Shown here: positions 1 to 38,861 of the stretch, in pieces
Layout of the letters: every line of letters starts with the position of its first letter
Position numbering within the stretch: position 1 is the first letter of the stretch
Source: Chitinophagaceae bacterium
GTDB lineage: Bacteria > Bacteroidota > Bacteroidia > Chitinophagales > Chitinophagaceae
Reading direction: 5' to 3'
Length of the DNA stretch: 38,861 bases
Assembly: GCA_028288585.1 (NCBI GenBank)
Contig: JAQBNL010000034.1
Location: 1-38,861, forward strand
Notes under the pieces: model-generated
Told to the model about the DNA's origin: nothing
The model's input: the letters and a program-made list of their open reading frames with translations, nothing else
The model's database searches: none
Position numbers and translations under genes: made by a program

Positions 1-175
1 AAGTTAAGATAATTGTGCCTGTGTTAGTAATTGTGCCTGATGCATTATTGAGGCCGCCTCCAATTAAAATTATGCCTGACGTTATATTTACAACAGCCCC
101 ATTGTTAGACAGTACTTGTGAAAAGCACTGTGAAGTAAAAAAGAAAAATAAAAGTGTAGCGTAAATAGGTTTCAT
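1..175 (-). CDS. Secreted protein, N-terminal part only
   Basis: The window edge cuts this gene; about 58 N-terminal residues are visible. Reading leftwards from the ATG at 175, the protein begins MKPIYATLLFFFFTSQCFSQ, a clear signal peptide (short basic start, Phe/Leu-rich core, cleavage expected after FSQ). The mature part starts with short Asn/Gly/Thr-rich repeats (NNGAVVNITSG, then NNASGTITNTGTI), typical of beta-helical or filamentous surface proteins in Bacteroidota. The stop of the upstream gene lies only 7 bases away, so the two are probably co-transcribed. Function is unknown; a cell-surface adhesin or matrix protein is inference from composition. Confidence 0.75.
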   Translation of the reverse strand, partial: MKPIYATLLFFFFTSQCFSQVLSNNGAVVNITSGIILIGGGLNNASGTITNTGTIILT

Positions 176-182
176 ATTCTGC

Positions 183-1574
183 TCAGTTTACTTTGGTTAT
201 TATAACTGTGCTGCCTGTTTTTACTGTTGTTGCTGCCGCAACCTCTGAACCATGATACAGCTGTAAATCGCCTGAAACAGTTACTACAACCAAACCCTCG
301 ATTATCATAAGCATATCTGAATTGGCTGCATCAACTGACAGGGTAGTTCCCCAACCTGTTGTACTTTTTGCTCTTGCAGCAAATGCTCCCACTACTGCTC
401 CTGTTGATAATATTTCGTCCTGATCTGCAGCCGCTGTTGAAGCCACTGCGGAAACATCAACCCATCTTACGTTTGCCACAAACGCAGTTACAGTTCCTGA
501 ATGATTTACAGAAAATTTTACACCTGTTGTTGCAGCTGCAGACTGGTAACGGATTAGATATTTAAAAGTATAAGTCCCGGCTGCTAAGGTTTCGTCGAGC
601 TCTGTAATTTTAGCTGCTGTAGTTGTTGAATTAGGAACATCAACAGTAACAACATTTGTATAAATCCCCAGCATTGCTTTTAATTGTGTTACTGTTAAGT
701 CTGATGCATTGGCTGTGCTACCGGTGTTATTTCCTTTAATTGTATTGGCAGCCATTTGTGCTGACATTGCATTAGTAACTTTATTAGTGCCGATAGTTGT
801 GGCATTACCAACAGAAGTTACATCACCTGTTAAGTTTGCATTGGTAGTTACCGTTGATGCATTACCTGTTAAGTTACCGACAAATGCGATAGAAGTTAAA
901 GTACCTGTAGAGGGGTTAAAAGATAATTTAGTAGAAGATGTTTTTTGTGCCTGATTACCGGAATTTGTTGTGACCCATGTAGGATACATAGTTGCATTGG
1001 TTGCATTATCATCTGCAATTCCGATTAAAGTTGCACTGCCGGCATTGCCTGTTACAGTAGTTTGATCTCCCGTGTTTGTTCCTGATAAATTGGAGCCGGA
1101 AACCGTGCCGGATGCAGCAACAGATGTTGGCGTTATTGCTCCTAAAGTTAGGGTTATGGCCGGTGTTGTAGTTGCATTTGCAACTGTGCCTGAAACTCCA
1201 TTTGCAGTTGTTACAGACACAGAACTTACACCTGTGCCGCCTCCTGAAATTTGCCATGAACTACCATTATAAAAATTCAACAGGTTTGTTGATATATTAT
1301 ATATTACAAGCCCGGTAGCAGGTGAACTAATTGCATCACGTTCAGTTGTGGTCATTCGTGGAGGAAGAAACCCAAGCGTTGTTGACCTTAATTCTAATAT
1401 AGAAGATGAATTTGGAGTAATTGAAGTAGTGCTTATTCCTACCTGGGAAAATAGATCAGTAACAGATAATATGCAAATGGCAATTATAAATGCCGGTTTC
1501 TGCTTAATGATTTTTTTAAGGCATAGACGCAAAAGAGTTCGTCCATAGTCAAGGCATGGAGTCCTGGTATTCAT
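183..1574 (-). CDS. Secreted tail-fibre-like repeat protein
   Basis: A 463-residue exported protein. After a hydrophobic segment ending near LFSQ comes the region SILELRSTTLGFLPPRMTTT, a hallmark of Bacteroidota secreted proteins that resemble phage tail fibres. The rest is Gly/Ala/Thr/Asn-rich with loose repeats (TGDQTT, GNASTVTTNANLTGDVTSV, NTIKGNNTGSTAN), probably beta-structured, and ends in a globular region of about 150 residues. The ATG at 1574 gives an unusually long, polar stretch before the hydrophobic segment. An in-frame TTG at 1532 would start the protein at RLCLKKIIKQKP and give a more normal signal peptide, so the true start is uncertain. It probably forms an operon with the cut gene downstream. 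A surface or attachment role is inferred from family resemblance. Confidence 0.65.
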   Translation of the reverse strand: MNTRTPCLDYGRTLLRLCLKKIIKQKPAFIIAICILSVTDLFSQVGISTTSITPNSSSILELRSTTLGFLPPRMTTTERDAISSPATGLVIYNISTNLLNFYNGSSWQISGGGTGVSSVSVTTANGVSGTVANATTTPAITLTLGAITPTSVAASGTVSGSNLSGTNTGDQTTVTGNAGSATLIGIADDNATNATMYPTWVTTNSGNQAQKTSSTKLSFNPSTGTLTSIAFVGNLTGNASTVTTNANLTGDVTSVGNATTIGTNKVTNAMSAQMAANTIKGNNTGSTANASDLTVTQLKAMLGIYTNVVTVDVPNSTTTAAKITELDETLAAGTYTFKYLIRYQSAAATTGVKFSVNHSGTVTAFVANVRWVDVSAVASTAAADQDEILSTGAVVGAFAARAKSTTGWGTTLSVDAANSDMLMIIEGLVVVTVSGDLQLYHGSEVAAATTVKTGSTVIITKVN

Positions 1575-1715
1575 TGATATAGGATTTTAGGGGTAGCCAA
1601 ATACTAAAAGCATAGGGCTTATTAATACTTGACCGGTAAATTCAAGTACAGAAACGTAAGGAGTAGCTATTTATTGTAAAACGTGTAGAAAAAATACTAC
1701 AATGTATATTTTCCT

Positions 1716-3167
1716 TTACAATACGAGGTATCTTCCTACTTTATAAACGGCCGGAGGAGATCCGGATTGATCATCAAAGCTATTATATATCATCCCTTTA
1801 CCTCTTGCAAACCACCTTTCTTCAACAAAAATGACAGTTGCAGGAAATCCGGGACTGGTTGCATAATATTCGTACTTAACTTTCATTACATCCGGGGAAG
1901 TAATAATACCGCTGGTGGCACTTACTGCTTTTGCAAGCAATGTCATTTTCATATAGATAGTAACAGATAGTCCTCCTGAGGTACCGGTAACACTTGTGGA
2001 TTGCCAGGTGTCATTTACGTTTGCTGATTCTTTCAAAAAAGTATACTCTATATTAGCGGGACTGGTACTTCCGGGGTCAAAAAATCCAAAGAAATCTTCG
2101 GCATTAAAATACTCAAAATAATCTCCTCCCGATTTTCTATAATATAAATCACTGGGTGAACCTGAAGATGGAATATCATCATAAGTAAAAACGTTATAAG
2201 AAACACTACCAACCAGTTTTGTTCTTGCTGTAGCAGCAATTAAAAAAGAATCTGCCGGGTCTGCATTTGCATTTCCATAAGCCCAGAAAGAACCTGTGGT
2301 TGTAGGAAAATAATCAGTTGCAGGAGGAGGCGTGCCGGGCAAAAAATTAACTACAAAAGTACAATTGCCGGTACCAAAGGTTACCGTGAAGGTTTGATTA
2401 CCGGAAGCAACCGGTGTACCTGAACCATTTAAAATTACTGTTTGTACACCTGTATTTGTAAACGTTCCTGTTTTTGAAAAACTTACACCATTTACAGTAT
2501 TGGTTGATATGGTATAAGTACCGGGAGTTGTAACTGTAACCGTTACTGTTACTGTATTTGTAGAGGTAAGCGCTATTCCTTGTGTATATGTACCGTTGGG
2601 TGCAAGTGGTGTACAAACGCCTGCAGCTGCACCTAGTGTACCTACAGCAGTATTTCCTCCGCTACCGCCACCGGTTCCATTTGTGCTTAAATTAATTCTT
2701 GAAGTAAACTTACCAAGCGTAAGTTGCTTTGTTGTTCCTGTGGAATCTTCAGCTGCACCGGAGAAAATTCCGGTTATGCTATTATTACCTATGGCGGTAA
2801 CTGTTACAATAAATTCGCCTACAAATTGATCTGCATTATAAATAGTTTTTGCCTGGGTATAATATTGAAAATCGCTTTGGAAAAGAGAAGCTTTATACGT
2901 TCCCACTGTAAAACTATCGGTTGCATACAAATGCATTAAAAAATTCTGCTTACCATCTGATGATTTGCCCACCAGGTTTAAAGTTTTTGTTGTTCCGGTG
3001 GTTTCTATATTAGCAGAATCCATATTTCCTGCGTATACCGTGGCAGCATCATTAAACTGCCAGGTTCCTGCAGGCGTTACTATTCCTTCCAAACTATATT
3101 CTTTTTGGCACGAAAAAAATATAGCTGCCAGTAATATTATAAGAGAAGAGAATTTTAGAGTTTTCAT
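1716..3167 (-). CDS. Secreted lipoprotein with Thr/Val-rich repeat domain
   Basis: A 483-residue lipoprotein. The start MKTLKFSSLIILLAAIFFSC is a signal peptide with a lipobox ending in Cys20, followed by QKEYS. Residues of about 30-150 form a small domain; 165-285 are a Thr/Val/Gly-rich region (GVCTPLAPNGTYTQG, TVTVTVTVTTPGTYTIS) seen in many Chitinophagaceae surface proteins. The remaining 200 residues begin DYFPTTTGSFWAYGN, resembling the start of beta-sandwich domains of unknown function in Bacteroidota lipoproteins. There is no catalytic motif. It is 21 bases from the lspA stop on the same strand; lspA would mature this very protein, although their adjacency may be chance. Function unknown. 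Confidence 0.7.
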   Translation of the reverse strand: MKTLKFSSLIILLAAIFFSCQKEYSLEGIVTPAGTWQFNDAATVYAGNMDSANIETTGTTKTLNLVGKSSDGKQNFLMHLYATDSFTVGTYKASLFQSDFQYYTQAKTIYNADQFVGEFIVTVTAIGNNSITGIFSGAAEDSTGTTKQLTLGKFTSRINLSTNGTGGGSGGNTAVGTLGAAAGVCTPLAPNGTYTQGIALTSTNTVTVTVTVTTPGTYTISTNTVNGVSFSKTGTFTNTGVQTVILNGSGTPVASGNQTFTVTFGTGNCTFVVNFLPGTPPPATDYFPTTTGSFWAYGNANADPADSFLIAATARTKLVGSVSYNVFTYDDIPSSGSPSDLYYRKSGGDYFEYFNAEDFFGFFDPGSTSPANIEYTFLKESANVNDTWQSTSVTGTSGGLSVTIYMKMTLLAKAVSATSGIITSPDVMKVKYEYYATSPGFPATVIFVEERWFARGKGMIYNSFDDQSGSPPAVYKVGRYLVL

Positions 3168-3188
3168 TGATAAGTTTTTAATAATTCA

Positions 3189-3866
3189 TTATGACACCTG
3201 TACTTCGTCATTAACAATAGCGCCGGTTTCAACTGTATGATGATTTGTATTGCTTTTTCGTTGCCCGAAAAACCGCTTTTGAAATAATAAAATTGCTATT
3301 ACCCCGGTAGATATGGCTGTATCTGCTAAATTAAATATTGGTCTGAAAAATTCAAACTCTTCTCCACCCCAAATGGGTACCCACGAAGGAAAATGTGCAT
3401 TTCTAATTATGGGGAAATAAAGCATATCTACTACTTTACCATGAAAAAATCCTGCATAGCCCTGCTCAGGAAATATTTTAGCAACATTCAAAAGGCTGGT
3501 ACTGCTTTCTTCAAAAATAATTCCATAAAACATGCTGTCTATCAGATTACCAAGAGCGCCTGCAAAAATTAAAGCAGCACACGCTATAAAACCAGGATGA
3601 TATTTCTTTTGAACTATTTGCTTTAAATAAAATATACCAAAAATTACAGCCGCAAGTCGGAATAATGTAAGAATCATTTTGCCCCAGTCGCCACCAAATT
3701 TCCATCCATATGCCATGCCTTCATTCTCTATAAAATAGAGCCGGAACCAATTGCCAATAACGGCATGTGATTCACCGGTATGATAATGTGTTTTTATAAA
3801 GATTTTTAAAACCTGGTCTGCAAGCACCACTAAAAAAATAATTAAAAAAACATTTCTTCCTTTCAC
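3189..3866 (-). CDS. lspA: Lipoprotein signal peptidase (signal peptidase II)
   Basis: LspA is the inner-membrane aspartyl protease that removes signal peptides from diacylglyceryl-modified prolipoproteins. Several hydrophobic segments are visible. The two catalytic aspartates fit the motifs GNLIDS (about residue 110) and FNLADTAI (about 185). At 225 residues it is longer than the enterobacterial enzyme (about 160). The extra length lies mainly between the two Asp motifs (region with YFPIIRNAHFPSWVPIW), an insertion usual in Bacteroidota. The many lipoproteins in this window are its substrates. Upstream lies a 157-base gap containing an inverted repeat, so it probably has its own promoter; TATATTTA, one base off the TAnnTTTG element, occurs just upstream. 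Confidence 0.93.
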   Translation of the reverse strand: MKGRNVFLIIFLVVLADQVLKIFIKTHYHTGESHAVIGNWFRLYFIENEGMAYGWKFGGDWGKMILTLFRLAAVIFGIFYLKQIVQKKYHPGFIACAALIFAGALGNLIDSMFYGIIFEESSTSLLNVAKIFPEQGYAGFFHGKVVDMLYFPIIRNAHFPSWVPIWGGEEFEFFRPIFNLADTAISTGVIAILLFQKRFFGQRKSNTNHHTVETGAIVNDEVQVS

Positions 3867-3951
3867 ATTACTATATTAAGCTGTAAATATAAAGAAAACC
3901 GATGTGAGTAGGAAGTGGGGAGTTGTGAGTAAAATGTTATAGTAGTGAGAG

Positions 3952-4012
3952 GTGAATCGTGAACGGTGAGCACCTGATTTGTGTACTCATCAACTCACCA
4001 TTGACCATTCAC
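3952..4012. repeat. Imperfect 19-bp inverted repeat between lspA and murF-alr
   Basis: The arms 3952-3970 (GTGAATCGTGAACGGTGAG) and 3994-4012 (CTCACCATTGACCATTCAC) pair at 16 of 19 positions around a 23-base loop. Further TGAGT/GTGAG words flank the element from about 3903. There is no clear U-tract next to the stem, so it is not a classic terminator. It resembles the degenerate intergenic repeats found elsewhere in this window. Confidence 0.6.
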
Positions 4013-4023
4013 TCTTCACTATT

Positions 4024-6516
4024 TCATTCTTCAAAATAAATTCTTTTAACTCTTTGCGAAACACCGGTCATTATTTCATAAGAAATTGTATTGCACCATT
4101 TAGCTATTTGCTGTATAGGTAATTGCTCACCAAATACTATTACCTCATGGCCTTCTTTACAATTCATTCCTGTTATATCAAGCATCGTCATATCCATACA
4201 AACATTTCCTACTACAGGTACCAGCTTATTTTGAACAAGCATTTTTCCTGTCCCATTACTTAAGGCCCTGGGATAACCATCTGCATAGCCAATGCGGACA
4301 GTAGCAATAGTTGACTCTTTTTCCAAAACCGCTTCGCATCCATACCCCACACTTTCACCTGCTCTTACATTTTTTACCTGCGCAATAGTAGTTGTAAGCG
4401 TGGATACATTTTTTAATTTCTTTTGAATAGCAGCATTGCCATCAATTCCATACAAACCTATTCCCAGACGAACCATATCCATGTGCAGGTAAGGATGCCT
4501 GCTGATAGCCGAAGTATTTGCAATATGCTTAAGAATATTATAACTCAGTACACCTTGAAGCTCATCACAACACTCTAAAAAAATGGCTGCCTGTTTTTGG
4601 GTAAATCCATCACGGCTTTTATCATCGCTTGCCACTAAATGAGAAAAAACTGACTGCACTTTTATTTTATTATTGTTTTTAAGATGCGCTGCCAGAACAG
4701 TTATATCACTTTGCTCAAATCCCAGCCGGTGCATTCCTGTATCCAGTTTTATATGTACCGGGAAATATTGTATACCGGATGAATCCAAATATTTTTCGAG
4801 AGATAATAAAATAGAGAAAGAAAATATTTCAGGCTCAAGATTATATTTAACCAATGCATTAAAAGTATTTTCTTCAGGATTCATCACCATTATCGGGAGC
4901 CCGATACCTGCCTTTCTAAGCTCAACACCTTCATCTGCATAAGCCACTGCCAGGTAATCAACATTATTAAACCGGAGCAGGTTGGCAATTTCGTAGCTGC
5001 CGCTGCCATAGCTAAAGGCCTTTACCATAGCCATTATTTTAACGGATGGCTTTAATAAACTTTGATATTGCTTTAGATTATGAGCAATTGAATTAAGATT
5101 GATTGATAAAATTGTTTGATGAACTTTTTGCTCAAGTAATTGACCTATCTGTTCAAACTCAAAAATTCTGGCGCCTTTTAAAAGAATAGTTTCATCTTTA
5201 AAATGAAGAGAATTAAAATTAGTTTTGAATTCATCTACAGTAACATAAAAATATTTTTCTTCAAGAAAAGAAAATTTTTCCTGCTGCAGATTTAATGTAG
5301 GACCTATAGCTATTAATCTTTGTATTTTTTTTTGCTTCAGAAGCGATGCAACTTCACCATATAATTCATTACCCGATTTTCCACTTTGCAGAATATCCGA
5401 AAGAATAACAGTTTGTTTTTTATGTTGTTGCTGCTGTTGCAAAAAATCAAGTGCGATCTTTAGTGAATTAATATCAGCGCTATAACTATCATTGATGATG
5501 GAGCAATTATTTATTCCATTCTTTAACTCAAGCCTCATTTCAACCGGGTGTAACTGCAATATCCGCTCAGTAATGATCCTATCTGCAATTTCCATTTGCA
5601 ACAGAACACACCAGCAGGTTATTGCGTTTTCTATCGATGCATCGTCAGTAAATGGAATTATAATTTGAATCTCTTTATCCCGATACGTTCCTGTTATTAC
5701 TGATAAATTATTCTCTTTTTTAATAGAAGATATTTGCAATGAAGCAGTATTAATCCTACTCCATGTAAATAATTGTAACTGTTGATTTTTTTCTTTTAAA
5801 AAATTAACTTCCTTCCGTATCTCATCATTATCAATACAAAAAATTAATGAAGAAGAATGTTCAAATAGGGTAAGCTTCTCTTTTATTTTTTGATTTTTTG
5901 TTTCAAATCCTTCACTATGAGCATCGCCAATATTTGTAAAAACGCCAATTGTCGGTTGAATAATTTTTTCAATCTTATCCATTTCTCCCGTTTTGGAAAT
6001 ACCGGCTTCAAAAATCGCAAGCGAATTTTGTTTATCCATTTGCAAAACACTTAATGGCACACCTATTTGCGAGTTATAACTTTTAGGGCTGCGTACAATA
6101 TTAAAATCCCCTTCAAGCAATTGATACAGCCACTCTTTTACAATTGTTTTGCCATTGCTGCCTGTAATCCCTATCACCGGAATTGTAATAGCGCTGCGAT
6201 GGTGAATGGCTAATAGATGTAAAGCATGCAAAACATTACCAACTAAAATAAAGGTTGCATCAGGATATGGTGAAAGATCAATTGCTGTATTATCAATAAC
6301 AAAACATCGCACCTCTTTTTCATATAGATCCTTAATAAAGAATGTGCCTTTGTAATCACTACCGCTTAAAGAAAAAAAAATTGTACCCTGCGGAAAAAGA
6401 AGTTTGCGACTGTCCAGCAAAATGTGTGAAGGCTCTATTGGGGAGTTATGCTGAATAACTTTTCCATTCGTTATGGCGGCGATCCTCTCAATTGTATAGT
6501 TAATTGCTACGTCCAC
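4024..6516 (-). CDS. murF: Bifunctional MurF ligase / alanine racemase
   Basis: An 830-residue fusion of two cell-wall enzymes. The N-terminal half (about 1-460) is MurF, which joins D-Ala-D-Ala to UDP-MurNAc-tripeptide in the cytoplasm: it has the ATP-binding loop GITGSNGKTIVKEW and the downstream FEAGISKTGEM region. The C-terminal half (about 465-830) is a PLP-dependent alanine racemase: Lys499 in MAMVKAFSYG is the PLP lysine, HIKLDTGMHRLG and YGIDGN are family motifs, and GYGCEAVL carries the expected catalytic tyrosine. One polypeptide thus makes D-Ala and uses the D-Ala dipeptide. Fusions of this type are known in Bacteroidota. It starts 9 bases after the terC stop, so it is probably co-transcribed with terC. 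Confidence 0.94.
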   Translation of the reverse strand: MDVAINYTIERIAAITNGKVIQHNSPIEPSHILLDSRKLLFPQGTIFFSLSGSDYKGTFFIKDLYEKEVRCFVIDNTAIDLSPYPDATFILVGNVLHALHLLAIHHRSAITIPVIGITGSNGKTIVKEWLYQLLEGDFNIVRSPKSYNSQIGVPLSVLQMDKQNSLAIFEAGISKTGEMDKIEKIIQPTIGVFTNIGDAHSEGFETKNQKIKEKLTLFEHSSSLIFCIDNDEIRKEVNFLKEKNQQLQLFTWSRINTASLQISSIKKENNLSVITGTYRDKEIQIIIPFTDDASIENAITCWCVLLQMEIADRIITERILQLHPVEMRLELKNGINNCSIINDSYSADINSLKIALDFLQQQQQHKKQTVILSDILQSGKSGNELYGEVASLLKQKKIQRLIAIGPTLNLQQEKFSFLEEKYFYVTVDEFKTNFNSLHFKDETILLKGARIFEFEQIGQLLEQKVHQTILSINLNSIAHNLKQYQSLLKPSVKIMAMVKAFSYGSGSYEIANLLRFNNVDYLAVAYADEGVELRKAGIGLPIMVMNPEENTFNALVKYNLEPEIFSFSILLSLEKYLDSSGIQYFPVHIKLDTGMHRLGFEQSDITVLAAHLKNNNKIKVQSVFSHLVASDDKSRDGFTQKQAAIFLECCDELQGVLSYNILKHIANTSAISRHPYLHMDMVRLGIGLYGIDGNAAIQKKLKNVSTLTTTIAQVKNVRAGESVGYGCEAVLEKESTIATVRIGYADGYPRALSNGTGKMLVQNKLVPVVGNVCMDMTMLDITGMNCKEGHEVIVFGEQLPIQQIAKWCNTISYEIMTGVSQRVKRIYFEE

Positions 6517-6525
6517 TTTATAATT

Positions 6526-7479
6526 TTATTTCACTTCATTATCTGGTGCATCTTCCGGAATATCTATTTTTTTATGATAGATAGAAAAAATTATTGAACC
6601 AACAAGACACACAATAATTACGCTTAACGATATTCCGATAGGGATATGAATATTAAAATATTCTATCAGCATTTTTACCCCTATAAAAACCAATACAATG
6701 GCAATGCCTTGCTGCAGGTAATCAAATTTACTTACTGCGCCTCTCAGTAAAAAGAATAAAGACCGTAAGCCAAGCACAGCAAAAATATTGGAAGTGTAGA
6801 TCACCATTTTATTTTGAGTAATGGCAAATACAGCAGGGATAGAATCTAAAGCAAAAACAATATCAGTTGTAGCCAGTAAAATGATCACTACAAATAACAT
6901 TGTATAATATTTTTTGCCGCCTATTATTTTTGTAAATTTTCCGCCTGCATCTTCGTGTGTAATAGGTAAAAATTTCTGTAACAATACATACACTTTATTT
7001 TTTCCCGGATCAAAATCATCATCCTGCTCAACAAAAAACATTTTAACACCCGTGAAAACAAGGAAGGCGCCAAAGATGTAAAGTATCCATCCGAAATTTG
7101 CTACCAGTGCAATTCCTATTGTTATAAAAATTATTCTAAAAAGTATTGCCATTAAAATGCCGAACAACAATACACGTCCGTAATATTCTTTGTGAACACC
7201 AAAAAAACTAAAGATGAGAATGAATACAAAAATATTATCAATGCTCAGGCTCCATTCCATCAGGTAAGCGCTTACATATTCCACAGCAATTATTTTTCCC
7301 ACATTGTACCAAACAAAAACACCATAGGCCAATGCAAGACCGATCCAAAAAGAAGTTTGAATTAATGCTTTTTTAATAGTTATGCTTTTTGACCGCTTAC
7401 TAAGCAGGCCAAGATCCAATACAACCGCGAACAGCAATACTATCCCAAATACTATATAAGATAATTGTGTAGAAGTCAT
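6526..7479 (-). CDS. TerC/Alx family membrane protein
   Basis: A 317-residue polytopic inner-membrane protein with about nine hydrophobic segments. Family signatures are MEWSLSIDNIFVFILIF and TTDIVFALDSIPAVFAITQ, each holding membrane-embedded acidic residues thought to bind metal. Members such as Alx and TerC are linked to manganese export, pH response and metalation of secreted proteins. The length matches the Alx-type branch. A Bacteroidota -7-like element lies 13 bases upstream of the ATG. murF-alr follows after 9 bases. I looked for a manganese (yybP-ykoY) riboswitch and found no room for one: the whole gap to gldG is 65 bases. Confidence 0.88.
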   Translation of the reverse strand: MTSTQLSYIVFGIVLLFAVVLDLGLLSKRSKSITIKKALIQTSFWIGLALAYGVFVWYNVGKIIAVEYVSAYLMEWSLSIDNIFVFILIFSFFGVHKEYYGRVLLFGILMAILFRIIFITIGIALVANFGWILYIFGAFLVFTGVKMFFVEQDDDFDPGKNKVYVLLQKFLPITHEDAGGKFTKIIGGKKYYTMLFVVIILLATTDIVFALDSIPAVFAITQNKMVIYTSNIFAVLGLRSLFFLLRGAVSKFDYLQQGIAIVLVFIGVKMLIEYFNIHIPIGISLSVIIVCLVGSIIFSIYHKKIDIPEDAPDNEVK

Positions 7480-7492
7480 TTATAATATTGAG

Positions 7493-7500
7493 CAAATATA
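7493..7500 (-). promoter_or_regulatory. Candidate -7 element (TATATTTG) for terC-murF
   Basis: On the minus strand the sequence reads TATATTTG, a full match to the Bacteroidota -7 consensus TAnnTTTG, 13 bases before the terC ATG. No convincing -33 TTTG lies 19-20 bases further upstream, so confidence is moderate. Confidence 0.45.
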
Positions 7501-7544
7501 GGATGGTGGTGAGCAATTAATAATATCCAATGTCAAAGATTGAA

Positions 7545-9245
7545 TTAAACACTATACTTTTTTCTTCTCCAGAACTGGTAGATTAATCCAAATATAAAAA
7601 CCAATAAAACCGGTAAAACAATATTTATGATTTGCCATTGTGTTCTTTCATCCTGTATCTTTTTAGAATCTAATAACCTAAGTGTATAGTCTTTTGATTT
7701 TGCCTCGGTAAGCCCGGAGTTATTAATAAGATAATCGAGGCAATTCTGCAAAAAATCCCTGTTGGCAAACTGGTATTGATATTGGGTTTCCATGGTGTAT
7801 TCATTTACACCCATAGGTAAAGGCTGTCCCTGTGAAATACCATTTAAAACAATATCACCATCAGAAACAATTATCATTTTATTCTCTGCAATAGATGAGC
7901 TTTGAAAGGTGGTGCCGTATCGCTCAAGTGTGTCCATAATATTTAAGGGGAGACGATTTGCATAGAGGGATTTAAATTTCCCTTCCAGCAAAACTCCCGC
8001 AATAACATTCTTCTTTTTGAACTGGGCATCTTCCGGTGCATTCCTGTTTTCCTCGCCGCTGATTAATGCGGGAGTGGCAATGGTTCTGGCATTTGCTGAT
8101 GAACTTAGCAAGATTGTTTTTCTAACATCATCAGATTTTACCGTATCTATTGAATTTACAAACCTGCCTGCAACCAATCCTATATTTTTATTTATTACAT
8201 GATTTGACTTTGATTCGAACAGCGGAAAATAATTCCAGTGCAAAAATTCAAATTGTTTATTTCCGTTTACATCAAAGGGTAAAAAATCGCATTGAAGATC
8301 CATTAACAGGTCAGGATTAATTCTTACTCCATATTTAAAAAGAAGATCTTCAAGATTTAAATTCCTGTCGTATGCAATTACCTGGTTCTTTAATTGAAGG
8401 CTGTCCATTTCTGCATTTAATCTATCCAAAAACCAGATCACTTTGCCACCATGCATTATATATTGGTCGATCTTTATTTTTTCATCTTCAGAAAAAGGAA
8501 TTGTTGGTTTAACGATCATTAATAATTTAAACGTATCAGGAATTACAGGTTCTTTCTTAATATCCATTGTAAAAAGATGGTAATTCCTTTTTAAAACATT
8601 CTCCACAAGATCGTAAGTGTTTGCGCCTGCAGGTTCTCCATTTCCATAAGAATAAGCTATGAGTGGTTTATTATTTTGTGTAAGCTGTTCAATTGCATTG
8701 GCAAACTTATATTCCATTAAAGCCTCAGCGCTGTTTAATTCCTCAGGCGTAATAAGCATTTTTGTACCGGGGTATAAACTTACCGGCAACACCCTTTCTT
8801 TATAATGCACCAGGGCCGCAGGGAAAATAAATTGAGTTTGTTCACCTGTCTTTAATTGCACTTTTAAATTTATCGGCTGTACGCCTAAAGCAACTAATGT
8901 ATCTGCATAAGTTCTGCTGCTGCCCTCAATTTGTTCATCCGGGAAAATAAACCTGTATTGGATATTGCTGCCGCTGTATTCTTTAAACTCCTGCAATAAT
9001 TCACCGGTAGATGAGGCAAGTTTTTTAAAGCCAGAAGGAAATTCACCTTTTAAAAAGATATCTATCTGTACAACATCATCAAGTTTACCCAATAGTTTTT
9101 TTACAGGAGATGAAATAGTAAATCTTTTTTCATTGGTAAGATCAATACGTTTATGAAACTGCGCAGCAAGAAAATTTACCAGGAGTAAAATAATTATCAC
9201 CGGTATCCACCACCACCTGCCTGTTCGTTTTAAAATTGATCCCAT
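7545..9245 (-). CDS. gldG: Gliding motility ABC transporter auxiliary protein GldG
   Basis: A 566-residue protein with one N-terminal membrane segment (about 12-28, WIPVIIILLLVNFLAA), a large extracytoplasmic part and one C-terminal membrane segment (about 540-558, NIVLPVLLVFIFGLIYQFW) ending in basic residues. This layout and RIDLTNEKRFTISSPVKKLL are typical of GldG. The middle part is the DUF4350/ABC-2-associated periplasmic-like domain. GldG works with permease GldF and ATPase GldA, reported as needed for gliding in Flavobacterium johnsoniae; many non-gliding Bacteroidota also carry gldFG. gldF lies 10 bases upstream on the same strand. GldA is not in the window. Confidence 0.9.
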   Translation of the reverse strand: MGSILKRTGRWWWIPVIIILLLVNFLAAQFHKRIDLTNEKRFTISSPVKKLLGKLDDVVQIDIFLKGEFPSGFKKLASSTGELLQEFKEYSGSNIQYRFIFPDEQIEGSSRTYADTLVALGVQPINLKVQLKTGEQTQFIFPAALVHYKERVLPVSLYPGTKMLITPEELNSAEALMEYKFANAIEQLTQNNKPLIAYSYGNGEPAGANTYDLVENVLKRNYHLFTMDIKKEPVIPDTFKLLMIVKPTIPFSEDEKIKIDQYIMHGGKVIWFLDRLNAEMDSLQLKNQVIAYDRNLNLEDLLFKYGVRINPDLLMDLQCDFLPFDVNGNKQFEFLHWNYFPLFESKSNHVINKNIGLVAGRFVNSIDTVKSDDVRKTILLSSSANARTIATPALISGEENRNAPEDAQFKKKNVIAGVLLEGKFKSLYANRLPLNIMDTLERYGTTFQSSSIAENKMIIVSDGDIVLNGISQGQPLPMGVNEYTMETQYQYQFANRDFLQNCLDYLINNSGLTEAKSKDYTLRLLDSKKIQDERTQWQIINIVLPVLLVFIFGLIYQFWRRKKYSV

Positions 9246-9255
9246 AGATTACCAA

Positions 9256-9978
9256 TTATTTTTTATGCAGATTTTTTACCGCTAACAATAAAAAAAAGAA
9301 TATAATGCTGAGGAAATAAATAATATCTCTTGTATCAACTACGCCGCGGCTAATACTGCGATAATGAAAATCAATACCCAGCATCTCTATATAATAATCT
9401 GCTTTGCCCTGCAACATAGGTAACTGGCTTACGGCGCTAAATCCAAAATATAAAATGAGGCAGGCAAATGCACTTATTAAAAAAGCGATAACTGCATTAC
9501 CGGTTAACCCTGAGCAACACAAACCAATAGCAGAAAAAACTGCCGCTAAAAAAAACAACCCAATATATGAACCCATTATACCGCCTGTATCTATGCCACC
9601 ACCTGCAGACAATGATTTTATAGTAAAGACATAAATTAATGTTGGTAAAAGAGAAAAAAGAATTACGGTAAGTATGGCAAAATATTTACCAAGCACTATC
9701 TGCCATTTTGTTAAAGGACGGGTTTGTAAAATCTCAAATGTCCCGGTTCTGAATTCATCGGAAAGAGAGCGCATCGTAATTGCCGGAATTAAAAAAAGAA
9801 GTACCCATGGCGACAGCTCAAAAAATTTGTCCAGGGTGGCATAGCCAAAATCAAAAATGTTGCTGTCTTTTAAAACAAATAAAAACAAGCCATTAACCAG
9901 TAAAAATAAAATGATGGTAATATATCCTGTCAGGCTGCTGAAAAACTGGTGCAGCTCTTTTTTAGCTATCGAAAACAT
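9256..9978 (-). CDS. gldF: ABC-2 type permease GldF
   Basis: A 240-residue inner-membrane permease with six predicted membrane segments. It starts MFSIAKKELHQFFSSLTGYI, with the conserved cytoplasmic loop MRSLSDEFRTGTFEILQTRP near residue 68, characteristic of ABC-2 permeases of the GldF type. It is the first gene of a two-gene unit with gldG (10-base gap) and would act with the ATPase GldA encoded elsewhere. The length is normal for the family. The following non-coding stretch separates it from the divergent small gene at 10267. Confidence 0.9.
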   Translation of the reverse strand: MFSIAKKELHQFFSSLTGYITIILFLLVNGLFLFVLKDSNIFDFGYATLDKFFELSPWVLLFLIPAITMRSLSDEFRTGTFEILQTRPLTKWQIVLGKYFAILTVILFSLLPTLIYVFTIKSLSAGGGIDTGGIMGSYIGLFFLAAVFSAIGLCCSGLTGNAVIAFLISAFACLILYFGFSAVSQLPMLQGKADYYIEMLGIDFHYRSISRGVVDTRDIIYFLSIIFFFLLLAVKNLHKK

Positions 9979-10198
9979 GCCGCAATTTAACGTTTAAGGA
10001 GAAACAAAATATGATTTTATAAAGTATAACATGCAGCATTTATGTTAAAGAACCTGTCATTAGTAAAGAACATTTTATCCAGGTTAAAATTCCTCTGCTA
10101 TTTACCACAATCAATAATGAATCTCTGAGAATAAAACGATTGTTCAGGAAGGCAATCTCATTGATTTTTACAACAGTTTACCGAAACCAACAGCATAG
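9979..10198 (+). other. Non-coding stretch upstream of an orphan terminator
   Basis: No convincing coding frame is visible on either strand between the gldF start and the terminator at 10199. Part must hold the gldF promoter (minus strand; a partial match CATATTTTG near 10010). The plus strand ends in a strong terminator with no gene before it, so a short plus-strand RNA is possible. The 5' end cannot be placed. Confidence 0.3.
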
Positions 10199-10224
10199 TC
10201 CCGCATTTTTTTGCGGGATTTTTT
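10199..10224 (+). terminator. Rho-independent terminator without an obvious gene
   Basis: The stem TCCCGCA (10199-10205) pairs with TGCGGGA (10212-10218) around a T-only loop and is followed by a run of six T on the plus strand. The minus strand has no U-tract after the stem, so the terminator acts on plus-strand transcription. It lies about 43 bases before the small gene at 10267. Confidence 0.75.
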
Positions 10225-10266
10225 ATGGAGTCTTTTTCTTTTTGCATCCTATAAAAAATCTTAATT

Positions 10267-10502
10267 ATGAAACGATTAAAAATTTGCCTTACAGGTAGTA
10301 TGCTATTATTTTCAATAGCAGTATTTTCTCAGAAAAAACATAAGTTACCTCCGCCACCGCTACCATCTCCGCCTGAAATAAAAGCTATAGCACCAGTTGC
10401 CCCAAAGAAGTAACTGTTGCGGAATTGAGCGTACCACCCACACCACCAACACCACCTGTTCCACCACCTCCGCCACCCCCAGCGCCAAAGAATGATCAAT
10501 AA
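10267..10502 (+). CDS. Small secreted proline-rich protein, needs a -1 frame change
   Basis: The ATG at 10267 opens a frame with a good signal peptide (MKRLKICLTGSMLLFSIAVF, cleavage expected after SQ), then a proline-rich tail (HKLPPPPLPSPPE). The zero frame stops at 10411-10413 after 48 residues. The -1 frame continues without a break as KEVTVAELSVPPTPPTPPV, through a seven-proline run, to NDQ and TAA at 10500-10502, for about 78 residues in total. At the junction (10401-10407) sits CCCAAAG, phased as C CCA AAG, an exact X XXY YYZ slippery heptamer. The change could be a programmed -1 frameshift, a lost base in a C run (four C instead of five) in a decaying gene, or a sequencing error. A shared terminator follows. 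Function unknown; composition suggests a periplasmic proline-rich peptide. Confidence 0.55.
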
Positions 10503-10508
10503 TAAAAA

Positions 10509-10531
10509 GCCTCCCGATAAAATCGGGAGGC
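10509..10531. terminator. Bidirectional terminator between the proline-rich gene and iscA
   Basis: A perfect 10-bp stem, GCCTCCCGAT (10509-10518) with ATCGGGAGGC (10522-10531), has a three-base loop, an A-rich left flank and a T-rich right flank. It sits between two convergent genes and can end transcription from both. Confidence 0.85.
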
Positions 10532-10556
10532 CTTAATATTTTTCTAACTTAAAATT

Positions 10557-10886
10557 TTATACTGCAAAGCTTTCGCCGCAACCGCAGCTCCGGCTTGCAT
10601 TAGGATTGCTGAAATAAAACCCTTTTCCATTTAGCCCGTCACTAAAATCCAATGTTGTATTAACGAGATATAAAAAACTTTTAAGATCGGTAACCACTTT
10701 TATTCCATTGTCATCAAACTCCTGGTCCATTGGTTTTTTCTCATTATCAAAATCCATTTTATAACTCAGTCCTGAACATCCACCACCAACAACACTTACA
10801 CGCAAAAAATAATCATTGGAAGGAATTTTTGCTTCCTCCATTAATTTAGAAACCTTTTGTTTTGCTTTATCACTTACGTATATCAT
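10557..10886 (-). CDS. iscA: A-type iron-sulfur carrier (IscA/ErpA family)
   Basis: A 109-residue cytoplasmic A-type carrier that receives Fe-S clusters from the scaffold and passes them to target enzymes. The three cysteines of the family are present: one in VGGGCSGLSYKMDF (about residue 37) and the CGC pair in SRSCGCGESF at the C terminus. The length matches IscA/SufA/ErpA. It is the last of the trio iscS-iscU-iscA on the minus strand, but a 73-base gap with a degenerate repeat separates it from iscU. The context favours an ISC-type role; ErpA-like function cannot be excluded. Confidence 0.9.
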   Translation of the reverse strand: MIYVSDKAKQKVSKLMEEAKIPSNDYFLRVSVVGGGCSGLSYKMDFDNEKKPMDQEFDDNGIKVVTDLKSFLYLVNTTLDFSDGLNGKGFYFSNPNASRSCGCGESFAV

Positions 10887-10904
10887 AAAGAATCGCTTTA
10901 TACT

Positions 10905-10959
10905 ATAAGCTTTATGCTATACGCAATAAGCGTGAAGCATGCAGCATACAGCCTGTAGC
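10905..10959. repeat. Degenerate inverted/word repeat between iscU and iscA
   Basis: The 73-base gap is made of recurring words: AAGCTTTATGCTATACGC, then GCGTGAAGCATGCAGCATAC and CTGTAGCTT. TGCTATACGC pairs with GCGTGAAGCA at 8 of 10 positions. It may fold as a weak hairpin in the iscU-iscA message. It looks like the repetitive intergenic material seen elsewhere in this window. Confidence 0.45.
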
Positions 10960-11379
10960 TTAATGAACTACACTTTCTTCAAACTTAATTTTCTCCATAC
11001 CATTCTTTGCACGGTAATCGTTGATGGCTGATTTAATTGCATCTTCTGCCAGAACAGAACAGTGAATTTTTACAGGAGGAAGATTAAGTTCTTCCACGAT
11101 ATCCATGTTATCGATCTTTAATGCATCATCAACACTTTTACCTTTAAGCCACTCTGTAGCCAATGAAGAAGAAGCAATTGCAGAGCCACATCCAAAAGTT
11201 TTGAATTTTGCATCTGTAATCATTCCCGTTGCTTCATCAACCTGTATCTGGAGACGCATAACGTCGCCACATTCAGGAGCGCCAACCAAACCGGTCCCTA
11301 CATTTTTTGAAGACTTATCAAGTGTTCCAACATTTTTTGGATTTTGATAGTGGTCAATTACTTTATCTGAGTATGCCAT
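10960..11379 (-). CDS. iscU: Iron-sulfur cluster scaffold IscU
   Basis: A 139-residue scaffold on which [2Fe-2S] clusters are built from IscS-derived sulfur. The three ligand cysteines are present: GAPECGDVM (Cys37), KTFGCGSAIASSS (about 63) and KIHCSVLAEDAI (about 106). The conserved Asp after the first Cys is present too. The loop LPPVK, the HscA chaperone recognition motif, is kept even though no hscA or hscB gene lies nearby. It begins 33 bases after iscS, so co-transcription is likely. The length is slightly above E. coli IscU (128) because of a short C-terminal tail. Confidence 0.95.
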   Translation of the reverse strand: MAYSDKVIDHYQNPKNVGTLDKSSKNVGTGLVGAPECGDVMRLQIQVDEATGMITDAKFKTFGCGSAIASSSLATEWLKGKSVDDALKIDNMDIVEELNLPPVKIHCSVLAEDAIKSAINDYRAKNGMEKIKFEESVVH

Positions 11380-11412
11380 ATTATTTGGTTTATTCGTTTA
11401 ATAGTTTATTAG

Positions 11413-12630
11413 TTAATGCGCCGCCCATTCAATTTTATTAAGATCAATTCCTTCTTTATACATCTCCCACAACGGGCTCATCTCTCTTAATTTTAAAACC
11501 GTGTTACTAACCTGCTCAATTGTATAATCTATTTGTTCGTCTGTTGTAAATCTTCCCAAACCAAAACGCAACGAAGAGTGTGCCAGATCATCTCCCAAAC
11601 CCAACGCTTTTAATACATACGAAGGTTCCAGGGAAGCGGATGTACAAGCTGAACCTGAACTCAACGCAATATTTTTATTAAAGCCCATCAGTAAACCTTC
11701 ACCTTCTACATGCTTAAACGATATATTAGTAACCTGTGGCAAGCGATGTTCCCTGCTTCCATTTACATAAGCTTCTTCCAGTTTCATTAATTCGGTTTCG
11801 AGCCTGTCTCTCATTTTGCTTATCCGTGCATTATCACTTTCCATATCAAGCATACAAATTTCGCAGGCTTTTCCAAAACCTACAATACCCGGAACATTTA
11901 AAGTGCCGCTACGCATTGCTCTTTCGTGGCCGCCGCCATCCATCTGTGCAGTAACTTTTACCCTTGGGCTTTTTCTGCGGACATACAATGCGCCAACCCC
12001 TTTTGGCCCGTACATTTTATGAGCGCTGAATGCCATCAGGTCAATACCATCAGTTTGTACATTAACAGGAATTTTACCCACTGCCTGTGTGCCATCCGTA
12101 AAAAATAATGCTCCATGCTTTTTGGCAATAGTGCTTATTTCTTTTACAGGCTGTATTGTACCTATCTCATTATTTGCATACATAATGGCTACCAGTATTG
12201 TGGTTGGCCTCATAGCAGCTTCCAGTTCTTTCAGATCAATTAAACCTTCTTTATTAACCTGTAAGTACGTTACTTCGCCGCCCAGTTTTTCAATGTGCTT
12301 GCAGGTATCCAGAACAGCTTTATGTTCAGTTGTAGCTGTAATTATATGATTGCCTTTTTGGGCATACATTTCAAAAACGCCTTTTAAAGCAAGATTATCA
12401 GCTTCGGTAGCGCCTGAAGTAAAAATTATTTCTTTGGGATCAGCGCCAATTAATTTTGCTACCTGCTCACGGGCATAATCAACCGCTTCTTCTGCCTCCC
12501 AGCCAAAAGGATGATTACGGCTTGCAGCATTACCAAAATGTTCGGTAAAATAAGGTATCATAGTCTCCAGCACACGTGGATCCATTGGCGTGGTAGCATT
12601 GTTATCTAAATAGACGGGTAACTTCAACAT
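11413..12630 (-). CDS. iscS: Cysteine desulfurase IscS
   Basis: A 405-residue PLP enzyme that takes sulfur from L-cysteine as an enzyme-bound persulfide and hands it to IscU. It starts [17 protein letters not shown]; the PLP lysine is in [17 protein letters not shown] (about 207), and the active-site cysteine is in [17 protein letters not shown] (about 330), with the group I signature loop. The length equals E. coli IscS (404). It heads the iscS-iscU-iscA set. A TAnnTTTG element lies 17 bases before the ATG. The IscR regulator, ferredoxin and Hsc chaperones of the proteobacterial operon are absent here. Confidence 0.96.
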
Positions 12631-12647
12631 AATTATAATTTCTACTA

Positions 12648-12655
12648 CAAATTTA
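12648..12655 (-). promoter_or_regulatory. Candidate -7 element (TAAATTTG) for iscS
   Basis: The minus strand reads TAAATTTG, a full match to TAnnTTTG, 17 bases before the iscS ATG. That is the same spacing as the element in front of the DUF433 gene. No clear -33 TTTG was found. Confidence 0.45.
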
Positions 12656-12808
12656 CACCAAAAACATATGAATAGCTATTATATAAATTGTGAAAGTGAT
12701 TGTTTTCCAAATTCGAAATAGGACTATGATTTGTTGGATTAGTGGATTATAGGATTATGTATCTTCATTCTCATAATTCCATTCACCCCATAAATCTCGG
12801 TTCAGACA

Positions 12809-13207
12809 ATGAAAGTTGAACATATTGGCATTGCCGTAAAAAACCTCTCTTCCTCTATACCCCTGTTTGAGAAATTATTTAATACACCCTGCTATAAAAC
12901 CGAAGCTGTTGAAAGTGAATTGGTAAACACTGCCTTTTTCTTAAAAGATGAGACCAAAATAGAATTAGTGGAGGGTTATTCTCCTGAAAGCCCTATTTAT
13001 AAATTTATTGAGAAAAAAGGCGAAGGCATTCACCATATTGCTTTTGAAGTGGAGGATATTGAAGCCGAAATTAAACGCCTGGTTAATGAAGGATTTACGT
13101 TGATAAATGAAACGCCTAAAGAGGGAGCTGATAATAAACTGGTTGCTTTTCTACATCCCAAAAGTACCAATGGGATTTTGGTGGAGTTGGTGATGGAGAA
13201 GAAATAA
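12809..13207 (+). CDS. mce: Methylmalonyl-CoA epimerase
   Basis: A 132-residue VOC/glyoxalase-fold metalloenzyme that interconverts the 2R and 2S forms of methylmalonyl-CoA in the propionyl-CoA/succinyl-CoA pathway. It starts MKVEHIGIAVKNLSSSIPLF, with the first metal-binding His at residue 5. KIELVEGYSPESPIYKFIEK and GIHHIAFEVEDIEAEI (second His pair) and the C-terminal LVELVME glutamate complete the metal site. Length and motif order are typical. It is divergent from iscS across a 178-base gap and appears monocistronic. The gap contains partly repeated words (GGATTAGTGGATTATAGGAT). Confidence 0.93.
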   Translation: MKVEHIGIAVKNLSSSIPLFEKLFNTPCYKTEAVESELVNTAFFLKDETKIELVEGYSPESPIYKFIEKKGEGIHHIAFEVEDIEAEIKRLVNEGFTLINETPKEGADNKLVAFLHPKSTNGILVELVMEKK

Positions 13208-13329
13208 AAAATAGTTCTCCGGGAGTTGTATATATGTTTTCTCAAATTATTTTATAATAATTTGAATCAATTTGTCCAATCTCAAAAATTCAATCGTCAT
13301 TAGTTTTTAACAATCTAAATTTAAACATC

Positions 13330-13671
13330 ATGAAAGAGTTTTTATTTGTATTTAGAAACGATTACAAAGCTGTACCTCCGGGTTCACCCGAAGAAATGCA
13401 GGCCGTTATGAAACAATGGATGGATTGGATTGGCGGAATTGCAGCTCAAAACAAATTAGCTGATAAAGGGAACCGTTTGGGTTCTGAAGGTAAAGTTGTG
13501 AGGGCGAATAATATAATTACTGACGGGCCTTACACAGAAATCAAAGAGCTTATTGGTGGCTATATTGCTGTTAAAGCTGACTCTTTTGAAGAGGCGTCAG
13601 AGATGGCAAAAGGCTGTCCTATCTTTAATACCGGCGGCAATTTGGAGATAAGAGAAATTATTCCAATGTAA
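13330..13671 (+). CDS. YCII/DGPF-domain protein
   Basis: A 113-residue small cytoplasmic protein of the YCII-related (DGPF) family: MKEFLFVFRNDYKAVPPGSP, the signature IITDGPYTEIKELIGGYIAV (the DGP[FY] motif) and a C-terminal EIREIIPM. DGPF proteins are ferredoxin-like-fold proteins of unknown biochemical role. They are often found next to ECF42-type sigma factors, as here, where the sigma gene starts 48 bases after the stop. A terminator hairpin lies between them, so the sigma factor would be read through only partly from this gene's promoter. Confidence 0.88.
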   Translation: MKEFLFVFRNDYKAVPPGSPEEMQAVMKQWMDWIGGIAAQNKLADKGNRLGSEGKVVRANNIITDGPYTEIKELIGGYIAVKADSFEEASEMAKGCPIFNTGGNLEIREIIPM

Positions 13672-13683
13672 AAACAAAGTGAA

Positions 13684-13719
13684 ATGCCTCTTACCAGTAA
13701 GAGGCATTTTTATTTTTTT
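13684..13719 (+). terminator. Terminator/attenuator hairpin between DGPF and sigma genes
   Basis: A perfect 10-bp stem, ATGCCTCTTA (13684-13693) with TAAGAGGCAT (13698-13707), has loop CCAG and is followed by TTTTATTTTTTT. It ends exactly at the sigma-factor ATG at 13720. The 3' arm holds AAGAGG, a possible ribosome-binding sequence that would be hidden when the stem forms. Confidence 0.85.
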
Positions 13720-14982
13720 ATGAAAGAAAATGAATTAATACCACATTTATTCAGAACCGAATTTAGAAAAATAGTTTCTGTACTGAGTAAGCTGTTTGGT
13801 ATTGAACACATTGAAATTGCCGAAGACATTGTAAGTGATACATTTCTTTCAGCATCGGAATTGTGGGGATTAAAAGGATTACCGGAAAACCCAACAGCAT
13901 GGCTATATACTGTTGCAAAAAATAAAACTAAAGACTATTTAAAGCGCAATCATCTCTTTGCTCAAAAAATTGCTACTGAAATAAAATATATCAGTACAGC
14001 AACTGCTGAGATAGAAATTGACCTGTCAACAAAAAATATCAATGACAGCCAATTGGCAATGATGTTCACTGTTTGCAATCCCTGTATTGCTGCAGAGGCG
14101 CAGGTTGGATTGGCATTAAACCTTCTTTGCGGATTTGGCATCAATGAAATTGCCAGCGCTTTTTTAACCAATAAGGATGTAATTTATAAACGACTGCAGC
14201 GTGCCAAAGAAAAGTTGCGGACAGAAAAAGTAAGAATAATCCCTCCCACTTTATTGGAAATAAATGAACGGCTTCCAAATGTTTTATCAACTTTATATCT
14301 TTTGTTCAATGAAGGTTATTATTCTTCCTCGCAAAACTTTACCCTGCAAAAAGAGCTTTGCCTGGAAGCCATGCGCCTGAATTATTTACTTATAGAGAAT
14401 GATATTACAAACAAACCTTCAGCAAATGCATTGCTTTCTTTGATGTGCTTTCATTCATCAAGATTTGAGGCAAGAACAGGCACCAACGGCGAAATAATTT
14501 TATATGATGACCAGGATGAAACACTTTGGAATAAAGAATTAATCCAGAAAGGCGAATACTTTTTAAACAAGGCTGCACAGGGTGAGCAGTTATCAAAATA
14601 TCATTTGGAAGCTGCCATTGCTTATTGGCATACGCAGAAAGAGGATACAAACGAGAAATGGGAAAACATTTTACAGCTTTACAATAAATTACTGCAGATT
14701 GAATATTCGCCTGTGGCGGCATTAAACAGAACTTATGCCCTTGCCAAAGCTTATGGAAATGCAGTTGCTATAACCGAAGCAGAAAAATTAAATCTTTCAG
14801 GCATGCATTTGTATCATTCATTACTGGGCAATCTTTATACAGGTGTTGACAACATAAAAGCATTGCGGCATTATGAAACTGCTTTAGCGCTTACCAATTC
14901 AGCAAAGAATAAACTAACAATAACAAAAAATATTCGCAGTTTAAATTTGAAACAGGAAGACCCGGCTAAAGTCATTTCTTAG
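13720..14982 (+). CDS. ECF42-type sigma factor with C-terminal TPR-like domain
   Basis: A 420-residue RNA polymerase sigma factor. Residues 1-75 form sigma region 2 (LFRTEFRKIVSVLSKLFG, DIVSDTFLSA, PTAWLYTVAKNKTKDYL). Region 4 follows with GFGINEIASAFLTNKDVIYKRLQRAKEKL as its helix-turn-helix. The long C-terminal part begins NVLSTLYLLFNEGYYSSS and continues with LYDDQDETLWNKELI and EAAIAYWH; this is the DUF6596/TPR-like extension of ECF42 factors. The family lacks a classic anti-sigma factor and is associated with DGPF proteins, as here. The frame is open 12 codons further upstream, to an ATG at 13684, but that ATG is the first base of a terminator stem, so the start at 13720 is preferred. 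Signal and targets are unknown. Confidence 0.9.
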   Translation: MKENELIPHLFRTEFRKIVSVLSKLFGIEHIEIAEDIVSDTFLSASELWGLKGLPENPTAWLYTVAKNKTKDYLKRNHLFAQKIATEIKYISTATAEIEIDLSTKNINDSQLAMMFTVCNPCIAAEAQVGLALNLLCGFGINEIASAFLTNKDVIYKRLQRAKEKLRTEKVRIIPPTLLEINERLPNVLSTLYLLFNEGYYSSSQNFTLQKELCLEAMRLNYLLIENDITNKPSANALLSLMCFHSSRFEARTGTNGEIILYDDQDETLWNKELIQKGEYFLNKAAQGEQLSKYHLEAAIAYWHTQKEDTNEKWENILQLYNKLLQIEYSPVAALNRTYALAKAYGNAVAITEAEKLNLSGMHLYHSLLGNLYTGVDNIKALRHYETALALTNSAKNKLTITKNIRSLNLKQEDPAKVIS

Positions 14983-15115
14983 TAATTGAATCTTCAATTG
15001 CATTCTCTCCACAAACGGATTATACTTTTTCATTACCATCGTTGTTCCATCAATTAATAAAGTTTGTAACCCCGCCACATTTTATTCTCCACTTTCATCC
15101 TCAAAAACAAAATTG

Positions 15116-15123
15116 TAACTTTG
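15116..15123 (+). promoter_or_regulatory. Candidate -7 element (TAACTTTG) for the toxin-antitoxin pair
   Basis: TAACTTTG is a full TAnnTTTG match 17 bases before the ATG at 15141. It falls inside the longer open frame that begins at 15042 and so supports the shorter antitoxin start. Confidence 0.5.
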
Positions 15124-15140
15124 AAAGACAAATTTTTATT

Positions 15141-15371
15141 ATGAACTATGGCGCAATTAATATAGACCCCGAAACAATGGGTGGTACACCCGTTTTTACT
15201 GGCACACGGGTTCCCGTTCAAACCCTTTTTGATTACATTGAAGGGGGAGATGACCTGGATGAATTCTTAGATGATTATCCTTCAGTAACAAAAAATGCAG
15301 CTATCCAGGTATTGGAAATGGCAAAAAGAACATTGACAACAGAAAAAGTGCTTAATGAAAATTTTGCTTGA
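15141..15371 (+). CDS. DUF433 family antitoxin
   Basis: A 76-residue DUF433 protein: INIDPETMGGTPVFTGTRVP, then TLFDYIEGGDDLDEFLDDYP and AIQVLEMAKR. The family has a helix-turn-helix-like fold and commonly acts as antitoxin to DUF5615 PIN-like proteins. The open frame extends upstream to 15042, but the family normally begins close to this methionine and a -7 element lies in the extra part, so 15141 is chosen. The end overlaps the next gene by 17 bases, typical of translationally coupled toxin-antitoxin pairs. The protein is expected to repress its own promoter. Confidence 0.87.
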   Translation: MNYGAINIDPETMGGTPVFTGTRVPVQTLFDYIEGGDDLDEFLDDYPSVTKNAAIQVLEMAKRTLTTEKVLNENFA

Positions 15372-15678
15372 CGAAAGTCTTCCGCGGAAATTAAAAGCAG
15401 ATTTTGGGAGTCTTTATGATGTAAAGACTGTAAAGGATATGGGCTGGCTCGGAAAAAAGAATGGTGAACTTTTAAGTCTTATGGTGTCCCATAACTTCAA
15501 TTTTTTTGTAACTGTTGATAAGAATCTTCGTTACCAGCAAAATCTTGAGAGATTAGAAATAATTATTTTTTTATTGTTAGCCGTGGATAACCGGAGAATA
15601 ACTTTACAAAATCTGGTTGAAAAAATTAAGAGAAAAATTAAAGAGGGTGATTTGAAAACAGTAAATGAAATCTTTTAA
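15355..15678 (+). CDS. DUF5615 PIN-like toxin
   Basis: A 107-residue protein with the DUF5615 PIN-like pattern: MKILLDESLPRKL (acidic pair Asp6/Glu7), DVKTVKDMGWLGKKNGELL and FFVTVDKNLRYQQNLE (Asp in the second acidic motif). Such proteins are predicted metal-dependent ribonucleases, the toxic partners of DUF433. Its start lies inside the antitoxin gene (17-base overlap). The gene ends 1 base before the stop of the convergent hydrolase gene, leaving no room for a terminator. RNase activity is inferred from the fold. Confidence 0.85.
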   Translation: MKILLDESLPRKLKADFGSLYDVKTVKDMGWLGKKNGELLSLMVSHNFNFFVTVDKNLRYQQNLERLEIIIFLLLAVDNRRITLQNLVEKIKRKIKEGDLKTVNEIF

Positions 15679-15679
15679 A

Positions 15680-16327
15680 CTAACTATTCTCTCTCACAAA
15701 TGGATTACTCCTCTTTTCATTCCCAATAGTCGTCTCCGGCCCATGGCCATTGTAAACAATTACATCATCAGGCAATACAAATAATTTTTGTTTAATGCTG
15801 TTTAGCAAAGTCTGGCTATCCGCCATAGGAATGTCTGTTCTGCCAATGCTGCCATTAAATAAAACATCGCCGCCAATAATAAATTTTTGTGCTTTGCAAT
15901 AAAAACAAATGCTTCCCGGTGAGTGCCCCGGCGCATGAATAATTTCCAGTTCATCTTCTCCTAATGTGACCTTATTTCCTTCATTTAAAAAAATAAATTC
16001 TCCCTGGTAATTATCAAAAGGCATATCATACATAAGTCCGGATGTAGGTGCAAATTGCAGAACAACTTCTTCCTTTGGATGCAGGTGAAGGGGAAGGTTA
16101 TACGTTTCAGCAATAAATTTATTTCCAAAAACATGATCAAGATGGCAATGGGTATTAAGCAGCTTTTGCGGAATTAATCCGTTTGTATCTATAAATGTTT
16201 TTAATTCCTGCTGCTCTTCGGGAAAATAACAGCCGGGATCAATGATGAGGCATTCATTTTTTTCATTGTAGAGAACATAGGTATTTTCCTGTATGGGGCT
16301 GAATGTGAAAACTTTAATCTTTAACAT
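15680..16327 (-). CDS. MBL-fold metallo-hydrolase (glyoxalase II-like)
   Basis: A 215-residue cytoplasmic metallo-beta-lactamase-fold hydrolase. The metal motif is NTHCHLDHVFGN (HxHxDH, about residue 60); further ligands are in HAPGHSPGSICFY, GGDVLFNGSIGRTD and VYNGHGPETTIGNE. The length and the GRTD and GHGPETTIG motifs are those of the YcbL/glyoxalase-II-like group, which hydrolyse thioesters such as S-lactoylglutathione in some species; the substrate here is unknown. It is divergent from the large outer-membrane protein gene across 79 bases and convergent with the toxin gene. Confidence 0.9.
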   Translation of the reverse strand: MLKIKVFTFSPIQENTYVLYNEKNECLIIDPGCYFPEEQQELKTFIDTNGLIPQKLLNTHCHLDHVFGNKFIAETYNLPLHLHPKEEVVLQFAPTSGLMYDMPFDNYQGEFIFLNEGNKVTLGEDELEIIHAPGHSPGSICFYCKAQKFIIGGDVLFNGSIGRTDIPMADSQTLLNSIKQKLFVLPDDVIVYNGHGPETTIGNEKRSNPFVRENS

Positions 16328-16406
16328 ATCGTAAGTTATACGGGGTCTAAATTCATTTTACTGATTAACCCGAATCAATTAATTTTAGGAATTATATAAA
16401 AGCAAC

Positions 16407-19400
16407 ATGCAATATCTAACGAATCAATTGGCGAAAAAAATTTTTCTCTTCATTTTATCTTTCACAACTGTTTCAATTGCTATCGCACAGGTAAGCAGTG
16501 TTGAGTATGGAAAGAACCGCCTTCAATTTAAAAAATTCAACTGGCAATATTATCAAACCCAAAATTTTAATACGTACTTCAGTCAAAACGGGCAGGAGCT
16601 TGCTAAATATGTAGCACAGGTTGCCGAAAAAGAATTGCCTTCGATAGAAAATTTTACTGAATACAGTTTGCAGCGCAGGGCAAATATTGTTATCTACAAC
16701 AGCTTTGATGATATGAAGCAAAGCAATATCGGCATTGGTATCGACTGGCAAAATACAGGCGGTGTTACCAGGCTGGTTAATAATAAAATGCTTGTTTATT
16801 TTAACGGGGACCATAATGACCTTCGTAAACAGATAAGGGAAGGACTTGCGAGAATATTAACCGAGAATGTTTTGTTTGGCGATGACCTTGGAGAATTTGC
16901 AAGCAACCAGGCTTTGTTAGATCTGCCCCAGTGGCTTACTGACGGCTATATTGCTTATGCAGGCCAGAACTGGAGCATTGCTTTAGATGATGAGCTTAAA
17001 AATGAAATGCTAAGCGGCAAATACAACAACTTTTACCAGCTGGCTTTTGACAGGCCTTTATTGGCAGGCCATGCTTTTTGGTATTATGTTGAAGAAAAAT
17101 ATAGAAAAGAAAACACAACTTATTTATTATACCTGGCACGGGTTTATAAAAATTTAAATAAAGCCTGCCTGCAAATAGCCAAAAAGAAATTTAAAGATGT
17201 GCTGGCAGATTTTATGGATTACGAAGGAACGAAGTATGATAAAGATATTTCCCGCCGCAGAAATTATCCTAAAGGAACTGAAATTACAAGCGTAACAGTT
17301 GGCAAACGCACAGACTATTTTCATTTTAATGTAAACCCTAATAAACGAAATAGCTCATTTGCTGTTGTACAATATAAAAAGGGGCAGTATAAACTTCTTT
17401 TAAATGAAGAAGACCAGGATAAGGTATTATTGAAATTTGATGTTCGCAGTAATGCCAACCAGATAAATCCTAATTATCCCATGATGGCCTGGGATGGCCT
17501 TGGTAAAAGGCTTGCCGTACTTTACAGCGAGAAAGGAAAAATTATATTATTTGTTTACGATGCGGTTATAAAATCTAAACCCTACACAAGAGACCTTACC
17601 CCATATTTTGACCAGGTACAGGATATTAAATACATGCTTGATTACAAGAGATTAGTAATGTCAGCAGTTAAAAATGGTCACACAGATATTTTTACTTATG
17701 ATATTGAGAACGATAAAGTAAAACAAATAACCAACGATGTGTATGATGATCTTGATCCATCCTATGTATCTCTTATGAATAAAGATGGAATTATTTTTAG
17801 CAGCAACCGGCCTGCGCCTTATGCAAAAACCGCTGATACTGTTTTACCCAATAACCGCTACAATATTTTTTTAATAACAGATTTTAATACCAATAAAGCC
17901 GAGCTGAACAGGGTAACACAATTAACCAATTTAAAATTTGGCAATGCCCGTTTTCCTACACAATACAATTCATTACATTTTACTTTCGTAAATGATGAAA
18001 ATGGAATCGGCAACCGTTATGCAGGCTTTTTCAGCTCACAAAGAGAAGGCTTTGATACATTGGTTGTAGTGGGTGATGATATACTGCGCAATCCTACTAC
18101 CAAAGAAGTTGATTCGTTGTTAAGAGCAAATAAAAAAAAGGATGTAGATACTATCGCCGTGGTTTCTGTATCTAAGGATTCAGCCTATATTTTTCCATTG
18201 ACCAACTATGCAAGCAGCCTTCTTGAAACAAGAATAGCAGGAGAAAATAACCAGGTGAGCGAAGTAACCAGGCAAAGTGATGATAAGATTTTATACAAAT
18301 TAAAAATTGATGAGAATACGTTGCGCCGCAGGAATGTGAACAACCCGCCCACTGCTTATATGAAGCGGATATTACAACAGGATAAAATTTCGACGGGGCA
18401 GGAAACGATAAAAAAAGACACTGCTAAAAAACAGGAAGATATTTTTCAAAATGAATTTGGCGATGAGAAGAAAGACACTGCCAGCAATTTGGGAAAAACT
18501 TTTAATGGTGAAATTACCGGCTACCCAACTATATTATCTACTGCAAAATTGTTTCCCTACAAGCCGCCAAAATTTGCCACTGATTATTTAGTTAGTGGAT
18601 TTAATAATTCAGTTTTGGTAAACCGCTACCAAGCGTTTATGAATGGTGAAGGTCCTATACAACTTGCATCCAGTACGCCTTTAAATGGCATAATAAGAAT
18701 TGGCACCTCTGATATTATGGAAGATTTAAAATTCTCAGGAGGCTATCGCTTATCAACCAACTTAAAAGATAATGACTGGCTTTTTCAATTTCAAAATTTA
18801 AGAAAGAGAGTTGATTGGGGTTTTACTTTTTACAGGAATGTACTTTCCGGATCAAACGGCAAATTGATCGCTAATCTATACCAGGCAAACATTATTTATC
18901 CATTTGATGAAGTAAAAAGTTTGCGGCTAAACATTGGTGTACGGCGTGACAGGTTGGTTTTCTTTGCACTCGATCCGCTTACTTTGGATTTACCCGAAGA
19001 CAAAACTTTATATGCATTAGCCCACCTTGAATACGTATATGATAATACGCTGAATCCTGCACAAAATATCTGGAACGGAAGCCGCTACAAAATTTATATG
19101 GATGTAAACAGGAAATTAAATAATACATCTGCCACAGGCACTCAATATATTTTTAATGCAGGCTTTGATGGAAGAACTTATTATCCCATCTATCGCAACT
19201 TTATTTGGGCAGGCAGGGTGGCCGCAGATTTTAGCTGGGGCAAACAAAAACTTGTGTACTATTTAGGCGGTGTAGATAACTGGCTGATGTTTGGTGATAA
19301 TGTAAAAATTGATAAAAATAACCAGGTAAAATATAAATATTTCAACCCTAATAATAAGCCTGATCCTGATAATAATTATGCTTTTCAATCGCTGGCGGTT

Positions 19401-19790
19401 AATATGCGTGGCTTTATACAAAATGCTGCTAACGGAAATAATGCCATGGTGATTAACAGCGAATTCAGGTTGCCGGTATTCACAACCTTATTCAGCAAGC
19501 CAATCAATAATGCATTCCTGAGAAATTTCCAGGTAATACAATTTGTGGATTTGGGAACTGCCTGGAATGGCAGATATGATAAACTAAAGAGGCCAAGTAT
19601 TATATATGGCAACCCACCTGTTCAGGTTAATATAAAAGCAGGAGGTATTGGTCCATTCCTTGGTGGCTATGGCTTTGGGGCAAGAAGCACATTGCTGGGT
19701 TACTTTTTAAAAGCCGATGTGGGCTGGCAAATGAATGGCTTCTTTAAAGGAAAACCGATACTCTATTTTAGTATGGGATTGGATTTTTAA
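16407..19790 (+). CDS. TolB-like propeller and outer-membrane barrel protein
   Basis: A 1127-residue exported protein. Signal peptide: basic start, then IFLFILSFTTVSIAIAQ. Residues of about 30-280 resemble a peptidase MA-like domain (IVIYNSFDDMKQSNIG, LLDLPQWLTDGYIAYAG), but where a HExxH zinc motif would be expected the sequence is LRKQIREGLARIL, so it looks inactive. About 290-560 is a TolB/WD40-like propeller (DGIIFSSNRPAPYAK). A charged linker follows (about 640-700), and the last 400 residues form a beta-barrel of the Omp85/surface-antigen type (GGYGFGARSTLLGYFLKADVGW), ending in Phe as expected for outer-membrane proteins. Long proteins with this order are conserved in Bacteroidota but not characterised. 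A role in envelope assembly is inference. Confidence 0.75.
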   Translation: MQYLTNQLAKKIFLFILSFTTVSIAIAQVSSVEYGKNRLQFKKFNWQYYQTQNFNTYFSQNGQELAKYVAQVAEKELPSIENFTEYSLQRRANIVIYNSFDDMKQSNIGIGIDWQNTGGVTRLVNNKMLVYFNGDHNDLRKQIREGLARILTENVLFGDDLGEFASNQALLDLPQWLTDGYIAYAGQNWSIALDDELKNEMLSGKYNNFYQLAFDRPLLAGHAFWYYVEEKYRKENTTYLLYLARVYKNLNKACLQIAKKKFKDVLADFMDYEGTKYDKDISRRRNYPKGTEITSVTVGKRTDYFHFNVNPNKRNSSFAVVQYKKGQYKLLLNEEDQDKVLLKFDVRSNANQINPNYPMMAWDGLGKRLAVLYSEKGKIILFVYDAVIKSKPYTRDLTPYFDQVQDIKYMLDYKRLVMSAVKNGHTDIFTYDIENDKVKQITNDVYDDLDPSYVSLMNKDGIIFSSNRPAPYAKTADTVLPNNRYNIFLITDFNTNKAELNRVTQLTNLKFGNARFPTQYNSLHFTFVNDENGIGNRYAGFFSSQREGFDTLVVVGDDILRNPTTKEVDSLLRANKKKDVDTIAVVSVSKDSAYIFPLTNYASSLLETRIAGENNQVSEVTRQSDDKILYKLKIDENTLRRRNVNNPPTAYMKRILQQDKISTGQETIKKDTAKKQEDIFQNEFGDEKKDTASNLGKTFNGEITGYPTILSTAKLFPYKPPKFATDYLVSGFNNSVLVNRYQAFMNGEGPIQLASSTPLNGIIRIGTSDIMEDLKFSGGYRLSTNLKDNDWLFQFQNLRKRVDWGFTFYRNVLSGSNGKLIANLYQANIIYPFDEVKSLRLNIGVRRDRLVFFALDPLTLDLPEDKTLYALAHLEYVYDNTLNPAQNIWNGSRYKIYMDVNRKLNNTSATGTQYIFNAGFDGRTYYPIYRNFIWAGRVAADFSWGKQKLVYYLGGVDNWLMFGDNVKIDKNNQVKYKYFNPNNKPDPDNNYAFQSLAVNMRGFIQNAANGNNAMVINSEFRLPVFTTLFSKPINNAFLRNFQVIQFVDLGTAWNGRYDKLKRPSIIYGNPPVQVNIKAGGIGPFLGGYGFGARSTLLGYFLKADVGWQMNGFFKGKPILYFSMGLDF

Positions 19791-20022
19791 AAAGATTTCC
19801 AAATTCATCTCAACCTCGATAAAAATATTATTGTTTTGCATTTCTCCGTTTATATTTATTGGGTGCGATAGAGCCGCGAAGGATATTGCTAAGAACATCT
19901 AAAAAATAAAGAAGCTGTATCGGGATTTAATATTCTATCGTGATAAAAAGTCTCTTATTATTCAGGGAGTAATTATTAAGATTGCAGCGGCACTCATATC
20001 CTTTCATGATTATATTAAATTT

Positions 20023-21762
20023 TTAAAAATCCAGTTTCCAAACCTGGCTTGATATTACACCGTTTACTTCTCCTCCTGCTATATAAATTGTATTGTTATA
20101 AGAAATAATTGAGGCCAAAACCAAATTTTGCGGTAATTCACCTATTGACCATAAATTAGTATCAAGATCATAAATGTCAAATCTTGCTTTAAAAACCCCA
20201 TAGTAACTTCCTCCAAAGAAAATCAACTTATTGTCTTTTCTTACTGCAGTTATTCCATCTTTAGCTTCGGATAGGCATTCAAAGGAAGTACTGTTTGTTG
20301 CAATATTTTTTATTTCAACAGACCCTGTAACACCATAATCATTAATTGTCGCATCCCATAAAATCCCGCCGGCCCAGTAAATTTTATTATTGGCACTAAT
20401 AGCACCCATTTCCCCTCTTTCCATATTTAAACTATCAAAGGAAACTGTATTAGATGAAGCGTCATAAATATCTATTCGTTTAGAAAGATGACCGCCTGAA
20501 CCAGAGTGAATACCTACGCCTCCACCGGCAAAAAATATTTTATTACCCGCTGTAGCAGCCTGGGATATATGTCTTGGCTCACTTAGTGAGGATGTAGACC
20601 AAACATTTGTTACTGCATCATAAATATCTATTCTTGCTGAGGGATAATTATTATCGCCGCCGGCAAAAACCACTTTATTACCTGCAGAAGCGCCAACCGG
20701 ACTTCTCTCACTGCCTAATTGAGCACGGGTCCATGTATTACTGGATGCATCATATATATCTACGGCAGAACTGCTGACACCACTATATTGCCATTCACCT
20801 AAACCATTATTTTGCTGAACGCCACCACCGGCAAAAAATATTTTATCTCCAAGAACGGCAGAGCCAATTCCAAATCTTCCTTCGGATAGTTCTGCGGTGG
20901 ACCATGCATTTGTTACTACATCATAAATATCTATCCTTGATGTTGAAGGAGAATTATTTCCCGGCGATAGCCAACCTCCGGCAAATAAAATTTTAGTGCC
21001 TGCAGCAGCAACCGCAATCTTTGACCTCGCCTGTGATAGTGCGCCTATCGGAATAAGCCTGACTGGTATTACCGGTCTGCTTACCGTGGATATTACATTT
21101 ACTAAAACTGTATCCATACCTGTAGCCCCGTTATTATCAGTAACTTTTAATATGAACATATTAATGCCGGTAGCAAGATTACTAACCTGTGTTATTGGCG
21201 CACCAGGGTTTAATATATTGCCCTTCCCTGTCCATAAATATGATGTAATAAATCCGTCGGGATCAAAGGAAGAGGTTCCTCTTAAAGTAATACTTATAGT
21301 AACCCCGCTGCATAATGTTTGATTAGTTTGAATTATAGTATCATTTCCCGCCCTGGCAACAGGAGGGATGTTACCGGATTGAGTAATTGTATTTACTGTG
21401 ATCTGAATTGTATCTTTTGATGATAGACCTCCATTATCTGTTACTTTTAATTCAAACTGATAAACTCCTTTTACCAGATGATCAGCTTTTGCCAGGACAT
21501 TGGTTGAATTGGTAATATTGAATGAAGAAGACCCAGAGATTTTTGTCCATTGATATGCTACAATAGTTCCGTCCGGATCGAAAGATGAATTACCATTGAG
21601 TAAAATGCTATCAGTTGGCAGAGTAATCGTTTGGTCTGCACCCGCAATAGCAACGGGAAACTTATTAATATCACAATCAAGACAGAGGAATTGTTTTTGG
21701 CAGGATAAAAAATAAGCAGTGGGTAAAAGAAAGAATAATAAAAGTTTAATAAACAGTTTCAT
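20023..21762 (-). CDS. Kelch-repeat lipoprotein with two PKD domains
   Basis: A 579-residue surface lipoprotein. Signal peptide with lipobox: FFLLPTAYFLSC, then QKQFLCLDCD. The first PKD domain lies at about 38-125 (GADQTITLPTDSILLNGNSS, AYQWTKISG), the second at about 135-230 (SSFDPDGFITSYLWTG). Then come about seven kelch blades ending in repeats such as KIFFAGGGV, KVVFAGGD and KLIFFGGSYY, each followed by a RIDIYD-type strand, so a full seven-bladed propeller is likely. It is a paralogue of the gene at 23064-24419 with one extra PKD domain and is the last member of the minus-strand lipoprotein array. Binding of carbohydrate or protein at the cell surface is inference. Confidence 0.85.
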   Translation of the reverse strand: MKLFIKLLLFFLLPTAYFLSCQKQFLCLDCDINKFPVAIAGADQTITLPTDSILLNGNSSFDPDGTIVAYQWTKISGSSSFNITNSTNVLAKADHLVKGVYQFELKVTDNGGLSSKDTIQITVNTITQSGNIPPVARAGNDTIIQTNQTLCSGVTISITLRGTSSFDPDGFITSYLWTGKGNILNPGAPITQVSNLATGINMFILKVTDNNGATGMDTVLVNVISTVSRPVIPVRLIPIGALSQARSKIAVAAAGTKILFAGGWLSPGNNSPSTSRIDIYDVVTNAWSTAELSEGRFGIGSAVLGDKIFFAGGGVQQNNGLGEWQYSGVSSSAVDIYDASSNTWTRAQLGSERSPVGASAGNKVVFAGGDNNYPSARIDIYDAVTNVWSTSSLSEPRHISQAATAGNKIFFAGGGVGIHSGSGGHLSKRIDIYDASSNTVSFDSLNMERGEMGAISANNKIYWAGGILWDATINDYGVTGSVEIKNIATNSTSFECLSEAKDGITAVRKDNKLIFFGGSYYGVFKARFDIYDLDTNLWSIGELPQNLVLASIISYNNTIYIAGGEVNGVISSQVWKLDF

Positions 21763-21883
21763 GGTTTGCCTTATTAAAATAAATCCTTTTAGGAAAACTC
21801 AGTCCCCTATTATAATTCCATAATTTATACTAAGGTATGTAAATCCCTCTCTAAAGCGAGGCATATCCTATGATGTGAACAGG

Positions 21884-22000
21884 CTAGCTATCAACTCGTT
21901 TCTCCTTTACCCACTTCCACCAGAATGCAGTACAGGTTGTATATACAAACATCTGGTACAGATCATCAGAAACTAAATGACCATTACGAACGATGGCCAT
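21884..22000 (-). pseudogene. 5'-truncated copy of the 71-residue membrane protein gene
   Basis: The minus strand from 22000 to the TAG at 21884 reads MAIVRNGHLVSDDLYQMFVY, then TTCTAFWWKWVKEKRVDS. This is nearly identical in protein sequence to the C-terminal half of the intact gene at 30946-31161 (MAIVQNGHSISDDMYQMFVY, TTCTAFWWKW). The N-terminal membrane segments are missing; in their place, in the same frame, lies the end of the broken PKD gene (TAA at 22007-22009). It is a remnant of a duplication followed by deletion. Expression is unlikely. Confidence 0.8.
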
Positions 22001-22006
22001 ATTGAA

Positions 22007-22409
22007 TTAATAATCCCAGCAACCATTACATGCGCCATTTGCAGAGTCTATGACAGTCACAAGTATGTTATCTTTTGCTGAAAGACCGCCATTGTCTGTT
22101 ACTTTCAATTCAAATAAATAATATCCACTAACCAGGTCTTTTATTTTTGTAATAGCAGCAGTTGAATCTACTAATGTGTTTTTTGCGGGGCCGGAAATTT
22201 TGTCCAGCCATAACTAACTATTCTACCGTCTAAATCTGCACCACTGCCGTTGAGTGCTGTGCGCTATCCAATGGAAGAATTATTGTTTGATCAACGCCTG
22301 CATTAGCAACAGGCGGCTTAGTTTGTTGCAAGTCTTTTTCTTTTTTGCAGAAAGCAAATACAAACATTGCTATTAAAAAGAATGCTGTAAATTTTAATAT
22401 TGATTTCAT
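22007..22409 (-). pseudogene. Broken PKD lipoprotein gene, kelch domain lost
   Basis: The ATG at 22409 begins a lipoprotein signal peptide (MKSILKFTAFFLIAMFVFAF, then CKKEK) and a PKD start (PPVANAGVDQTIILPLDS). The frame then shifts in the stretch around 22255-22275 and stops. Shifted pieces restore recognisable PKD sequence: LNGSGADLDGRIVSYGWTK, then another shift near 22195-22205, then DLVSGYYLFELKVTDNGGLS and NGCWDY with a TAA at 22007. The intact paralogues continue into a kelch propeller, absent here. So this is the decayed counterpart of the gene at 23064-24419, in the same position relative to its small lipoprotein partner (22443-23042). Confidence 0.8.
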
Positions 22410-22442
22410 GGTAAAAAAAATTTTAAAGCTGAAATATTACTA

Positions 22443-23042
22443 TCAGAAATATACTTTGCCTTTAATTCTTAAATTAACGATATGTGTAGCCACATCTAAA
22501 CTACCGGTTACATTTAATGGGACTGAATTTGTGAACACATTGATATTACAATGTTCGGCTGAACCAGACGCAACAGTAAAGGTGCCATTGAATGAGCCAC
22601 CGCCTTGCCTAATAAGTTTCTTTAAATTAATTGAGCAGTACCCCTCTATATACAAGGGATTAATATTGCCTTTGACTATCAGGAAATAACTGCCATATAC
22701 TGTATCGTTTAATGCTGCAGTATCAGCATATTCATCTACGTAAATATTAAATTCACCAAATGGCAGGATAATACCTTTTCCTATTATTTGTGTATAATCA
22801 TAATAGCTATTTGGATCAGGAGAACTGTAACCCCATGCGTCAATATAGTTTTTTATAAGGCTGAATTCGTTATTGAGCGTTATATCTACATCATATTCTT
22901 TTGCAGGGCATGAAATACTCGTAACCACTGTAAAAACCGGAGGCGATGCCGCAGAAGATGTAACAGGAATTTCTTTTTTGCAGGAAGTAAAAATAATAAC
23001 GGTTGCTAAAAAGAAGGATGAAAATTTTATTAATCGTTTCAT
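22443..23042 (-). CDS. Small lipoprotein, paralogue of 24444-25040
   Basis: A 199-residue lipoprotein: MKRLIKFSSFFLATVIIFTS, then CKKEIPV, a lipobox cysteine with lysines and Glu right after it. The mature part is a single domain of unknown function with landmarks SCPAKEYDVDI, GKGIILPFGEFNIYVDEYAD and KKLIRQGGGSFNGTFTV, ending NLRIKGKVYF. It shares the whole layout with the 198-residue protein at 24444-25040 (KGIIQPLGNFEIGVYEYAD, KKLIREGGGSFTGTITV, LRITGKTFF), so the two arose by duplication. It lies 21 bases after a kelch lipoprotein gene and precedes the broken PKD gene, so the pair unit small lipoprotein + kelch lipoprotein occurs twice. Function unknown. Confidence 0.8.
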   Translation of the reverse strand: MKRLIKFSSFFLATVIIFTSCKKEIPVTSSAASPPVFTVVTSISCPAKEYDVDITLNNEFSLIKNYIDAWGYSSPDPNSYYDYTQIIGKGIILPFGEFNIYVDEYADTAALNDTVYGSYFLIVKGNINPLYIEGYCSINLKKLIRQGGGSFNGTFTVASGSAEHCNINVFTNSVPLNVTGSLDVATHIVNLRIKGKVYF

Positions 23043-23063
23043 AATCTGAATTTGAAAATATTT

Positions 23064-24419
23064 TTATAACTCAACCCGCCAGACCGCACCTGCCCTGATT
23101 ACATAAACATTTCCACCGGCAGAAATAACAACTGTGTCATCGGAAAAAATCTCTGTTATATCCTTATAAGACCATACATCTGTTGATGCATCATAAATGT
23201 CTATACGGTTATTACTGATGAAAAGCATTTTTTGTCCGGCAGCGGCGGCTCCATTTAGTACTGTTGGTCGGCTCAAATTAGCAACATACCAAGTTTGTGT
23301 GTTATTATCATAGATGTCTACCTTACTGGTATACTGAGGATAGAATCCGCCGCCTGCAAAAAATGCTTTATTATTTAGTGTAGCACCCCTAAGCAGACCA
23401 CGGCTTTCACTTAATGATTGAACAGACCATAAATTGGTGGTGCCATCATATACATCCACATTTGTACCACCTCCACCTGCAATCAATACTTTATTTCCAA
23501 CAGATGCAGAAACAAAGTTACTCCTGGCGATGCTTAATGAAGCTGTTGTCCAGGAATTGGTGATCACATCAAACATAAAAGCCTTTGGTGTAGTAAAAGG
23601 ATTAGATCCGCAAAAAATTGCCTTATTACCTGCAACAGCAGTTGTTCCATCCCAACCATACTCAAAAGTTATTTCTTGCGGTAATTCTGTAGTGCTCCAT
23701 TTATTAGTAGAAATATCGTAAATATCAACACGAGATGAAAGTTCTATATATCCCCAGTACCCACCGGTCCAATTGTGTCCACCCCCTGCAAACAAAACTT
23801 TGTTGCCAACTACTACAGCTCCAATATCAGTACGGGCTAAACTTAGTTCTGCAGTTGACCATGTTTTTGTAGTTAGGTCATAAATGTCCACTCTTGAAGA
23901 AACCGGTATATCGTCCGATGCTGTTTGCATATACCCACCGGCAAAAAATATTTTATTTCCTGCAGTTGCAGTTGCTACATTATATCTTCGAATAGAAAGT
24001 GCACCAATAAGATTTAAACTAGAAACACCCCCGGGTATTCCAGAAAGCACAGTTACAACAACCTTTGCTTTTGCCGAAGCCCCATCATTATCAAGTACTG
24101 TTAGTTCAAACTCGTAGACTCCGGCAACGAGATTATTAACTGTAGTTACAGCAATATTTGTATTTGCTATTGTAAAAGATGAAGGCCCCGAAAGCTTGGT
24201 CCAGAGATAGCTTACAATCGTACCATCTGCATCTCCACCACTACCATAAAGTTTAATACTATCTACAGGAAGTGTAATGGTTTGGGGATTTCCCGCATTG
24301 GCAAAAGGCGGTTTATTACCATTAGGAGCAACGGAAGAAGAATCAGCTTTTTCTTTTTTGCAGGAAGTAAATACAAATATTGTTATTAAAAAGAAAGCTG
24401 CAAGTTTTATATGTTTCAT
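23064..24419 (-). CDS. Kelch-repeat lipoprotein with one PKD domain
   Basis: A 451-residue lipoprotein. Signal peptide and lipobox: KLAAFFLITIFVFTSC, then KKEKAD. One PKD domain at about 38-128 (GNPQTITLPVDSIKLYGSGG, GVYEFELTVLDNDGAS). It is followed by about seven kelch blades, with strands KIFFAGGY, KVLFAGGGH, KAIFCGSNP, KVLIAGGGG and KAFFAGGGF alternating with RVDIYD or KVDIYD. The last two blades are degenerate (KMLFISNNR, NVYVIRAG). It is a paralogue of 20023-21762. It lies between the two small lipoprotein genes with gaps of 24 and 21 bases, which suggests one transcript. Surface binding is inference. Confidence 0.85.
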   Translation of the reverse strand: MKHIKLAAFFLITIFVFTSCKKEKADSSSVAPNGNKPPFANAGNPQTITLPVDSIKLYGSGGDADGTIVSYLWTKLSGPSSFTIANTNIAVTTVNNLVAGVYEFELTVLDNDGASAKAKVVVTVLSGIPGGVSSLNLIGALSIRRYNVATATAGNKIFFAGGYMQTASDDIPVSSRVDIYDLTTKTWSTAELSLARTDIGAVVVGNKVLFAGGGHNWTGGYWGYIELSSRVDIYDISTNKWSTTELPQEITFEYGWDGTTAVAGNKAIFCGSNPFTTPKAFMFDVITNSWTTASLSIARSNFVSASVGNKVLIAGGGGTNVDVYDGTTNLWSVQSLSESRGLLRGATLNNKAFFAGGGFYPQYTSKVDIYDNNTQTWYVANLSRPTVLNGAAAAGQKMLFISNNRIDIYDASTDVWSYKDITEIFSDDTVVISAGGNVYVIRAGAVWRVEL

Positions 24420-24443
24420 GATTAGTTTTGAAATTGAATTTTC

Positions 24444-25040
24444 TTAGAAAAATGTCTTCCCTGTAATTCTTAAAGAAATGGTCTGTGTGCCCACATTTAA
24501 GTTTCCTGTTACTATTAATGGAGGTAAATTTTTGAACACATTGGCATCACAATATTTCGCTGTGCCGTAGGTAACAGTAATAGTACCGGTAAATGATCCG
24601 CCGCCTTCCCTAATAAGTTTTTTAAAATTGATTCCTGACAAATCTCCGCCTACAAATAATGATGGATTAGGAACATCATTCATTATTTGCATGCCCGTGC
24701 TGTATAGGCTATCGCTTAATACTGCACTATCAGCATATTCATAAACACCTATTTCAAAATTACCCAATGGTTGAATAATTCCTTTTGCACGCATGTAGGT
24801 CTCATCATAATAAAAACCGGGGGGATCACCATCCCATGGATCATTATAATTGTCTAAAAAGTTAAAAGTACCGGATGCTATGATGTCCAAATCGTATTCT
24901 CCTGCCCCAAGGCAATGCCTGGAGGCCGGAACAGAAACCGGCATTGTTCCGTAAATTGGAACCGGAATTTCTTTTTTGCAGGAAGTAAAAATAAATGATG
25001 CTATTAAAAAGAATGCTGTAAATTTTATTAACTGTTTCAT
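24444..25040 (-). CDS. Small lipoprotein, first gene of the array
   Basis: A 198-residue lipoprotein with signal peptide MKQLIKFTAFFLIASFIFTS and lipobox Cys followed by KKEIPV. The single mature domain is homologous to that of 22443-23042. Conserved features include a Cys near the start of the mature part (SRHCLGAGEYDLDI), the acidic EYADSAVLSDS stretch, GGGSFTGTITV and a terminal beta strand. It is the first transcribed gene of the tandem array. Its 5' end, including the signal peptide codons, is very close at DNA level to that of the broken gene at 22409, which points to recent duplication or gene conversion. Function unknown. Confidence 0.8.
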   Translation of the reverse strand: MKQLIKFTAFFLIASFIFTSCKKEIPVPIYGTMPVSVPASRHCLGAGEYDLDIIASGTFNFLDNYNDPWDGDPPGFYYDETYMRAKGIIQPLGNFEIGVYEYADSAVLSDSLYSTGMQIMNDVPNPSLFVGGDLSGINFKKLIREGGGSFTGTITVTYGTAKYCDANVFKNLPPLIVTGNLNVGTQTISLRITGKTFF

Positions 25041-25082
25041 AGTTCATTTTTTAGAAGAAAAGCATATATTAATTTATTGGAA

Positions 25083-26468
25083 TCATTTTAAAAACCTGAT
25101 ATGTTCATTCATAAAATTAGCAACGGCACTTCCCTGTATTGCACCGGCAGCAATTGAAGAAGGATAATGAAGCCCGGCATAAATTCGTGATTGTCCTGCC
25201 TCGCTTGCCGCATCATAAAAAGAATTATAGCTTCTTGCAGGAAGACTAAGAAAATCATATGTGTGATCAGTGAAAGAATAATTATTGCCAAATTCCATTG
25301 ATAATACATTGGCTGCTGCTGCTGAAAAAGTGGAGTGAGCAGATGGGTACTCGGGATGATTAGGTGTTGTGATCAAAGAATTCCATGTTGGATGTGCCAA
25401 CACTGACCTGATATAAGTAATGGGCCTGATATTGTTATAAGTATATTTAGATTTCCAGCAACTTATTCTTGCGTCACTTTGCGTAATACCCATTTTTGCA
25501 TACACCAATGCAGCTTTGTCAAGCATTGCAGCATTACTCTCGTGATCCAGAACCTGTAAAAAAATGGAAAGCCAGTGTGCATGACCACCGCCGGGAACAT
25601 CTCTCCAGAATATACCCTGCGCTGTTTGGTCGGCAGTGAGAGATTGTGAAATAGTATACAGGTTATTGGCAATAGTATAAAAATCAGATGAAGCGGCTGT
25701 TGAAAATGGAGGAGGCGGTGGTAAAAAAGAAGCAGTAACACTGCCTGCCATCAGTGGCCTGTTATTACCCCAATAAGGATTTTGAGGTGCTAAAAACCCA
25801 AGAGCTGTTTTTTCCCAAAGCCCTGCTCCTACAGGTATTGTATAGGGCGGTTGAACAGTTAGTGAACCATCTGTTTTCGACCAATCAAATACACGTTGCG
25901 CTACATCCTTACCAAAATCAACCGAACGTTGAAAGGTTTCAACATTAACTTCATTTTGATACTGTGCATTTAAAGCTGCTTCAAGAGAATCGGTAGATGT
26001 TTTATCAGAAGCAGGAATAGCAGGATAAAAATTCCTGATCATTGCTGCAAAAACTGCATTAGCAGAGCTTGGCCAATGATAAGCAAAACCAGAAACAGTA
26101 GCAGGCATAACAGGCATTTGATCCAGCTGCCCTGAAAGTGTTTGATAAGCCGGCATTCCCGGCAGCACTGCTTCATATAATGCAATGCTGCTATATGCCC
26201 AATGTTGCATCATAATAAAATTATTGAGTGAGTTAGGATTGGCCCGTAAAAGACGCAAATCAAAATTTATCCACTTCTGAACTACTTCTGAAGAAAAAGT
26301 ATTGGTTTGTTTTAAATGTCCATACAATTTATCTGCATTATTATTTGGTGCAGAAATAATTGCTTCCTGCTCCTGCCTGATATCTTTTTTACATGCATCG
26401 AAAAAAATGATACAAAGAATTACAGTTGTTATCCACCCGAACGATAAAAATTTAATGGCTGATTGCAT
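25083..26468 (-). CDS. PAP2/vanadium haloperoxidase superfamily lipoprotein
   Basis: A 461-residue exported lipoprotein (MQSAIKFLSFGWITTVILCI, lipobox FFDAC, then KKD). The C-terminal third carries all three superfamily motifs: KYTYNNIRP (Lys341, Arg348), YPSAHSTFS (His378) and SRIYAGLHYPSS (Arg428, His434). These form the vanadate/phosphate site of vanadium haloperoxidases and acid phosphatases. Secreted bacterial members of this length occur in Bacteroidota; halogenating versus phosphatase activity cannot be decided from sequence. The frame is open up to an ATG at 26561, but the residues before 26468 are not signal-like and a TAnnTTTG element at 26507 lies inside them, so the start at 26468 is chosen. 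It is divergent from the kinase operon. Confidence 0.87.
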   Translation of the reverse strand: MQSAIKFLSFGWITTVILCIIFFDACKKDIRQEQEAIISAPNNNADKLYGHLKQTNTFSSEVVQKWINFDLRLLRANPNSLNNFIMMQHWAYSSIALYEAVLPGMPAYQTLSGQLDQMPVMPATVSGFAYHWPSSANAVFAAMIRNFYPAIPASDKTSTDSLEAALNAQYQNEVNVETFQRSVDFGKDVAQRVFDWSKTDGSLTVQPPYTIPVGAGLWEKTALGFLAPQNPYWGNNRPLMAGSVTASFLPPPPPFSTAASSDFYTIANNLYTISQSLTADQTAQGIFWRDVPGGGHAHWLSIFLQVLDHESNAAMLDKAALVYAKMGITQSDARISCWKSKYTYNNIRPITYIRSVLAHPTWNSLITTPNHPEYPSAHSTFSAAAANVLSMEFGNNYSFTDHTYDFLSLPARSYNSFYDAASEAGQSRIYAGLHYPSSIAAGAIQGSAVANFMNEHIRFLK

Positions 26469-26506
26469 GATTATAAATTTTGAAGGGAGAAGATCATTTA
26501 GAGAAA

Positions 26507-26514
26507 CAAAAGTA
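26507..26514 (-). promoter_or_regulatory. Candidate -7 element (TACTTTTG) for the haloperoxidase-like gene
   Basis: The minus strand reads TACTTTTG, a full TAnnTTTG match 38 bases before the ATG at 26468. It lies within the longer open frame that starts at 26561 and argues for the shorter protein. Confidence 0.45.
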
Positions 26515-26711
26515 TTTTCATGCACCAGCGAAAATTTTTTATTTCGGCAGCCTGTATTCATTGCATAGCAGACACCTTAACAACCAACTCCATTACCGCC
26601 TGTCGACGACAAACTGCATTTGCAGAAAAAGAAAGGTTACTTGCCTAAAAACATGAATAAACCCATGAATTGAAAAAGTGATTGTGTACTTTCATATATC
26701 AACCTTAGCAT

Positions 26712-27905
26712 TTGAATATTTATGATTTCATATTTTCAGATGATCGTCACTATCGCTTTTGGCGGCACTTCCTTTTCTGGTTTACATGGTGCCTTTATTT
26801 TGCCGTTACCTTTTTAGTACCTACTTATTGGGTACCTGCATGGAATCTGAATGGCCCAATGCCGCAAATTGAAAAGTATGGTATCTTAATTTCCTGCCTG
26901 CGGATACTGATGAACAGTTTGCTGATGACAATAGTGCACATGGCTCTTGTGTATGGAATTCTTTATTTTATTTTACCACGATATCTTTCTAAAAACAAGA
27001 ACCAGTTTATTACAACCGTCATGTTAGTAATGTTCATTGCTGTTGTGGCCTGTTTTAATTATTTAAATTTTCTACTCACTTTTTATACCAGCACCCGGAT
27101 GGGATTTTTTGATAAAATGCCCGGAATTGATTTCATAATTCCTATTTGGGCAAGGCAGATAATATTTAATTATCCGACTGTAGTTGGTTTTGCTGTAGCT
27201 ATTAAACTCTTAAAACGCTGGTATCTTAAACAAAAGGAAACAGAGGAGTTAACGCGTGGAAAAATAAATGCCGAATTGATATTATTAAAGGCACAGGTGC
27301 ACCCGCATTTTTTATTCAATACACTCAACAATATTTATTCATTTATATTAAATGGATCACCAAAGGCACCAGGTATGATCAAAAAATTATCCGGGCTGCT
27401 AAATTATTTTCTGAATGAATGTAATCATACGCTTGTACCATTACAAAAAGAGATCTTAATGATACAGGATTATATGGCATTGGAAAAGATCCGCTATGGC
27501 GATTCATTGAGTATGAGTTTACATATACACGGGAATGTAGGTAATAAATTGATTTCACCTTTACTACTAATACCGTTTGTTGAAAATAGTTTTAAACATG
27601 GCACTAGTCGAATGCTGACTCACCCCTGGGTAACGCTGGAAATAAACATTGAGAAAGATTCATTAGAATTTAAATTATCCAACAATAAACCTGACAGCAA
27701 TAATGAAGTGCCTTCTAAAAAGGGACTAGGTCTTAATAATGTAAAGAAGCGACTGCAAATACTTTATCCTGATACCCATTCATTACATATTGTTGAGAAT
27801 GCTATGAGCTACGATGTTGCCATGAAACTTGTATTGCATACGCCTGCTGAAAAACAAAATAATATTCACATCACAAAAGAAAAAAAGATTTATGAGCTGG
27901 CATGA
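26712..27905 (+). CDS. LytS-type sensor histidine kinase
   Basis: A 397-residue membrane kinase. Four membrane segments occupy about 18-165, followed by a short coiled linker (KQKETEELTRGKINAE) and the His-kinase domain LLKAQVHPHFLFNTLNNIY, with phospho-acceptor His199. The ATP-binding part has PFVENSFKHG (N box) and KGLGLNNVKKRL (G box), so it should be active. The start is a TTG at 26712 (reading MNIYDFIFSDDR), supported by alignment with the ATG-started next protein (MSWHEFVFSDKR). A weak -7-like TACTTTC lies 18 bases upstream. The gene overlaps the next kinase gene by 14 bases. It is expected to phosphorylate the LytTR regulator at 29036. No known sensor domain; the membrane segments may sense the signal. 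Confidence 0.88.
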   Translation: MNIYDFIFSDDRHYRFWRHFLFWFTWCLYFAVTFLVPTYWVPAWNLNGPMPQIEKYGILISCLRILMNSLLMTIVHMALVYGILYFILPRYLSKNKNQFITTVMLVMFIAVVACFNYLNFLLTFYTSTRMGFFDKMPGIDFIIPIWARQIIFNYPTVVGFAVAIKLLKRWYLKQKETEELTRGKINAELILLKAQVHPHFLFNTLNNIYSFILNGSPKAPGMIKKLSGLLNYFLNECNHTLVPLQKEILMIQDYMALEKIRYGDSLSMSLHIHGNVGNKLISPLLLIPFVENSFKHGTSRMLTHPWVTLEINIEKDSLEFKLSNNKPDSNNEVPSKKGLGLNNVKKRLQILYPDTHSLHIVENAMSYDVAMKLVLHTPAEKQNNIHITKEKKIYELA

Positions 27906-29049
27906 ATTTGTTTTTTCAGATAAACGCACACAGCGTATAAGCCGCCATTTAATATTTTGGTTACTGTGGTGGATGTATTTTGCTGCAACGTATTACTACT
28001 ACCTGCAGGTGGGATTACAAAAAATTGATTTTGGAGATCTTACCACAATTTTGTTGATCAACTCATTATTGCTTGTTGTTGTTCATGCATGTGCCTGTTA
28101 TGTTTTTATTTATATTTTACTTCCCCGCTTTTTATTGAGATCAAAGTACACGGCACTTACAGCGGGAATCATTTTATTAAGCGCTTTTCTTCTTGCTTCA
28201 GGATATTTCATCCACAAATTTATTTTTCCTTATATAGATTCGGCATTTAATTATAAGACTCAAACTTTTAATAATACAATATGGTGGACAAGTATCAATT
28301 CAGTTTTATTAAATGCACCAAAAGTAATTGCAGCTGCTGCTGCTATAAAACTGGTTAAACGCTGGTATATTAAACAAAAAGAAAAAGAGCAGATTGAAAG
28401 AGAAAAATTAATTACTGATCTACAGTTGCTGAAGGCACAGATACATCCCGGTTTTCTTTTTAGCTCACTTGATCATATTTATTTGTATGCCAAATCAAAC
28501 TCTGCAGTGGCCCCTGAATTGTTATTAAAACTTTCTGATCTGTTAAGCTATATGCTGTACGAATGTGATGAACCGCAAGTTGCTTTGGAAAAAGAGCTGA
28601 ACATGATGAAAGAATATATGTACATGGAAAAGATGGGATATGCTGATACTTTGGAATGTGAGACAGAAATAAAAGGAGATACCAATAATAAATTAATTGC
28701 ACCATTACTATTATTGCCATTTATTGAAGACAGTTTTAAACATTGCAACAACCAATCAGAACAATCCTGGATTAACCTGCATATCAGTATTCAGAATGAT
28801 ACCCTTACAATGAAGTTAATGAATGGAATTAGCCTGACACACTCCATTGAACTTACAGATGAAATTTTGAATGTGCAGAAAAGATTAGAATTATTATATC
28901 CGGGCAAACATGAATTAAAGATATATGCAGAAGAGGAAATTTATATAATGCTATTAAAAATTGATCTGGATGACAGACACATTCCTCACGCAGTAATATC
29001 CGCTGATTTGAATAAACAGGAACTTAAACCAATGTATGCAGATCAATAA
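27892..29049 (+). CDS. Degenerate LytS-type kinase (pseudokinase)
   Basis: A 385-residue paralogue of the preceding kinase with the same membrane layout and linker (KRWYIKQKEKEQIEREK). The catalytic residues are gone: HPHFLFN is replaced by HPGFLFSSLDHIY (Gly187 instead of the phospho-acceptor His). The N box PFVENSFKHG is PFIEDSFKHC (Asn to Asp), and the GLGLNN box is absent (SIELTDEILNVQKRL). It should therefore neither bind ATP normally nor be phosphorylated at this site. The frame is intact and the fold is kept, so it is probably a functional partner rather than a pseudogene. The frame is open further upstream, to an ATG at 27829, but the ATG at 27892 matches the paralogue start. It overlaps both neighbours by 14 bases. 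Confidence 0.87.
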   Translation: MSWHEFVFSDKRTQRISRHLIFWLLWWMYFAATYYYYLQVGLQKIDFGDLTTILLINSLLLVVVHACACYVFIYILLPRFLLRSKYTALTAGIILLSAFLLASGYFIHKFIFPYIDSAFNYKTQTFNNTIWWTSINSVLLNAPKVIAAAAAIKLVKRWYIKQKEKEQIEREKLITDLQLLKAQIHPGFLFSSLDHIYLYAKSNSAVAPELLLKLSDLLSYMLYECDEPQVALEKELNMMKEYMYMEKMGYADTLECETEIKGDTNNKLIAPLLLLPFIEDSFKHCNNQSEQSWINLHISIQNDTLTMKLMNGISLTHSIELTDEILNVQKRLELLYPGKHELKIYAEEEIYIMLLKIDLDDRHIPHAVISADLNKQELKPMYADQ

Positions 29050-29824
29050 AAAAATTAGATGCCTCGTTATTGATGATGAACTTCCGGCAAGGGACGTTCT
29101 TCAAAAACATATCGCGGGAGTAAAAGTATTGGAGCTGGCAGGCACCTGTAGTAATGCAGTAGAAGCTCTTTCATTTTTGCAATCTAATACTGTTGACCTG
29201 TTGTTTCTTGATATTGAAATGCCTCACATTCTTGGTACTAACTTTATACGAACATTAAAAAATCCTCCTAAAGTTATTTTTACAACAGCATACAGGAAGT
29301 ATGCTATAGAAGGTTTTGAGCTTGATGCCGTTGACTACCTGCTTAAACCTATTGGCTTTGACCGTTTTTTAAAAGCATTAAATAAAATTCTGCAACTGGA
29401 TCTTCAAAGTAATACAGTTACTAATGCTACACCTGAAACTAATCCCGATCCTCCACAGCCTTTTGTTTACTTCCGTGTGGATCGTAAAATGATGAAAGTA
29501 TTGTTTAATGATATTTTATACATCGAAGGACTAAGAGATTATGTGAAGATATTTACGGCTACAAAAACCATCGTAACCAAACACCTTCTCTCATCGCTGG
29601 AAGAAATGCTGCCTGCAGATGCATTTTTACGCATTCATCGCTCCTACATTATTTCCATAAGTAAAATTGATTCGTACAATACAGATACAATTGAGATTGC
29701 TAAAAAAGAATTACCTGTTGGCCGCTTATTCAAACATGATGTAAGTAAACTTCTCAATGCCTCAACGCTTCACACCAATACAAATGTGAAAACAAAAAAT
29801 AAACAGGGTAATGATAATGTATGA
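29036..29824 (+). CDS. LytTR-family response regulator
   Basis: A 262-residue cytoplasmic regulator. Receiver domain 1-125: acidic pair Asp13/Asp14 in CLVIDDELPARD, phospho-acceptor Asp59 in VDLLFLDIEMP, Thr in FTTAYRKYA and Lys in DYLLKPIGF. A linker follows, then a LytTR DNA-binding domain (about 150-250): YFRVDRKMMKVLFNDILYIE, GLRDYVKIF and FLRIHRSYIIS. The gene begins inside the pseudokinase gene (14-base overlap), so translation of the three is probably coupled. Its likely target is the adjacent outer-membrane protein gene or the divergent haloperoxidase-like gene; I did not find a convincing pair of direct repeats to mark a binding site. Confidence 0.92.
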   Translation: MQINKKIRCLVIDDELPARDVLQKHIAGVKVLELAGTCSNAVEALSFLQSNTVDLLFLDIEMPHILGTNFIRTLKNPPKVIFTTAYRKYAIEGFELDAVDYLLKPIGFDRFLKALNKILQLDLQSNTVTNATPETNPDPPQPFVYFRVDRKMMKVLFNDILYIEGLRDYVKIFTATKTIVTKHLLSSLEEMLPADAFLRIHRSYIISISKIDSYNTDTIEIAKKELPVGRLFKHDVSKLLNASTLHTNTNVKTKNKQGNDNV

Positions 29825-29857
29825 GTAAAAAAACATTAACTATTTAAAATATTAACC

Positions 29858-30937
29858 ATGAAAAAGTTTTTCTTTCTATCGTTTGCTATGTTATTTATTA
29901 CAGTAGCCGCATACACGCAGGGTTGTGTAATAGTTCGTAATATTTCCGGGTTCGGGCAATACAACCTTACAGACAATGCATTCTCCACATCAAACTGGCA
30001 AATGAATGTAACCACACGATATTTTAAATCGTTTCGTGATTACAAAGGCACTACTGACCAAAAAACTCCTGCCATTAATCAATCCATTAACCATGTTTTT
30101 TCAATGGATATATCAATAAGCCGAATACTTGATAAAGGATGGTCGTTCAATTTCAGCTTACCAATTACATCTAATTCAAGATCTGCAACTACAGAGCATG
30201 GAGGCGCTAATACAACGAGACATATAACACATTCCTTTGGTATTGGTGACATCCGGTTTGTTACTTATAAATGGCTGATAGCTCCCACAGTAAAACAAAA
30301 AATAAATTTTCAATTAGGCCTGGGCATTAAATTACCAACCGGTGATTACAAATACCAGGATTACTTTTATAAAAATGATTCCACCAAAACTTTAGCCCCG
30401 GTAAATCCATCTATACAACTTGGCGATGGAGGTACAGGCATCATTACAGAACTAAATACATTTTATATTTTTAATAAGCACATCAGTCTTTATGGGAATT
30501 TATATTACCTCATCAACCCGAGAGAACAAAACGGGACTTCTGCAACAACTGGTAAAACAGCAACAACATTACAGATCAAAACGGGCAGTGATATAAATAG
30601 TGTGCCTGATATATATTCTATGAGAGCTGGTGCTATCATTAATTTTGAAAAAGTTTCTTTTTCAGTTGGCATAAGAAAGGAAGGTATTCCGGTTAATGAT
30701 GTTGTAGGAGGCAGTAATGGAAACAGGCGAGCCGGTTATAATTTATCTTTCGAACCGGGAATAATTTATAAAATGAAAAAGATGTCTGTGTATGCATATG
30801 TACCGGTTATCATGTCGCGAAAAATAAAACAGTCAGTTCCTGATAAACTGGCAACAAAGATCACCGGAGTGGAAACAATAACCCAAGGTGGATTTGCCGA
30901 TTACCTTGTGTTTATTGGTGCACAGGTTAAATTTTAA
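29858..30937 (+). CDS. Outer-membrane beta-barrel protein
   Basis: A 359-residue exported protein. Signal peptide MKKFFFLSFAMLFITVAAYT with cleavage expected after QG. The mature part alternates aromatic and polar residues in the manner of a beta barrel: WQMNVTTRYFKSFRDYKG, GWSFNFSLPITSNSR, INFQLGLGIKLPTGDYKYQD, and a last strand ending AQVKF, with the C-terminal Phe usual for outer-membrane proteins. It resembles barrel proteins annotated as transporters in Bacteroidota; the closest family cannot be settled by eye. It starts 33 bases after the response regulator stop, and no terminator was seen between them, so it belongs to the same transcript and may be the output or partner of the signalling genes. 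Confidence 0.78.
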   Translation: MKKFFFLSFAMLFITVAAYTQGCVIVRNISGFGQYNLTDNAFSTSNWQMNVTTRYFKSFRDYKGTTDQKTPAINQSINHVFSMDISISRILDKGWSFNFSLPITSNSRSATTEHGGANTTRHITHSFGIGDIRFVTYKWLIAPTVKQKINFQLGLGIKLPTGDYKYQDYFYKNDSTKTLAPVNPSIQLGDGGTGIITELNTFYIFNKHISLYGNLYYLINPREQNGTSATTGKTATTLQIKTGSDINSVPDIYSMRAGAIINFEKVSFSVGIRKEGIPVNDVVGGSNGNRRAGYNLSFEPGIIYKMKKMSVYAYVPVIMSRKIKQSVPDKLATKITGVETITQGGFADYLVFIGAQVKF

Positions 30938-30945
30938 AAAGTTTA

Positions 30946-31161
30946 TCAGCATGTTTTCTCTGCCACCCACTTCCACCAAAAAGCTGTGCATGTTGTATAT
31001 ACAAACATTTGGTACATGTCATCAGAAATAGAATGCCCATTTTGTACAATAGCCATATAAACAGGAATTAAAAAGACTATTGCCATTAAAGTAATTACTG
31101 CACCAATAGGATGGGAAGGCAAATAGATCCATCCAAATTTTTTAAACCATATTTGTTTCAT
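30946..31161 (-). CDS. 71-residue membrane protein of unknown function
   Basis: A small protein with a basic N terminus (MKQIWFKKFGWIYLPSHPIG), one long hydrophobic segment (AVITLMAIVFLIPVYMAIV) and a conserved-looking C-terminal part (DDMYQMFVYTTCTAFWWKW). I do not recognise the family. The C-terminal half occurs a second time at 21884-22000 as a truncated copy, so this is a duplicated gene. It is convergent with the outer-membrane protein gene (8 bases between stops). About 115 bases upstream is a perfect inverted repeat that matches the one in front of the regulator operon at 32250, suggesting control by that regulator. Confidence 0.7.
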   Translation of the reverse strand: MKQIWFKKFGWIYLPSHPIGAVITLMAIVFLIPVYMAIVQNGHSISDDMYQMFVYTTCTAFWWKWVAEKTC

Positions 31162-31275
31162 TGACTATATTATTATTAATTCTGGCCTGTGGGAAAAGCA
31201 AACAGGATTCCAAATACTGTTGCCCATTTCCGATTAATTGTGAGTTGCATAAAACTTAATTTAAAAAAATATTTC

Positions 31276-31292
31276 ACTTTGAATTTCAAAGT
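31276..31292. promoter_or_regulatory. Candidate operator, perfect 8+1+8 inverted repeat
   Basis: ACTTTGAA-T-TTCAAAGT is a perfect palindrome with a one-base centre. It lies between the end of the regulator gene (31309) and the start of the 71-residue protein gene (31161). A nearly identical sequence lies at 32257-32273, before the regulator operon, which makes it a likely binding site of the winged-helix protein. On the minus strand it contains TACTTTG, similar to a -7 element. Confidence 0.55.
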
Positions 31293-31308
31293 ACAGGTAT
31301 AAAAAAAT

Positions 31309-31608
31309 TTACTTCATTGTTTTAATCATTTTTTCCAATGCTCCTAAATGTTGCTGAAATGATTTCTCTCCCAATTTGGTAATGGTATATGTTGTGTTTG
31401 TTTTTTTGCCAATAAAGCCTTTATTAACTTTTATATACCCGATCTCTTCAAGCGCTTTTATATGAGAGGCAAGGTTGCCGTCGGTTACGCCAATCAATTG
31501 TTTCAGGTCATTAAAATTTATCTGGTCGTTTACTATTAGCGTACTCATTATCCCCAGCCTCACACGGCTGTCAAATGTTTTATTTAGATTTTCAATAGGG
31601 TTGCTCAT
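31309..31608 (-). CDS. Winged-helix transcriptional regulator (HTH_34 type)
   Basis: A 99-residue DNA-binding protein that is a single winged-helix domain: SRVRLGIMSTLIVNDQINFN, recognition region DLKQLIGVTDGNLASHIKAL and wing KVNKGFIGKKTNTTYTITKLG. This is the ArsR/PadR-like group that Pfam calls HTH_34. No metal-binding cysteines or effector domain are present, so the signal is unknown; the length is usual for the family. It starts 3 bases after the membrane protein gene at 31612-32250, a close pairing common for these regulators. Two inverted repeats in the flanking regions are candidate operators, implying self-control of the operon. Confidence 0.85.
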   Translation of the reverse strand: MSNPIENLNKTFDSRVRLGIMSTLIVNDQINFNDLKQLIGVTDGNLASHIKALEEIGYIKVNKGFIGKKTNTTYTITKLGEKSFQQHLGALEKMIKTMK

Positions 31609-31611
31609 TGT

Positions 31612-32250
31612 CTACAATGTTTCAGTTTGATTTCTTTCATACTTCCACCATATAATAACGCCATAAATAATGTGAACCAATCCAAAACCTATACCCCAAA
31701 AAATTAATCCGTATCCCAGTATCCATAAATTAATTATACCTATAACAAGCTCGGTTAATCCCATGTACCTGATTTCATCTAAAGTGTATTTAGAAGCGTT
31801 TACCAGGGCGATCCCATAAAAAATTAAACATGCCGGTGCAATTAATTCATACGTGCCTAAAGTTGATAACCGGAATATAAAAAGGGCCCCTGCGAATAAG
31901 GGAATGGCAATGTTGATGATAACTCTTCTTGCCGATCTGCCTAAAACAGGAATGCCAAGTTTTTTACAGCGCAGGAAAATAAAAATGAAGGAAAATATGG
32001 CAGCTGCCATAAATGTTACAATAGCAATCACCAGCAATTGCTTTGCTAACTCATCCTCCGGCGCATAAATATTTTTAAGATGGTCCTGCTTCCATTTAGC
32101 TATTGTTTGTACAACCAGCCAAATGCCAACCAGTGCACACACACCTGCAGCAATACCGCTAAGCCCGCTTAAGCTGCTGAACTTGCTGCTGCGTTCCATC
32201 ATTTTTTTTATTTGCTGCAGCTCCTGTAAAGATTGTTGTCTTGCATCCAT
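31612..32250 (-). CDS. Membrane protein paired with the winged-helix regulator
   Basis: A 212-residue inner-membrane protein. It starts with a charged, coiled-coil-like stretch (MDARQQSLQELQQIKKMMER), then has six predicted membrane segments, e.g. GIAAGVCALVGIWLVV, LLVIAIVTFMAAAIFSFIFI and LIFWGIGFGLVHIIYGVIIW, and a short basic tail. No transport or enzymatic motif is visible. It is the first gene of a two-gene operon with the regulator (3-base gap). An inverted repeat lies 6 bases before its ATG. It may serve as the sensor or anti-regulator of its partner, which is inference from the pairing. Confidence 0.75.
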   Translation of the reverse strand: MDARQQSLQELQQIKKMMERSSKFSSLSGLSGIAAGVCALVGIWLVVQTIAKWKQDHLKNIYAPEDELAKQLLVIAIVTFMAAAIFSFIFIFLRCKKLGIPVLGRSARRVIINIAIPLFAGALFIFRLSTLGTYELIAPACLIFYGIALVNASKYTLDEIRYMGLTELVIGIINLWILGYGLIFWGIGFGLVHIIYGVIIWWKYERNQTETL

Positions 32251-32256
32251 AAAAGT

Positions 32257-32273
32257 ACTTTGAATTACAAAGT
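32257..32273. promoter_or_regulatory. Candidate operator/promoter of the regulator operon
   Basis: ACTTTGAA-T-TACAAAGT is an inverted repeat with one mismatch pair, matching 31276-31292 at 16 of 17 positions. It ends 6 bases before the ATG of the membrane protein. On the minus strand it includes TACTTTG; a TTTG lies 21 bases further upstream (32296-32299), resembling a -33/-7 promoter covered by the operator. Confidence 0.55.
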
Positions 32274-32314
32274 AAATGAATGAAAAGGATATTTACAAAT
32301 AATTTTTAATAATT

Positions 32315-33526
32315 CTAAATTGAGTTGACTAGTTCCATTATTTTTTTACCCGCCTGTTTAATTTCTTCATGAGAAATTATAAGTGGAGGAACAATTCGTA
32401 AACATTGTGGTGCGAACAAAAACCAATCAGTAAAAATTGCCGGTGAGTTGTCAGACAACTTATAGTTGTCAGACACATTAAGCAAAGCATTTATTATTTT
32501 TCTATTTTCTTCTGCATTTTCAAATTCTATAGCTATCATTAAACCTTTACTCCGGATTTTTATTTTAGGATGAGAAAGAAGAGCAATAAATAGTTGTTCT
32601 TTCTCTTTTACAGAATCAATTAATTTTTCTTCCAACAAAATTTTCATTGCGGCTAAGCCTGCAGCGCAACAAACCGGATGCCCACCAAATGTGTTGATAT
32701 GCCCAAGCACAGGGCTGTTGGTTAAACAATCCATTAAATTTTTATCTGCAATAAAAGCACCTAATGGCATGCCGCCACCTAATGCTTTACCCAGCAAGAG
32801 AATATCAGGCACTATATCAAATTGCTCAAAAGCCCAGAGTGTACCATTCCTTCCAAAGCCGCATTGAATTTCATCAAGCACCAGGAGCGTTCCTGTTTCG
32901 TCGCATTTTTTTCTCAATGACTTCAGCCAATTATTTTGAGGAACAATTACGCCTGCTTCTGCCTGTATGGTTTCTGCTACAACACAGGCGGTTTGTTCAG
33001 TTATTAATTCCAGGTCTTCGAAAGAATTAAAATTTAAATGAAGTACATCTGGCAGTAAAGGACGAAAAGCATTTCTCCAATACTCATCTCCCATTATACT
33101 TAAGGAACCCTGTGTGCTTCCGTGATAAGAATTTTTAAAAGCAACTATCTGCGTTTTGCCGGTGAAACGTTTTGCCAGTTTCATAGCTCCTTCTGTTGCT
33201 TCTGTACCGGATGCAGTAAAAAAAACCGAGTTAAGAGAAGCAGGAAGATTATCAGTGAGCAGCTTTGCATATTCGGTTTGTGGCGAAAGAACCAATTCAC
33301 CGTTTACCATTACATGCAGGTATTTATCAAGCTGCTCTTTAATCGCTTCAATTACTTTTGGATGACGATGGCCCACGTTGCAAACACTTATTCCACCTAT
33401 AAGGTCTATGTATTCTTTGCCATTTACATCCCACATTTTACAGCCTTCTGCTTTTACAATTTCAAGGCATAGGGGTGAATCTGATGTTTGCCCGATGTGG
33501 TTAAGAAAAAGCTGGCGGTTGGTCAT
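32315..33526 (-). CDS. Class III PLP-dependent aminotransferase
   Basis: A 403-residue fold-type I aminotransferase of the acetylornithine/ornithine/GABA group. Motifs: GGISVCNVGHRHPKVIEAI, TASGTEATEGAMKLAKRFTG (PLP phosphate loop), VLDEIQCGFGRNGTLWAFEQ and LLGKALGGGMPLGAF with the PLP lysine at about 245. GHINTFGGHPVCCAAGLA is the family threonine loop. The substrate cannot be told; annotation as an aspartate aminotransferase family protein is common for Bacteroidota homologues. Near the C terminus an odd stretch, VSDNYKLSDNSPAI, is encoded by a repeated and palindromic DNA segment (32446-32475) just before TDWFLFAPQCLRI. The gene appears monocistronic. Confidence 0.88.
   Translation of the reverse strand: MTNRQLFLNHIGQTSDSPLCLEIVKAEGCKMWDVNGKEYIDLIGGISVCNVGHRHPKVIEAIKEQLDKYLHVMVNGELVLSPQTEYAKLLTDNLPASLNSVFFTASGTEATEGAMKLAKRFTGKTQIVAFKNSYHGSTQGSLSIMGDEYWRNAFRPLLPDVLHLNFNSFEDLELITEQTACVVAETIQAEAGVIVPQNNWLKSLRKKCDETGTLLVLDEIQCGFGRNGTLWAFEQFDIVPDILLLGKALGGGMPLGAFIADKNLMDCLTNSPVLGHINTFGGHPVCCAAGLAAMKILLEEKLIDSVKEKEQLFIALLSHPKIKIRSKGLMIAIEFENAEENRKIINALLNVSDNYKLSDNSPAIFTDWFLFAPQCLRIVPPLIISHEEIKQAGKKIMELVNSI
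32446..32475. repeat. Direct repeat and palindrome inside the aminotransferase gene
   Basis: AGTTGTCAGACA occurs at 32446-32457 and again at 32464-32475, an 18-base period that keeps the frame. The first copy is also part of a perfect palindrome AGTTGTC-A-GACAACT (32446-32460). It encodes SDNYKLSDNS. Similar words (GAGTTGTCAG) occur in the intergenic region at about 34206. Confidence 0.6.
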
Positions 33527-33589
33527 ACTTTCGGTGATTGTTGATAGTAAGAAATTATTGCGAATTTAGCGTTTACATTTTACTGCTGC

Positions 33590-33691
33590 TCATTGGTATG
33601 CCGTACAAGTGAGTGACCCTTCGATAAACTCAGGATAAACTTCACGATGATGCTATGAAAACCAAATGTCCATAACCAAAAAAAATAAAAA
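33590..33691. other. Short intergenic region with a repeat-like segment
   Basis: The divergent gap between the aminotransferase and the gamma-carbonic-anhydrase-like gene includes CCCTTCGATAAACTCAGGAT (33617-33636). This resembles the TTCGACAAGCTCAGG-type repeat common in bacterial intergenic DNA. The promoter of the plus-strand gene must lie here, but no full TAnnTTTG was found. Confidence 0.4.
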
Positions 33692-34207
33692 ATGAGTTTT
33701 ATACTTCCTGTAAAAAATATACTGCCAAAATTTGGAAACAACTGTTTTATTGCTCCCAACGCAACGATTGCGGGGGATGTAATAATGGGTGATGACTGCA
33801 GCGTCTGGTTTAATGCCGTTATACGGGGAGATGTGAACAGCATTAGGCTTGGAAATAAAGTAAATGTGCAGGATGGCGCTATCATTCACTGCACATATGA
33901 AAGAGCGAAGACAATAGTAGGAAATAATGTGAGCATCGGACACAATGCAATTGTACATGGATGCGTTATAGATGATAATGTATTGGTGGGCATGGGAGCA
34001 ATTGTGATGGATAATGCGCATGTGGGGAGTAATTCGATAATTGCAGCTGGCGCCGTAGTGCTTGAAAATACAATTGTTGAACCAGGAAGTATCTATGCAG
34101 GAGTTCCGGCAAAAAAGATAAAAGACATTCCGGAGGAAATGATAAGCGGGGAAATAAACAGGATTGCCAATAACTATGTGATGTACGCAGAGTGGTTTAA
34201 GAAGTGA
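33692..34207 (+). CDS. Gamma-carbonic-anhydrase-like hexapeptide protein
   Basis: A 171-residue left-handed beta-helix protein of the YrdA/PaaY/gamma-CA-like family. Hexapeptide repeats run from about residue 15 to 140 (APNATIAGDVIMGDDCSVWF, VIRGDVNSIRLGNKVNVQDG). The three metal-binding histidines of the family are visible in AIIHCTY (about 67) and SIGHNAIVHGC (about 84 and 89). A C-terminal helix (EEMISGEINRIANNYVMYAE) follows. Proteins of this type form trimers and bind zinc or another metal; carbonic anhydrase activity is shown only for some. The length is normal. No neighbouring gene points to a pathway. Confidence 0.9.
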   Translation: MSFILPVKNILPKFGNNCFIAPNATIAGDVIMGDDCSVWFNAVIRGDVNSIRLGNKVNVQDGAIIHCTYERAKTIVGNNVSIGHNAIVHGCVIDDNVLVGMGAIVMDNAHVGSNSIIAAGAVVLENTIVEPGSIYAGVPAKKIKDIPEEMISGEINRIANNYVMYAEWFKK

Positions 34208-34286
34208 GTTGTCAGCCGTGACCAGGAGTAAAAGAGTTAACAATTTATTGAGGCAACGAAATTTTGATTACAGTTATCTTTAAAAT

Positions 34287-34487
34287 ATGAAACAGGTTTT
34301 TTTAGTTGCAATGTGTGCTTTTGTTCTTTCAGGCTGTTCAATTTTTAGAAAGAATGTGAAATATGGTTGCCCGACTGATGGCAGAAATGTAGGAGCTGAG
34401 AAGCTTTTATCAGGTGACCCCAAATCAGTAAAGGCAGCTAGGAAAGCAAAGTATAAAGGAGGAAGTGCAGTGAAGTCAGTTTATTAA
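34287..34487 (+). CDS. Small lipoprotein of unknown function
   Basis: A 66-residue protein with signal peptide MKQVFLVAMCAFVLSGC (lipobox LSGC, Cys17) followed by SIFRKNVKYGCPTDGRNVGA and a Lys/Ala/Gly-rich basic tail. The mature peptide is only about 50 residues with one further cysteine in GCPTDGRN. I do not recognise a family. TATCTTTA, one base off the -7 element, lies shortly before the ATG. The next gene starts 43 bases downstream on the same strand. Confidence 0.7.
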   Translation: MKQVFLVAMCAFVLSGCSIFRKNVKYGCPTDGRNVGAEKLLSGDPKSVKAARKAKYKGGSAVKSVY

Positions 34488-34530
34488 TTGTTTAGTAAGT
34501 CCAATAAATTAAAACCCAAAACCAATAACC

Positions 34531-34833
34531 ATGTGTTATCACCTAAAAACCAATTATGGCGGCACTGAAGCTGTAATTGATGACAACTGCGGCATTTCAA
34601 AGTTTTATTTGATTGCCAATACCCTCACGGATGAATTACAGATACGTTTTTTAAACCAGGTAGATGATGCCGATACTTTAGACTGGGATTTCCAGTATAA
34701 AAATCATTATCTCACTTTGCATTACAATATTTTCAACGGCGTTTCTATTCTTCCGCAAAGCCATAAGGGAAAGAAAAAAGAAAATAATGCAGTGCTTGAA
34801 ATCGCCAATTTTTTAGAAAGCCGGGCTTATTAA
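34531..34833 (+). CDS. Conserved-looking small cytoplasmic protein
   Basis: A 100-residue soluble protein with no signal peptide or membrane segment: MCYHLKTNYGGTEAVIDDNC, then ISKFYLIANTLTDELQIRFL, YKNHYLTLHYNIFNGVSILP and a charged tail KGKKKENNAVLEI. Composition and codon use look like a real gene, and an A-rich leader precedes it. I do not recognise the family. The gene is convergent with rsgA, with an inverted repeat between them. Confidence 0.6.
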   Translation: MCYHLKTNYGGTEAVIDDNCGISKFYLIANTLTDELQIRFLNQVDDADTLDWDFQYKNHYLTLHYNIFNGVSILPQSHKGKKKENNAVLEIANFLESRAY

Positions 34834-34882
34834 CGTGAGACGATAAACGATAAACGTGAGACTCACTTTTTCACGTCTCACG
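34834..34882. repeat. Inverted/direct repeat between convergent genes
   Basis: CGTGAGACG (34834-34842) is followed by a second CGTGAGAC (34855-34862) and the inverse CGTCTCACG (34874-34882). ACGATAA is also repeated in tandem between the first two. Either direct copy can pair with the inverse copy, giving two alternative hairpins. No U-tract follows; it may still act as an end-of-message structure. Confidence 0.6.
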
Positions 34883-34913
34883 AAAATTAATCAAATTATT
34901 ATAGACATTTCTT

Positions 34914-35840
34914 CTACCACGCTTTTTCCTGGATAGTTTCCAGAATAGTTAAGTAACTCACGTAACGGTCCGTTGCTATACCTCCTGAATTAACCGCCTC
35001 CTTTACTGCACAGCCGGGTTCATTTATGTGCATGCAATTATTAAACTGGCAATCATTTATTAAAGCCCTCATTTCAGGGAAGTAATGAGAAAGCTCCTGT
35101 TTGGAAATATCCATTAATGCAAACTCACGAAGCCCGGGTGTATCAATTACTTTACCGCCAAAAGGCAAATCAAACATTTCAGCAAAGGTGGTTGTATGCA
35201 TGCCTTTGCCGCTCCAGCTGCTAACATCCAGTGTCTTTAATTTCAGTTCGGGAAAAACAATATTTATAAAAGATGATTTACCCACGCCTGAATGCCCTGA
35301 CAATAGCGTCACTTTATCTTTCAAAAGCTCTTTCACTTCTTCAACACCGGTATTTTTTTCAATACTCATGGCCATCACTTTATATCCAATAGTTTCATAG
35401 ATGCTTTTTAATTCATCAAACTTTTCTTCTTCTTTTTCCCTATGCAGATCAGCTTTATTAAAAACGATGATTGCAGGAATATGGTAGGCTTCGCAGGTAA
35501 CTAAAAATCTATCTATAAATCCCTGCGAGGTTTTTGGGTCTCTTAATGTAGCAAACAAAAGTGACTGATCCAGGTTGGATGCAATGATATGATGCTGGTG
35601 TTTGTTATGCGGCGACTGGCGGGTAATATAATTTTTCCTGTCAATTATTTTATTAATCACAACAGATCCTTCGCCTTCATTCTCCATTTCAATTTCTACA
35701 TGATCCCCCACAGCAATAGGATTGGTAGAGGTTATATCGTCAATTTTAAACTTGCCTTTTATACGGGCATTGAATGTTTCTCCATTCTCACTTTTAACAA
35801 CATACCAGCTGCCTGTGGATTTATAAACTATGGCCTTCAT
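34914..35840 (-). CDS. rsgA: Ribosome small-subunit GTPase RsgA
   Basis: A 308-residue circularly permuted GTPase that helps late 30S subunit maturation. An N-terminal OB-fold (about 1-80, DHVEIEMENEGEGSVVINKI) is followed by G4 before G1: VFNKADLHREK, then LLSGHSGVGKSSFIN (P-loop) and VIDTPGLREFAL. The C-terminal zinc site is CQFNNCMHINEPGC (Cys-Cys-His-Cys). Length and order are typical of RsgA/YjeQ. It starts 148 bases downstream of the batA stop on the same strand; the gap holds tandem and inverted repeats, so it probably has its own promoter. Confidence 0.95.
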   Translation of the reverse strand: MKAIVYKSTGSWYVVKSENGETFNARIKGKFKIDDITSTNPIAVGDHVEIEMENEGEGSVVINKIIDRKNYITRQSPHNKHQHHIIASNLDQSLLFATLRDPKTSQGFIDRFLVTCEAYHIPAIIVFNKADLHREKEEEKFDELKSIYETIGYKVMAMSIEKNTGVEEVKELLKDKVTLLSGHSGVGKSSFINIVFPELKLKTLDVSSWSGKGMHTTTFAEMFDLPFGGKVIDTPGLREFALMDISKQELSHYFPEMRALINDCQFNNCMHINEPGCAVKEAVNSGGIATDRYVSYLTILETIQEKAW

Positions 35841-35864
35841 GAATGCAAGATATTTGAAATGTGT

Positions 35865-35916
35865 GAAGTACGAGGTAAGATGTACGAAGTACGAGGTAAG
35901 ATGTACGAAGTAAGAA
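35865..35916. repeat. 21-bp tandem repeat upstream of rsgA
   Basis: The unit GAAGTACGAGGTAAGATGTA plus a final C occurs at 35865-35885 and again, identically, at 35886-35906, followed by a partial third copy (GAAGTAAGAA). It lies 25 bases before the rsgA start and gives the plus strand a false coding look. Confidence 0.8.
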
Positions 35917-35958
35917 ATTATACATCAGATATTAGAGACAACCTTGTGGGTCAGCAAG

Positions 35959-35977
35959 TCTCCCCTATCGTGGGAGA
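35959..35977. repeat. Hairpin in the batA-rsgA gap
   Basis: TCTCCC (35959-35964) pairs with GGGAGA (35972-35977) around a seven-base loop, and is followed by TTTAGAGGGCC. The segment resembles a CTCCCC/GGGGAG-type repeat often seen between genes of Bacteroidota. There is no U-tract, so a terminator role is unsure. Confidence 0.5.
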
Positions 35978-35988
35978 TTTAGAGGGCC

Positions 35989-36993
35989 TTAAGGGAATTT
36001 TTTAAACACTGTAAATCTCAACAGCACTTCAAGGAAAAGAAATAACAATGCAGCAAAAACGAATGGATAAAATTTTTCGGCAAACCGGCGAAAGGTAGTT
36101 ATCTGTACTTTTGATTTTTCAAGCTTATCAATCTCATTGTAAATATTTTTAAGACTTGCATTATCCTTTGCCCTGAAATATCTTCCTCCTGTTTCTGCTG
36201 CAATATTTGTTAGCAGCTTTTCGTCAATGGCCACTTTTTCGTTTTGCATAACAATACCCATTGGTGTATTAACCGGGGTTGGGGCATAACCATCTGTTCC
36301 CACGCCGATGGTATATACTTTTACATTAAATCTCTTTGCAATTTCCCTGGCAGTAGCCGGATCAATTAAGCCGCCATTATTTATACCATCAGTTAATAAG
36401 ATAACCACTTTACTTTTTGCGGTGCTTGTTCTTAACCGGTCAACACTGGTGGCCAAGCCAGAACCAATGGCAGTGCCATCTTCCAGCAATCCATTTCTTA
36501 TCTGCTCAATTTGCGATTTCAGAACAGCGTGATCTGTAGTTAACGGGCATTGTGTAAAACTTTCTCCCGAAAATATGACAATGCCAATGCGGTCGGCTAC
36601 CCGCTGATCAACAAAATCCTCTGCAACTTTTTTTGCGGCCTCCATCCTGTTGGGTGTAAAATCCTGGGCAGTCATACTTCCACTTACATCAATGCATAAA
36701 ATAATATCCACACCCTCGCCCTCTGTAAGCTGCTCATCATTTCTTGTCTGCGGCCGGGCAAGGGCAAAAATTATACAGGTTAATGCCAATAAACGAAGAA
36801 CAAAAGGGGTGTGATGAAAAATATTTTTCCATGAAGAAATATTTTGCAGCCCCCGAACAGATGAAACATTGATGGCTGCCTGCTGGCTGCGGCCTTTAAT
36901 TATTTTCCATGCAACCAATGCAGGAATTAATATCAGCAGGTAAAAAAATTGTGGCTGCCCAAAAGCTATATTTTGAAAATAATCAAATATCAA
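35989..36993 (-). CDS. batA: BatA-like VWA-domain membrane protein
   Basis: A 334-residue membrane protein with two N-terminal membrane segments (about 14-30, FFYLLILIPALVAWKII; and about 62-80, FVLRLLALTCIIFALARPQ). A von Willebrand A domain follows at about 95-290, with the metal-ion adhesion site DVSGSMTAQDF and a later LLTDGINNGG. A C-terminal membrane segment is FYPFVFAALLFLFLEVLLRF. This layout is that of BatA, part of the Bacteroides aerotolerance-type cluster, whose molecular job is still unclear. It overlaps the preceding gene by 4 bases (36990-36993), so translation is coupled. Confidence 0.9.
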   Translation of the reverse strand: MIFDYFQNIAFGQPQFFYLLILIPALVAWKIIKGRSQQAAINVSSVRGLQNISSWKNIFHHTPFVLRLLALTCIIFALARPQTRNDEQLTEGEGVDIILCIDVSGSMTAQDFTPNRMEAAKKVAEDFVDQRVADRIGIVIFSGESFTQCPLTTDHAVLKSQIEQIRNGLLEDGTAIGSGLATSVDRLRTSTAKSKVVILLTDGINNGGLIDPATAREIAKRFNVKVYTIGVGTDGYAPTPVNTPMGIVMQNEKVAIDEKLLTNIAAETGGRYFRAKDNASLKNIYNEIDKLEKSKVQITTFRRFAEKFYPFVFAALLFLFLEVLLRFTVFKKFP

Positions 36994-37946
36994 TTTGCAT
37001 TAGGATTTTCATCTGTAAAAATTAATTTATCAAACTGCTCTATTACTTTTTTGGTGTTGAGTAAAGAGGATTCACTTTCTTCTTTATGAGGATAAAATTT
37101 AGCAAACTTAACAGCATCACTCATTCTTAGAACGCCTGCAATTGTAGAGGTATCTGCCTTTGACAGAAGCGTGTCATTCAATAATAATAAAACATCAGAA
37201 GAAGTAAGGTTGAGCACATTTCTTTGCATCTTTCTTGAAATGTATCTTTTAAAGATTTCTATAAGCCTAACATGGAACTGCTTTATCTCTCCCTTGTATA
37301 ATAATTGTTCTTTCTGCAATTGCTCTAATGCCTGCATGGCCTCATCAACCGGTGACAGTTTTGAATTAAAAAGAGGTACATTTTTCTTTCGCTTTTTAAG
37401 ATACTTTATCAGGTAAATAATAACAACAATCAATAAGATAAGAAGCGCTGCACCTCCTGCCCATATCCACCATGGAATTTCCTCCTTTACTTCAATAATG
37501 GTTTTAATATCATGAAAAGTTTTGCTGCTGTCCAGTGGAGAAAAAGAAACGTTTATGGGAATTGAATCTGTAAATAAATTTATCGTGCTATCACCCCCTA
37601 AAGGATCAAGACTTACCTGTAAAGAAGGAATAGTGTTGATGCCCGAATCAAAACTGGTAAGTGTAAGCGTTTGTTTACAGGTAAGCATCCCGTTTTTTTC
37701 AGCAGTATCTATCGTACCACGAATCACAATTTCAAAATGAGCAAAACTATCGGGAACATCTAACCATGTAAGGTGATATGCGTTGGAAGGAAAAGTGGCT
37801 TCCACATTATATTTAAGCTGCTCACCTATTAAAATTTGTCTTTTATCAACAGTCGTTTTTAAAGAAGGTGCCTGTGCAGAACCAAACTGTGTACATAATC
37901 CAAAAACAATAAAAAATAAAACTCTTTTCATCTCTGCTTTTTCCAA
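36990..37946 (-). CDS. Bat-cluster membrane protein (DUF4381-like)
   Basis: A 318-residue protein with a signal peptide (MKRVLFFIVFGLCTQFGSAQ), a beta-rich extracytoplasmic domain of about 135 residues (SLKTTVDKRQILIGEQLKYN), one membrane segment (about 160-182, IPWWIWAGGAALLILLIVVI) and a cytoplasmic basic/helical part (FNSKLSPVDEAMQALEQLQK). The position between the DUF58 and batA genes and the topology match the DUF4381/BatD-like component of these clusters. Two possible starts exist: ATG 37946 and, five codons later, ATG 37931, which gives a cleaner signal peptide. It overlaps batA by 4 bases. Confidence 0.8.
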   Translation of the reverse strand: MEKAEMKRVLFFIVFGLCTQFGSAQAPSLKTTVDKRQILIGEQLKYNVEATFPSNAYHLTWLDVPDSFAHFEIVIRGTIDTAEKNGMLTCKQTLTLTSFDSGINTIPSLQVSLDPLGGDSTINLFTDSIPINVSFSPLDSSKTFHDIKTIIEVKEEIPWWIWAGGAALLILLIVVIIYLIKYLKKRKKNVPLFNSKLSPVDEAMQALEQLQKEQLLYKGEIKQFHVRLIEIFKRYISRKMQRNVLNLTSSDVLLLLNDTLLSKADTSTIAGVLRMSDAVKFAKFYPHKEESESSLLNTKKVIEQFDKLIFTDENPNAN

Positions 37947-37960
37947 TTATCAATTTGCCA

Positions 37961-38830
37961 CTACATCCTCTTAATAAAAAATTGCTGTAAAATTTTTACA
38001 TAATCCTCATCTGTGCGTATATGCAACAGTTCGGCGCTTGCCTTTCTGAAGATGGTTTTACAAAGAGCGCTTTGTTCTAAAAAATGTTGCTGGTAATTAT
38101 ATTGTACCATCTTATCGCTGCTATCAAGCCATTTGGATTTTCCGGTTTCCAAATCCTGCACCTGTACCAATCCAATATCCGGCAATTGCATATCCATTTT
38201 ATCGTACACTTTTAAACCTATCACATCATGCCTGCTGCCAATAACTCTTAAACTGTCATCATATTTCTCATCCAGGAAATCACTCATTATAAAAGCAATA
38301 CTTTTTTGCTTTGATGAACGGGTGAAATATTTTATTGCTTCATTCAAATTTGTTCCTTTGCCTTTAGGTTGTGCGGTGAGCAATTCTCTTACAATATACA
38401 ATGCATGCTGTTTCCCTTTTTTAGGCGGAATATATTGCTCTACCTTATCACTAAAAAATATCACCCCAACTTTATCATTATTGTTAATAGCGCTGAAAGT
38501 AAGTACAGCGCCTATCTCCGTAAGCATATCTTTCTTCCGCTGGTGCGTTGTTCCAAATAAAGAGCTGGCGCTTACATCAACCAATAAAATAACAGTGAGT
38601 TCTCTCTCCTCTTCAAAAACTTTTGTAAACGGGTGAGAATACCTTGCGCTTACATTCCAGTCAATAAAACGTACATCATCGCCATGTGCATACTCTCTCA
38701 CTTCCCTGAAACTCATACCACGACCTTTAAAAGAAGAATGATACTCACCTGTAAACATGTGTGTGGTGAGCTTCCTGCTGATTATCTCAAGCTCTTTTAC
38801 TTTTTTTTGTATGTCGGCAATGCTAAGCAT
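37961..38830 (-). CDS. DUF58 domain protein of the Bat cluster
   Basis: A 289-residue cytoplasmic protein with the DUF58 signature GEYHSSFKGRGMSFREVREY and DDVRFIDWNVSARYSHPFTK, followed by a VWA-like fold with a MIDAS-type motif VILLVDVSASSLFGTT and FIMSDFLDE. DUF58 proteins are encoded next to MoxR AAA+ ATPases and VWA proteins. Here the DUF4381-like and batA genes follow (14-base gap, then a 4-base overlap), all on the minus strand. The expected moxR gene would lie upstream, beyond the window end. The exact function is unknown; a MoxR-VWA chaperone-type complex is the usual proposal. Confidence 0.9.
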   Translation of the reverse strand: MLSIADIQKKVKELEIISRKLTTHMFTGEYHSSFKGRGMSFREVREYAHGDDVRFIDWNVSARYSHPFTKVFEEERELTVILLVDVSASSLFGTTHQRKKDMLTEIGAVLTFSAINNNDKVGVIFFSDKVEQYIPPKKGKQHALYIVRELLTAQPKGKGTNLNEAIKYFTRSSKQKSIAFIMSDFLDEKYDDSLRVIGSRHDVIGLKVYDKMDMQLPDIGLVQVQDLETGKSKWLDSSDKMVQYNYQQHFLEQSALCKTIFRKASAELLHIRTDEDYVKILQQFFIKRM

Positions 38831-38861
38831 TTGTTTTTTGTCTGAACTATGATTTTTAGGA

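Follow-up and report, generated by a model that had tools for sequence, protein, structure and literature searches.

The operon analyzed here encodes an active LytS-type histidine kinase, a catalytically degenerate paralogue of it and a LytTR response regulator, and this pairing of one active with one dead kinase recurs among related bacteria, so that it is more than the curiosity of a single locus. We propose, with moderate confidence, that the two kinases form a two-subunit receptor, probably a heterodimer, in which the first kinase (K1) would serve as phospho-donor and the second (K2) as allosteric co-sensor subunit. The unit is located in a stretch of 38,861 nucleotides from a Chitinophagaceae bacterium (contig JAQBNL010000034.1), here referred to as the window, and comprises the following genes:

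26712-27905, + strand: K1, 397 amino acids, TTG start; active LytS-type (PF06580) membrane histidine kinase
27892-29049, + strand: K2, 385 amino acids counted from the ATG at 27892; pseudokinase paralogue of K1
29036-29824, + strand: LytTR response regulator, 262 amino acids; receiver and LytTR DNA-binding domain

K1 and K2 overlap by 14 bases, as do K2 and the regulator gene, which confirms the overlapping kinase, pseudokinase and LytTR unit described in an earlier sequence-only reading of this DNA. A mechanical ORF call placed the start of K2 at a TTG at 27829, ahead of the ATG at 27892. The motifs HPHFLFN (containing the phospho-acceptor His), ENSFKHG (N box) and GLGLNN (G box) were all read in K1, as claimed before. 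The same reading had described K2 as a full-length frame of 385 residues with Gly in place of His (HPGFLFSS), the sequence EDSFKHC and no G box, and our analysis agreed in every point, the GxG/G box being absent. The two kinases were 37% identical and both matched the Pfam family His_kinase (PF06580; 1.2e-24 for K1, 1.8e-16 for K2), while the regulator matched Response_reg (1.4e-18) and LytTR (1.9e-19). K1 belongs to PF06580, carries His together with the N and G boxes and is adjoined by a receiver-bearing LytTR regulator, which are two features of a LytS/LytTR system. K2 retains the family and fold (PF06580 and a structural match to GanS) and lacks the phospho-acceptor His, as expected for a pseudo-histidine kinase.

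Neither K1 nor K2 had a Pfam match to the 5TMR-LYT input domain at E 0.001, unlike the membrane part of LytS and BtsS. We therefore assign K1, as a PF06580 kinase whose membrane part is of another type, to a LytS/LytTR-like system. Searches against NCBIfam gave nothing above cut-off for K1, K2 and the two neighbouring genes described below (PAP2 and beta-barrel-like). The predicted structure models were monomeric and weak, with a mean pLDDT of 57.7 and values mostly below 50 in the membrane parts. The CA region of the K2 model had block pLDDT values of 63-89, with poor values elsewhere, and the best structural match of this model (of low overall confidence) was to 6swj, the kinase domain of GanS, at E 2.0e-07. 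The GanS chain 6swj was also the only match of a pseudokinase profile to the PDB sequences.

In total, eleven PF06580 matches were present in this genome. Nine had an intact H-box motif with His; K2 was one of the remaining two, and the other was the leading gene of a further tandem pair:

contig C24, stretch 4500-12000, 817-4910 within it: second tandem unit (L042) in the order beta-barrel-like gene, degenerate kinase, active kinase, LytTR regulator

The order of the two kinases in L042, degenerate copy first and active copy second, is the reverse of that in the window, and the regulators of both units were 60% identical. The degenerate kinase of L042 has lost the Asn after His, the N box and the first Gly of the G box. 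It kept the His itself, so that K2 is alone among the eleven matches in lacking this residue. In the domain classes counted by a published survey, His was missing from 0.9% of HisKA and 0.3% of HisKA_3 domains, figures in which PF06580 is uncounted (PMC12632262). Given this rarity in HisKA and HisKA_3 and the single case among eleven matches, the loss of His in K2 is unlikely to be due to chance.

Seven loci were of the window type (window, L048, L107, L108, L109, L110 and L111). The K2 frame was intact in the window and in all six orthologues, at 45-65% identity to the window. His was lost in all seven, the residues at this position being G, G, G, G, A, D and D. The sequence-only reading had listed loss of His, a change from N to D in the N box and loss of the G box, and had proposed to examine whether these are conserved. 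This held for the His position, whereas the change from N to D was found in two of the seven loci (window and L108) and remnants of the G box persisted in L048 (GNGL) and L110 (NGL), so that the listed losses are unevenly conserved. Purifying selection on K2, expected by the same reading, was borne out: NG86 dN/dS values, computable for part of the orthologue pairs, were 0.09 for K2, 0.07 for K1 and 0.06 for the regulator between the window and its nearest relative L107, with dS saturated at 1.8 to 3.1. Mean pairwise identities among the seven K2 sequences were 0.41 in the membrane part, 0.64 in DHp and 0.46 in CA; the corresponding values for K1 were 0.40, 0.71 and 0.53. A missing His combined with an intact frame in seven of seven loci and a low dN/dS is unlike a decaying gene.

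To place the unit among its relatives, K2 was searched against 99 related genomes and the regulator against 394 genomes of the family. Loci were picked from the matches by similarity, with the addition of the window, L042 and L047, and the 63 loci read, a non-random sample for this reason, consisted of 28 pairs (counting the fusion L127) and 35 single kinases. The best 23 of the 97 listed regulator matches among the 394 family genomes were all at tandem loci. From the other 74 listed matches 28 were read, and three of these were at pairs (L126, L127 and L144). Every pair read included a dead kinase and none of the single-kinase loci did, which is independent of how the kinases were labeled. 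An intact second kinase in close relatives, named beforehand as evidence against a kept role of K2, did not occur in any pair read. That related bacteria show the same pairing points to retention of the dead copy as a useful subunit and not to a gene in decay.

The catalytic motifs were counted in the 63 loci and in loci added later, including three pairs from other families. The labels pseudo and active rest on the same motifs, so that the count describes the pattern and is no test of it. The phospho-acceptor His was missing from 28 of 30 dead-partner rows and replaced by G (5), D (9), R (6), A (2), E (4), I (1) or T (1). The two rows that retained it, L042 and L051, had lost other motifs, and the L051 frame lacked the first part of the profile. 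None of the 30 rows kept His, the Asn of the N box and both Gly of the G box together. The active kinases at pairs comprised 32 rows, one of them a fragment without the His region and one the extra kinase of L115, and His was present in all 31 scorable rows as well as in 50/50 single kinases. The first Gly of the G box was also absent from 5/32 active rows and 2/50 singles, and its loss alone therefore proves no kinase dead. The fragments L059_1 and L119_2, the locus L231, the distant kinases L229, L230, L120_3 and L127_1 and the fused pseudokinase half of L127 stood outside this count.

Beyond the family, a class-wide search of 395 genomes was performed with a profile built from 24 pseudokinases, and ten stretches outside the family were read. 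Three of these, from three other families (L219, L220 and L221), had two adjacent listed matches, and each carried one active and one dead kinase. The regulator came first in L219, the active kinase in L220 and L221. The other seven, chosen for a higher score or other points of interest, contained single active kinases, with two separate systems in L223. An order-wide search with the regulator in 396 genomes gave no match at E 1e-80 beyond the family of the window. The distribution was patchy even within genera, an orthologue being present in 3/6 and 1/7 genomes of two of them. Two loci deviated from the common arrangement. L115 (135-5453) carried three kinases, with an active kinase and a beta-barrel-like gene directly ahead of the pseudokinase, active kinase and regulator; the partner of this first kinase may be located outside the stretch. 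In L231 (3442-4683, - strand) a pseudokinase-like gene was found with no active partner or regulator within 6 kb at a contig end.

The locus L127 contained a single open frame of 624 amino acids (4414-6288, - strand) that joins a pseudokinase half to an active kinase. Residues 1-226 correspond to the membrane and DHp part of a pseudokinase (IDPGFLF) and end after DHp with no ATPase domain; residues 247-616 form a complete active kinase. Although a single case, this fusion is the strongest indirect sign that both kinases would act as a unit and that the dead CA domain may be dispensable.

A quick tree of 90 rows placed the seven window-type pseudokinases in one clade (support 100) and their active partners in another (97). 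A branch with a support of 98 set apart the pseudokinases placed first in their operon, whose active partners grouped together with the extra active kinase of L115 (99). All pseudokinases with the exception of L144 were on one side of a branch with a support of 46, and a single pseudokinase clade including L144 was not rejected (p-AU 0.813), long branches limiting this tree. From these sequences the pseudokinases may have had one or two origins. Distances were compared for 24 of the 28 pairs, leaving out L059, L119, L127 and L144. Those between pseudokinases and those between their active partners were correlated with r 0.77, a value reached by 0/5000 permutations (uncorrected for kinship), compared with 0.66 for active kinase and regulator and 0.53 for pseudokinase and regulator. 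The nearest neighbour of pseudokinase and active partner agreed in 16 of the 24 pairs. In the first-placed type divergence was faster for the pseudokinases (mean tree distance 2.93) than for their partners (2.01), and in the window type both were alike (1.36 vs 1.37). The correlated divergence of both kinases would agree with a joint complex.

Taken as a whole, the recurring pairing is likely functional. In the arrangement that we favor, K1 would donate the phosphoryl group to the LytTR regulator. K2, a pseudokinase retained as a subunit, would pair with K1 via DHp and membrane helices and tune it allosterically as a co-sensor. The putative targets of control would be two neighbours, the PAP2 gene on the divergent side and the beta-barrel-like gene downstream. 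A heterodimer of this kind would possess one His and one working CA domain only. With autophosphorylation in cis it would be half-active, with K2 as a possible allosteric co-sensor; in trans it would be dead and K2 would act as a brake. That K2 is such a dominant-negative brake, which forms dead heterodimers and sets a threshold by titrating K1, appears unlikely to us. The dead partners have lost catalytic residues in DHp as well as in CA, which would kill a trans-phosphorylating heterodimer, and the overlapping genes could fix the ratio of K1 to K2. However, the 1:1 fusion in L127 would then be locked in the off state, unless the active halves of different molecules pair with each other, and it thereby favors the cis option with K2 as co-sensor.

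K2 homodimers could instead bind or dephosphorylate the LytTR receiver, as a reverse sensor or phosphatase of the kind proposed for DivL, an explanation that we consider rather improbable. It would fit with DHp as the best conserved part of K2. In HisKA kinases, the Asn four residues past His is tied to phosphatase activity. This Asn was found in 31/31 scorable active rows and 50/50 singles but in 3/30 pseudokinase rows, with Ser in K2, and its loss from 27 of the 30 argues against K2 acting as a phosphatase. DivL provides a precedent for the binding of a regulator by a pseudokinase (PMC5361649). Recent decay of a duplicated kinase, finally, is hardly credible. Catalytic residues do differ among relatives, and one kinase was split into two pieces at 4/28 tandem loci (L059, L119, L123 and L126), which may reflect decay or assembly error; two of these splits hit the active partner. 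Against this stand the intact and diverged frames of the window-type loci with dN well below dS, and the occurrence of one dead partner at each pair read, across genera and families.

We regard as evenly balanced the broader proposal that two-subunit receptors built from tandem active and dead LytS-type kinases are a recurring class in bacteria, the dead kinase being kept for its membrane and DHp helices. If true, kinase-pseudokinase receptor heterodimers would have a bacterial counterpart, which occurs in several gene orders and, in one case, as a natural fusion. The subfamily II ethylene receptors of plants resemble K2 in having degenerate histidine kinase domains and working beside active relatives; they differ in being eukaryotic, with another sensor domain and no LytTR regulator. 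Control of one kinase by another via direct contact, as proposed here for K1 and K2, is known from RetS and GacS, although RetS is a hybrid kinase and neither LytS-type nor a tandem partner. DivL, by contrast with K2, is not known to be a tandem paralogue of LytS type with its gene next to that of its kinase. DivL of Caulobacter shares with K2 the kinase fold and a replaced His (Tyr in DivL), and it modulates another kinase, CckA (PMC5361649; PMC4211667). It differs by sensing phosphorylated DivK, in which PAS domains play a role (PMC5361649). PMC11481889 mentions as one possibility that a hybrid kinase lacking His forms a heterodimer with another kinase.

The LytS/LytTR systems BtsS/BtsR and YpdA/YpdB of E. 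coli have in common with the present operon a PF06580-type kinase, a LytTR regulator and a membrane-embedded sensor. As described they contain one kinase, to which this operon adds a second, dead one. For BtsS, phosphorylation at His382 and dimerisation have been published (PMC10653868). A paper from 2014 stated that bacterial two-component pseudokinases had been the subject of few studies (PMC5361649), and we found no paper on tandem pairs of LytS kinase and pseudokinase in the open-access literature, the subscription literature being mostly outside the scope of the search. Pseudo-histidine kinases as such are already known, and the tandem LytS pair of active and dead kinase would be a new form. 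About thirty diverged pairs, in which the genes of the dead subunit, its partner and the regulator are neighbours, provide a natural data set. With them it can be tested directly whether a histidine kinase is able to function as a hetero-receptor, what regions of the dead subunit are important, and whether the sign of control depends on autophosphorylation in cis or in trans.

The surroundings of the operon contained the following elements:

29858-30937, + strand: beta-barrel-like gene, 359 amino acids; outer-membrane beta-barrel-like by inspection, with a weak MipA match below cut-off
25083-26561, - strand: PAP2-superfamily gene, divergent from K1; predicted lipoprotein and candidate regulated neighbour
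26601-26625, + strand: conserved stretch around AACTGCATT upstream of K1, in the gap to the divergent gene; candidate part of an operator or promoter

Together they suggest which genes could be regulated. The true start of the PAP2 gene is probably inside the listed ORF. Within the stretches read, a beta-barrel-like gene was found beside 11/28 pairs and 0/35 singles, and a PAP2 gene at 9/28 pairs and 4/35 singles. Homologues of the beta-barrel-like gene were present in 125/394 genomes. The eight nearest (54% identity or more, window included) were all at tandem loci; two further tandem-linked copies (G186 and G374) were more distant, and a minority of the remaining homologues was read.

The stretch with AACTGCATT was invariant in five aligned upstream regions of window-type loci, out of six that were testable: it was not found in L110, and L111 begins too close to a contig end. 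A 13-base form with two or fewer mismatches was located upstream of K1 in the window, L107, L108 and L109, again not in L110. It was also scattered in other loci, including sites immediately ahead of the first kinase gene of L114 and L116, and the stretch is therefore not clearly limited to window-type loci. Direct repeats of the LytTR type and the LytTR consensus were considered as upstream site of K1 as well and had no match at the window locus, where the other conserved stretch is present.

Genes of predicted lipoproteins, as judged from their starts, adjoin the PAP2 gene between 20023 and 25040 (- strand). One of them (23064-24419) carried PKD and Kelch repeats according to Pfam. The gene at 20023-21762 belonged to the same homology cluster, and members of this cluster were also located near L048, L109 and L110.
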